A stretch of 46,745 bases of DNA from Acidobacteria bacterium RBG_13_68_16. Lineage in GTDB: Bacteria > Acidobacteriota > Thermoanaerobaculia > Thermoanaerobaculales > Thermoanaerobaculaceae. Of the stretch, positions 1 through 46,745 are shown one piece after another. Every line of letters begins with the position of its first letter. Position 1 is the first letter of the stretch. The notes under the pieces were generated by a model. That model did not search any database. It was not told the DNA's origin and was given only the letters and a program-made list of their open reading frames with translations. The stretch spans positions 34,641 to 81,385 of the forward strand of contig MEKI01000148.1 in NCBI GenBank assembly GCA_001766905.1, read 5' to 3'. The position numbers and the translations under genes were made by a program.

Positions 1-1085
1 ATCAGGTCCGCCAGGGAGACGACACCTCGCAGCCGCCGCTCGGCGTCCACGACCACCACCGAGTACCCGCGGACGAACTCGTCGGGCCCGGTTCGCAGCT
101 GCTCCCACACCTGCGCGATCGTCGTGCTTGGCGCCACGGTGAAGACCTCCGGGTTCATCACCGAACCGGCGGAATCCGGTTCATGGCTCAGGAGGTCAGT
201 GACCGTGGCCTTGTCGGCCGCAGGCAGGGCGTTCACCAGGCGCTCCCTCAGGCGCTCTGGCATTTCCTCGAGGACGTCGGCAGCCTCGTCGGGTGCCATC
301 GTGCTCAGCAACACGCTGGCACGTCGGACGTCGAGCGCTTCGAGGAGGAGCCGCTGGAGCTCGGGCGAGAGCTCGGCGAGCGTCTGGGCGGCTTTTGGAA
401 CATCCAGGGCTTCCAGGATCGCCGGTCTTTCGAAACGGTCCAGCTCCTCCATGATCTCGGCCAGCTCCGCGGGGTGGAGCTGCGCCAACTGGTGCTGGGC
501 AACGTTGAGCCGGAGGTCCTGGGACAACGAGCCTGACCGCAGAGGGACGACATATCGCCACGAGAGGAGCCGCTCCTCGGCGAAGCCCCTCGCACGCAGG
601 CCAACGGGCTTCAGGATCCTGTCCAACGGCCGTTCCCAGCCGAGGCGGCGGACGATCCCGGGGAAGCCGATGTCCACGTGTACAACCCGAACCTCGCTGC
701 CGCGGGCGCGGAGCAGGTGCACGTCGTTGACCCGCACCACGCGAGCCCCATCGGTGTCGACGATCTGCTTGTCCAGGATCTCCCTGCGGAGGAGGATCTC
801 CTCGGGGTGCCGCCGGGGGGATGCCTGCAGCCCGTCGGTCGGCACCGCAAGCCGTAGGGTCTCGCTTGGCACGTCCGTGAACGCGGGGGCCGGCACCGCC
901 AGCGTCACCGGCGCCAGGAGGCCCGGGCGCACGTAGTACGTCAGGACGCGCGGAAACACCTCATTCGCTGCGCAGCCAAGATCGATGAGGCGGCCGACCC
1001 GCTCGCCGTCCCGCGACACGACCCGCCGCGAAAGCAGCTGGGAGAGGTAGAAAAACTCCTCGCTGGGGCGCGCAACTTCGGCCAT
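1..1085 (-). CDS. PRC-barrel / MgtE-N / CBS domain protein (partial)
   Basis: The frame is open from an ATG at 1085 to the window edge, about 361 codons, with the C-terminus missing. The product starts MAEVARPSEEFFYLSQLL and reads as two PRC-barrel-like segments (about residues 10-90 and 100-180; note SRRVVSRDGERVGRLIDLG and DKQIVDTDGARVVRVNDVH). An MgtE N-terminal helical repeat domain follows (about 200-300; LHPAELAEIMEEL, MAPDEAADVLEEMP), then the start of a CBS pair (SVMNPEVFTVAPSTTIAQVW). This arrangement is known from magnesium or manganese transport-linked proteins, in which the MgtE-N/CBS part senses divalent cations. No membrane segment lies in the visible part, so transport itself would need the missing C-terminus or a partner gene to the left. 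It diverges from the gene at 1282. Confidence 0.8.
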   Translation of the reverse strand, partial: MAEVARPSEEFFYLSQLLSRRVVSRDGERVGRLIDLGCAANEVFPRVLTYYVRPGLLAPVTLAVPAPAFTDVPSETLRLAVPTDGLQASPRRHPEEILLRREILDKQIVDTDGARVVRVNDVHLLRARGSEVRVVHVDIGFPGIVRRLGWERPLDRILKPVGLRARGFAEERLLSWRYVVPLRSGSLSQDLRLNVAQHQLAQLHPAELAEIMEELDRFERPAILEALDVPKAAQTLAELSPELQRLLLEALDVRRASVLLSTMAPDEAADVLEEMPERLRERLVNALPAADKATVTDLLSHEPDSAGSVMNPEVFTVAPSTTIAQVWEQLRTGPDEFVRGYSVVVVDAERRLRGVVSLADL

Positions 1086-1265
1086 CGGAACCCCCGTCGC
1101 CGCGCCGACCGTCGGCGTTCACCGCTCTGCTTCCACAGGCTCCCCGCATGACCGCAGCTTACAGTAGGGAAGCGTTTCCCGCTATCCCCGGCGCCGCCCA
1201 TGTCCAGACCCCCCATGACTCCGTCAAGACCGGGCCCACGACGTTTCGTGGCCAGGAAAAGACGG

Positions 1266-1271
1266 TAGAAT
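1266..1271 (+). promoter_or_regulatory. -10 element (TAGAAT) before the first SDR-RsbRD gene
   Basis: TAGAAT lies ten bases before the ATG at 1282, so the transcript would have almost no leader. No convincing -35 is visible at 17-18 bases. The same hexamer recurs before rubrerythrin, the 22005 protease and the 26646 operon, which supports it as a local -10 form. Confidence 0.4.
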
Positions 1272-1281
1272 CCAGAAAGAG

Positions 1282-2784
1282 ATGTCTCTCCAGCGCGTCA
1301 TAGTTACCGGGGCCTCCGGGTTCGTGGGTCGCCACCTCCTCGACGAGATCAAGGAGACGCATCAGATCTTCGGCCTCGGCCGCCGGTCACAGCACGATTG
1401 CGGCGCACCCATCCACCCCAACATCTCGTGGACCCAGATCGACATCGGTGACCGTGAGCCGCTCCTCAAGGTGTTCGAGGAAATCAAGGCCAGCGGTGGC
1501 GTCGATGTCCTTCTCCACCTCGCGGCGCACTACGACTTCACCGGCGAGGAGCACCCGGAGTACTGGCGCACCAACGTCGAGGGTTTGCGCAACGTGCTGG
1601 AGCTCTCGAAGGGGCTGGGGCTGCGGAGATTCATCTTTGCCAGCTCCGTGGCCGCGAGCCGGTTCCCCCCGCCGGGCGGCGCACTTACCGAGACGAGCGC
1701 ACCGGACGGCGATCACATCTACGCGGTCACCAAACGCCTCGGCGAGGAGATGCTGAGCGAGTACTCGGCGCACTTCCCCACCTGCATCGTCCGGTTTGCG
1801 GCACTGTTCTCTGACTGGTGCGAGTACCCGCCGCTCTACGTGTTCCTGGAAACCTGGCTGTCCCGCCGCTGGAATGCGCGCCTCCTGGGCGGGCGAGGCG
1901 AGTCGGCGGTCCCGTACCTGCACGTGCGCGACGCGATCCTGGCGCTGCGCGCGCTGCTGGCGCAGCCCGAGCTTCCGTCGGAGAGGGAGGTCTTTGCCGT
2001 CAGCCCCGACCGGGTCATTTCGCACCGCGAGCTGTTTGCATCGGCCACGATGGCCGCCCTCGGGCAGCCCGTGCGGCCGATAGGCATGCCGAGGATGTTG
2101 TGCCGGCCCGGAATGTGGGGGCGGGACCTGCTGGGGCGCCTCCTCGGCGAACGGCCGTTCGAGCGTCCGTGGATGGCAAGGTACATCGACCTCAAGATGA
2201 CCGTGAACGCGTCGCGGACGCGCCAGCGCCTCCAGTGGGCGCCTCGCCCGCGCCTCGAGATCCTCCGACGTCTGCCGTTCCTGCTCGAGAACCGGAAGAC
2301 GCGGCCTTCCGAGTGGAGCTGCGTGAACCTCGCGGCGATGAAGATCGTGCACGTCCACCCCAATCTCCAGATCCACCGCCTCCTGGAGGCTCGCGAGGAC
2401 GAAATATGCAGCGCCATGACCGAGCAGCTGCTGGCCCCACAGCACCTCAGAAGGTCTGAGCGATATGAACAGATCCCAAAGCACGAGCACGACTGGTACA
2501 ACCGGCTGTTGCTGCACAGCCTGATGAGCTCGATCCGGACACGGGAGAAGGCCCTCTTCAGGTCTTACTGCCGTGACCTCGCTGACCGGCGCCGCACTCA
2601 GGGCTTCACCGCCGAGGAGGTTTGCCACGCGCTTAACCTTTTCAATGAGGTCTGCCTCAAGACCCTTGCGACTGAGCCCGGGCCGGTGACCTTTGCAGAG
2701 CTCGACGATTACATCACGGCCGCGATCCAGTTTGGCATCGACGAGGTTGAGGACGTCTTCGAGCACGGTGGAGGAAAAGACTAG
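1282..2784 (+). CDS. SDR epimerase-like / RsbRD-like fusion protein, copy 1
   Basis: The 500-residue product has an extended short-chain dehydrogenase domain (about 1-330). It shows the Rossmann motif TGASGFVGRHLL near the start, the FASSVAAS serine strand and the catalytic YAVTK (Y-x3-K), so NAD(P) binding and probably catalysis are intact. The last 160 residues are helical and not part of an SDR; the core GFTAEEVCHALNLFNEVCL resembles the N-terminal sensor domain of RsbR/RsbRD-type regulators. A paralogue of the same build lies at 5349-6956 on the other strand, with a response regulator and a histidine kinase between them. I infer a signalling role, with the SDR domain reading NAD(P)(H) state or a nucleotide-sugar and the helical domain passing it on. 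A sugar-nucleotide epimerase with an accessory domain is the conservative alternative. Start ATG follows AGAAAGAG. Confidence 0.75.
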   Translation: MSLQRVIVTGASGFVGRHLLDEIKETHQIFGLGRRSQHDCGAPIHPNISWTQIDIGDREPLLKVFEEIKASGGVDVLLHLAAHYDFTGEEHPEYWRTNVEGLRNVLELSKGLGLRRFIFASSVAASRFPPPGGALTETSAPDGDHIYAVTKRLGEEMLSEYSAHFPTCIVRFAALFSDWCEYPPLYVFLETWLSRRWNARLLGGRGESAVPYLHVRDAILALRALLAQPELPSEREVFAVSPDRVISHRELFASATMAALGQPVRPIGMPRMLCRPGMWGRDLLGRLLGERPFERPWMARYIDLKMTVNASRTRQRLQWAPRPRLEILRRLPFLLENRKTRPSEWSCVNLAAMKIVHVHPNLQIHRLLEAREDEICSAMTEQLLAPQHLRRSERYEQIPKHEHDWYNRLLLHSLMSSIRTREKALFRSYCRDLADRRRTQGFTAEEVCHALNLFNEVCLKTLATEPGPVTFAELDDYITAAIQFGIDEVEDVFEHGGGKD

Positions 2785-2874
2785 TCAGAGCCCTCGGAGG
2801 TCCTCCCGAAGTCGGAGAGACATGAAATAGCAGTGCGCCGGTTCTGGTAGCATGCGTCAAAACTGGAGTACGGA

Positions 2875-3321
2875 ATGGGCACAGGCCGAAAGCTGATGAT
2901 GATTGACGATGACGTTAACCTGGTCAATGTTTTCAGGCTCGTGTGCACGGCCAAGGGCTACGAGTTCTTTGCGGCCCACTCCGCCGCCGAGGCACTGCGC
3001 TCCATCCCGGAGGTCGAGCCCGATCTCATCATCCTCGACGTCATCATGGAGGACTTCGTGGCCGGCTTTCGCGTCGTCAGCGAGCTCCGGGCCGGCGGGC
3101 CAACGTCCCCTTTCGCCAAGTACTCCAAGATCCCCATCATCATGCTGACGAGCGTGACCAGCAAGACGCACCTCGACTTCTCGGACCGGGTCGGGACCGC
3201 ACTCCTCCCGGTCGACGATTTCATCGAGAAGCCGGTCAAGCCCGCCGAAATCCTGGCGAAGATCGAGGCGCTCCTGGCAAGGGCGCAAGAACAGCGCCCC
3301 TTTGAAGGCCACGCCTCCTAG
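2875..3321 (+). CDS. Single-domain response regulator with extended loop
   Basis: The 148-residue product is one receiver domain with no output domain. It has the acidic pocket D11-D12, phosphoacceptor D55 (LIILDVIMED), T92 and K119 (FIEKPVKP). An insertion of about 15 residues lies between the T92 strand and the KP motif and contains LLPVDDFIEKP. The response regulator at 40239 has the same insertion and LPV-x-D signature, so the two belong to one subfamily. A ribosome site GGAG lies seven bases before the ATG. Its stop overlaps, tail to tail, the stop of the kinase gene on the other strand (the four bases CTAG). The likely phosphodonor is that kinase. Lacking a DNA-binding domain, it probably acts through protein contacts, perhaps with the SDR-RsbRD proteins. 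Confidence 0.88.
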   Translation: MGTGRKLMMIDDDVNLVNVFRLVCTAKGYEFFAAHSAAEALRSIPEVEPDLIILDVIMEDFVAGFRVVSELRAGGPTSPFAKYSKIPIIMLTSVTSKTHLDFSDRVGTALLPVDDFIEKPVKPAEILAKIEALLARAQEQRPFEGHAS

Positions 3322-5309
3322 GTTGGCCGGGCACTGTCCGATTGGGCCGGCGGCGTGACCGGAAGCGTGAAGACGAAGTCGGCCCACTGACCGGGTTCGG
3401 ACTCGGCCCAGATGCGCCCCCCGTGCTTCTCGATGATCTGCTTCGAGACGAACAACCCGAGCCCGGTTCCCGACTTGGTGTCGTCGCCACCGAACGTCAA
3501 GCGAGAGAACTTTTGGAAGAGCTTTCCGCCGGCCCCACTGTCGAACCCCTCCCCCTCGTTCCAAACGCTGAAGCGAAGGTTGCCGATCTCGGGAGAATCC
3601 TGGACTCGCACGCGGATCGCGCCACCCTTCCGACCGTACTTGATCGCGTTGGAGAGCAGGTTCTGCAAGACGGAGCCCACCAAGTCCGGGTCGCACACCC
3701 CGCTCAACCCGTCGGGCACATCGCACACCACCCGCATGCCCCTGTCCGCAGCCAGTTCGGTGACGCGGTCGAGCAGCGGCCCAACGATGTCTCGGCGGAA
3801 GCGGACCTCCGACAGGTGCAGCTTGAGCTCCCCCTCCTCAATCCGGCTCAGGTTGAGGTAGTTAGCAATCGTGTCGCGGAGGTAGTCCGCGCTGATCGAG
3901 GCCGCCTTCAGGAGAGCTTCCTGATCGGCGTTCAGCGGCCCGAGGATGTGGTCACGCAAGGAACCGATTGCGAACACGATTGATGCCAGAGGCGACTTGA
4001 GCTCGTGGGTGACGAAGCCGAGCATCTCGAGGTAGGCGCGATTCTTCTCAGCCGCCTCATCGTACGCGGTTTTCACTGCCTCGGATACCTCCCTGAGCTC
4101 CCTGGTGTGCGTCTCCATGGCGCCGGCCATGGCGTTAAACGCCTGCCCTAATTCCGTGACTTCCCGGCTCGCATGGGTGATCTCGACCCGAGTCTGGAGG
4201 CTTCCCCCGGACAGTTCGCGCGTTGCTCGTACCAGGCGCATGATCGGTCTGCGAAGACCGCTTGAAAGGTAGAGCGCGACCGCCGCCGCGAGCAGCAGGG
4301 ACAGGAACGTGATGCCAAAATACTGCAACGCTAGGCTCGACTTGTAGCCGAGATATTTCTTTTCGAGCAACCCGACGTAGATGATGCCGATGGTCTTACC
4401 CGACGGGTCCCTGATCGGGTCATACGCCGAAAGGTACCAGTCGTTGACGACGAATGCCCGAGCGGCGAATCGGTCACCGTGACGGAGGACCGTGTGATAC
4501 ACCTCCCGCGAGACCTGCGTCCCCAGGGCGCGGGTTCCTGCCTCGAGCATCACGTTGGTCGCGATTCGCACGTCCCCGAGAAAGAGCGTCACCGTGCCGA
4601 CGGGCTTTCCCATGTATTCCTTCTCCCCGAACACGGTGTCCCGTATCCGGTCGACGAGGGAGAACTTCCGGTTCAGCAGCAGGCCCCCGTACACGACCCC
4701 CAGCACGTGGTCCATCGAGTCGAGCACCGGGATCGCCGCCTCCAGGACCATCCCCCTGTCCTCGACCGCCCTGTCGGTGGGGATGGCACGCTCCGTGTAA
4801 ACGAGGGGGATGTAGGCCCTCTCGGCCAGCGCCTCTCCTTCGAGCTGGAGCGCTTGGCGGGACAGCACTATCGTCCCGCTGCTCGCCGTCCCCTGCAGGG
4901 CGGATTCGATGAGCACACTGGGCAAGACCTTGTCCCCGGCCGCGAACGGCTGGCGAGATCGCGCCACAGCGTTCCCGTTCCGGTCGACCAAGGTGACGAA
5001 ATCGATGTCGTACTTCCGCCGGAAAGCATCCAGCTCCCCAGTGATCCCCCCTGTGGCATTAGCTGAGCGCAACGCAGTCCGGAGGAGCTCGTTCTGGGAG
5101 GCCATGCTGACCACGATCTGCAACCGCGAGCGCTCCGCCTCGTACGCGGACCAGGCCGTACCGAGGTCCATCTCAACCCGGACCATCGCCTCCTTCATGA
5201 CCGTCTGTGAGATGAACGACATGCCCGCCCAGGTGCTGACGATTGCCACGATCCCCACCACCACGGTGAACCCCAGGAGCAACCTCGTCCTGAACGCGAG
5301 CGTCCTCAC
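3318..5309 (-). CDS. Cache-HAMP sensor histidine kinase
   Basis: The 663-residue membrane kinase starts at GTG 5309 behind GGAGGG. It has TM1 at about 9-31, an extracytoplasmic sensor of about 295 residues that looks like a double Cache or single large Cache domain (residues 32-326, with YVGLLEKKYLG just before the membrane), TM2 at about 329-350, HAMP at 351-402 and a HisKA helix pair with H435 in FVTHELKSPL. The ATPase domain has N554, a G1-like NEGEGF and G2 GTGLGLF. It is complete and should be active. The gene lies 39 bases behind the SDR-RsbRD copy 2 gene on the same strand, so the two form an operon. It converges on the response regulator gene with overlapping stop codons. The ligand is unknown; Cache sensors usually bind small organic acids or amines. 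Confidence 0.9.
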   Translation of the reverse strand: MRTLAFRTRLLLGFTVVVGIVAIVSTWAGMSFISQTVMKEAMVRVEMDLGTAWSAYEAERSRLQIVVSMASQNELLRTALRSANATGGITGELDAFRRKYDIDFVTLVDRNGNAVARSRQPFAAGDKVLPSVLIESALQGTASSGTIVLSRQALQLEGEALAERAYIPLVYTERAIPTDRAVEDRGMVLEAAIPVLDSMDHVLGVVYGGLLLNRKFSLVDRIRDTVFGEKEYMGKPVGTVTLFLGDVRIATNVMLEAGTRALGTQVSREVYHTVLRHGDRFAARAFVVNDWYLSAYDPIRDPSGKTIGIIYVGLLEKKYLGYKSSLALQYFGITFLSLLLAAAVALYLSSGLRRPIMRLVRATRELSGGSLQTRVEITHASREVTELGQAFNAMAGAMETHTRELREVSEAVKTAYDEAAEKNRAYLEMLGFVTHELKSPLASIVFAIGSLRDHILGPLNADQEALLKAASISADYLRDTIANYLNLSRIEEGELKLHLSEVRFRRDIVGPLLDRVTELAADRGMRVVCDVPDGLSGVCDPDLVGSVLQNLLSNAIKYGRKGGAIRVRVQDSPEIGNLRFSVWNEGEGFDSGAGGKLFQKFSRLTFGGDDTKSGTGLGLFVSKQIIEKHGGRIWAESEPGQWADFVFTLPVTPPAQSDSARPT

Positions 5310-5348
5310 TGGCGCCCTCCGGAGGGTGGCTCGAGCAGGGGCACTTCC

Positions 5349-6956
5349 CTACCTCCTCTGTACCAGACAGCTCCAGATAGTGCTTTCGAGCAGCTCGCGC
5401 GCCGACGGCTGCTCCGCCGCTGCGGACTCCACGGGCTCCTCGAGTGCGGCCGCTCCTCCCTCCAGAAACCGCTCGTACTGGCCCCGGACCTCCTCCATGC
5501 CCAGCTCGATCGGCACGGTGATTCGATCGTAGGTCTCCTGACCAAGCCTCTTGAGCTCGTCCCTGCGCGTGAGGGCTCCAACGACCGTCTCGTCCATGTG
5601 CTTTAGGAACAGGCAAACCTCATCCGCCGTGAACCCGGCCTTGAAGCGACTGGCCCCGGTGACCTCCAGGTAGTTCACCAGCAACATCCTGTTGCTCGTC
5701 TGCACCGAGGTGAGAAGCAGCCGGTAAAGCAACCTGACAAGCCAGGAAAGCTCGTTCTGGTCCATCGCCGCGAAGGCTGGTAGGAGGCCACGAGTCGCTG
5801 CCGCGTCGACCCTCTCGACGAGAGCATCCACCACCTGATTCTCCTCCGTCACGAGCGCCTTGAAGATCGCGAGGTCGGGTCGTGCGATATCCCTTCTCAT
5901 GACCGCCGCGTTTCGCGCATGCCACTCAACCTGCTCGCTCTTCATGCGCTCGATCACGAAGGGGAGTCTCCTCTCAATCTGGTACCTCGCGCTCGGCGAC
6001 CAGCCGAGCCTGGCGCGGGTGTGCGAGCCGTCCACCTCCATCTTCCGGTCGATGTACCGGTACATCCAGAGGCGTTCGAACGGCATGTGGCCGGTGACCC
6101 GCCCCAGGGCGCTCATCGTCACCATCCCGGCTCCACAGAGGGGCGCGGGGACGAGCACGGGCTGCTTCGCGGCACCCAGAAACGAGCGCGTGGCCAACTC
6201 AAAGAGCCTGCGGTGGGAGGTGCACCCCGGCGTGCAAGCAACGAGGATCTCTCCTGGCCGGATGCTCTCATGCCCGGCGAGAAAGTGCCTAAAGAACGTC
6301 ACCACGTCCCTGATGTGGATGTAGGGAATGGCGCTTTCGCCCCTCCCGGCGAGGATCCGCCCTTTCCAGGACCTTCCCAGCCACGTGCTGAGGAAGATGT
6401 AGAGGGGGGGATACTCGCACCAGTCGCTGTAAACCGCGCCGAAGCGCACGATGCAGCTCTGCACGGAGGGAAACTCCTCCCGCACCATGCGCTCACCCTC
6501 GCGCTTGCTCCAAGCATAGATGTGGCCGCCGTCGGGTGGGGTCGCCTCCGTGATCGGCCCCTCTCGCCGCGGGAAAGCACATGCCGCCACCGAGCTTGCA
6601 AAAACGAACCGGGAGAGATCGAGCTGCTTCGATAGCTCGAGGACGTTACGCGTGCCATCGATATTGGTCCGCCTGTACTCCGGCCGGTTCTCCAACGCGT
6701 AGTCGTAGTAGCCCGCCAGGTGAAAGAGGAACTTGGCCCCGCCCGCCGACGCGATCTCGCGAAACGTCCGTGAGAGGCCCTCGACGTCGCCAATGTCCAC
6801 CTGCATCCAGGCGATGTTTGAGTGCACTGGGGCGCCGCAGTCGCGCTGAGACCGGCGGGCAATGGCAAAGATGCGGTAATCGTCCTTCAGCTCTTCGAGA
6901 AGGTGGCGTCCCACAAAACCGGAGGCGCCGGTGATAATCAGCGCCGGACGGGGCAT
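5349..6956 (-). CDS. SDR epimerase-like / RsbRD-like fusion protein, copy 2
   Basis: The 535-residue paralogue of the 1282 gene is closely similar along its whole length. Shared stretches include TGASGFVGRHLL, RRSQRDCGAP, RTNIDGTRNVLELSK, SDWCEYPPLY and GRGESAIPYIH. The Rossmann glycines, FASSVAAC and YAWSK catalytic residues are kept. The C-terminal helical domain (about 345-500) carries GFTADEVCLFLKHMDETVV, matching the RsbRD-like domain of copy 1, and then a tail of about 40 residues rich in Glu and Ala that copy 1 lacks. It heads the operon with the Cache kinase. The function is inferred from context; the domain fusion and the pairing are directly visible. Confidence 0.75.
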   Translation of the reverse strand: MPRPALIITGASGFVGRHLLEELKDDYRIFAIARRSQRDCGAPVHSNIAWMQVDIGDVEGLSRTFREIASAGGAKFLFHLAGYYDYALENRPEYRRTNIDGTRNVLELSKQLDLSRFVFASSVAACAFPRREGPITEATPPDGGHIYAWSKREGERMVREEFPSVQSCIVRFGAVYSDWCEYPPLYIFLSTWLGRSWKGRILAGRGESAIPYIHIRDVVTFFRHFLAGHESIRPGEILVACTPGCTSHRRLFELATRSFLGAAKQPVLVPAPLCGAGMVTMSALGRVTGHMPFERLWMYRYIDRKMEVDGSHTRARLGWSPSARYQIERRLPFVIERMKSEQVEWHARNAAVMRRDIARPDLAIFKALVTEENQVVDALVERVDAAATRGLLPAFAAMDQNELSWLVRLLYRLLLTSVQTSNRMLLVNYLEVTGASRFKAGFTADEVCLFLKHMDETVVGALTRRDELKRLGQETYDRITVPIELGMEEVRGQYERFLEGGAAALEEPVESAAAEQPSARELLESTIWSCLVQRR

Positions 6957-7023
6957 GCCTCACGCACCCTCGGGACCCTGAGAGAACCGTTAGCCATCAC
7001 GGATTCCCCTTCGACCTCGGGCA

Positions 7024-7052
7024 AGAATAGCACCACGGATAGACGAGCCCAA
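7024..7052 (-). promoter_or_regulatory. Sigma70-type promoter for SDR copy 2 / kinase operon
   Basis: On the minus strand TTGGGC (7047-7052) and TATTCT (7024-7029) are separated by 17 bases. The predicted start near 7018 leaves a leader of about 60 bases to the ATG at 6956. The remaining bases up to 7109 show no other signal. Confidence 0.5.
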
Positions 7053-7109
7053 CTGATCGTGCGCTCGTGTCAGCACCGTTGCCGCGGGATCAGAGATACC
7101 CGCGCAAAC

Positions 7110-7526
7110 CTACAAGGTGGCCGTGGAGGTGGCACCCGCTGCCGCGCGGTTGACCTCGAGGTGGGCCACCAGCACCGTCAGGCCCATCAGCCCGTCAACG
7201 ACGCCGGCGAACGTCACGAACCAGGGGACCGTGGCCAGCAGCGTCGCGGCAAGCAGGAAGACGGCCCCACACGCCTTGGCCATCAGCAAGAGCCAGACGG
7301 AGCGCAGCCGCAGGTACTCCGCGAGGTACCCGGTGCCCAGGACCAGGTGAAAAACGCCCGCCTGGCGCGGGAAGAAGAGCGGAGGGATGGTCTCCCACCC
7401 CCCGACCCGAAGCGACCACTCGGGGAGCGCGAGCAACGCCACGCCGATGCCATACGTGTGGAGCGCGATCAGCACCACGAGCCACGGTTCCAGTCTGCGG
7501 ACGAGAAGCTCACGGTTGACCATTGC
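7110..7526 (-). CDS. Small four-TM membrane protein of the hyb operon
   Basis: The product of about 138 residues has four predicted membrane segments (near LVVLIALHTYGIGVALLAL, FHLVLGTGYLAEYL, WLLLMAKACGAVFLLAATLL and FAGVVDGLMGLTVLVAHL). I do not recognise the family. An ATG at 7526 follows GGGAGGGTG closely and a second ATG sits at 7520; an upstream ATG at 7616 would overlap the protease gene and add a Gly/Arg-rich, non-membrane leader, so I reject it. It is the last gene of the group 1 hydrogenase operon. It might assist membrane anchoring or quinone contact of that enzyme, but nothing in the sequence proves this. Confidence 0.65.
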   Translation of the reverse strand, partial: AMVNRELLVRRLEPWLVVLIALHTYGIGVALLALPEWSLRVGGWETIPPLFFPRQAGVFHLVLGTGYLAEYLRLRSVWLLLMAKACGAVFLLAATLLATVPWFVTFAGVVDGLMGLTVLVAHLEVNRAAAGATSTATL

Positions 7527-7566
7527 CATCACCCTCCCGTCCGGCCCGCCATCGCCGAGTCTCCCG

Positions 7567-8130
7567 TCACGGACGTTCCCACCAGAGATCGGGGGGGCCT
7601 GGGACTGCACGGGCAATCGGCTCGACCCCGAGTCGCGCCAGCTCTCTGACCACCTCGCCGACGGCCGGACGGACGGCCGCCCGAACCGCCGCGCTCAGCC
7701 CGACCCCCGTCCTCACCTCCCCTGGTATGACGCCGACAAGCAGCATCTCGCTCGGACCACTGCCCGAGAACTCCACGGTAAGAAGCGCCTCCTTCAGACC
7801 GGGGTCGTGAGGTGAGAGCCGCGGCTGCGGCGGGTGCTTCAAAATCTCGTCTCGCCGGTACAGCCGCACCTCACCTGGAGCGCCGTTCGCCCGCACAGTG
7901 TCCACGACGATCACCGCCGCGACGCCCGCCAGGTAGGGGGTGAGGTCGAGGCCGGGGGTCCCGAGGTCCTGCACCGAGACCCCTCTCGGAAACTCGTACT
8001 CCGCCTCGAGAACCTTGATAACGGTCGGGCCCAGGGCATCGTCCCCAATGAGGACGTTGCCCAGGCCCAGTACCGCTACGTTGGCTTCCGGAGGCTTTTC
8101 CGCTCTCGCCTCCTCGCCAACCCGAATCAC
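7567..8130 (-). CDS. hybD: [NiFe] hydrogenase maturation protease (HybD family)
   Basis: The 187-residue endopeptidase removes the C-terminal tail of the hydrogenase large subunit after nickel insertion. The family motif GLGNVLIGDD gives the first acidic nickel ligand, DTVRANG the second (Asp), and SPHDPG supplies the His. I place the start at GTG 8130, which overlaps the stop of the large subunit gene as GTGA and implies translational coupling; an upstream ATG at 8187 would run 60 bases into that gene. The natural substrate is the tail of 15 residues after His551 of the product of 8127-9827. It is one of three such proteases in this window, one per hydrogenase. Confidence 0.9.
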   Translation of the reverse strand: MIRVGEEARAEKPPEANVAVLGLGNVLIGDDALGPTVIKVLEAEYEFPRGVSVQDLGTPGLDLTPYLAGVAAVIVVDTVRANGAPGEVRLYRRDEILKHPPQPRLSPHDPGLKEALLTVEFSGSGPSEMLLVGVIPGEVRTGVGLSAAVRAAVRPAVGEVVRELARLGVEPIARAVPGPPDLWWERP

Positions 8131-9827
8131 AGCGTTCTCACCCGCGAGATCTCGTTGCCCTCCACGTCCACCGTGTGAATTGCGCAAGCCAGGCAGGGGT
8201 CGAAGGAGTGCACCGTGCGCAGGACCTCGAGCGGCTTCTCCGCGTCGGCGATGGGGTTCCCCACCAGTGCGGCCTCGTAGGGGCCCTTCTGCCCCTTCTC
8301 GTCACGCGGGCCGGCGTTCCAGGTTGAAGGTACGACCGCCTGATAGTTGGCGATCTTGCCGTCGCGGATGACGACCCAGTGCGAGAGTGTGCCGCGCGGC
8401 GCCTCGTGGAAGCCGAAACCGCGCTGCTCCCCGGCCGGAAAGGTCGGCGGCACGAACGTCGCGACGTCGCCCTTGCCGATGTTCTCGATCAACAGGCCTA
8501 GGTGCTTGAGCGCCAGGTCACCCATGACGGCCGTCCGGATGGCCCGTGCCGCATGCCGGCCGAGGGTGGAGTGCAGTACGGCGGGACCGAGCTTGGTTTT
8601 GGCAATCGCGCCTGCAGTCGCGAGAACCTGGTCGGCGTACTTCTTGATCAGCTCGTGGCCGGACGCATAACCGACCAGCACCTGGGCGAGCGGGCCCACC
8701 TGCATCGGGTGCCCCTGGAATCGGGGGGCCTTGACCCAGGAGTACTTCTTCTCCGGGTCGAAGTCCGTGTAGTTCGGGACCGTGTCCTCGTCGAACGGGT
8801 GCCTGTCCCAGTCGCCCTGGTACCACGCGTGCGCGATCGACTCGCTCACGTTGTCCCGGAAGTATGGGTCCTGAAAGCTGTTGATCGTCTTCACCCCGGC
8901 CAGGTCCCCGTCGAAGATCGTGCCACCCGGAAGGTCGAACTTGGTTCCCTTGGTGTCGAGCGGCAGGTCGGGAACTGCCAGGTAGTTGGTCACCCCGGCG
9001 CCATACCCGAGCCACGGCGCGTACATCGCTCCGATGGCCGCAACGTCGGGCACGTAGACCTGCTGCACGAAGTCCCGGACCTCCTCGAGGAGGCCCTTCA
9101 TCATGAACAGCTTCTCCATGTTGATCGCGGACTGGTTGTCGAGGTTGATTGGGTTGGCCACCCCGCCCACCGCGAGGTTCTGGATGTTGGGGGTCTTGCT
9201 GCCCAGGATCGCCACCACCTTGTTGGCCTTCTGCTGGTACTCGAGCGCCTGCAGGTAGTGCGCAACCGCCAGCAGGTTTACCTCCGGCGGCAGCTTCATC
9301 GCCGGGTGGCCCCAGTAGCCGTTCGTGAAGATCCCGAGCTGGCCACCAGCGACGAAACCCTTCAGCCGCGCTTTGACCGCCTCCATGTCCTTCTGTCCGT
9401 TGCGCGGCCACGGCGAGAGGCTTTCGGCGAGTGCCGCGGTCTTCGCCGGATCTGCGTCGAGCGCCGACACCACGTCCACCCAATCGAGCGCCGACAGGTG
9501 GTAGAAGTGCACGATGTGGTCGTGCAGGCAGTGGGCGGCGACGATGACGTTGCGGATGTACTGGGCGTTGATCGGGATCTCGAGGCCCAGAGCATTCTCC
9601 ACCGCTCGCACCGAGGCGATCGCGTGAACCGTCGTGCACACGCCGCAGAACCGCTGGGTGAAAAGCCACGCGTCGCGCGGATCCCGTCCCTTGAGGATCT
9701 CCTCGATGCCGCGGAACATCTGCCCTGAAGACCAGGAATTCTTTACGGAACCGCCATCCACCTCGACATCGATACGCAGGTGGCCCTCGATGCGGGTGAT
9801 CGGATCGATAGTGATTCGCTTGCCCAT
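8127..9827 (-). CDS. hybC: Group 1 [NiFe] hydrogenase large subunit
   Basis: The 566-residue catalytic subunit is of the periplasmic uptake type. The L1 motif is TRIEGHLRIDVEV, the N-terminal nickel pair is C61/C64 in RFCGVCTTVH, and the C-terminal pair is C545/C548 in DPCLACAIH, followed by a cleavable tail of 15 residues. All four nickel-binding cysteines and the arginine and histidine of the second shell are present. It has no export signal of its own and would be carried out by the Tat signal of the small subunit. ATG 9827 is preceded by GGGGGAGAGACC. Gene order and subunit set match Escherichia coli Hyd-2 (HybOABC), which transfers electrons from H2 to menaquinone. Confidence 0.96.
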   Translation of the reverse strand: MGKRITIDPITRIEGHLRIDVEVDGGSVKNSWSSGQMFRGIEEILKGRDPRDAWLFTQRFCGVCTTVHAIASVRAVENALGLEIPINAQYIRNVIVAAHCLHDHIVHFYHLSALDWVDVVSALDADPAKTAALAESLSPWPRNGQKDMEAVKARLKGFVAGGQLGIFTNGYWGHPAMKLPPEVNLLAVAHYLQALEYQQKANKVVAILGSKTPNIQNLAVGGVANPINLDNQSAINMEKLFMMKGLLEEVRDFVQQVYVPDVAAIGAMYAPWLGYGAGVTNYLAVPDLPLDTKGTKFDLPGGTIFDGDLAGVKTINSFQDPYFRDNVSESIAHAWYQGDWDRHPFDEDTVPNYTDFDPEKKYSWVKAPRFQGHPMQVGPLAQVLVGYASGHELIKKYADQVLATAGAIAKTKLGPAVLHSTLGRHAARAIRTAVMGDLALKHLGLLIENIGKGDVATFVPPTFPAGEQRGFGFHEAPRGTLSHWVVIRDGKIANYQAVVPSTWNAGPRDEKGQKGPYEAALVGNPIADAEKPLEVLRTVHSFDPCLACAIHTVDVEGNEISRVRTL

Positions 9828-9839
9828 GGTCTCTCCCCC

Positions 9840-11024
9840 TTATGACGACGCCTTCGCGGGCACGCGGCCCTGAAGGATCGGAAACGTCTTGACGACTGCA
9901 ACGTAGATCGCAACCTCGGCCGCGAAGATGCCGAAGGTGATGAGCAGCTCGGGGACGGCCGGGAAGTAGGAGTAGTTCGAACCCGGGTTGAAGGCGACGA
10001 GGTAGGTATTAACGCGGTGCAAAGCGGCGCCCACAAGCAGAATGATCGCTGCGCGCACCTGCCAGACAGCCTGATTCCTCCGGCTCTCGGACAGCAGGAT
10101 CGCCGCGCCCACGACCAGCAGGCCGACCTCACCGATGAACGCGATCCCGTACCCGCTCGCGAGGTAGCCGAGCTTGCCTGCGATAGCGACCTCTGCAACC
10201 CGGAACACGGACCAGCCGAGAGCGACCCACGCAGCCACGTGCGAGAGCGATGAAAGCATGGTGGTCTCCCGCGGGCGCCGAAAAGCCACTGCGGAGAACG
10301 TCGCCTCGAGCGTCACGACCGCGAACCCCATGATGATGCAGTTGACCAGGAACAGCAGCGGCAACCACGAGGTGAACCAGAGCGGGTGCATCCTCGGGCC
10401 CGGCAGCAGCATCATCGTTCCGAGCGAGGACTGGTGCATCGTCGGGAGCAGGAGACCGAGCGCGAGGACCCAGATAAAGCTCTTCTCGATGAAGGTGAGC
10501 CCGCTCTGGGCGAGCTTCCGCAGGCCGCTCGACGCGCTCGCGCGCAGCTTCTCGAACAGTGCGGGGGAGAGCTCGATCATCAGCACGAGGGCGTACGCCG
10601 CCACGCAGAGCGCCACCTCGAGCTGCGGCGAGTGGGACCACCGCCATACGAAGATCGGGACCTTCCAGAGGCTCCAGAACCTGCCGAGGTCGATGACGAC
10701 CGCGATCACGGCAAGACCGTAGCCGAGCAGGCTGGTGAGGATTGCCGGCCGAACCAGCGGGTGGTACTTGCCGCGGTTCAGGATGTAGACGAGGAGGCCC
10801 ACCGCGTACCCTCCGCAGCCGATCGCCGTCCCAATGACCACGTCGATGGTGATCCAGACACCCCACGGGTAGCCGTTGGAAAGGTTGCTCACGCTGCCGA
10901 TTCCGAAGGCGAAGCGGTAGATCGCGACGAGAGCACCGATACCGGCAATCGCCAGGAGCACCATGAAGGGGCGGGTCATCAGCCGTCCGCCCACCGGCGT
11001 GTGAACGTCGGTGTGCGCGCTCAT
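9840..11024 (-). CDS. hybB: NrfD/HybB-type integral membrane subunit
   Basis: The 394-residue protein has about ten membrane helices and belongs to the NrfD/PsrC/HybB family, which exchanges electrons with the quinone pool and does not need heme. Typical landmarks are NGYPWGVWITIDVVIG in the first loop and the conserved acidic residue in VVIDLGRFWSLWK. The start overlaps the stop of the ferredoxin subunit gene as ATGA. Together with the HybA-like protein it links the periplasmic hydrogenase to menaquinone, so H2 oxidation or proton reduction can be coupled to quinone turnover. Confidence 0.93.
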   Translation of the reverse strand: MSAHTDVHTPVGGRLMTRPFMVLLAIAGIGALVAIYRFAFGIGSVSNLSNGYPWGVWITIDVVIGTAIGCGGYAVGLLVYILNRGKYHPLVRPAILTSLLGYGLAVIAVVIDLGRFWSLWKVPIFVWRWSHSPQLEVALCVAAYALVLMIELSPALFEKLRASASSGLRKLAQSGLTFIEKSFIWVLALGLLLPTMHQSSLGTMMLLPGPRMHPLWFTSWLPLLFLVNCIIMGFAVVTLEATFSAVAFRRPRETTMLSSLSHVAAWVALGWSVFRVAEVAIAGKLGYLASGYGIAFIGEVGLLVVGAAILLSESRRNQAVWQVRAAIILLVGAALHRVNTYLVAFNPGSNYSYFPAVPELLITFGIFAAEVAIYVAVVKTFPILQGRVPAKASS

Positions 11025-11971
11025 GACTTCGCCTCCTTCTCATCGGCGCCGACCGCTTCGGTCCGGCGGTTTCGGTAGGCGACGGCCGCGAGGACGGCGT
11101 ACAGGCCAACTGGGACAAGGAAGGGAAGGTTGTAGTAGATCCCCTCCTGCACCGCGTATGCAGTTTGTGGTACTGGCTCGTTGCCGATCTTCGGCAGACC
11201 CAGCTTCTCGAACGGCACGTGCGCGAGGTACAACACCTGGGTGCCGCCCGCGTCGAACTCGCCGTAGATCCGATCCTCGAAGTACCTGCCGGGGAAAGCG
11301 GCGATTCTGCGTTTTCCCTCGGCGAGCAGCTCATCGCGCGTGCCGTAGATCACGGCATCGCGGGGGCAGACCTCGCAGCATGCCGGTCCCTGGCCCTTCG
11401 GATAGCGCGTGAACCCGTCCGCTCCCTTGACCGCCGCATCCTTCACGCGATGACGGCAAAGCTCGCACTTCACGATCTTCGGGACTGCCTTGCTGAACTC
11501 GAACTTGGGCACGTTGAACGGGCACGACATCTGGCAGTAGCGGCAGCCGACGCAGTACGCGGGATTGTAGGAAACGACGCCGGTCACCTCGTCCTTGTGC
11601 AGCGAGCGGAGCATGCAGGCGGCCGCGCACGCCGGGTCGACGCAATGCATGCACTGCTGCTTCACGTACGAGGTTTTCTCGCCCTCGCGGTAGAGCTTGA
11701 TGATGTTCTTCGTCTTGCCGTCGAGATCGAGCGGCGCGTCGTAGAGGTTCGACTCCTTCCAGGGGCCCGGCTCCGTAGGCATGTCGTTGGCCTGCTTGCA
11801 TGCGACGACACAGGTCTTGCACCCGATGCACTTGGTCGCGTCGTAGAGCATCCCCATCGCGCCAGGCGGTGCCACCTTCCGCACCCGCGCCACTGCCGGG
11901 ACGGCGCCTGCGGTGGCCGCGACGCCCCCCAACGTCAGCGACTTGAGCAGCACGCGTCGGTCGAGCGCCAT
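11021..11971 (-). CDS. hybA: HybA-like four-cluster ferredoxin subunit
   Basis: The 316-residue protein has a Tat-type leader (DRRVLLKSLTLGG followed by a hydrophobic stretch). It carries four cysteine groups for [4Fe-4S] clusters, including CIGCKTCVVACKQ, CMHCVDPACAAACM, CVGCRYCQMSCP and CELCRHR with CCEVCP, and a C-terminal membrane anchor (FLVPVGLYAVLAAVAY). It passes electrons between the hydrogenase small subunit and the NrfD-type subunit. It starts one base after the stop of the small subunit gene, behind AAGGGGGCT. Confidence 0.94.
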   Translation of the reverse strand: MALDRRVLLKSLTLGGVAATAGAVPAVARVRKVAPPGAMGMLYDATKCIGCKTCVVACKQANDMPTEPGPWKESNLYDAPLDLDGKTKNIIKLYREGEKTSYVKQQCMHCVDPACAAACMLRSLHKDEVTGVVSYNPAYCVGCRYCQMSCPFNVPKFEFSKAVPKIVKCELCRHRVKDAAVKGADGFTRYPKGQGPACCEVCPRDAVIYGTRDELLAEGKRRIAAFPGRYFEDRIYGEFDAGGTQVLYLAHVPFEKLGLPKIGNEPVPQTAYAVQEGIYYNLPFLVPVGLYAVLAAVAYRNRRTEAVGADEKEAKS

Positions 11972-11972
11972 G

Positions 11973-13109
11973 TCAAGCCCCCTTGTCCGGGCCGGTGCCC
12001 TTTTCCTCGCTGCCTTCGCCTATCTTCTTGGCCGCCATCCACCCGGCGCCGGCAAGCGCCCCGCCGACCACACCCGCGAGGCCGGCCGCTACGGCGCTTA
12101 TGTGCCCCTGCTCTGCCTTGATCGGCGGGTAGGTATCGGGCGGCATCGGCCGCTGAATCTCGACCGTGGCATGCATCGGCATGCTCCACAGGATGGATTG
12201 CTCCGTGCACCCCACACAGGGGTGCCCGGTGCCGATCGGCCAGGCGCCGTCGACCTCGCAGTAGTGCTTGAGCGAGCAGTTCGCGTGCGTCGCCGGCCCC
12301 TTGCACCCCATCTTGTACAGGCACCAGCCGTTGCGGTGACCCTCATCGCCGAACTGCTGCACGAAGCGACCCGCGTCAAAGTGCGGCCGCCGCGGGCAGT
12401 CGTCGTGAATGACACGCCCGTACGCGAAGCGCGGGCGGGCCTGGTCGTCGAGGGCGGGCAGCGTGCCAAACGTCGCATACTGCAGCACCGTTCCAAGCAG
12501 GTTGTACGGGTTGGCCGGGCACCCGGGGATCGTGACCACGGTCTTGCCGGGGAGAACCTGCGGTGCGCCCTTGGCGCCGGTCGGGTTGGGGTCGGCCGAC
12601 GGGATGCCACCCCACGACGCGCACGAGCCGATCGCGATGATGGCCCCTGCCTTGTCGGCGACCTCGTTCAGCATCTCGAGTGCGGTGCGCCCGCCGATCT
12701 TGCAGTAGATGCCGTTGTCCTTGGTCGGGATAGCGCCCTCGACGATGCACACATACTTGCCGGCGTTTGCCTCCATCGCGCTCTTGAGCGCAGCCTCGGC
12801 CTGGTACCCGGCTGCCGCGAACAACGTCTCGCAGTAGTCGAGCGAGATGAGGTCGAGGACCAGCTCGGCGAGCCCCGGGTGCGAGGTTCGCAGCAGCGAC
12901 TCGGTGCATCCGGTGCACTCCTGGAAGTGCAGCCAGATGACCGAGGGCTTCAGCCCCTTCGCCGCAGCGTCCGCCCACTTCACGCCGACCGAGGCCGGCA
13001 AGCCGACGGCCGCCGCGGCCAGCGTGCAGATGCGGATGAAGTCCCTGCGGTCCAGGCCGCGATCCTCAAAAAGCTTTGAACGTTCGTCGTTACGTTCCAA
13101 ACTTTTCAT
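11973..13109 (-). CDS. hybO: Group 1 [NiFe] hydrogenase small subunit
   Basis: The 378-residue subunit has a Tat signal (DRRDFIRICTLAAAAVG, about residues 20-40) and a hydrophobic C-terminal anchor (near 345-365). The proximal cluster motif is ECTGCTES (C65, C68): a glycine sits where O2-tolerant group 1d enzymes have an extra cysteine, so this is the standard four-cysteine, O2-sensitive type. The motif GHPCVGCTEQSI provides ligands of the medial and distal clusters. It is the first gene of the operon, with GGAGGG before the ATG and a sigma70-type promoter at 13160-13188. Confidence 0.95.
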   Translation of the reverse strand: MKSLERNDERSKLFEDRGLDRRDFIRICTLAAAAVGLPASVGVKWADAAAKGLKPSVIWLHFQECTGCTESLLRTSHPGLAELVLDLISLDYCETLFAAAGYQAEAALKSAMEANAGKYVCIVEGAIPTKDNGIYCKIGGRTALEMLNEVADKAGAIIAIGSCASWGGIPSADPNPTGAKGAPQVLPGKTVVTIPGCPANPYNLLGTVLQYATFGTLPALDDQARPRFAYGRVIHDDCPRRPHFDAGRFVQQFGDEGHRNGWCLYKMGCKGPATHANCSLKHYCEVDGAWPIGTGHPCVGCTEQSILWSMPMHATVEIQRPMPPDTYPPIKAEQGHISAVAAGLAGVVGGALAGAGWMAAKKIGEGSEEKGTGPDKGA

Positions 13110-13159
13110 CGTGACCCTCCGTTTGTCTGGTGTCCCCCCACGGGAAGACTGTTGTGGCG

Positions 13160-13188
13160 AAGTTATCCGCGTATACCAGAACTGTCAA
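13160..13188 (-). promoter_or_regulatory. Promoter of the group 1 hydrogenase operon
   Basis: On the minus strand a perfect -35 TTGACA (13183-13188) and a -10 TAACTT (13160-13165) are 17 bases apart. The start would be near 13153, giving a leader of about 44 bases. Confidence 0.6.
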
Positions 13189-13220
13189 ATGGGAGAAATG
13201 TGCGTTATGTGAATAGTTCT

Positions 13221-13235
13221 TCTTGAATCTCAAGA
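13221..13235. promoter_or_regulatory. Palindrome upstream of the hyb promoter
   Basis: TCTTGA-ATC-TCAAGA is a perfect six-base inverted repeat with a three-base centre. It lies about 70-80 bases upstream of the predicted start of the hydrogenase operon, a position suited to an activator. It is not an FNR box, which has a four-base spacer. No regulator is assigned. Confidence 0.35.
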
Positions 13236-13311
13236 TTGAGCAGGACGCCCTCCCGAGCGGGCCGGGGTGTTCTTTCAACGGCAGGGCTTCCTGTGGAAAA
13301 CTCTGGAGGTT

Positions 13312-13329
13312 TCGTGACGTTTTTCACAA
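13312..13329. promoter_or_regulatory. Rex-like operator 1 upstream of rubrerythrin
   Basis: The site TCGTGACGTTTTTCACAA matches 12 of 14 defined bases of the Rex consensus TTGTGAA-N4-TTCACAA. Its centre is 32 bases, three helical turns, from the next site. A CRP/FNR-type protein is the alternative reader. Confidence 0.5.
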
Positions 13330-13343
13330 CCACCCCAAGCATC

Positions 13344-13361
13344 TCGTGACAGCTTTCACGA
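13344..13361. promoter_or_regulatory. Rex-like operator 2 overlapping the rubrerythrin promoter
   Basis: TCGTGACAGCTTTCACGA is a near-perfect palindrome (extended by C and G to 13343-13362) with 11 of 14 Rex consensus bases. It occupies the -35 region in front of the TAGAAT at 13368-13373, so a bound protein would block RNA polymerase. Confidence 0.5.
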
Positions 13362-13367
13362 GTTGTG

Positions 13368-13373
13368 TAGAAT
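13368..13373 (+). promoter_or_regulatory. -10 element of the rubrerythrin gene
   Basis: TAGAAT lies 27 bases before the ATG at 13401. The sequence 17 bases further up (CGTGAC) is a poor -35 and is part of the palindromic operator. Confidence 0.45.
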
Positions 13374-13400
13374 CATCGGCCGGAAGGGGGGAGATCCCAC

Positions 13401-13904
13401 ATGGCCACAATTGAAAACCTCAAGGCGGCGTTTGCGGGTGAGAGTCAGGCGAACCGCAAGTACCTCGCGTTCGCGAAGAAGGCCGAGGCCGACGGTTTCA
13501 GGCAGATCGCCAAGCTGTTCCGCGCGGCCGCCGAAGCCGAGACCGTGCACGCCCATGCCCACCTTCGCGTGATGGGCGGTATCAAGGGCACAGCGGAGAA
13601 CCTGCAGGCGTCCATCGACGGCGAGGGGTACGAGTTCAAGGAGATGTACCCCGCCTTCGTGAAGGAGGCCGAGGCAGAAGGCAACAAGGCGGCCGTGATG
13701 TCATTCAAGAACGCGATGGCGGTGGAGCAGATTCACCACGGGCTCTACACCCAGGCGCTCAAAGCTCAGAAGGCCGGAAAGGACCTCGAGCCCGGGCGCG
13801 TCTGGGTCTGCGCGGTATGCGGCCACACGCTGATCGGCGAGGAACCCCCGGATAAGTGCCCGACCTGCGGCGCCCCGAAGGAGAAGTTCTTCGACGTTAA
13901 GTAG
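13401..13904 (+). CDS. rbr: Rubrerythrin
   Basis: The 167-residue protein joins a ferritin-like diiron four-helix domain (about 1-130) to a rubredoxin-type centre (CAVCGHTLIG and CPTCGAPKEKFF). Iron-ligand glutamates appear in GESQANRKY, AEAETVHAH, EAEAEG and the E-x-x-H of AVEQIHH. Rubrerythrins reduce hydrogen peroxide in anaerobes and microaerophiles. It is transcribed away from the O2-sensitive group 1 hydrogenase operon, with two Rex-like boxes in its own promoter. The ribosome site GGGGGGAG lies before the ATG. Confidence 0.95.
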   Translation: MATIENLKAAFAGESQANRKYLAFAKKAEADGFRQIAKLFRAAAEAETVHAHAHLRVMGGIKGTAENLQASIDGEGYEFKEMYPAFVKEAEAEGNKAAVMSFKNAMAVEQIHHGLYTQALKAQKAGKDLEPGRVWVCAVCGHTLIGEEPPDKCPTCGAPKEKFFDVK

Positions 13905-14148
13905 CCGGACCATCCAAAAGGTCCAAACCGATCCGCCGCGTGGCGCTCACCCCCCTCGCGGAACGCCCCGCGGCCGCCGTCCGGCAAGGCCGGAATTTCG
14001 CCCGATGCCCGCGCGTTGTCCGATTTTGCGACGAGAGCGGCGAGGTTTGGACAGTGGCGACAGTGGCGTGCAGCCAACACAACGTTCAACAGGACTCCCC
14101 CCTGGGCCGAGGGTATCCGGGCGGCTGTAAGCAGGCCCCGGAGAAGGT

Positions 14149-17133
14149 GTGCGGCCCGCCCACAGCCCCATGATCTGCCCCCACTGCCAGACCCCGAACC
14201 CCGACGGCGCCGTGGCGTGTTTTTCCTGCTCGGGCGTCCTGAGCAGCGTAGGCGCCACGCTCTCCGGTTCCGACGCTACGCTCTCCCCCGCCCCCGCCCC
14301 GACGCTGCTCCCAAGGCCCGCGGACAGCCCTCGCACCGGTGCCAGCCAGTCACAGTTTGCCGGTCCGGGACCACAGGCCCTCCAGGAAGGGCAAGAGATC
14401 GGCCAACGCTACGAAGTGAAGAGGCTGCTCGGCCGCGGGGGGATGGGCGCCGTCTACCTGGTCCACGACCGGGCGCTCGACCGCGACGTCGCCCTCAAGG
14501 TCATCCGCCCCGACATCGCGGAGGATCCTGACACCCTCGAGCGCTTCAAGCGCGAGATCCAGCTCTCGAGCGTGGTCACCCACAAGAACGTCCTCCGTGT
14601 CTACGACCTCGGGGAGGGTGCGGGGATCAGGTTCGTCACGATGCAGTACGTGGACGGGGAGGATCTCACCGCGTTGATCAAGCGGGAAGGGAGGCTTCCC
14701 GTCCCGCAGATCGTCAACATCTTCCAGCAGACCTGCCAGGGGCTGGCGGCCGCTCACGAGCAAGACGTCGTGCACCGGGATCTGAAGCCTCAGAACATCA
14801 TGCTGGACAAGGCAGGGAACGTTCTCCTGACCGATTTCGGCCTTGCGAAGTCCCTCGGCGCGAGCGGCATGACCGAGACCGGTGCGCTCCTCGGCACGCC
14901 GTTCTACATGTCCCCCGAGCAGGTCCGCGGCGAGCCGGCGGACCACCGGTCCGACATCTACTCGCTGGGCATCATCCTCTACGAGATGGCGACCGGGAAG
15001 GTGCCGTTTTCCACCGGAACGGCGTACCAGATCATGGTGCAGCGGCTGCAGCGCGCTCCCCATCCGGTGTCGGAGCTTAACCCCGACTTTCCGCCCTACC
15101 TGCGCAAGATCCTCGAGCGCTGCATGGCGACCGACCTGGTCGCCCGCTACCAGTCCGTCGCCGAAGTGCTGGCGGACCTGGACTCCGCCAGCTTCAGCAC
15201 CTCGCTGCGCTATGAGGTGCGGAAACGCGGACGCCTCCTCGTAGGGCTGGGGGTCGCGGCCGCTCTCATCGCGCTGGGGGCCGTTGGGTGGCGAATGTAC
15301 AGGAGCGGACCGCCGGCGAAAGGCGCCGAGCAGAGAGTCCAGTCGGTGTTGATTGCCGACTTCGAAAACCGCACCGGCGACCCCCTCTTCGCGAGCACGC
15401 TGGAGCCGGCGTTCACGACCGCTCTCGAGGGTGCCTCGTTCATCAACTCGTTCAGCCGCTCGCAGGCGCGCAAGCTGGCTGCTCAACTCCAGCCGGACGC
15501 GACCGGCCTTCCGGAGGCGCTGGCACGCCTGGTGGCCGTTCGCCAGGGCATCAGCGTCGTCGTTGGGGGGTCAATCGAGCACGACGGCACGGGGTACGAC
15601 CTCTCCGTGAGAGCCGTTGACACCGTGACGGGGAAGCCGATCGTCACGGCCAGGGTCGACGCCTCTGCGAAGGAGGACGCGCTTCGTGCGGCTGCCAAGC
15701 TCGCGGCGCGCGTCCGGAAGGCGCTGGGCGACACGACACCGGAATCGGCGCAGCTCGCCGCGGCAGAGACGTTCACCGCCGGCAGTCTGGAAGCGGCCCA
15801 CGAGTACGCCGTCGCCCAGGAGCTTCAATGGGCCGGAAACTGGGGCGAGGCGATCAGCCACTACTCGCGCGCCATCAACCTCGACCCGAGGCTGGGCCGC
15901 GCCTACGCGGGGCTCGCGGCCGCGTACGTGAACCTCGGCCGGCGCCAGGAATCAGAAACCTACTACAAGCTCGCCATGGCCAGGATCGATCGCATGAGCG
16001 AACGCGAACAGTACAGAACCGAGGGCGGTTACTTCCTGGTGGTTCGCGAGCCGCACAAGGCCATCGAGCAGTTCGACCGGCTCGTCAAGAAGTTCCCCGC
16101 CGACAGCGCGGGCTACGCCAATCTCGCACTGGCCCACTTCTACTCGCGAGACATGCAGCGTGCGCTCTCCGAAGGGCGCCGTGCCGTCGAGATCTCGCCG
16201 AAGAACGTCATTCAGCGAAACAACCTCGGGCTGTACGCGATGTATGCGGGCGACTTCGAGGCCGCACTCAAGGAGAGCCGCACCGTTCTGGATCTCAACC
16301 CCACGTTTGCCAAGGCACACCTCTGCACGGCGCTCTCGCAGCTCGGACAGGGTCAGACGGACCAGGCGGTCCAAACCTACCAGAGGCTGGCGGCCCTCGA
16401 CGCGAGGGGGGCCTCGATCGCGGCGACCGGGCTGGCCGACCTCGCGCTGTACGAGGGCCGGGCCGGGGACGCCATCCCGGTGCTCCAGCAGGGGGTCGAG
16501 AGGGACCTTACCGGCAAAGACACGGAGTCGGCGGCCAGCAAGCTGGCGGTCCTCGCCGAGGCCCAGCTCCTGCAAGGCCAGCGGTCCCAGGCGGTAGCGA
16601 CGGCGGACCGCGCCGTCGCGCTGTCCCGGGGCGATGTCATCTTGATCCCGGCGGCCCGTATCTACCTCGGCGCCGAGCTGGAGTCAAAGGCTCTCGCCCT
16701 CGCCGACGAGCTTGCGACCCGCCTCGGCCCGGACCCTCAGGCCTATGCGGCGCTTCTGCGCGGTGAAGTTCAGCTCAAGCGTGGGAGAACACGCGAGGCG
16801 ATCACCACGCTGGAGGGCGCACAGCGGACCGCAAACACCTGGCTCGGGTGCCTCGACCTCGGCCGCGCCTACGTGGAAGCCGGGGCCTTCACCGAGGCGC
16901 ACGCCCAGCTCGAGATGTGCCGCGAGCGCCGCGGCGAGGCAACGGCGGTGTTCCTCGACGACGTCCCGAGCTACCGCCTCTTTCCTCCCGTTCTGTACTA
17001 CCTCGGCCGCGCGCACGAGGGTCTCAACAGCCCCGACGCGACCGTGTCCTACAAGGCGTTCCTCGCGATCAAGGAGAAAGGCGACGGGGATCCGCTGGTT
17101 GCGGATGCCCGCCGCCGCCTTACCGCCCGCTAG
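14149..17133 (+). CDS. Transmembrane Ser/Thr protein kinase with TPR tail
   Basis: The 994-residue Hanks-type kinase has an N-terminal zinc ribbon (C10, C13, C24, C27), a Pro/Ala/Ser linker and a kinase domain at about 88-355. The kinase shows a glycine loop LGRGGMGAVYL, K117, HRDLKPQN (D211), DFG (D229) and the APE-like SPEQ, all intact. One membrane segment follows (about 362-381). The outer part has a TolB/CsgG-like region (SVLIADFENRTGDP, about 395-530) followed by TPR repeats to the end. This build is very common in Acidobacteriota. GTG 14149 has GGAG five bases upstream; the ATG at 14170, which starts MICPHCQ, is an alternative. It stands alone and its target is unknown. The 244 bases before it show no clear promoter. 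Confidence 0.9.
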   Translation: MRPAHSPMICPHCQTPNPDGAVACFSCSGVLSSVGATLSGSDATLSPAPAPTLLPRPADSPRTGASQSQFAGPGPQALQEGQEIGQRYEVKRLLGRGGMGAVYLVHDRALDRDVALKVIRPDIAEDPDTLERFKREIQLSSVVTHKNVLRVYDLGEGAGIRFVTMQYVDGEDLTALIKREGRLPVPQIVNIFQQTCQGLAAAHEQDVVHRDLKPQNIMLDKAGNVLLTDFGLAKSLGASGMTETGALLGTPFYMSPEQVRGEPADHRSDIYSLGIILYEMATGKVPFSTGTAYQIMVQRLQRAPHPVSELNPDFPPYLRKILERCMATDLVARYQSVAEVLADLDSASFSTSLRYEVRKRGRLLVGLGVAAALIALGAVGWRMYRSGPPAKGAEQRVQSVLIADFENRTGDPLFASTLEPAFTTALEGASFINSFSRSQARKLAAQLQPDATGLPEALARLVAVRQGISVVVGGSIEHDGTGYDLSVRAVDTVTGKPIVTARVDASAKEDALRAAAKLAARVRKALGDTTPESAQLAAAETFTAGSLEAAHEYAVAQELQWAGNWGEAISHYSRAINLDPRLGRAYAGLAAAYVNLGRRQESETYYKLAMARIDRMSEREQYRTEGGYFLVVREPHKAIEQFDRLVKKFPADSAGYANLALAHFYSRDMQRALSEGRRAVEISPKNVIQRNNLGLYAMYAGDFEAALKESRTVLDLNPTFAKAHLCTALSQLGQGQTDQAVQTYQRLAALDARGASIAATGLADLALYEGRAGDAIPVLQQGVERDLTGKDTESAASKLAVLAEAQLLQGQRSQAVATADRAVALSRGDVILIPAARIYLGAELESKALALADELATRLGPDPQAYAALLRGEVQLKRGRTREAITTLEGAQRTANTWLGCLDLGRAYVEAGAFTEAHAQLEMCRERRGEATAVFLDDVPSYRLFPPVLYYLGRAHEGLNSPDATVSYKAFLAIKEKGDGDPLVADARRRLTAR

Positions 17134-17181
17134 ACGCGAGGGCCGCGCCCCGCAGCGTCCGGGGTGCACCCGCCGGTCCCC

Positions 17182-20100
17182 TTACTTCAGTTTCACGATT
17201 GTCGCCTTCGGAGCGCTCCCGTCCGCGAGTTGCAGGACCAGCGTGTAGCAACCCGGCGCGGTGCCTGACGAGGTGTCCCAGTTGAAGATGAACTGGTTGC
17301 TGCCCGAGCGGAACGTGCTGCCGCCCTTGGCGCCGGCGGTCGGAGAGTAGAGCAGAATCGTTTGCGCCCCCGGCGTCCCAGGGCAGCCGACGTTGAGCAC
17401 CGCCTGCAATGACTGGGTTGTGCTGAGATCGTTGATGTAGTGGCCGTTGGCGTCCTTGAGCTGCCACTTGATCGGGACCCCTCGTGTCAGAGTGAACGAA
17501 CCTGAGTAGGTCGGGCTCGAGTAGGTACCTGCGGTAGTCAGCGGCGTCTGGAAGCCGATGAAGGTGTACCCGGAGGAAACGTTTTGCGTCAGGGTGCTCG
17601 AAACACTCGGGAAGAAGTTGCTGTCCCCGGCGTAGCTCGCGGTGATCGAGTGACTCCCGGCTGAGAGCGCCGAAGTGGTGAAGGCTGCCTTGCCACTGGC
17701 GAGCGTCGCGGTGCCCAGCGTCGTGGACCCATCCTTGAACGTCACCGTGCCGGTCGGCGTGCCCGATCCCGGTGACACCGCGCTCACCGTTGCGGTGAAC
17801 GTGACAGACTGCCCTGCAATGGATGGGTTCCCCGAGGAGGTCAGCAACGTGCTCGTGCTGGCTTTGCTGACAACCTGGCTCAAGGCGGACGAGGTCCCGG
17901 TCACGAAGTTGGAATCGCCGCCGTACGTCGCGGTGATCGAGTGGGTGCCGACCGACAGCGCCGACGTGGTGAAGGGGGCGCTGCCGCCGGCAAGTGTCGC
18001 CGTGCCGAGCGTTGTCGAGCCGACCTTGAAGGTCACGGTGCCGGTGGGTGTGCCCGAAGCGGGGCCCACCGCGCTCACGGTTGCCGTGAAGACAACCACC
18101 TGTCCAAAAACTGACGGGTTCGCCGACGAGCTCACCGACGTGGTCGTGCCGCCCTGGTTCACGGTGAGCGTGAGGTCCCTGGCGGCCGCCGAGCCGTCGG
18201 CGTCCGTAACCTGGACCGTGAAACTCGAGGTGCCCACCGTCGAGGGCGCACCCGTGATCTGACCGCTCGGGGAGAGGCTCAGACCACCGGGCAGCGACCC
18301 GGACGCCACACCCCACGCGTAGGGTGCGGTGCCCCCGATCACCTGTAGCGCCTGGCTATAGGCTCCGCCGTACGTCGCGTCGGGAAGGGCACTGATGCTG
18401 ATGAAGAGCGGCGCTGCGTACGTCTGTCCCGCATGGGGGATAGTGACCGGTGCAACCTGTTGGGTGATCTGTCTCATCGTCGCCGGGTCCACGATGCCGC
18501 GCAGCGTCATCAGGACCGTCTCGCCCGGGCGCAGGTAGAACGTGGCGTTGGATGTCCTGGGGTCGGTGACGTTGGGGTCCGTCAGGTTCGAGGTGTCCTC
18601 GAACACGGGGTCGTTGATGTTCACCAGCACTTCGTTACGCTGTTCCTGCAGGAGTTGGCAGTTGATGCTGATCGGGTTCTGGTACGCCTTGGAAATGATC
18701 AGCTGCAGGTGGGCGTTGGCCGGCGCGTTGCCGACCAGCTTCACATGGTAGGACGCAGAGGTGTTTCCGACGTTCGTCACCTTGTACGTCGCGTCCGTGA
18801 TGGAGAGATCCGTGATGTTCTGGTTCGAAATGTCCGGGTTGGAAACATCCGGGTTGGCGACGTTGGAGTTCGAGACGTCGGGGTTGGACACATCAGGGTT
18901 GGAAATGTCCGGGTTGGACACGTCCGGGTTGGAGACGTCCGGGTTGGACACGTCGGGGTTGGAGACATCCGGGTTCGAGACGTCCGGGTTGGACACGTTG
19001 GAGTTTGAGACATCGGGGTTTGACACGTCGGGGTTGTAGATCTCGATCGTGTTGATATCGGTGCCCGGCCCGGTGACGCCGTCCGGGTTGGCGAGAGACG
19101 GCACCGTCCCGTCCGGATTGAGAGTCACGAAGTTGGAGAGTCCGCCGGGAACGGGGTTCCCGAGTGAGTCGGATTCCTCAACGTTGACCGTGATGCTCGC
19201 CGCGGGGTTGCTGGAGGTCGCGAACACCGAACGCGCGATCCCCGAGTGGGCGGGGATGGTCACGTCGAGGGCCGTCAGGGGGTCAGGATCGGTCGGCTGC
19301 GGGTGCAAGAGGAACGCCGCCTTGCCGCCGATGGGTTGGCTCGCGATCGTCATCACGAAGTCTTTGTCGAACTTCGTTGCGTTGCGCACCAGGACGACGA
19401 ACGCTCGCGTCAGGGTTGTGCTGAGCGGCTTCGAGGTCTGTGGGGAGGTCACCTGTAACCCCTGCGTGATCCTGGCGCTGTAGATGTTCTGGTTTCGCAT
19501 CCCCTCCTGGCCGGTGACACATGGGGATGTGGTCTGGGTCGGATCGAAGATGCTGGTTCCCCCGCCCCCGACCGGCGTGTAGTTCTGCCAGTTGCCGTCG
19601 CGCGGGGGCCGTACGTCCTGGTTACTCGTCCACGTCGCGTAGAAGACAGGGGCCCTGCTCGGCGCGACGTTGTACGTCCAGGACCCACCGGCGGCCGGAG
19701 GCAAGAACGTCTGGCCGGCGATATCGATGTAGTCGCCGATGAACGCGACGGTCCCCTGCTTGAACAGCGGCAGGTTGGGTGGGTTGACCTGGAGCTGCTG
19801 CAGATACTGGATGGTCCCGGTCTCGTCCCCGCGCGTCCCGAACTTGTACTGGGAGACCCTCGCCGTTGTGAAGGCCGGCGAGGACGAAGCAGCGGCCTGC
19901 GCCACGCGCACGTCAAGCGTGTGTCGCTGCTGGGCGAGACCGAAGTCGTCCACGTACGGTGTGTAGACCTGTGACGGGCTCGTAAGCAGCTCCCCGCGGG
20001 GCAGCCGCTGCTCCTTGTAGAAGCGCCCAAAGGAGTCAGGCTGGAACGGGGAGTTGGGGTAGAAGAGCCCAAGCGTGTGGTCGAGACGCGTGTCGTAGTA

Positions 20101-21372
20101 CAGGAGCATGAGCTGACCGGCGGCGAACGCGAGCTGCGGCATGAACTGGTGCCCGCGGGTGAAGGTCGCACCGTAGTCGTCCACCACGGGTCCGGTGTCC
20201 ACCGACACAGGGTTGGACCAGCTCGTTCCGTTGAGTGAGGTGGTCAGGTAGATCCGCGCATCCGCCCCTGCGGATGGCCGGGCCGCCCACGCCAGATGCA
20301 CCCGGCTGGTGTTGCCCGAGTCCACGGACGCCGCAATCGTGGGGAGCGATTCGGTGCGAAACGAGGTGGCCGTTGTTCCCTGATCGAACGGGATGATCGT
20401 CGCCACATCGGTGGCCTTCGTGAACGTCTTCCCGAAATCGGTGGACTTCGCAAGAACGATAGCGTCGCTCTGGCTACTGGTCGCAAAGCGCCGCCACGTG
20501 ACGTGGACGGCACCCGAGAGCGGGTCGATGGCGATCGCTGTTCCCTGGTTGATCGAGCTGCTCTCGGAGAGCTTGATCGGGTTACTCCAGGTGGCCCCGC
20601 AGTCCAACGAGCGCGTGAACATGATCTTCGTGCTGGTGCTCCCCGTGAACTTCGCCCAGGTGAAGTACACGGTACCGGCGGGGAACGACTGCGTCGGGGA
20701 CACGTTGATCGTGCACTGCCCCGCCCCGGCGCGGGGCACGTCGGCGGCGACCCACGGCTTGTCGAGGAACTGGCCCGAGGTTCCGGTGTCTACGACTTTC
20801 GTTCCAACGTACTTGATGGTGTCCAGGCCCTGCGTGGCGTCGCCGTTCTCCTTGTTGTTGAGGTCGATTAGCGACGTCACGAATACCGCTCCCAGATCGG
20901 TGTCGCGGTTGAAGGCGATTCCGCTGAAGTAGAAGAGCCCATTGGTCCCGGGGCGCATCACGGGATCCCCACCCGCCGAAAATCCCTTCAACGGCGAGGC
21001 CAGCCCCTGTGCCGACTGATCCTGGGGGTATCCCGGGAGCAGCGTGCTCTGCCACGTCTGGCCCCCGTCGAACGACTTGAACACTCCGAGCCAGGCGTCA
21101 CCGGAGAGCTTGCCATCCGGTAGTCCCGGCACGTCCACGGTCCGGTAGTCGTTGGCCCCCGCGAGCAGGTGCAGCGGGTTCCTGGACGAGACCGCCAGCG
21201 ACGGCTCGTTCTGGCGCTGCAGGAACGGGTCGCCCCCCGGCCACTGGGTCCCCGACACCATGTTCACGTTTTGGCCCACGATCTGGGCCTGACCCGGAGC
21301 GGCCGCAAGAAGGACCGCCAGCGCGCCGACGGCGCCCAAAACCATACCCCCCCGTGCTTCCTGACGAGACAT
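17182..21372 (-). CDS. Secreted BNR / NPDVS-repeat / Ig-like / PxKF protein
   Basis: The product has about 1396 residues. Its signal peptide (MVLGAVGALAVLLAAA up to AQA) fits ATG 21372, which has GGGAGG six bases before it. The first 590 residues form a sialidase-like propeller with Asp-box motifs (SFDGGQTW, SLDCGATW, STDFGKTF), but I see no sialidase catalytic set. Next come 15 tandem pentapeptides (residues 780-854), a putative Ig (He_PIG) domain (near ALPDATYGGAYSQALQVIGG), two Ig-like repeats of the TGTVTFKDGSTTLGTATL type, and a C-terminal PxKF domain (GVPIKWQLKDANGHYIN). It is probably a large surface or exported protein for binding or display; no enzyme activity is evident. It converges on the kinase gene with a 48-base gap that holds no strong terminator. 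Confidence 0.85.
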   Translation of the reverse strand: MSRQEARGGMVLGAVGALAVLLAAAPGQAQIVGQNVNMVSGTQWPGGDPFLQRQNEPSLAVSSRNPLHLLAGANDYRTVDVPGLPDGKLSGDAWLGVFKSFDGGQTWQSTLLPGYPQDQSAQGLASPLKGFSAGGDPVMRPGTNGLFYFSGIAFNRDTDLGAVFVTSLIDLNNKENGDATQGLDTIKYVGTKVVDTGTSGQFLDKPWVAADVPRAGAGQCTINVSPTQSFPAGTVYFTWAKFTGSTSTKIMFTRSLDCGATWSNPIKLSESSSINQGTAIAIDPLSGAVHVTWRRFATSSQSDAIVLAKSTDFGKTFTKATDVATIIPFDQGTTATSFRTESLPTIAASVDSGNTSRVHLAWAARPSAGADARIYLTTSLNGTSWSNPVSVDTGPVVDDYGATFTRGHQFMPQLAFAAGQLMLLYYDTRLDHTLGLFYPNSPFQPDSFGRFYKEQRLPRGELLTSPSQVYTPYVDDFGLAQQRHTLDVRVAQAAASSSPAFTTARVSQYKFGTRGDETGTIQYLQQLQVNPPNLPLFKQGTVAFIGDYIDIAGQTFLPPAAGGSWTYNVAPSRAPVFYATWTSNQDVRPPRDGNWQNYTPVGGGGTSIFDPTQTTSPCVTGQEGMRNQNIYSARITQGLQVTSPQTSKPLSTTLTRAFVVLVRNATKFDKDFVMTIASQPIGGKAAFLLHPQPTDPDPLTALDVTIPAHSGIARSVFATSSNPAASITVNVEESDSLGNPVPGGLSNFVTLNPDGTVPSLANPDGVTGPGTDINTIEIYNPDVSNPDVSNSNVSNPDVSNPDVSNPDVSNPDVSNPDVSNPDISNPDVSNPDVSNSNVANPDVSNPDISNQNITDLSITDATYKVTNVGNTSASYHVKLVGNAPANAHLQLIISKAYQNPISINCQLLQEQRNEVLVNINDPVFEDTSNLTDPNVTDPRTSNATFYLRPGETVLMTLRGIVDPATMRQITQQVAPVTIPHAGQTYAAPLFISISALPDATYGGAYSQALQVIGGTAPYAWGVASGSLPGGLSLSPSGQITGAPSTVGTSSFTVQVTDADGSAAARDLTLTVNQGGTTTSVSSSANPSVFGQVVVFTATVSAVGPASGTPTGTVTFKVGSTTLGTATLAGGSAPFTTSALSVGTHSITATYGGDSNFVTGTSSALSQVVSKASTSTLLTSSGNPSIAGQSVTFTATVSAVSPGSGTPTGTVTFKDGSTTLGTATLASGKAAFTTSALSAGSHSITASYAGDSNFFPSVSSTLTQNVSSGYTFIGFQTPLTTAGTYSSPTYSGSFTLTRGVPIKWQLKDANGHYINDLSTTQSLQAVLNVGCPGTPGAQTILLYSPTAGAKGGSTFRSGSNQFIFNWDTSSGTAPGCYTLVLQLADGSAPKATIVKLK
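18811..19035 (-). repeat. Fifteen-unit 15-base tandem repeat encoding NPDVS
   Basis: Fifteen in-frame units of 15 bases encode N-x-[DN]-[VI]-[ST] pentapeptides, mostly NPDVS, with NPDIS, NSNVS, NSNVA and a terminal NQNIT as variants. Units differ at synonymous positions, so the array is not freshly expanded. An in-frame array can change length without breaking the gene. The fold is unknown to me; a five-residue period suggests a pentapeptide-like helix or an extended linker. Confidence 0.93.
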
Positions 21373-21528
21373 CAGCTGCCTCCCCCGGGTCCCCCTGCCG
21401 GCAGCCACGGTCATGGCCGCGCAAGCCTGTGTCCTGAGAACCTTGCGGAGTCTAACAGGAATGAGACGGAGTCCTATTCCGCTGCTTGTCGTGTCGGACC
21501 AATGGTTTGGGCTGATCGTGACGCCGGG

Positions 21529-22005
21529 TTAGCCCGCGAGCTCGCCGAGGATCTCCAGCACGACCCGCTCCACCGCCGCCCCGACCTCGTCCGACAGGCC
21601 GGACACCAGGGAGAGGCGCCGAGCCACGATCCCCCAGAGGCGGTAGCGCACTGCAGCCATCTCAGGGTAGCTCAACGCGATCCAGCGCAACCCCTCGGGC
21701 AGGCTGAGGGCGTGAGCGGTGGCGTGTCGTTGGGGCACCGCCAGCACCTCGTCGTGGCCGAGGCGGACGATGGAGCCCGGCCCTCCACCGGCCGTGACGG
21801 CATCGACCAGCCACACGTCGGCCTCGCCCTGCCAAAGCCCGGGAAGCCGCAACGAGTCGGCGCCGCCGTCCTCCACCCGCACCCCGGCCGGAAGGTGTCC
21901 GGCGCTGAGGCGCCGCACCACCTCGGGCCCTGCCCCGTCATCCGCCATCAGGGGATTGCCGAAGCCGACAACGAGGACACGCGCGGACGTTTCGTCGCCT
22001 GTCAC
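21529..22005 (-). CDS. [NiFe] hydrogenase maturation protease (group 3 partner)
   Basis: The 158-residue HybD/HycI-family protease has GFGNPLMADDGAG near the start, VDAVTAGG with the second acidic ligand, and the metal-ligand His in ATAHALSLPEGL. It lies downstream of the group 3b hydrogenase genes on the same strand and would trim the seven residues after H431 of that large subunit. The GTG at 22005 has no ribosome site, but a TAGAAT hexamer ends seven bases before it, so a leaderless transcript is likely. The open frame extends upstream to 22464 inside the large subunit gene, but the family homology begins only here. Confidence 0.85.
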   Translation of the reverse strand: MTGDETSARVLVVGFGNPLMADDGAGPEVVRRLSAGHLPAGVRVEDGGADSLRLPGLWQGEADVWLVDAVTAGGGPGSIVRLGHDEVLAVPQRHATAHALSLPEGLRWIALSYPEMAAVRYRLWGIVARRLSLVSGLSDEVGAAVERVVLEILGELAG

Positions 22006-22012
22006 GTTCGGG

Positions 22013-22018
22013 ATTCTA
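22013..22018 (-). promoter_or_regulatory. -10 element placing a leaderless start on the protease
   Basis: TAGAAT on the minus strand is separated by seven bases from the GTG start, the usual distance from a -10 to the transcription start. No -35 is apparent in the GC-rich sequence above it. Confidence 0.35.
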
Positions 22019-22090
22019 GGGTATCGCCCGCCCCGCCAGCGCCCGGTGCTGCAGCTCTGGGCACGTCGATCCAACCTGGGAGGGCGTCCC

Positions 22091-22111
22091 CTCTTGCCTC
22101 TTGCCTCTTGC
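22091..22111. repeat. Heptanucleotide repeat (CTCTTGC)3
   Basis: Three perfect copies of CTCTTGC in tandem lie in the gap between the large subunit stop and the protease gene, followed by a partial CTGCCTCTT. It is short and non-coding, and may vary in length between strains. Confidence 0.7.
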
Positions 22112-22121
22112 CTGCCTCTTC

Positions 22122-23438
22122 TCACTCCCCTGCCAGGCGCGTGACGTGCACCGAGCAGGAGATGCACGGGTCGTACGCCCGCGCCACCATCTCCAGGTTG
22201 AGCTTGAGGCGCGCGTCCTCCATGGGCTCGCTGCTTGCGAGCAGGTTCTCCACGGCGGCCCGCATGTCGCGCTCGACGTTGGCGAGGTTCTGCGCCGTGG
22301 GGGTGATGACGTTCGCCGACAGCACGCGGCCGTCGCCGTCGAGCTCGTACTCGTGGAAGAGGGTGCCGCGTGGGACCTCGATGGCCCCGACCCCGCGCCC
22401 CGCCCGCACCTCGTACTCCACCATCTCCCGCGGCACCTCGGGCATGCCGAGCAGCTCGTCGCATACCTCGACGCCGTGCTCGACGCTGTGCACGAGCTCC
22501 ACGAGCTGCGCCCAGTTGTTGAGGAGCACGTTGTCCACCACACCGCCGGGGAAGAGCCGGTCGAACGCCTCGCGCGCCCGCCCGCCCAGGTAGTGCCCCC
22601 AGAGCTTGAGGCGGGCCAGCGACCCCACCATGTAGGTCTCGCCCGAGGCCAGGGCGCTGTGTTTGGCGTGCGAGTGCTCGACGGTGAACTCGCGGATCAC
22701 GTCCCGGTAGGAGGCGATGGGGAACTCCTCCCCGCGTGACGTGCAGATCGCCACCCCGCGGAAGCGGTACGCCTCCTCGTAGGGCCGCAGCGCCACGTAA
22801 ACGGTCGGCTGCGCCGCCCAGGGGGGGACCGGAAGGCTGCCCACCAGATCGACGGTGCCCATGAGCGGATCCAGGGCAGCCGCAAGCTCGTCACGAAGCG
22901 CCTTCAGATCACGGTGCCGGGGGATCTTGCCGAACCCTCCCACCAGCGTGTTGATGGGGTGGATGGCCCGGCCGCCGACGAGCTCCTGGACCCGGTTCCC
23001 GAGCTGCTTGAGCTTCAGCGCGAAGGCCACCTCGCCCGGGTACTTGGAGGCCATGCTGATGACCGAGTCAAAGCCGAGAAAATCCGGTAGCGCCAGCGCG
23101 AACACGTGTAGTGCGTGGGACTCGATGGTGGCGCCCAGCAGCAGCAACCCGCGCAGAGTGTGGATGCGCTCCGACTGCGTGATGCCGAGGGCCCCTTCGA
23201 GGGCCGTGAGTGCGGCCACCGTGTGGTTGGCCGAGCAGATGGCGCACACCCTCGTGATGATCCCCTGCACATCGAGGAAGTGCTTCCCCTTGAGCAACGC
23301 CTCGTAGTAGCGGCTGCCCTCGAAGATGTCCATGTTCACCTCGTGGACGGTGTTTCCGACGATTTTGACGAAGATCCCGCCGTGCCCTTCCACGCGACCG
23401 AGGTGGGGGATGACGATGCTCCTAGCGCTTTGGCTCAT
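22122..23438 (-). CDS. hydA: Group 3b [NiFe] hydrogenase large subunit (alpha)
   Basis: The 438-residue catalytic subunit is of the cytosolic sulfhydrogenase/NADP-hydrogenase type. L1 is LGRVEGHGGIFV; the nickel ligands are C65/C68 in RVCAICSANH and C425/C428 in DPCISCSVH, followed by a tail of only seven residues for proteolysis. There is no signal peptide. The gene is last in the order hydB-hydG-hydD-hydA, the order of the Pyrococcus soluble hydrogenase operon, and its start overlaps the end of hydD by 17 bases behind an AGGAGAT ribosome site. The enzyme family interconverts H2 and NADPH and can reduce polysulfide. Confidence 0.95.
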   Translation of the reverse strand: MSQSARSIVIPHLGRVEGHGGIFVKIVGNTVHEVNMDIFEGSRYYEALLKGKHFLDVQGIITRVCAICSANHTVAALTALEGALGITQSERIHTLRGLLLLGATIESHALHVFALALPDFLGFDSVISMASKYPGEVAFALKLKQLGNRVQELVGGRAIHPINTLVGGFGKIPRHRDLKALRDELAAALDPLMGTVDLVGSLPVPPWAAQPTVYVALRPYEEAYRFRGVAICTSRGEEFPIASYRDVIREFTVEHSHAKHSALASGETYMVGSLARLKLWGHYLGGRAREAFDRLFPGGVVDNVLLNNWAQLVELVHSVEHGVEVCDELLGMPEVPREMVEYEVRAGRGVGAIEVPRGTLFHEYELDGDGRVLSANVITPTAQNLANVERDMRAAVENLLASSEPMEDARLKLNLEMVARAYDPCISCSVHVTRLAGE

Positions 23439-24213
23439 GACGCATCTCCTGCTCCAGCCCCTGGGTCATCCAGACGGGGGCCGAAAAGTGGCTCATCTTG
23501 CGGGCGATCTCCACCCACGAAATGCCCCTGCCGGCGAACATCGTGATGTTGGCGTCGTAGTTCGGCTCCTCGATGGGGCCGCGGCAGCCGGCACACGCCA
23601 CGCCGTGGGACGGACAACGCGCGCCACACCCCGCCCGGGTCATGGCCCCGCAGCACACTTCCTGGGCGTAGACGACGCGACACACGTTCTCCTTTGCCTT
23701 GCACTCCCAGCACACCGGCACTTTGGGCAGCTCCGGCTCGGTCCCCGCAAGAAGCGCGTTGACCGCAGCCAGGAACTCGCGGCGCTCGATCGGGCAGCCG
23801 GGGAGCTGCAGGTCGAAGTGCACGAAGTCTGTCGGCGGCAGCGCCTCGACGCTGTCGAGGAACGACACGCCGGGGCCGTAGACCTCCCGCTCGAGGACGT
23901 CGCGCGGGATGTCGTTCTTCATGGCGGGCAACCCGCCCCACACCGCGCACGTCCCCAGCGCCACAAGCGTCTTGGTCCGGGCGCGGATCTCCTTCAGCGA
24001 CTGCAGATCGCGCTCGGTAGCCACGACCCCCTCGACGAACGCCAGGTCGAGACGGCACAGGTGGTTGTTGTCGCTGCGGGCCATCACCCAGTCAACGATG
24101 TCCAGGCGCTGCGCAAGGCGCACGAGCTCGTCCTCGCAGTTGAGGATCTGGAGCTGGTCACCCGCACAGCCAGTGAGGCCGAAAATGCCAACCTTGGGCT
24201 TACTCGCTTCCAT
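23422..24213 (-). CDS. hydD: Group 3b [NiFe] hydrogenase small subunit (delta)
   Basis: The 263-residue subunit carries the cluster relay to the active site. Proximal cluster motifs are GLTGCAGDQ, GTCAVWGG and LPGCPIER. The C-terminal half adds CWECKAKENVC and a cysteine-rich segment (CCGAMTRAGCGARCPSHGV, then CAGCRGP) for further clusters. ATG 24213 has AGGAG seven bases upstream; an earlier ATG at 24264 would add an unlikely Pro/Ser leader. It lies 69 bases after hydG. Confidence 0.94.
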   Translation of the reverse strand: MEASKPKVGIFGLTGCAGDQLQILNCEDELVRLAQRLDIVDWVMARSDNNHLCRLDLAFVEGVVATERDLQSLKEIRARTKTLVALGTCAVWGGLPAMKNDIPRDVLEREVYGPGVSFLDSVEALPPTDFVHFDLQLPGCPIERREFLAAVNALLAGTEPELPKVPVCWECKAKENVCRVVYAQEVCCGAMTRAGCGARCPSHGVACAGCRGPIEEPNYDANITMFAGRGISWVEIARKMSHFSAPVWMTQGLEQEMRHEPKR

Positions 24214-24271
24214 GAGCGGCTCCTTCCGAAGGACAGGAGGTGAGGGGCTCGAACCGGGGGCCACTAATCAT
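24200..24271 (-). CDS. Possible 23-codon mini-gene between hydG and hydD
   Basis: An ATG at 24271 sits behind a strong GGAGGA and runs 23 codons (MISGPRFEPL...) to a stop inside the first codons of hydD. The peptide resembles nothing I know. It may be chance, or a leader that couples translation across the 69-base gap. Confidence 0.2.
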   Translation of the reverse strand: MISGPRFEPLTSCPSEGAAHGSE

Positions 24272-24282
24272 GTCGCTCCTCC

Positions 24283-25182
24283 TCACGTGTAGATCAGCTC
24301 GGGCAGGTTGATGGCGTCCCAGTAAGAGAACACCGGCCCGTGCAGGCACGTGAACGTGTACCCAACGGCGCAGTGCCCACACTTTCCGACCCCGCACTCC
24401 ATGCGGCGCTCCAGGCTGAGGTAGATCCGATGGCGCCCGAAACCCCTTTCCACGAGCTTCTCCAGCATGAACTTGTAGAACACCGGCGGCCCGCAGGCCA
24501 CGGCGTAGGTGCGCGAGACGTCGAGCTCCACCAGGTCGAGGAGCTCCGTGACCACACCAACCCTCCCGGTCCACGGTTTTCCCTGGGTGCCGTCCACCGA
24601 AAGCAGGATCTGGGCGTCGCCGCGGCGCGAGAGCGACTCCAGCTCTTCGCGGAAGAGCACCTGCTCGGGCGAACGCGTGCCGTAGAGCAGCATCACCTTT
24701 CCGAAGCGGTCACGCTGGTCGATCAGGTACTGCAGGAGGCCCCGCAACGGCACCATGCCGAGGCCGCCCGCCACCAGGAGCACGTCCTGCCCCTCGAACA
24801 TCTCGACCGGGAATCCGTTGCCCAACGGTCCCCTGATCCCCACCTCGTCACCCTCGGTGATGTGGTCGAAGAGGTAGTTGGTGAGCGACCCGGTGCGCCG
24901 GATGCCGAGCTGGAAGACGCCACGCCTGGTCGGCGAGGAGGGCAGCGAGAACGGCCCCTCCCCGACTCCCAGCACTGAAAGCTCGACGAACTGCCCCGGT
25001 CGGAAGTTGAAGGAGTCGGCGAGGGTCGAGTCGGTGAACCGGAGATCGTAGAGCCGGATCTCCGTGGTCAGCTCGCGCACCCGCATGATGCGGGCCGGGG
25101 CGGGCACGAACGGGTTTGTGCCGGTCGCGAGCTTGCGCCGCGCGCTGCGGACCGGCGGGGCCTCAGGAATCGTGACGCTCAT
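24283..25182 (-). CDS. hydG: HydG-type FAD/NAD(P) diaphorase subunit (gamma), copy 1
   Basis: The 299-residue protein belongs to the ferredoxin-NADP reductase superfamily. FAD is bound at RPGQFVELSV and SLPSSPTRRG, NAD(P) at AGGLGMVPLRGLL and ACGPPVFYKF, and a C-terminal [2Fe-2S] site is formed by ECGVGKCGHCAVG plus the later Cys in TFTCLHGPVF. It exchanges electrons between NAD(P)(H) and the HydB/HydD relay. The start overlaps the stop of hydB as ATGA. A close relative is encoded at 29611 in the divergent operon. Confidence 0.94.
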   Translation of the reverse strand: MSVTIPEAPPVRSARRKLATGTNPFVPAPARIMRVRELTTEIRLYDLRFTDSTLADSFNFRPGQFVELSVLGVGEGPFSLPSSPTRRGVFQLGIRRTGSLTNYLFDHITEGDEVGIRGPLGNGFPVEMFEGQDVLLVAGGLGMVPLRGLLQYLIDQRDRFGKVMLLYGTRSPEQVLFREELESLSRRGDAQILLSVDGTQGKPWTGRVGVVTELLDLVELDVSRTYAVACGPPVFYKFMLEKLVERGFGRHRIYLSLERRMECGVGKCGHCAVGYTFTCLHGPVFSYWDAINLPELIYT

Positions 25183-26198
25183 AGCTCACCTCGCACCGTC
25201 TTGAAGACCTCGACGACGTTGATTCCGGTCGGGCAGTTCTCGATGCAGCGTCCGCACCCCACGCACGACGGCTTGCCGAACTCGCGCACGAACGCCTCCT
25301 GCTTGTGGTAGTAGCGGTTCTTGACGCGGTCGGCCCGGGTCGCGCGGAAATTGTGTCCCCCAGCCACCAGGGCGTACTCCCGGTACAGGCAGGCATCCCA
25401 GGTGCGCATCCTGCGCGCCACTCCCTCCTCGGGGATCTCGTCGCGCACGTTGAAGCAGGCGCAGGTCGGGCAGACCATCGAGCACGACCCGCAGCAGAGG
25501 CACTTTTTGCCCAGCTCCTCCCAGACGGGGTCGTCCCTCTTGAGCTCGAGGACGTACGGAAGGTCGGTCACGTCCATCGACAGTGTGAAACTGCGCTCGC
25601 GCTCCTTCAGACGGGCCATGTACTCCTGCACATCGCTGCGCGTGGACGGTTCGAACAGGCTCTGATTGGCGCGTACGATGTCATCGCCACGCGCCGACGC
25701 GATGGTCACCAGGAAATGGTTCTTGAGGGGGGTGAGGAAGAGATCGAAACCGTCGTCGACGTTCGCCGTCCCCTGCGACCTGCAGAAGCACTTCTCGTCG
25801 GGGAAGCAGCCGTACCCCACGACGGTCAACTGCTCGCGGTTGCGCTTGTAGTACGGGTCCACGAAGTCCGACAAGTAGAGAAGGTCGAGGATCTTCAGCG
25901 CGTGGATGTCGCAGGCGTGGGCACCGAAGAAGACGACCGGCCCGGGGTCGTTGTCGCCGCTCTGCTGCGCGTTCTGGCCGTCGCGCCGCTCCAGCATGCA
26001 GAACGAGGGCTTGAGCAGGAGCTTCTTGAACGGGAGGACCGTGCGAACCGCGTCGGGGCGAGCGGTCGAGACCTCTTCGATGGGCTCCAGCGAAAACACC
26101 CCGGGAGAGCGTTCGACCGGCGCCATCAGCGTCCCGAGAGGTTTGAGCGCCTCGACGAAAGTGTTCAGGAGGCTCGAGTTCATACGCAGGGTCTGCAT
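25179..26198 (-). CDS. hydB: HydB-type dicluster iron-sulfur subunit (beta), copy 1
   Basis: The 339-residue electron-transfer subunit carries CLCCGSCSMVCPTCACF (about 245-262) and CVGCGRCIENCPTGIN (about 310-325) for two [4Fe-4S] clusters, after an N-terminal domain with further conserved cysteines (GCFPDEKCFC). It is first in the hydBGDA operon. ATG 26198 with GGAGG seven bases upstream fits best; an in-frame ATG at 26273 lies upstream of the predicted transcription start. It is transcribed from 26245-26273 through a Rex-like operator. Confidence 0.93.
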   Translation of the reverse strand: MQTLRMNSSLLNTFVEALKPLGTLMAPVERSPGVFSLEPIEEVSTARPDAVRTVLPFKKLLLKPSFCMLERRDGQNAQQSGDNDPGPVVFFGAHACDIHALKILDLLYLSDFVDPYYKRNREQLTVVGYGCFPDEKCFCRSQGTANVDDGFDLFLTPLKNHFLVTIASARGDDIVRANQSLFEPSTRSDVQEYMARLKERERSFTLSMDVTDLPYVLELKRDDPVWEELGKKCLCCGSCSMVCPTCACFNVRDEIPEEGVARRMRTWDACLYREYALVAGGHNFRATRADRVKNRYYHKQEAFVREFGKPSCVGCGRCIENCPTGINVVEVFKTVRGEL

Positions 26199-26215
26199 TA
26201 CGGTTCCTCCAGAGA

Positions 26216-26231
26216 TGTGAAGAAATTCACA
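26216..26231. promoter_or_regulatory. Rex-like operator in the hydB leader
   Basis: TGTGA-AGAAAT-TCACA is a perfect inverted repeat core. In its 18-base form on the minus strand it matches 13 of 14 defined Rex bases (TTGTGAA-N4-TTCACAA). It lies at about +7 to +22 of the predicted hydB transcript, directly before the ribosome site, a roadblock or repressor position. The same core fits CRP, but an activator would not normally sit here. Confidence 0.65.
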
Positions 26232-26244
26232 ACCCCCCTTGGCA

Positions 26245-26273
26245 AATCTAAACCATCCGCCCGGCAACCGCAA
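26245..26273 (-). promoter_or_regulatory. Promoter of hydBGDA
   Basis: On the minus strand TTGCGG (26268-26273) and TAGATT (26245-26250) are 17 bases apart, with the start near 26238. The bases between this promoter and the divergent one (26274-26420) are GC-rich and show no further gene or clear signal. Confidence 0.55.
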
Positions 26274-26420
26274 GGGGGGTGCGCTGCGCCACCCGTTGCG
26301 ACGCCGGGGCGGCCAACGGACGGCACTGGCTCAGGGCTCCGCTGTCCCCCCGCCCTCACCGCGCCGATTCCAGGCTCCTGGGGCGACTCCCGATCCGCCG
26401 GGTTCTCGGGCCCGACCCTC

Positions 26421-26449
26421 TTGCCAATTCCCAATGAGCGGTCTAGAAT
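26421..26449 (+). promoter_or_regulatory. Promoter of the group 4 hydrogenase operon
   Basis: TTGCCA (26421-26426) and TAGAAT (26444-26449) are 17 bases apart, with the start near 26456. The leader to the GTG at 26646 is about 190 bases. Confidence 0.6.
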
Positions 26450-26460
26450 CCTCTTTGGGA

Positions 26461-26478
26461 TTGTGTGTTCTTTCACAA
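26461..26478. promoter_or_regulatory. Rex-like operator after the group 4 operon promoter
   Basis: TTGTGTGTTCTTTCACAA matches 12 of 14 Rex consensus bases and lies at about +5 to +22 of the predicted transcript, mirroring the site in the hydB leader. Confidence 0.55.
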
Positions 26479-26515
26479 GCCGGGGTGGATCGCTAGATCC
26501 TGAGGGGATCACGAC

Positions 26516-26653
26516 GTGCCCCTCACGGCCTTTGCCGAGGCGTCGGCCGCGATCGACGCCCGCGGCCCCGACGGGTTGGGAAAGTACTGCGGTGTGACCT
26601 CGGCGCGCGGGTGGCCCGCCCGCGCCCCGCTGGGGGCGGCTGGCCGTGGATAG
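26516..26653 (+). CDS. Possible 45-codon leader gene before the MopB gene
   Basis: A GTG at 26516 stands eight bases after GAGGGG and opens 45 codons (VPLTAFAEASAAIDARGPDG...) that end at a TAG overlapping the first codons of the next gene (GTGGATAG). The overlap would let it couple translation of the weakly initiated GTG at 26646. I recognise no homology, and GC-rich DNA yields such frames by chance. Confidence 0.25.
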   Translation: MPLTAFAEASAAIDARGPDGLGKYCGVTSARGWPARAPLGAAGRG

Positions 26654-28556
26654 CGTTCTCACCACATGTCCGTTCTGTGCCTGCGGCTGTTCCCTCTACG
26701 TTCAGGCCTCCAATGGCCGCCCGACGGGTGTGGCCCCGAGCGAGAACCACCCTGTCTCGCGCGGAAGGCTCTGCGCCCGGGGGTGGAACGCGCATGAGGC
26801 GCCCGCCTGGGGCGACCGGCTAACGAGGCCGTTGGTCCGGCGTGGCGGCAGGCTCGAGCCCACGAGTTGGGAGAACGCCCTCGAGCTCGCGCGTGCGTCA
26901 CTTACCACGTTGATCGAGGCCGGCAAGGACGTGGGCGTGCTCGGCTCGGCCCGCGCCACCAACGAGGAGAACTACCTCGCGGTCCGGCTTGCGCGGGGCG
27001 CACTGCGGACCGGGAGCGTCGACTCCTTCCTGCGGGCCACGTACCAGCCTCTCGTGGACGGCATCGTCGCCGTCGCCAATGGGAGGGCTCCGGCGGGCAC
27101 CCTTGCGGACGTTGAGGCCAGCGATTTCATCCTGGTGCTGGAGGGCGACCTCGCGAACACCCACCCCCAGGCCGCCCACGCGGTCATCAAGGCGGTCAAG
27201 GCCGGCGCAAGGCTCGTCACCGTCGGGTGTGCTCGCACGCAGCTCGCACGCCTCGCGGCGCTCCACCTCCCTGCCCTCCCTGGGGAGCGGGGGTTCCTGG
27301 TCGCGGGCTTGGTTGCGGCGGCGGTCGCTGAACCGGAGCCGGCTGGCTCACCCGAACGACCCCTGCCGGGCTTCGAGGCGCTCAGGGGAAGCGTCGCCGC
27401 ACTCCCGGTGAGTGAACAGCTCCGCCAAGTCGCCAGGTGGCTCGCCCAGGCAACGCGTGCCGGCATTCTGGTGGGCCCCGATGGCGGCCCGCCCGAGCGC
27501 CTCGTGCGCGAGGGGACCGCTATCGCCACCCTCGCCGCGGTCACCGGCCACCTGGGGCGGCCGGGCTCGGCGCTCCTGCCCTTGCCGGCCCGCGGGAATC
27601 TGCGCGGCGCGTGCGAGATGGGGGTTATGCCGCACCTCCTCCCGGGGACGATCCCGCTCACCGAGGCGACGGCGGGCGCACGCCTGGCGCGGGTCTGGGG
27701 GCGCGCTCCGGCGTCCGCGCTCGGCCTCACCGCCGCGGGAATGCCCGGCCGCGTGGCCGGGCTGGTCGTCCACGCCGAGGACGTCCCTGCCGTGGCGCCG
27801 ACAGGTCAGGACGTGCTGGAGGCGCTCGGCCAAACCGAGTGCCTGGTCGTCCTGGATGCCTTTCTCACGCCCACGGCCAGGGCCGCCCACGTGGTCCTGC
27901 CGGTCGCGAGCTTTGCCGAAGGCGAGGGGACAATAACGAGCCTGGAGGGACGGGTGCAGCGGGTGCGCCCCGCCGCGCGGCCCCCGGGCGAGGCGAGGCA
28001 CGGCTGGCGGGCACTGTCGGAGCTGTCGGCCGCCCTGGGGCTTCCCTTCCCCTACCGTTCCGCCAACGACGTGCTTCGGGAGATCGGGGAGGTCGTTCCC
28101 GCGTACGCCGCGGTCGCCGACGGGACACGGGACGAGGCCTGGGGCACGTTCACCTCGCCCCCTTCCGACGACCGCGAGCCCACCTTGCGGCCTCTCGCCG
28201 CCGACCGCGTCGTTGCTGCGCTGCCCGCGGTGCTGGCGCTCGAGGGGGTGTTCGACTGGGGCAGCGATCCCCTGGTCAGTCTGTCCCCCACCCTGTGCAG
28301 GGACCACGTTTCCCGGCGCAAGCTGTACCCGCAAGGCCTCGTGCAGATGAGCAGGCGCGACGCGGACGGCCTCGGGGTGCGCCATGGGTGGTCCGTCCGC
28401 CTGGCGTCAGCCCACGGTGAGGTCGCGCTGCCGATCGTGTTATGCAACGAGCTTGAGCCCGGGGTCCTTCTGGTCCCCTACGCCTTCCGGGAGCGGGTCG
28501 CCGGGGTTCTGGGCGGACGAAGCGAGGTACCCGTGACGGCGGAGAAAGTGCAGTAG
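26646..28556 (+). CDS. FdhF-like molybdopterin protein lacking the catalytic (Se)Cys-His
   Basis: The 636-residue protein aligns with the formate dehydrogenase H fold. The [4Fe-4S] cysteines C8, C11, C15 and C43 are present, and the pterin-binding regions are recognisable (GNLRGACEMGVMPH, FLTPTARAAHVVLPVASFAEGEG). At the active site, the E. coli stretch around SeCys140-His141 aligns without gaps to SVDSFLRATYQPLVDGI, so the catalytic pair is T132-Y133 (codon ACG, not TGA). The electron-transfer Lys44 of FdhF is Arg. It therefore should not oxidise formate; a NuoG-like electron conduit or scaffold is more likely. It is the first gene of the operon with hydB2-hydG2 and the hyf genes. GTG 26646 has only a weak ribosome site. 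Confidence 0.85.
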   Translation: MDSVLTTCPFCACGCSLYVQASNGRPTGVAPSENHPVSRGRLCARGWNAHEAPAWGDRLTRPLVRRGGRLEPTSWENALELARASLTTLIEAGKDVGVLGSARATNEENYLAVRLARGALRTGSVDSFLRATYQPLVDGIVAVANGRAPAGTLADVEASDFILVLEGDLANTHPQAAHAVIKAVKAGARLVTVGCARTQLARLAALHLPALPGERGFLVAGLVAAAVAEPEPAGSPERPLPGFEALRGSVAALPVSEQLRQVARWLAQATRAGILVGPDGGPPERLVREGTAIATLAAVTGHLGRPGSALLPLPARGNLRGACEMGVMPHLLPGTIPLTEATAGARLARVWGRAPASALGLTAAGMPGRVAGLVVHAEDVPAVAPTGQDVLEALGQTECLVVLDAFLTPTARAAHVVLPVASFAEGEGTITSLEGRVQRVRPAARPPGEARHGWRALSELSAALGLPFPYRSANDVLREIGEVVPAYAAVADGTRDEAWGTFTSPPSDDREPTLRPLAADRVVAALPAVLALEGVFDWGSDPLVSLSPTLCRDHVSRRKLYPQGLVQMSRRDADGLGVRHGWSVRLASAHGEVALPIVLCNELEPGVLLVPYAFRERVAGVLGGRSEVPVTAEKVQ

Positions 28557-28568
28557 GAGACGCGGAGC

Positions 28569-29618
28569 ATGGCGAACGAGGCACGCACGATCTCCAAGCG
28601 CGACGTGGCGGGCTGGCTTGCGGCGCTGATGCGGCGCGCGGAGGTCATCGCGCCCGTTGCGGCCCACGGCGGCGACGTGGCGTTCGCGGCGATCTCCTCG
28701 CCGGAACAGGTGGTGTTCGATTTCCAGAACTCCCTGCACCCACCCAAGCAGTTCGTGCTCCCGCAGACCGACCCGCTCGTCGTGATCCGGCGCAATGGCA
28801 ACGGCATCGAGCTGGAGCCCGTGCGCGACGCCCACCCCCGGGTGATCTTCAACCTCCGCAGCTGCGACGCCAGGAGTCTCGCGTTCCTGTACCGCATGCA
28901 CGCTTCGGACCTCCCGGACGGCGCCTACCTCGCGCGCGCCGAGAACGTCACGCTGGTCAGCCTCGCCTGCACAGTCCCCTGCGAGCTCGGGTTCTGCACC
29001 TGTTGCGATGCTGGGCCCTTTCTGAAGGAGGGGACCGACGTCCAGCTCACCGATCTCGGCGAGCACTTGCTGGCCGAGCCGGGCACCGACAAGGGGCTTG
29101 CCATGCTCTCCGAGGCGGGCGATCTGTTCCGGCCCGCGCGCCCAGACGAGGAGCGTCGCCGGCTCGAGCTGGAGGAGGCGGCGAAGAGAGCCTTCGGAGC
29201 GGAGACCTGCCACTTCGCCTCCGCGATGCGCCGCGTCTCCACCGGTCGGGTGCCGGAGGAGCTCTGGGGCACGATGAGCGACTGGTGCCTGGAGTGCGGG
29301 GGCTGCAACTTCGTCTGCCCGACCTGCTATTGCTTTTCGGTCAAAGACATGAAGCAGGACGGCTCGTGGGTGCGCTGCCGAACCTGGGACTCGTGCCAGT
29401 ACCAGGCGTTCACCCTCGAGGCCTCCGGGCACAACCCGCGTGAGCGGCGCGCGGACCGCATCAAGCGGCGCTTCTTCCACAAGGTCTCGGCCCAGTACTA
29501 CCTGCGCGACGGGACGGTAGGCTGCGTGGGCTGCGGCCGATGCGTGAGGGTGTGCCTGGGCACCACCGACATGCCGGCAGTGGTGGAGGCGATCCGGAAG
29601 GGGGCGTGGAATGGATAA
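28569..29618 (+). CDS. HydB-type dicluster iron-sulfur subunit, copy 2
   Basis: The 349-residue protein has the same domain plan as the product of 25179-26198. CLECGGCNFVCPTCYCF and CVGCGRCVRVCLG bind two [4Fe-4S] clusters; the second lacks the usual proline after its last cysteine. The N-terminal domain has SCDARSLAFL and a cysteine group CTVPCELGFCTCC that could hold another centre. It begins 12 bases after the MopB gene and overlaps hydG2 by eight bases. It presumably joins the HydG-like flavoprotein to the MopB protein and the group 4 hydrogenase relay. Confidence 0.9.
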   Translation: MANEARTISKRDVAGWLAALMRRAEVIAPVAAHGGDVAFAAISSPEQVVFDFQNSLHPPKQFVLPQTDPLVVIRRNGNGIELEPVRDAHPRVIFNLRSCDARSLAFLYRMHASDLPDGAYLARAENVTLVSLACTVPCELGFCTCCDAGPFLKEGTDVQLTDLGEHLLAEPGTDKGLAMLSEAGDLFRPARPDEERRRLELEEAAKRAFGAETCHFASAMRRVSTGRVPEELWGTMSDWCLECGGCNFVCPTCYCFSVKDMKQDGSWVRCRTWDSCQYQAFTLEASGHNPRERRADRIKRRFFHKVSAQYYLRDGTVGCVGCGRCVRVCLGTTDMPAVVEAIRKGAWNG

Positions 29619-30432
29619 CCTCTTCCTCCCCCGGTTGGCGCGCATCGCTCTGGTGCGGGACGAAACCCCTGACACCAAGACGTTCGGGCTTCGCTTCCGC
29701 GACCCGGTCGATCAGCGTGACTTTCGCTTCCTCCCCGGCCAGTTCCTTGAGCTCTCGGTGTTCGGCTTCGGTGAGGCCCCGTTCTGCTTCGCGTCGAGCC
29801 CGACCCGTCCGGAGCTCGTCGAGGTCACGGTGCGGCGCACCGGGCAGCTCACCGATGCCCTTCACACCCTGGGGCCCGGGGACGAGGTCGGCCTCCGCGG
29901 CCCGTGCGGCAACGGCTTCGATCTGCCTTCGGCCCAGGGGAAGGACCTGTTGTTCATCGGCGGCGGGATCGGTCTGCCCCCGTTGCGGGGCTTGATCTGG
30001 AACGTCCTGGACGAGCGGGAGCGCTTCGGACGCGTGACCATCATGTACGGCGCCAAGACCCCGGCAGACCTGGTCTACAAGGACGAACTACAGGAGTGGG
30101 CCGCGCGCGGAGACGTCGAGCTGCTGGTGACCGTGGATCGTTCCAACAACGGCTGGACCGGCAACGTGGGTATGGTACCCACCCTGTTCGACAAGACCGA
30201 GTTGCGTCCGAAGACGACCCTGTCCTACGTGTGCGGTCCGCCCGTGATGATCAAGTTCGTGGTCCAGGACCTGTTGATGCGCGGCTTCGCGGACGACGCG
30301 ATCATCTCCACCCTCGAGCGGATGATGCAGTGCGGGGTCGGAAAGTGTAACCACTGCGCGATCGGGCACCGCTACGTGTGCCGCGACGGGCCGGTTTTCA
30401 CCTTCCGGCAGATCAAGGAGCTGGTCGAGTGA
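29611..30432 (+). CDS. HydG-type FAD/NAD(P) diaphorase subunit, copy 2
   Basis: The 273-residue flavoprotein parallels the product of 24283-25182. FAD binding is at LPGQFLELSVFGFGEAPF, NAD(P) binding at IGGGIGLPPLRGLI and VCGPPVMIKF, and the [2Fe-2S] site at QCGVGKCNHCAIG with Cys in RYVCRDGPVF. All nucleotide-binding motifs are intact. In this operon it replaces the electron-input module of formate hydrogenlyase, so NAD(P)H (or NAD(P)+) is the likely electron partner of the membrane hydrogenase. Confidence 0.92.
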   Translation: MDNLFLPRLARIALVRDETPDTKTFGLRFRDPVDQRDFRFLPGQFLELSVFGFGEAPFCFASSPTRPELVEVTVRRTGQLTDALHTLGPGDEVGLRGPCGNGFDLPSAQGKDLLFIGGGIGLPPLRGLIWNVLDERERFGRVTIMYGAKTPADLVYKDELQEWAARGDVELLVTVDRSNNGWTGNVGMVPTLFDKTELRPKTTLSYVCGPPVMIKFVVQDLLMRGFADDAIISTLERMMQCGVGKCNHCAIGHRYVCRDGPVFTFRQIKELVE

Positions 30433-30950
30433 CGCTCGCCGACGAGCTGGCCGCGCGGTTGTCGGGCAACGTCGTCGTGGTCGGGGTCGGCAACCCCCTC
30501 AGGGGCGACGATGCGGCCGGCTGCCTGGTCGCCCGCCGGCTGCACGGAACACCGGGCGTGCGCGTGATCGAGGCCGAGGAGGTGCCCGAAAGCTTCGTGG
30601 GCGACATCGCGGCCGCGGTCCCCGACGCGGTGGCGCTGGTGGATGCGGTTGACCTGGGACGCGAGCCGGGTGCCGTGGCGGTCCTGGAGAAGGAACAGGT
30701 GGCGAAATACGCACCTACCACCCACCGTATGCCGCTCTCGCTCGTGATGGAGGTCGCGCACCGCAGAACCGGCGCCGACGTCTTCCTGATCGCGGTTCAG
30801 CCGTCGCGCCTGGCTTTCGGCGCGGCGGTGAGCCCGGAAGTGTCGGAAAGCGTGGAACTGGTGGCGGCCCTGCTCTCACGGCTCATCCGGGCGCGAGAGG
30901 CTGCTGCGGCCCGCGACGGGTTCAGGGCGGCAGCTGAGGGGCCGCCATGA
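30429..30950 (+). CDS. hycI: HycI-like [NiFe] hydrogenase maturation protease
   Basis: The 173-residue protease of the group 4 type has GVGNPLRGDDAAG (first acidic ligand), VDAVDLGREPG (second) and the His in THRMPLSLVM, which is close to the HycI motif. GTG 30429 overlaps the hydG2 stop as GTGA; the longer reading starting at 30378 would lie inside hydG2. Its expected substrate is the 30-residue tail after R535 of the large subunit at 34432-36129. Confidence 0.9.
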   Translation: MTLADELAARLSGNVVVVGVGNPLRGDDAAGCLVARRLHGTPGVRVIEAEEVPESFVGDIAAAVPDAVALVDAVDLGREPGAVAVLEKEQVAKYAPTTHRMPLSLVMEVAHRRTGADVFLIAVQPSRLAFGAAVSPEVSESVELVAALLSRLIRAREAAAARDGFRAAAEGPP

Positions 30951-32407
30951 CGGCGGTCCTCCTTCTTATGGTGATCGTACCCGCCCTCGGTGCGGTTCTC
31001 GCGGGCGTGCTCGGCAAACGCCGCGCCCCGGTGGTCGCGGTTGCGGCGGCTGCGGTGGTGGCGGTGCTCGCGGTGTGGAGCGTGGCTACGAGTTTCGGGA
31101 CCTCCTACCGCGACGCCGTGGGGACGCTGCCGTGGCTAACCGGGGCGGTGGACAGCCCGGTGTTCGGTGTCCTCCTCGACCCGCTTGGGTCGGTGCTGCT
31201 GCTTGTGGCGACCCTGATCGGGTTCCTCACGGTGCTCTACTCCGCCGCCTACATGGGCGAGCGCAACCGGGACCACGCCGTGGTGCTCTCCCAGCAGGGG
31301 CCGTACTACTTCCGCCTCCTCCTTTTCCTGGCCAGCATGGTGGGTGTCGCCCTGGCACCCAACTTCCTACAGCTCTTCCTGTTCTGGGAGCTGACGACGG
31401 TCTGCTCGTGGTCCCTCATCGCGTTCTACGGGAACGAGAAGAGCCTGCGGGCAGGGTTCAAGGCGCTGCTGATCACCCACATCGGAGGCCTTTTCTTCCT
31501 GCTCGCGGTGCTGATCCTGTTCGTGCAGACGCGCTCGTTCGCGTTCGGCGCCCTCGCACAGCTTCCCGAGTCGCTCCGGCGCTGGGTGTTCCTGTTCCTG
31601 ATGATCGCGGCGTGGGCGAAGGCTGCGCAGGTCCCGTTCCACACCTGGCTCCCCGACGCGATGGAGGCGCCGACACCGATCAGCGCGTACCTGCACGCCG
31701 CCGCGATGGTCAAGGCGGGCGTCTTCCTGATGGCGAGGGCCGTCAGCTCGGGGTGGGCGATGCCGCCCGGGCTCGGGATGCTCATGGGCGCGATGGCGCT
31801 CGTGACGATGTTCCTGGCGCTGTCGTACTACTTCGTCCAGGACGACCTCAAGCGCCTCCTCGCGTACTCCACGATCGCCCACCTCGGGTACGTGCTGCTC
31901 GGCGTCGCTCTTGGCGCCCTCGGCTCGATCACCGGGTTTCGTGGTGGTGTGTTGCACATCGCCTGCCACGGTTTCTCAAAGGCTACGCTCTTCCTGTGCG
32001 CCGGCGCGATCGTCTACGCCACCGGCACGCGCAGCATCTCCGCCCTCGGAGGGCTGGCGCGCAGCATGCCGCTCACCGCGGTGGCCTTCTTCGTGGGACT
32101 CCTGGCGGTGACGGGGGTCCCGCCGTTCGCATGCTTCTGGAGCAAGTTCATGTTGCTCGAGGGCGCCATGAAGCTCGGCGGCATCGTCGGGCCGGTGCTG
32201 GTGGGGCTCGTGCTGGTGGAGAGCCTGATCTCGTTCGGTTGGATGCTCCGCGTCGGCCAGAAGATCTTCCTGGGGCCGGTGACGCCCGTGGCCGCCGTCA
32301 ACAGCGACCCGCCGTGGCCGATGAGCGTAACGCTGGTGGCCCTGATGATCGGGTGCCTCGTGATCCCGGCGGTGGCGATGCCGCTGGTGCAGCTGATCGG
32401 AAGGTGA
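30947..32407 (+). CDS. hyfD: HyfD/MrpD-like proton-antiporter membrane subunit
   Basis: The 486-residue protein has about 13-14 helices of the Proton_antipo_M family, near the length of E. coli HyfD. The key charged residues are in place: a Glu in LFLFWELTTVCSW, a Lys in AAWAKAAQVPFHTWLPDAM, and the signature PTPISAYLHAAAMVKAG. It starts within the stop of the protease gene (ATGA). It is one of three antiporter-type subunits in the operon, which is the number found in proton-pumping Hyf/FHL-2 complexes rather than in the simpler FHL-1. Confidence 0.9.
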   Translation: MTAVLLLMVIVPALGAVLAGVLGKRRAPVVAVAAAAVVAVLAVWSVATSFGTSYRDAVGTLPWLTGAVDSPVFGVLLDPLGSVLLLVATLIGFLTVLYSAAYMGERNRDHAVVLSQQGPYYFRLLLFLASMVGVALAPNFLQLFLFWELTTVCSWSLIAFYGNEKSLRAGFKALLITHIGGLFFLLAVLILFVQTRSFAFGALAQLPESLRRWVFLFLMIAAWAKAAQVPFHTWLPDAMEAPTPISAYLHAAAMVKAGVFLMARAVSSGWAMPPGLGMLMGAMALVTMFLALSYYFVQDDLKRLLAYSTIAHLGYVLLGVALGALGSITGFRGGVLHIACHGFSKATLFLCAGAIVYATGTRSISALGGLARSMPLTAVAFFVGLLAVTGVPPFACFWSKFMLLEGAMKLGGIVGPVLVGLVLVESLISFGWMLRVGQKIFLGPVTPVAAVNSDPPWPMSVTLVALMIGCLVIPAVAMPLVQLIGR

Positions 32408-32411
32408 CGAC

Positions 32412-34424
32412 TTGAGCACGGTTTCTCTGCTCGGTTTGAGCGCGGCGCTGCTGCTGGCGGGGGCGCTGGTGAGCCTCGTACTTGGCGGGAGGAGGAAGGC
32501 CAGCGGGTGGGCCAGCGTAGGCTTCGTGGGCGCGGCCGGCGTCGCGCTCTGGGCCGTCGTGGTGCGCACATTCTCGGCAGGACCCGACCCGGAGGTGACG
32601 CTGCTGTCGTTGCCCGCCATCGGTGCGGGCTTCGTCGTGAGCGTGGACTGCCTGAGCGCGATCTTCCTCGCGATCACGGGGACCATCGGGTTCCTCACCA
32701 CGCTGTACTCGGTCGAGTACATGACGCGCTACCGCACCGACAGCGTCGCAAAGTACTACCCCTTGCTGCAGCTGCTGTTCGCCGGGATCGTCGGCGTCGT
32801 GGCGACCGGCGACTTTGTCTTCTTCCTGGTGTTCTGGGAGCTCATGACGTTCGCGTCGTTCTTCCTCGTGACGTTCGAGCGCGAGGTTCGAGCAAACCAG
32901 CGCGCCGGCTTCAAGTACTTCGTTGTCAACCAAGCGGCGACGTTTGGGATGATCGCCGCGGCGCTCATCCTGTGGACCAGATCAGGCTCCTTCCGCTTTT
33001 CCGCGATGCGCGACGCGCTGGGCGGGCTGGTGACGACCCAGCCGGCCCTCGCCCACCTCGTGCTGTTTCTCTTCTTCATGGGGTTTGCCACCAAGGCAGG
33101 GATCCTCCCCATGGGCGACTGGCTCCCCGATGCTTACCCGGCCGCGCCCAGCGGCGCGACTGCGGCTTTCGGCGGGACCATGACCAAGCTCGGGGTCTAC
33201 GGCCTGCTGCGCGTGTTCCTCTACTTCCTGCCGCTCTCACCGGTTACACGGACCTGGGGGCTGGCGATCGCGCTGGCAGGCGCGGTCAGCTTGTTCGTTG
33301 GGACGCTCACCGCCCTCAAGCAGGACGACATCAAACGGCTGATGTCGTTCCACGTCATCGGCCAGGTCGGGTACATGTTCCTCGGTATCGGGCTGGGCCT
33401 GTTCTTCCTGCCCTCGAACCCGACCCTTGCCGCGCTGGGGCTGCTGGCCGGCACGTTCCACATGATCAACCACTCGCTTTACAAATCCTGCCTGTTCCTG
33501 GGAGCCGGGGCCGTTGCCTTCAGGACCGGCACCCGGAGTCTCTCCGCGCTCGGGGGGCTGCGGGCGTTCATGCCGGCCACCGCGATGTATGCGCTGACCG
33601 CCGCCCTCGCCATCGCCGGCGTCCCGCCGCTCAACGGGTTCGCCAGCAAGTGGCTGATGTACGCGACCGCGATCCTGGGTGGAAAGGCCTTCCCCCTCTT
33701 CGCGGTCCTCGGCATCGTCGCGATGTTCATCTCGCTGGTGACGCTCGCCTCATTCCTCAAGTACCTGGGCAGCGCGTTCCTGGGACCGCCCTCACCGCTG
33801 CGGGGAGTCCGCGAGGTGCCGGCGAGCATGCTCGTCCCCCAAGCGTTCCTGGCGCTGGCCTGCGTGGTGTTCGGCCTCGTCCCTGCCTGGCCGCTCGCGT
33901 TTGTGCACCGGGCGCTTACGGGGCTGGCGTCCGCCGCATCCTTGCCGAGGCTGGAGTCCCTGCTCGGCGACGGGCCCGGGCTCCAGGCGGGCTCGGACCT
34001 GGTCCGCGTGGCGTTCTGGGCGCCGCTGCCGATCGCGGCGGCCCTCGCGCTGCTCGGCCTCGCCGCGTACTTCCTGATCCAGCGCGCCGCGGGCGCCCCC
34101 GTCCGCAACGTCCCTGTCTGGACGTGCGGCGAGGAGGCGGGGCCGGAGCTGTCGCGGTACCCCGCTACCAGCCTCTACCTCCCGTTCAAGCGGGCGTTCC
34201 AGGGGATCTACCCGAGCATCCATTTGAGGGCGCCGGCGTTCCCTTCCTGGCTCCGGCGCGCCTTCGACCTCGATGCCTGGCTCTACCTGCCGGTCGCGCG
34301 CGCGGTCGAAGGCGGAGCGAGGGCGGTGAGCAGGACCCATGTCGGGATTCCGCAGGTCTACCTGTTGTGGATAGTGGTGGGGGCCATCGCGGTCGTCGGG
34401 ATCGTGCTGGCGTTTCTCGGTTGA
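32412..34424 (+). CDS. hyfB: HyfB/NuoL-like proton-antiporter membrane subunit
   Basis: The 670-residue protein, about the size of E. coli HyfB, has a NuoL-type core (VFWELMTFASFFLVTFE, MGFATKAGILPMGDWLPDA, LKQDDIKRLMSFH) and a long C-terminal extension (about 500-670) with extra helices, which in this family reaches along the membrane arm. TTG 32412 follows GGAAGGTGACGAC and lies four bases after the stop of the previous gene. Ion specificity cannot be read from the sequence. Confidence 0.9.
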   Translation: MSTVSLLGLSAALLLAGALVSLVLGGRRKASGWASVGFVGAAGVALWAVVVRTFSAGPDPEVTLLSLPAIGAGFVVSVDCLSAIFLAITGTIGFLTTLYSVEYMTRYRTDSVAKYYPLLQLLFAGIVGVVATGDFVFFLVFWELMTFASFFLVTFEREVRANQRAGFKYFVVNQAATFGMIAAALILWTRSGSFRFSAMRDALGGLVTTQPALAHLVLFLFFMGFATKAGILPMGDWLPDAYPAAPSGATAAFGGTMTKLGVYGLLRVFLYFLPLSPVTRTWGLAIALAGAVSLFVGTLTALKQDDIKRLMSFHVIGQVGYMFLGIGLGLFFLPSNPTLAALGLLAGTFHMINHSLYKSCLFLGAGAVAFRTGTRSLSALGGLRAFMPATAMYALTAALAIAGVPPLNGFASKWLMYATAILGGKAFPLFAVLGIVAMFISLVTLASFLKYLGSAFLGPPSPLRGVREVPASMLVPQAFLALACVVFGLVPAWPLAFVHRALTGLASAASLPRLESLLGDGPGLQAGSDLVRVAFWAPLPIAAALALLGLAAYFLIQRAAGAPVRNVPVWTCGEEAGPELSRYPATSLYLPFKRAFQGIYPSIHLRAPAFPSWLRRAFDLDAWLYLPVARAVEGGARAVSRTHVGIPQVYLLWIVVGAIAVVGIVLAFLG

Positions 34425-34431
34425 GGAGCAA

Positions 34432-36129
34432 ATGGTGACGATCGCCCAAGCGGCTGCAAACAGGACCGTGGACCTCGTACGGGAGAGAGTCGGCGCAATG
34501 CTCGTCGCCGCGACCCAGCCGCATTCCGACACCCTGCGCCTCCAGGTGGACAAGCGGGTGGTGCGGGCCGCCGCCGGGGTGCTGGCCGATGAACTCGGGG
34601 CCCGTTTCATGATCACGACCGGTATCGACAGGCGTGAGCTGGGCGGCGGCTTCGGGATCGTCCACCTCTTCTCCCTCGACCGCGAGCACCTGTTCGTGCT
34701 GCTGGACTGCGCGGTCGCCGCGGACGACGAGCACATCGACTCCATTACCCCGGTCGTGCCCGGGGCGAACTGGGCGGAGCGGGAGTTCCGCGACTCGGTG
34801 GGCGTGCACCCGGACGGCCACCCCGACCCACGCCGCCTGTTGCTCGCCGACGACTGGCCGGACGGCGTATGGCCGCTGCGGCGCGACGTCGCCTACAACC
34901 TTCAGCCGCCCCCCGCGGACGACATGCGGCCGCCCCTGCGGGAGCCGCCTACCGGCGCGAGCGTCGTGACCATGGGGCCGTTTTTCCCGGTGCTCGAGGA
35001 GCCCTCCCAGTGGCGCCTCTTCGTCGAGGGGGAGACGATCGTGGGCTGCGACTACCGCGGCTTCTACAACCACCGCGGCATCGAGAAGCTCGGCGACAGC
35101 GTCCTCACGTACAACCAGATCCCTTACCTCGCGGAGAGAATCTGCGGGATCTGCGGTTTCATCCACTCCACCTGTTACTGCCAGGCGGTGGAGAAGGCGG
35201 CCGGCATCGAAGTGCCGCGCAGGGCCCGTTACATCCGGACCCTCATGCTCGAGCTCGAGAGGATCCACTCCCATCTGCTGTGGCTCGGCATCGCCGGTCA
35301 CATCGTCGGGTTCGACACCCTGCTCATGCAGACCTGGCGCATCCGCGAGCCCGTGATGTGGCTCTCCGAGGAGATCAGCGGGAACCGCAAGACATACGGC
35401 ATGAACACGATCGGCGGCCTGCGGCGTGACCTCTCGCCCGACCTCGGCAGGAAGGTGCTCGACGTGCTGGAGGAGGTCGAGAGGGAGTCGCTGGCGGTGC
35501 GCGACGCCATCGTCGGGGACGGCACGCTGATGGCGCGGACCAAAGACGTCGGGGTGCTGACCAATCAGACGGCGAGGAGCGTGTGCGTGGTCGGGCCACC
35601 GGCCCGCGCCTCGGGCGTGCCCATCGATGCCCGCGTGGACCACCCGTACGCGGCCTACGACGAGGTGCCGGTTCGGATCGCGGTCCACCAGGAGGGGGAC
35701 ACCTGGGCCCGCGTGCTGGTGCGGGTCGAGGAGCTGCTGGAGTCGATCCGGCTGGTCCGGGAGGCGCTGGCCGCCATGCCGGAAGGGCCGGTCCTTACCG
35801 AGGTCAAGGAGGAGATCCCGCCAGGGCGCGTCGGCGTCTCGGTCGTGGAGGCACCGCGCGGCGAGGCCGTGCACATGGTGGAGACTGGTGGGGACAACCG
35901 CCCCTACCGGTGGCGGGTGCGGGCCCCGACGTACCCGAACCTGCAGGCGATGCCCACGATGGTGGCCAACAACACCATAGCCGACGTGCCGATCGCCCTC
36001 GGGAGTCTGGATCCGTGCTTCTCCTGCACCGAGCGGGTGGAGGCGGTGGACGTGACCACCCGGCGCGTCACCGTCTATACGCGACAGGACCTGCTGCGCA
36101 TCTCGAGGTCCGCGGCGGTGACGCCATGA
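34432..36129 (+). CDS. hyfG: Group 4 [NiFe] hydrogenase large subunit (NuoC-NuoD fusion)
   Basis: The 565-residue protein fuses a NuoC-like domain (about 1-150) to a NuoD-like catalytic domain. Unlike complex I or Ehr proteins it keeps all four nickel cysteines: C238/C241 in ERICGICGFIH and C529/C532 in DPCFSCTER. A 30-residue tail follows R535, the position where HycI-type proteases cut. The conserved stretch YNHRGIEKLG near residue 213 lies along the proton path. The ATG has GAGGAG before it. It is a genuine hydrogenase of the Hyc/Hyf class facing the cytoplasm on the membrane arm. Confidence 0.96.
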   Translation: MVTIAQAAANRTVDLVRERVGAMLVAATQPHSDTLRLQVDKRVVRAAAGVLADELGARFMITTGIDRRELGGGFGIVHLFSLDREHLFVLLDCAVAADDEHIDSITPVVPGANWAEREFRDSVGVHPDGHPDPRRLLLADDWPDGVWPLRRDVAYNLQPPPADDMRPPLREPPTGASVVTMGPFFPVLEEPSQWRLFVEGETIVGCDYRGFYNHRGIEKLGDSVLTYNQIPYLAERICGICGFIHSTCYCQAVEKAAGIEVPRRARYIRTLMLELERIHSHLLWLGIAGHIVGFDTLLMQTWRIREPVMWLSEEISGNRKTYGMNTIGGLRRDLSPDLGRKVLDVLEEVERESLAVRDAIVGDGTLMARTKDVGVLTNQTARSVCVVGPPARASGVPIDARVDHPYAAYDEVPVRIAVHQEGDTWARVLVRVEELLESIRLVREALAAMPEGPVLTEVKEEIPPGRVGVSVVEAPRGEAVHMVETGGDNRPYRWRVRAPTYPNLQAMPTMVANNTIADVPIALGSLDPCFSCTERVEAVDVTTRRVTVYTRQDLLRISRSAAVTP

Positions 36130-37043
36130 ACACGGGTCTTCTCTGGACCGTGGGTCTCGCCGTCCTGAGTGTCGCGCTCGCGCTGCTGCTGGCGCCGCTC
36201 TACGAGGGGCTGATGCGCAAGCTCAAGGCCGCGATCCACTCGCGCATCGGGCCGCCGATCACGCAACCGTACCTCGACCTCTTCAAGCTGCTCGGCAAGG
36301 AGGATCTGAGGACCGCAGGCGGGTTGCTGTACACGGCCGCGCCCGCCCTCAGCCTGGGATCCGTCCTGCTGCTGGCACTGCTGGTGCCGATGGGCGCGCG
36401 GCCCCCGTTCGCCTTCGCGGGCGACATCGTCGTGCTGCTGTACGTCTCCGCGATCAGCGCGGTGCTGCTCATGCTGACGGCGTTCGGCAGCGGGAGCCCC
36501 TACGCCTCCGTCGGCAGCTCGCGCGAGATGATGATGCTGCTCTCGGTGGAGCCCGTCATGGTGGTCGCGCTGGTGGTCGGCGCCCTGAAGGCCGGGACAC
36601 TTGCCACGGGCGACATCATCGCCTGGCAGCTCGAGCATGGGCCAACCATCAGCATGGCGATCGCCGGCATCGCCTTCTTCCTCGCGCTGCAGGCGCAGGC
36701 CGGCAAGCTGCCGTTCGACATCCCAGAGGCGGACCAGGAGATCATGGGCGGTCCCCTGATCGAGCAGAGCGGCCCCCGCCTAGCGCTGTTCCGGTGGGCG
36801 GCGTGGTCGAAGCAGTTCGTCCTCGCGGTGCTGTTGGTGGAGGTCTTCCTCCCCTGGCCCGGGACCGGCGTCTTCGCCCTCGACCTCGTCCTCACGCTGG
36901 TGAAGGCGTTCGTGGTGCTGGTGGTGGTCGCCCTCGTGGATGTGGTCAACCCTAGGCTGCGCATCGACCAAGCCATGCAGTACTACCTGCGGGTCGCGTT
37001 CTCTTCGATCGCGGCGCTGGCTTTCGCCGTGATCGGGATGTAG
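36126..37043 (+). CDS. hyfC: HyfC/NuoH-like membrane subunit
   Basis: The 305-residue protein with about eight helices anchors the hydrogenase module to the membrane arm. NuoH-type motifs are RIGPPITQPYLDLFKLLGKE near residue 40 and the acidic loop LPFDIPEADQEIMGG near 200, which couples electron transfer to ion movement. The ATG overlaps the stop of the large subunit gene (ATGA); the open frame extends upstream only as a shadow. Confidence 0.94.
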   Translation: MNTGLLWTVGLAVLSVALALLLAPLYEGLMRKLKAAIHSRIGPPITQPYLDLFKLLGKEDLRTAGGLLYTAAPALSLGSVLLLALLVPMGARPPFAFAGDIVVLLYVSAISAVLLMLTAFGSGSPYASVGSSREMMMLLSVEPVMVVALVVGALKAGTLATGDIIAWQLEHGPTISMAIAGIAFFLALQAQAGKLPFDIPEADQEIMGGPLIEQSGPRLALFRWAAWSKQFVLAVLLVEVFLPWPGTGVFALDLVLTLVKAFVVLVVVALVDVVNPRLRIDQAMQYYLRVAFSSIAALAFAVIGM

Positions 37044-37052
37044 GAGGTAACG

Positions 37053-37502
37053 GTGCTCCTGGCGAAGCTGCGCGAGGCGTGGATCTGCCTGAAGGCGGGG
37101 CGCGTCACGCTCCCCTACCCGTTCGCCCCCCACGACCCGGCAGAGGGCTTCCGAGGCAAGATCACCCTCGACCCCGACCTCTGCTTCGGCTGTGGCGGGT
37201 GCGCCAACGTCTGCCCCGCCGGCGTGATCGTGGTGAACGACACCGGCCAGCACACCAGGTTGCTCGAGTTCTTCTGGCGACGCTGCACGTACTGCGGTCG
37301 CTGCGAGGAGGTCTGCCCGGAGGGCGCGATCACGCTCTCACAGCAGTTCGAGACCGCGACGGACAAGCCCGAGGACATGTACATGCGCCTGGAGGTGTTC
37401 ATGGGGCCGTGCCAGCGCTGCGGCAGGTGCTTCACCCCGCCGACGCCTCTGGAGCGCATGATGCTGACGGGCTTCCGGAACGGGAACGGGGGGCGAGCGT
37501 GA
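37053..37502 (+). CDS. hyfH: HyfH/NuoI-like 2x[4Fe-4S] ferredoxin subunit
   Basis: The 149-residue protein has two complete [4Fe-4S] motifs (CFGCGGCANVCP and CTYCGRCEEVCP) that link the input module to the small subunit. A further CQRCGRCF near the C-terminus could bind zinc or a cluster. GTG 37053 stands behind AGGAGG. Confidence 0.94.
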   Translation: MLLAKLREAWICLKAGRVTLPYPFAPHDPAEGFRGKITLDPDLCFGCGGCANVCPAGVIVVNDTGQHTRLLEFFWRRCTYCGRCEEVCPEGAITLSQQFETATDKPEDMYMRLEVFMGPCQRCGRCFTPPTPLERMMLTGFRNGNGGRA

Positions 37503-38173
37503 ACACCCAGCCGCTCAACGCGCAGCTCATCGAGACCCTCAGCATGGTCATGGTGATCACCTCTGTGGCGGCGGTTGAGATCCGCCGGCTGCGCCTGGCG
37601 GCGGTGGCCTATTCGGCGCAGGCACTCTTGATCGTGGGGCTGTTGCTGAGCTTTGCCGCCGTGAACCCTTCCCTTTACTGGTGGGCAGGCACGGCGTTCC
37701 TCACCAAGGCGGTCCTTACGCCGTGGTTCCTGTTCCGGTTCATCGGCAAGACACAGGAGCGCGAGCTTCCACCCCTGATCGGCTTCGCTCCCTCGGTGAT
37801 GGTGGCGGCGGCCCTGATGATCGGCTTCTACCGCCTCACCCACAGCCAGATCGCGCTGCTGGCGCCCACCGAGATGGCGCAGCAGGAGGTGTTCAGGACG
37901 AACCTCGCGGTGGCCTCCACGGTGTTCGCCCTCGGGCTCTACTGCGTGCTGACGCGGCGAGACGCGATCAAAACGGTGATCGGGCTGTGCCTGCTCGAGA
38001 ACGGCGTGCACCTCTCCCTCGTGAGCCTCGCGCCGGAGCTCTCCGAGACGGCGCTCTTCGGAGTCGCTACAGAGGTGGTGGTGACCGTCTACCTATTGCT
38101 GTACGTCATCGCCGGTGTGAGGCAGGAGTTCGGCACAACGGACACGCTCGCGCTCAAGGAGTTGCAGTGGTAG
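37499..38173 (+). CDS. hyfE: HyfE-like membrane subunit (NuoK-related)
   Basis: The 224-residue protein has six to seven helices and is similar in length to E. coli HyfE. The C-terminal part (TVIGLCLLENGVHLSLVSL) carries the membrane glutamate of the NuoK/MrpC family. GTG 37499 overlaps the stop of the ferredoxin gene (GTGA). It sits between the ferredoxin and HyfF genes, joining the antiporter subunits to the hydrogenase end. Confidence 0.9.
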   Translation: MNTQPLNAQLIETLSMVMVITSVAAVEIRRLRLAAVAYSAQALLIVGLLLSFAAVNPSLYWWAGTAFLTKAVLTPWFLFRFIGKTQERELPPLIGFAPSVMVAAALMIGFYRLTHSQIALLAPTEMAQQEVFRTNLAVASTVFALGLYCVLTRRDAIKTVIGLCLLENGVHLSLVSLAPELSETALFGVATEVVVTVYLLLYVIAGVRQEFGTTDTLALKELQW

Positions 38174-38201
38174 GGCGGGCGCGCGGTTCGGGGAAGGCGT
38201 G

Positions 38202-39728
38202 ATGAGCGAGCAGATCGTGACGGTGACGTCGAGCCTGCCGGCGGCGGCGTTCCTGGTCCCGCTGGCCGCGGGCGCGCTGGTCTTTCTCGGCAGAAAACTG
38301 CAGCGTGCCTTCTGGCAGGGGACCGCCTTGCTCGCCTCTGGCATCACGTTCCTCATCGGCCTGCGGATGTCGGGCCAGGTGCTGAGCGGGGCCGTCCTGA
38401 CCACGTGGGGAAACGAGCTGCGGGTGGACGCCCTCTCCGCCCTGATGGTCGTTGTGATCGGCGGCGGCGGTTTCCTCGCCACGCTGTACTCGGTACGCTA
38501 CGTGACGCGGCCCGGGCTGCTCACGAGGGCCGGGGCTGAGGCCACGGCCCGCCGGATGCCGACGTTCTACGGACTGGTCCTGTGGTTCCTCGCCACGATG
38601 GTCTGGGGCTGCGTCACCAATAACATCGTGATGCTGTACGTGGCCGTGGAGGCCACGACGCTCACATCGGGGCTGCTGGTGGCGTTCTACTGGGACCGGC
38701 GCGCGCTGGAGGCCGGCTACAAATACCTGATGCTCCTGACCATCGGCATCACGTTCGCGCTGTTGGGCTGCGTGCTCCTCTACGCGTCCGCGGCCGCGAC
38801 CGGGCAGATCGACGGCGGCAAGGCGCTGCTCATCTCCGAGGTGAGGCACGTGGCGCACCTCATCCCGGCAGGGACCGCACTGCTGATCGTCGCGTTTCTG
38901 GTCATCGGTTTCGGCACCAAGGCGGGGATCGCGCCGTTCCACCCCTGGCTGCCCGACGCCCATGCCGAGGCCCCGACGCCCGTGTCGGTCCTGCTCTCGG
39001 GCGTGATGATCAAGATGGCGATGTACGCCCTTGCCCGCACCGTAAGTATCTTCTACCCCAACTGGCCGCAGCTGACCGTGTTCGCCGTGGCGCTGGGTAC
39101 CTTCACCATGGTGCTCGGGATCGTTATCGCGCTCACCCAGGACGACCTCAAGCGCCTGCTCGCCTACTCCTCGGTGAGCCAGATGGGGTACGTGCTGGTG
39201 GGTCTTGGGCTCGGGACCTACCTTGGCTGTTACGGGGGCCTGTTTCACCTCCTCAACCACGCGATTTACAAGGCGCTCCTCTTTATGTGTGTGGGAGCCG
39301 TGATCTACGCCACCGGGATTCGGAAGGTGAGCGAGCTGGGCGGCCTTGCCAGGAGCATGCCGATCACGAGCGCGTGCTTCTTCCTCGGTGCGCTGGCGAT
39401 TGCAGGATTCCCTCCCCTCAACGGGTTCATGAGCAAACTCACGGTCTACCTGGCTCTCGCCAAGGCCGGTCTATGGTGGGCGGTCGTGATCGCGCTCGCG
39501 GCCAGCGTCCTCACGATGGTCGTGCTGGTGCGGGCGGCGTACACCGTGTTCTGGGGCAGCCCGCAAGGCGCGGCGCTCGCCCAGCTCCAGGTTCGCGAGG
39601 TCCCTGTCGTCATGTGGGTCCCGATGGTGATCCTCGCCGGGGCGTGCGTGGTGCTCGGGATCTTCCCCCAGGCACCTTTCCCGCTGCTGGACAAGGCGGC
39701 GGCCGTTCTTGCGACGGTTGGGAGGTGA
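38202..39728 (+). CDS. hyfF: HyfF-like proton-antiporter membrane subunit
   Basis: The 508-residue Proton_antipo_M protein has conserved LYVAVEATTLTSGLLVAFY (key Glu), GFGTKAGIAPFHPWLPDAH (key Lys), APTPVSVLLSGVMIKMA and LTQDDLKRLLAYSSVSQMG. It is the third antiporter-type subunit of the operon. GTG 38199 directly before the ATG is a possible alternative start; GGGAAGG fits the ATG better. Confidence 0.92.
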   Translation: MSEQIVTVTSSLPAAAFLVPLAAGALVFLGRKLQRAFWQGTALLASGITFLIGLRMSGQVLSGAVLTTWGNELRVDALSALMVVVIGGGGFLATLYSVRYVTRPGLLTRAGAEATARRMPTFYGLVLWFLATMVWGCVTNNIVMLYVAVEATTLTSGLLVAFYWDRRALEAGYKYLMLLTIGITFALLGCVLLYASAAATGQIDGGKALLISEVRHVAHLIPAGTALLIVAFLVIGFGTKAGIAPFHPWLPDAHAEAPTPVSVLLSGVMIKMAMYALARTVSIFYPNWPQLTVFAVALGTFTMVLGIVIALTQDDLKRLLAYSSVSQMGYVLVGLGLGTYLGCYGGLFHLLNHAIYKALLFMCVGAVIYATGIRKVSELGGLARSMPITSACFFLGALAIAGFPPLNGFMSKLTVYLALAKAGLWWAVVIALAASVLTMVVLVRAAYTVFWGSPQGAALAQLQVREVPVVMWVPMVILAGACVVLGIFPQAPFPLLDKAAAVLATVGR

Positions 39729-39735
39729 CGCGGCG

Positions 39736-40242
39736 ATGCTGAAGGGGCTGTGTCAGAAGTCATTCTGCAAGGCGCTGTGGGTCTACCACGCGAACACGGG
39801 CGCCTGCAACGGCTGCGACATCGAGGTGATCAACGTCCTCACTCCCTACTACGATGCGGAGCGCTTCGGTATCAAGCTGGTCGGCTCCCCGAGACACGCG
39901 GATGTGCTGCTGGTCTGCGGCCCGGTTACGCGTCAGGTCGCGCCGGCGCTGAAACGGCTCTACGACGCCGTCCCGGCGCCGAAGCTGGTTTTCGCCATCG
40001 GCTCGTGTGCAACCGGTGGCGGATGCTGGTTCGACAGCTACAACGTGCTCGGCGGCGCGGACAAGGTGGTCCCCGTGAACATCTACGTTCCCGGGTGCCC
40101 GCCGCGGCCGGAGGCGATCCTGCACGGCGTCGCAGTCGCCCTCGGGCTTGCTCCCAAGAAAGTGGCACCGGAGACGTTCAGGCAGGAAACTGTCGATGAG
40201 CTTGCGCAGGGCAGGTCGGCGCAGAACGGGGGGCGGCCATGA
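39736..40242 (+). CDS. hyfI: Group 4 hydrogenase small subunit (NuoB-like)
   Basis: The 168-residue subunit carries a single [4Fe-4S] cluster (N2 type) with C24 and C27 in ACNGCDIE, C91 in IGSCATGG and C121 in VPGCPPRP. It hands electrons directly to the nickel site of the large subunit. ATG 39736 lies ten bases after GGAGG; an in-frame start at 39709 would overlap hyfF. Its stop overlaps the next start (ATGA), tying the response regulator to the operon. Confidence 0.95.
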   Translation: MLKGLCQKSFCKALWVYHANTGACNGCDIEVINVLTPYYDAERFGIKLVGSPRHADVLLVCGPVTRQVAPALKRLYDAVPAPKLVFAIGSCATGGGCWFDSYNVLGGADKVVPVNIYVPGCPPRPEAILHGVAVALGLAPKKVAPETFRQETVDELAQGRSAQNGGRP

Positions 40243-40664
40243 GCACGGCGAAGGTCCTCACCGTTGATGACGATCGTGACCTTGTCGAGACCCTCCGGAT
40301 CGTGCTGGAGAGCGCAGGGTACGAGGTGATTGCGGCGCATGACGCCGAAGCGGGGCTCGAGAAGGTCCGCTCTGTGAGACCCGACCTGATCCTGCTGGAT
40401 GTCATGATGCCGAGCGCCACCGAGGGTTTTCACTTCGTCTGGAAGCTGCGCAATCTCGAAGGCGAGTACTTCCGGGCGGTCCCGGTGATTCTGCTGACGG
40501 CGATCCACGAGAAGACCGAGCTGCGCTTCTACCCGGACTCCGGCGACGGCAGCTACAAAGCCGGCGAGTACCTGCCGGTGCAGGACCTCGTGGACAAGCC
40601 GGTGGATCCAAAGGACCTCCTGGCGCGGGTCGCAAGGGTGCTCTTCGCGTCGCGGAAGTCGTAA
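40239..40664 (+). CDS. Response regulator coupled to the group 4 hydrogenase operon
   Basis: The 141-residue single receiver domain has D10-D12, phosphoacceptor D54 (LILLDVMMP), T87 and K120 (LVDKPVDP). As in the regulator at 2875, an insertion before the KP motif ends in EYLPVQDLVDKPV. It is translationally coupled to the small subunit gene and followed 62 bases later by a kinase gene. Without an output domain it may act on a partner protein, possibly on the hydrogenase complex itself. Confidence 0.9.
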   Translation: MSTAKVLTVDDDRDLVETLRIVLESAGYEVIAAHDAEAGLEKVRSVRPDLILLDVMMPSATEGFHFVWKLRNLEGEYFRAVPVILLTAIHEKTELRFYPDSGDGSYKAGEYLPVQDLVDKPVDPKDLLARVARVLFASRKS

Positions 40665-40680
40665 AGTTCAACTGACCCAA

Positions 40681-40704
40681 GCCGGCGCGGATTCGTGCGC
40701 CGGC
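40681..40704 (+). other. GC-rich hairpin between response regulator and kinase genes
   Basis: GCCGGCGC and GCGCCGGC form a perfect eight-base stem with an eight-base loop. No U-run follows, so it is more likely an RNA processing or pausing element than an intrinsic terminator, and it may lower kinase expression. Confidence 0.45.
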
Positions 40705-40726
40705 GGCGGGAGTTGCGGAGGCGCCG

Positions 40727-42193
40727 TTGGCCAGGCCGAGCATACTTCCGGCCGCCGCCGAGCTGGCCGAGCGCATCGGCTGGCTGATACGGCTGCGCTG
40801 GATCGCCGTGATTGGCGTTGTGTGCACCCTCGAGGCCGCACACCGCATCCTCGGCATCCACTTACCCCTTGGGCCCCTCTACAGCGTGACGGCCAGCCTC
40901 GCGCTCTACAACCTAGTCCTGACCGTGGTGGCGACGCGGCTCCAGCGTGCGCAGCGTCTCGGGGCCGACCGACCCCCGGGCGCCGTCTCCCACGCCGTGC
41001 TCAGGGTCCTCTGGGGGATGCACCTGGACCGTGAGGCCCCGGAAGCGGCGGCGCTTGCCAACATCCAGATCTCCATTGACCTGTTCCTGCTGGCGGCGCT
41101 GCTGCACTTCTCCGGAGGAATCGAGAACCCGTTCATCATCTTCTTCATCTTCCACATCATCATCGCGAGCATCCTGCTCTCGCCGCGCGCCACCTACGTC
41201 CAGGCGACGCTGGGCTTTGCCCTCATCACCGCGGTCAGCTTCGCCGAGTGCTTCGGGTTCCTCGAGCACTACCCCCTCGCCGGGATGTGGACGGCGGAGG
41301 CATACCGAAATCCGATCGTGGTCGGGGTCGAGCTGCTCGTGCTCGGCGCCACGCTCTACCTGTCGGTCTACATGGGCACGACGATCGCCAGGCAGCTGCG
41401 ACGGCGAGAGAGAGAGATCGCTCTCCTGTCCCGCGACCTCGCCGAGAAAGCTGGAAACCTCGAGGTCGCGTACCGGAAGGTGCGCCAGACCGAGCGCACC
41501 AAGTCGCAGTACATGCGGAAGGTGGCCCACGAGCTCCGCGGCCCGCTCGGAACGATCAAGACGGCGCTTCAGGTCGTCCTGGACGGCCTGGTAGGCGAGG
41601 TTCCGGAGCGCTCGCGCGACCTGATCTCCCGCGCCGAGCGGCGGGCCGGGGAGCTCGCGGAGCTGACCAAGGACCTGCTGGTCCTGTCCCGCGCCAGGGA
41701 GGGCAGGCTGGCGACCGAGATGGTTCCGGTCAAGCCGGACGAGCTCATCAGAACCGTCGTCGAGGAGTTGCGCCCGGCTGCCGTCCAGGCCGGCGTTGAG
41801 CTTTCCGTCAAGATCGCTGCAGATCTCGGCGAATTGCAGGGTGACCCGGCGGGTTTGCAGCAGCTGCTCGGCAACCTTGTAAGTAACGGTATCCGCTATA
41901 CGCCACGCGGGGGCTCCGTCGAGGTCCGCGTGCGCCGCACCGCTCACTACCTGCGCATCGAGGTGGAGGACACCGGCGTCGGCATACCCGCGGAGGACAT
42001 CCCACGGCTCTTCGAGGACTTCTTTCGCTCGACGTCCGCCCGCGAGCGGGTACCCGAGGGAACCGGACTTGGCCTTCCGATCGTCAAGGCCGTTGCGGAG
42101 CAGCACGGCGGCACGGTGTCGGTGGAAAGCGAGCCCGGCAGGGGCGCCCGCTTTGCGGTGGATCTACCGCTTCCCGACGCGACGAGCACCTAG
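40727..42193 (+). CDS. Six-TM (RegB-like) sensor histidine kinase
   Basis: The 488-residue kinase has an N-terminal membrane domain of about six helices (residues 20-220) without a large external loop, a short coiled linker, HisKA with H268 (KVAHELRGPL) and an ATPase domain with NLVSNGIRYT, DTGVGI and GTGLGLP. This resembles RegB/PrrB-type kinases that sense quinone or redox state through the membrane, but no RegB redox cysteine is evident. TTG 40727 with GGAGG five bases upstream is the start. It is the last gene of the group 4 operon and the likely donor for the regulator at 40239. Confidence 0.88.
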   Translation: MARPSILPAAAELAERIGWLIRLRWIAVIGVVCTLEAAHRILGIHLPLGPLYSVTASLALYNLVLTVVATRLQRAQRLGADRPPGAVSHAVLRVLWGMHLDREAPEAAALANIQISIDLFLLAALLHFSGGIENPFIIFFIFHIIIASILLSPRATYVQATLGFALITAVSFAECFGFLEHYPLAGMWTAEAYRNPIVVGVELLVLGATLYLSVYMGTTIARQLRRREREIALLSRDLAEKAGNLEVAYRKVRQTERTKSQYMRKVAHELRGPLGTIKTALQVVLDGLVGEVPERSRDLISRAERRAGELAELTKDLLVLSRAREGRLATEMVPVKPDELIRTVVEELRPAAVQAGVELSVKIAADLGELQGDPAGLQQLLGNLVSNGIRYTPRGGSVEVRVRRTAHYLRIEVEDTGVGIPAEDIPRLFEDFFRSTSARERVPEGTGLGLPIVKAVAEQHGGTVSVESEPGRGARFAVDLPLPDATST

Positions 42194-42355
42194 CCCGAGA
42201 GACGAGTCGCGCCGCACCCCTGTCCCGCGGAGGTCTTGGGAAAGGCCAGGGACCGCCTGAGCTTTGCCCCAGCCGGGCCGACCCGTCGCGAAGTGCGTGC
42301 GAACGGAGCATCGGGGCGTTGCGTTCCGTGGTAGGATTCCGAGTTGGGGAAGATT

Positions 42356-42970
42356 GTGACTCTGTCTGAGTATCTTCGCGAGGGTACCGCGGACCTACAC
42401 CGCGAGGCCGAGAGCTCTGCGTTCGTGTCGCGCTTCATGAACGGCGGGCTCGACCGCGACACCCACTCGCGTCACCTGCTCGCACTGCAGACCATCTACA
42501 CCGCCCTCGAGGACGGCCTCGAGAGCCTCAAAGACGATCCCCGCCTCGCCGCGTTCCACCTCCCCGCCCTGTGGCGACGTGCGGCGCTCCAGGCCGACCT
42601 CGAGTACCTCCGCGGGCCCCGCTGGCACGATGAGGCGCCGGTCCCGGCGGCCCGGACCTACGCAGAGCACCTGCGCGCGCTCACGACCGACCGGCCCCTC
42701 CGACTCGTCTCCCATGCCTATGTCCGGTACATGGGGGACCTCTCCGGGGGTCAGGTCCTGAGGCGGATGGCCGCGCGGCAACTGGGCCTCTCCGGCGATG
42801 GTGTGCGTTTCTACGAGTTCCCCGAGATCAGCGATGTCGGGGCGTTCAAGTCCGACTTCCGCCGGCGCCTCGACGAGCTGCCGCTGGTCGACGGCGAGCG
42901 GGAGGCCCTTCTCAACGAGGCCAGAAGCGCCTTCCACCTCAACGCGGTGATGTTCGCCGAGCTGACCTAG
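42356..42970 (+). CDS. Heme oxygenase (biliverdin-producing)
   Basis: The 204-residue helical protein has the proximal heme ligand in ADLHREAE (H-x-x-A-E) and the distal helix motif YMGDLSGGQ, so it should cleave heme to biliverdin, iron and CO with O2 and an electron donor. GTG 42356 follows GGGGAAG; a TTG at 42344 is an alternative. No phytochrome or biliverdin reductase gene lies nearby. Heme iron recovery is the default role. A role in supplying CO or removing heme under O2 stress in a hydrogenase region is speculation. The 162 bases before it hold no clear promoter. Confidence 0.9.
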   Translation: MTLSEYLREGTADLHREAESSAFVSRFMNGGLDRDTHSRHLLALQTIYTALEDGLESLKDDPRLAAFHLPALWRRAALQADLEYLRGPRWHDEAPVPAARTYAEHLRALTTDRPLRLVSHAYVRYMGDLSGGQVLRRMAARQLGLSGDGVRFYEFPEISDVGAFKSDFRRRLDELPLVDGEREALLNEARSAFHLNAVMFAELT

Positions 42971-43075
42971 CGTGACGCCCCGCCGGACTCTCTCGCAGTT
43001 GCACGGGGCGACGTCGTCGGTCGCGCGCCGGAACGCGGCGCAGCGCGTCACGACCGCGGCGACAGAGGGCCCGGC

Positions 43076-43399
43076 ATGACCACGGTCGTGCGGCTCCTGA
43101 CGGCGCTCGCGATGGGCCTCATCACCCGGCACGTCACCGTCCACGCCGGCCGGGCGCTGGCATCACGAACTCGGCTGCGCCTTCCCCCGCTGTGCGGCTA
43201 CGCCCTTGCCGGGTGCACGGCGGGGCTGCTCAAGCTTGCACTGGCGAGCTGGACCGATCTGTCAGGCCTGGTCGTGTGGGCCGCGTTCGGTGCCACCTGG
43301 GGCGTCGTTGTCGGCCTGCTGCTGCCGCTCGGTCAGCGTCGAAAGCGAGAGGCCGCTGCGGGTCTCGACCCCTCGCCCGGCCGCACCGACCCTTCCTGA
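43076..43399 (+). CDS. Small membrane protein of unknown function
   Basis: The 107-residue product has three hydrophobic stretches (LLTALAMGLITRHV, LCGYALAGCTAGLLKLALA, LVVWAAFGATWGVVVGLLLP) and a charged tail. ATG 43076 follows GAGGGC. I recognise no family. It lies after heme oxygenase on the same strand and before the shared terminator at 43476. Confidence 0.5.
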   Translation: MTTVVRLLTALAMGLITRHVTVHAGRALASRTRLRLPPLCGYALAGCTAGLLKLALASWTDLSGLVVWAAFGATWGVVVGLLLPLGQRRKREAAAGLDPSPGRTDPS

Positions 43400-43475
43400 C
43401 CGGCACCGACCTCGGCGCGGGGCTCTCCGTCGCGGCGTATGCCAGGGATGCGGGGCCGTGGGGCCGGGAAAGATC

Positions 43476-43501
43476 AAGGGCGGGGATTGCTCCCCGCCCT
43501 T
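43476..43501. terminator. Bidirectional terminator hairpin before groL end
   Basis: AAGGGCGGGGA and TCCCCGCCCTT form a perfect 11-base stem with a TTGC tetraloop between the convergent small membrane protein gene and groL. The flanking A/T content is modest on both sides. Confidence 0.7.
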
Positions 43502-43568
43502 TGTACTTGCGCTTCGTGCCGCGGATCAGCGTGGGGGTCCCGACCCCGGACCCCGGTCCCCTGCTTCT

Positions 43569-45227
<1,659 letters not shown>

Positions 45228-45524
45228 TTACTTCTTCTTCTCGATCACGCAGAGGATCTCGTCCTCACGCACGATGAGGAACTCTTCGTCATCCATCTTG
45301 ATGTCGTTCCCGGAGTACTTGCCGATCAGCACGCGATCGCCCTTCTTGACGTCGATCGGCATGCGCTTGCCGTTGTCGTCGAGCTTGCCCGGGCCCACCG
45401 CGATGACCTCGGCCTCCTGCGGCTTCTCCTTGGCGGTGTCGGGGATGATGATCCCGCCTTTCACCACCTCGTCTTGCTCGAGGCGCCTGAGGAGAACTCT
45501 GTCGTGAAGCGGACGCACGTTCAT
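45228..45524 (-). CDS. groS: Co-chaperonin GroES
   Basis: The 98-residue co-chaperonin begins [16 protein letters not shown], has the mobile-loop region after [13 protein letters not shown] and the [14 protein letters not shown] strand. It is first in the groSL operon. The ribosome site AAAGGAGG precedes the ATG. Confidence 0.99.
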
Positions 45525-45576
45525 GATTGCTAACCTCCTTTTCTAGTTGTATTTACGCCAACCCCCCGGGCGAGGA

Positions 45577-45603
45577 TTGGCACTCGCCCGACGAGACTGC
45601 CAA
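45577..45603. promoter_or_regulatory. CIRCE operator (HrcA site)
   Basis: TTGGCACTC and GACTGCCAA are separated by nine bases, the CIRCE layout (TTAGCACTC-N9-GAGTGCTAA). The two arms are complementary except for one position. The site starts directly after the -10 on the groS strand, so HrcA binding would block the start. Confidence 0.8.
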
Positions 45604-45632
45604 AATCTAACGCCTTCGCCGGAACTTGTCAA
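45604..45632 (-). promoter_or_regulatory. groSL promoter
   Basis: On the minus strand TTGACA (45627-45632) and TAGATT (45604-45609) are 17 bases apart and abut the CIRCE element. Confidence 0.75.
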
Positions 45633-45689
45633 GTGGTTATTGCACCAGGTCTCAGGCTCAAGCCCCCTTCATCCACAGTGCACAGAGGG

Positions 45690-46631
45690 TCAGGCCGACC
45701 CCCGGGGGCCTTGCCGGATGATGGCGAGCGCTTTTGCGTGCCCCCGGAGCAAGGCACACGCCGCCTCGCGCCCCCCCTCGCCCCGGCTCAGCGTCCGGTG
45801 CCGGAGTGCGCGGAGAAGCACGTAGCCCGTGTGCATGAAGGCGAGGTAGAGTCGGTACGCGAGGGGACGGAAGGGCCGCAGGCGAGTCGCCGCCATGTGC
45901 TCCAGGTAGAGCGGTGACCGGCCGCCCGACCCGGTCACGGCCCCCAACCGGTGGACCGCGACCATCGCCGGAACGAACAGCAACCGGAACCCGCGGCGGC
46001 GCAGGCGCAAACAGAGGTCCACGTCCTCGTTGTACAGGAAGTAGGCGGGGTCGAACCCGCCCACGGACCGCCAGGCATCCTGCGTGACCGCGAACGCGGC
46101 CCCGGGGACGAAGCCGACCGCCCTCTCGCGGCCGGCCTGGCGGCGGGACCGGCTCTGCCACACCGTCCCGGTCATGAAGTCCACCCCGCCGCCGGCGTAC
46201 CACAGCGAGCCGCCCGGACGGTCGAGGTACAGGGGCCCGGTGGCCGCACCGACAGCGTCGCGGCGTAGGGCGTCGAGAGCCGCCCCGAGGTAGCCGCCCA
46301 TCACCTCGATGTCGTTGTTGAGAATCACGAGGGCGTCCCAGGGTCCGAACCCGAGCAGCCCCACCCCGAGGTTTGCACCCCCGCCGAAACCAGCGTTGCG
46401 TCCGGTCCTCAGAACCTCGGCGCCTTGAAGGGCCCCAGGCGAAACGTTCCCGGCGTTGTCCACCACGACGATGCGCCGTTCGCAGGGCGAGGGGTCCTCG
46501 CGGAGGCTTCGAACGCACGCCGCGGTCGGCGTGAGGTCCCCGAAGTGGACCACCACGACGCCGACCCGCGGTGCGTGACCCGCACTCCCGCTCATACATT
46601 CTGCCGCTGGCGTGCCCCGAACGGGCCGCAC
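45690..46631 (-). CDS. Family 2 glycosyltransferase
   Basis: The 313-residue GT-A enzyme is of the rhamnosyltransferase/WcaE-like type. Nucleotide-sugar binding is seen in VGVVVVHFGD and VVVDNAG, the DxD-like metal site in VILNNDIEV, and the acceptor/base region in FLYNEDVDLCLRLRRRG. GTG 46631 follows the upstream stop by one base (TGAGGTG), implying coupling; an internal ATG at 46595 gives a more typical N-terminus (MSGSAGHAPRVG). It works in polysaccharide assembly together with the sugar transferase to its right. Confidence 0.88.
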   Translation of the reverse strand: MRPVRGTPAAECMSGSAGHAPRVGVVVVHFGDLTPTAACVRSLREDPSPCERRIVVVDNAGNVSPGALQGAEVLRTGRNAGFGGGANLGVGLLGFGPWDALVILNNDIEVMGGYLGAALDALRRDAVGAATGPLYLDRPGGSLWYAGGGVDFMTGTVWQSRSRRQAGRERAVGFVPGAAFAVTQDAWRSVGGFDPAYFLYNEDVDLCLRLRRRGFRLLFVPAMVAVHRLGAVTGSGGRSPLYLEHMAATRLRPFRPLAYRLYLAFMHTGYVLLRALRHRTLSRGEGGREAACALLRGHAKALAIIRQGPRGSA

Positions 46632-46632
46632 C

Positions 46633-46745
46633 TCACCGCCTGGCCCCCACGAGCGTCACGCTCGCGGTGCGGAGCAGCGCGAGAAAGTACATGCCCAGGG
46701 AACGCTCGCGAATGAAGTAGAGGTCGTACTCCAGCTTCCGGCGGT
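46633..46745 (-). CDS. Bacterial sugar transferase, C-terminal end (partial)
   Basis: Only the last 36 codons lie in the window. They read KLEYDLYFIRERSLGMYF...RTASVTLVGARR, the characteristic end of undecaprenyl-phosphate sugar phosphotransferases (WcaJ/WbaP type), whose usual motif is YDLYYI-x-SL-x-D. It would start polysaccharide repeat-unit assembly on the lipid carrier and is coupled to the glycosyltransferase gene. Confidence 0.7.
   Translation of the reverse strand, partial: RRKLEYDLYFIRERSLGMYFLALLRTASVTLVGARR

Follow-up and report, generated by a model that had tools for sequence, protein, structure and literature searches.

In true formate hydrogenlyases, the formate dehydrogenase (FDH) FdhF is adjoined by a ferredoxin subunit, HyfA or HycB. 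Complex I has no Ni-Fe site, and cluster N7 of its MopB-type subunit, NuoG, is held to lie off the electron path. Among the group 4 [NiFe]-hydrogenases, E. coli HyfG is listed as group 4a (PMC7811984), and HydDB describes group 4f as "formate-coupled (putative)" with its role undetermined (PMC5037454). A survey of the MopB superfamily lists Nqo3 (NuoG) with the lineages that do not have the cofactor, puts the number of times catalysis was lost at two, and reports many cytoplasmic-FDH matches that have no Cys (PMC10100899).

The window considered here, the whole 46.7-kb stretch of DNA analyzed, contains a tight operon in which a MopB gene comes first, followed by HydB2, HydG2, HycI, HyfD, HyfB, HyfG, HyfC, HyfH, HyfE, HyfF, and HyfI (Table 1). 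The Hyf core, subunits B to I, is 27–44% identical to its E. coli namesakes, with HyfG at 42%. In HyfG, both CxxC pairs that supply the four Cys ligands of the Ni-Fe site are intact, and the protein extends into a C-terminal tail, which fits a site that would be matured by a HycI-type protease. HyfA is absent from the window operon, and HydB and HydG occupy its place. HydG2 has FAD-binding, NAD(P)-binding, and DHODB-type Fe-S domains by Pfam, and HydB2 has many cysteines of its own. Both proteins match the NCBIfam sulfhydrogenase models (HydB2, 155 bits with a cut-off of 690; HydG2, 247 bits with a cut-off of 395) and those of the anaerobic sulfite reductase subunits AsrA/AsrB, all below the curated cut-offs, and by these scores appear to be relatives, not members, of sulfhydrogenase HydB/HydG. 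A recent copying from the HydB/HydG of the neighboring group 3b hydrogenase is ruled out, as the two pairs lie on distant branches of the tree.

Table 1. Coordinates of the hydrogenase loci and of the altered MopB codons within the window.
Feature	Coordinates	Strand	Remarks
Hydrogenase-2-like [NiFe]-hydrogenase with NrfD-type subunit	8127-13109	-	
Group 3b-type NADP hydrogenase with its own HydB/HydG	22122-26198	-	Divergent from the MopB operon
MopB subunit, predicted catalytically dead FdhF-like protein	26646..28556	+	Cys 8/11/15/43 for [4Fe-4S] kept
ACG TAC = Thr132-Tyr133, codons at FdhF Sec140-His141	27039..27044	+	ACG 27039-27041, TAC 27042-27044
HydB2, Fe-S subunit, relative of sulfhydrogenase beta / AsrA	28569..29618	+	Fer4_22
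HydG2, FAD/NAD(P)-binding and Fe-S subunit, relative of sulfhydrogenase gamma / AsrB	29611..30432	+	Profile matches
HycI-like hydrogenase maturation protease	30378..30950	+	Profile matches
HyfD-like antiporter-type membrane subunit	30947..32407	+	Profiles, E. coli comparison
HyfB-like antiporter-type membrane subunit	32412..34424	+	Profiles, E. coli comparison
HyfG, group 4 [NiFe] large subunit	34432..36129	+	30 kDa and 49 kDa domains; Ni-Fe Cys 238, 241, 529, 532
HyfC-like (NuoH-like) membrane subunit	36111..37043	+	
HyfH-like ferredoxin subunit	37053..37502	+	
HyfE-like membrane subunit	37502..38173	+	
HyfF-like antiporter-type membrane subunit	38199..39728	+	
HyfI-like (NuoB-like) small subunit	39709..40242	+	
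Receiver-only response regulator	40239..40664	+	Conserved at operon end
Histidine kinase	40727..42193	+	Conserved beside the response regulator

Three different [NiFe]-hydrogenases are thus encoded within the window, the MopB operon (26646-40242, +) and the two minus-strand loci at 8127-13109 and 22122-26198. Elsewhere in the window are a protein of 1410 aa in which NPDVS-type pentapeptide repeats form a long run (17182-21414, -), a pair of long proteins of the epimerase family, encoded on opposite strands, that are perhaps paralogues (1282-2784, +; 5349-6956, -), and a 208-aa protein that looks heme oxygenase-like by eye and has no NCBIfam match at 1e-20 (42344-42970, +).

The MopB reading frame has a GTG start, 636 codons for amino acids, and no internal stops, and its product matches the Pfam families Molybdop_Fe4S4, Molybdopterin, and Molydop_binding. 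The top NCBIfam model is that of the FDH alpha subunit (TIGR01591), which is matched at 302.6 bits, far short of the 666 bits set as the curated cut-off. Residue positions are numbered on E. coli K-12 FdhF (U140, H141, K44, R333, Q335); a gapless alignment places Thr132-Tyr133 of MopB at Sec140-His141 and Arg45 at Lys44, and phmmer alignments to formate dehydrogenases of the PDB give the identical register. These assignments, together with retention of the four [4Fe-4S] cysteines, are as the first-pass annotation of this DNA had read them from the sequence. That annotation also discounted Sec recoding and misreading of TGA, both of which are indeed ruled out by the ACG codon; the genome of the window has a SelB match over cut-off, and Sec was therefore not lost for want of machinery. 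Beyond the Sec-His pair, Arg333 is replaced by Pro and Gln335 by Arg in MopB, and the FDH-invariant residues D478, R581, H585, and K679 are lost both in this protein and in its clade. A Cys that an alternative alignment might bring to the metal, which the same annotation had named as a route to activity, was not found in MopB, where the remaining cysteines are only residues 13, 195, 323, 399, 551, and 600.

The AlphaFold model of MopB is a confident full FDH fold, C-terminal domain included (pLDDT 91.7, pTM 0.93), and a Foldseek search with this model returns formate dehydrogenases at the top, including 1fdi, 1aa6, and the formate hydrogenlyase structure 7z0t, with query TM scores of 0.83–0.87. 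Of the columns that are invariant in the FDH controls, MopB keeps 67/135; the proportion is 7/9 in the cluster domain and 5/19 in the C-terminal part. Some pterin binding is possible because these 67 columns are kept. With the Sec/Cys ligand, His141, Arg333, and Gln335 all gone, MopB is predicted to have the fold of FdhF but to be no formate dehydrogenase, as had been proposed.

The gene order MopB-HydB-HydG-HycI-Hyf was found in further Acidobacteriota and in Gemmatimonadota; other Acidobacteriota families have a compact form of the operon with one antiporter subunit, and the Desulfobacterota forms are divergent. A search of open literature found no description of this operon type. We gathered 38 MopB sequences, of which 37 have a readable site and nearly all were seen in the MopB-HydB-HydG-Hyf order (the contigs of L031 and L034 stop before the neighboring genes, and L138 is without the N-terminal part). 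The four cluster cysteines are present in 37/37 relatives, and Arg stands at Lys44 in 37/37; neither Arg333 nor Gln335 is kept in any (0/37 each). The Sec position is occupied by Gly in 17 sequences, Thr in 4, Ser in 4, Ala in 3, Ile in 2, Trp in 2, and Glu, Gln, Val, His, and Cys in one each. In L125, which has the single Cys, His141 is Tyr and Arg333 is Pro. The Thr-Tyr pair thus appears to be one draw from an unconstrained site, and the notion that it is a conserved new active site is ruled out by this drift.

The same variability bears on whether MopB still binds Mo/W-bis-PGD and catalyzes a reaction other than formate oxidation, with another protein ligand or none, a form of the earlier suggestion that it “catalyses something new.” The full predicted fold, C-terminal domain included, and the 67/135 retained columns would suit such an enzyme, yet enzymes with a conserved ligand do not show at least 11 different residues at the ligand position, and Arg333, Gln335, Asp478, Arg581, His585, and Lys679 are all lost in the window clade. 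We regard this explanation as very improbable.

Identity to the relatives is about 50% for MopB and 70–80% for HydG2 and most Hyf subunits. Compared with its nearest relative (78% identical), MopB has a dN/dS of 0.25, and values of 0.07–0.22 were obtained for the five other subunits compared; MopB is therefore under purifying selection, though it is the least constrained of the compared subunits. The intact reading frame and this dN/dS rule out a pseudogene. A recently decayed FDH within a working formate hydrogenlyase would likewise present absent catalytic residues, but the reading frame is intact and under purifying selection, HyfA is missing with HydB/HydG in its place, and relatives from three phyla are in the same state. 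Homologues that keep Cys/Sec-His in the same gene order, which the first-pass annotation had named as the sign of mere decay, were not found; the lone Cys of L125 stands without the His. Recent decay is refuted by these relatives.

Control operons were compared to ask which gene content the site loss accompanies. In Bacillota formate hydrogenlyase operons with FdhF, HyfA, and the Hyf core, Sec-His, Arg333, and Lys44 are kept in 5/5. In FDH-HydB-HydG modules without this Hyf (L032, L033, and L036, from Desulfobacterota/Myxococcota MAGs), Cys-His, Arg333, and Lys44 are kept in 3/3, and no HyfG match was found in the genomes of these modules. In the loci sampled, loss of the site accompanies HydB/HydG plus Hyf jointly and neither alone. 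The occupation of the HyfA position by HydB/HydG, and the association of this swap with active-site loss in the sampled loci, had no place in the earlier account. HyfG operons without MopB, in Acidobacteriota (L095/L096) and Nitrospirota, are uninformative on this point.

The Nitrospirota operons (e.g., L166/L177 and L167/L178) encode a Hyf-type hydrogenase in the order HyfG-H-D-B-C-E-F-I-HycI, and no MopB, HyfA, or HydB/HydG was recognized near them. Among other HyfG-type large subunits, an in-frame TGA is found at an N-terminal Ni-Fe ligand Cys in six Desulfobacterota loci (L117-L122, from G813, G983, G815, G961, G853, and G889) and one of Acidobacteriota (L059, from G163). The motif reads RIUGIUG, with both positions affected, in five, RIUGICG in L117, and RICGIUG in L059, and the Cys residues of the C-terminal DPCFSCTER are kept. 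SelB is over cut-off in G983, G815, G961, and G889 and not in G813 or G853; an Rfam search found no RNA element near the in-frame TGA of L117. Selenocysteine may possibly occupy both N-terminal Ni-Fe ligand positions of such subunits.

In terms of descent, the window clade (13 rows) has a support of 100. With NapA and FdnG as the root, the tree separates the active FDHs from a group, supported at 97, that unites NuoG, other dead MopBs, and every Hyf-linked MopB; this grouping has a support of 95 after removal of the FDH-invariant columns. Both values come from trees with long branches and a quick search. On these trees, the Hyf-linked MopBs and NuoG may have lost the active site in a single common event. 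A further proposal would trace both the NuoG of complex I and the dead MopB of the Hyf-linked operons to a common ancestor, a formate dehydrogenase already inactivated; the NAD(P)H-linked group 4 hydrogenase would then be a surviving offshoot of the stage at which the NADH-input arm of complex I was added to a hydrogenase-type membrane arm. We hold this proposal to be doubtful. The dead MopB family would belong among the Cys-less cytoplasmic-FDH matches of the superfamily survey, now with a specific gene context.

Together, these observations make it probable that the operon encodes a Hyf-type group 4 [NiFe]-hydrogenase with a rebuilt electron-input arm, in which MopB would be a NuoG-like scaffold and/or relay, not an enzyme, and whose activity would be that of a membrane H2:NAD(P)+ oxidoreductase and not of a formate hydrogenlyase. 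The NuoG-like relay of the first-pass annotation is thereby favored, widened to relay or scaffold, with the cluster cysteines kept among homologues and the site drifting. The NAD(P)H module HydB/HydG would have taken over from formate input as MopB turned into scaffold or relay, so that the position of active FdhF and its HyfA/HycB ferredoxin would be filled by HydG with its FAD and NAD(P)H site, by the Fe-S protein HydB, and by MopB with its single [4Fe-4S] cluster. We infer an electron route with NAD(P)H as partner, ion coupling, and a MopB free of pterin: electrons would pass reversibly from NAD(P)H through HydG, HydB, the MopB [4Fe-4S] cluster and/or HyfH, HyfI, and HyfG to H2, coupled to ion movement via HyfB/D/F.

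HydB could feed HyfH directly, bypassing MopB. In its strict form this would make MopB a structural plug only, its [4Fe-4S] cluster off-path like N7 of NuoG. Consistent with a plug are the many cysteines of HydB2 and the faster divergence of MopB than of its neighbors in both identity and dN/dS; the invariance of the four cluster cysteines in 37 sequences, however, is more than a pure scaffold needs, and the “and/or” of the scaffold/relay explanation already covers this variant. We consider the plug possible, if somewhat unlikely.

The NAD(P)H specificity of the HydB/HydG arm would follow from domain homology, and relatives of these proteins also serve sulfite reductases and sulfhydrogenases, which counts against the NAD(P)H reading. 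The matches of HydB2/HydG2 to sulfhydrogenase and AsrA/AsrB models, all below the curated cut-offs, could point to a complex that bifurcates or to another partner for HydB/HydG, such as sulfur, sulfite, or ferredoxin. HydG2 nonetheless has flavin- and NAD-binding domains, and the conserved operon contains no gene for a siroheme or other terminal enzyme, so we judge this alternative unlikely.

A separate source of formate electrons was also considered. The other MopB matches examined in the genome of the window, which is 91% complete, are also without Cys/Sec, and therefore no separate FDH is seen feeding the hydrogenase; because of that completeness, one beyond the assembly is possible. FDH-like proteins of 876-1269 aa without Cys/Sec and with extra N-terminal domains occur in Acidobacteriota (L048-L050, L056, L003), of which L056 and L003 belong to the genome of the window.

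From its FdhF-like gene, an operon of this type will probably be annotated as a formate hydrogenlyase, an assignment that would be wrong in at least three phyla. With no formate site left and an NAD(P)H module in place, the predicted metabolism shifts from formate splitting to a reversible, probably ion-coupled, exchange between H2 and NAD(P)H. The case stands near complex I, with a formate dehydrogenase apparently turned wire or scaffold beside a Ni-Fe site, and the dead MopB bears on how complex I gained its NADH arm.

Compared with formate hydrogenlyase/hydrogenase-4 (E. coli FdhF plus HyfA-I, [NiFe] group 4a), the window operon has in common the Hyf core B-I with intact Ni-Fe ligands and opens with an FdhF-fold subunit, whereas the catalytic residues of that subunit are lost and HyfA is replaced by HydB and HydG. 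Like group 4f, it is a group 4 hydrogenase for which formate coupling would be inferred from an FdhF-like gene, but here that subunit is predicted to be incapable of serving as the formate site. The NAD(P)-linked FDH-HydB-HydG modules (L032, L033, L036) share the MopB-HydB-HydG order and have related HydB/HydG, in contrast keeping Cys-His, Arg333, and Lys44 in genomes without a HyfG match. The group 3b NADP-hydrogenase/sulfhydrogenase HydBGDA also uses HydB and HydG homologues as its NAD(P)H arm, but is soluble, has neither MopB nor membrane arm, and has its HydB/HydG on a distant branch. As in NuoG (Nqo3), the window MopB is without a Mo/W ligand, retains its [4Fe-4S] cysteines, and has Arg at FdhF Lys44. 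It differs from NuoG in having no N-terminal ferredoxin-like domain, the reading frame beginning at the MopB [4Fe-4S] motif; the NuoG profile is matched only from position 213, and by score the protein is nearer to FDH than to NuoG (303 vs. 131 bits). As in complex I, MopB stands beside NuoB/C/D/H/I-like subunits and a putative NAD(P)H module, with HydB/HydG rather than NuoE/NuoF as the input and a Ni-Fe site instead of quinone chemistry.
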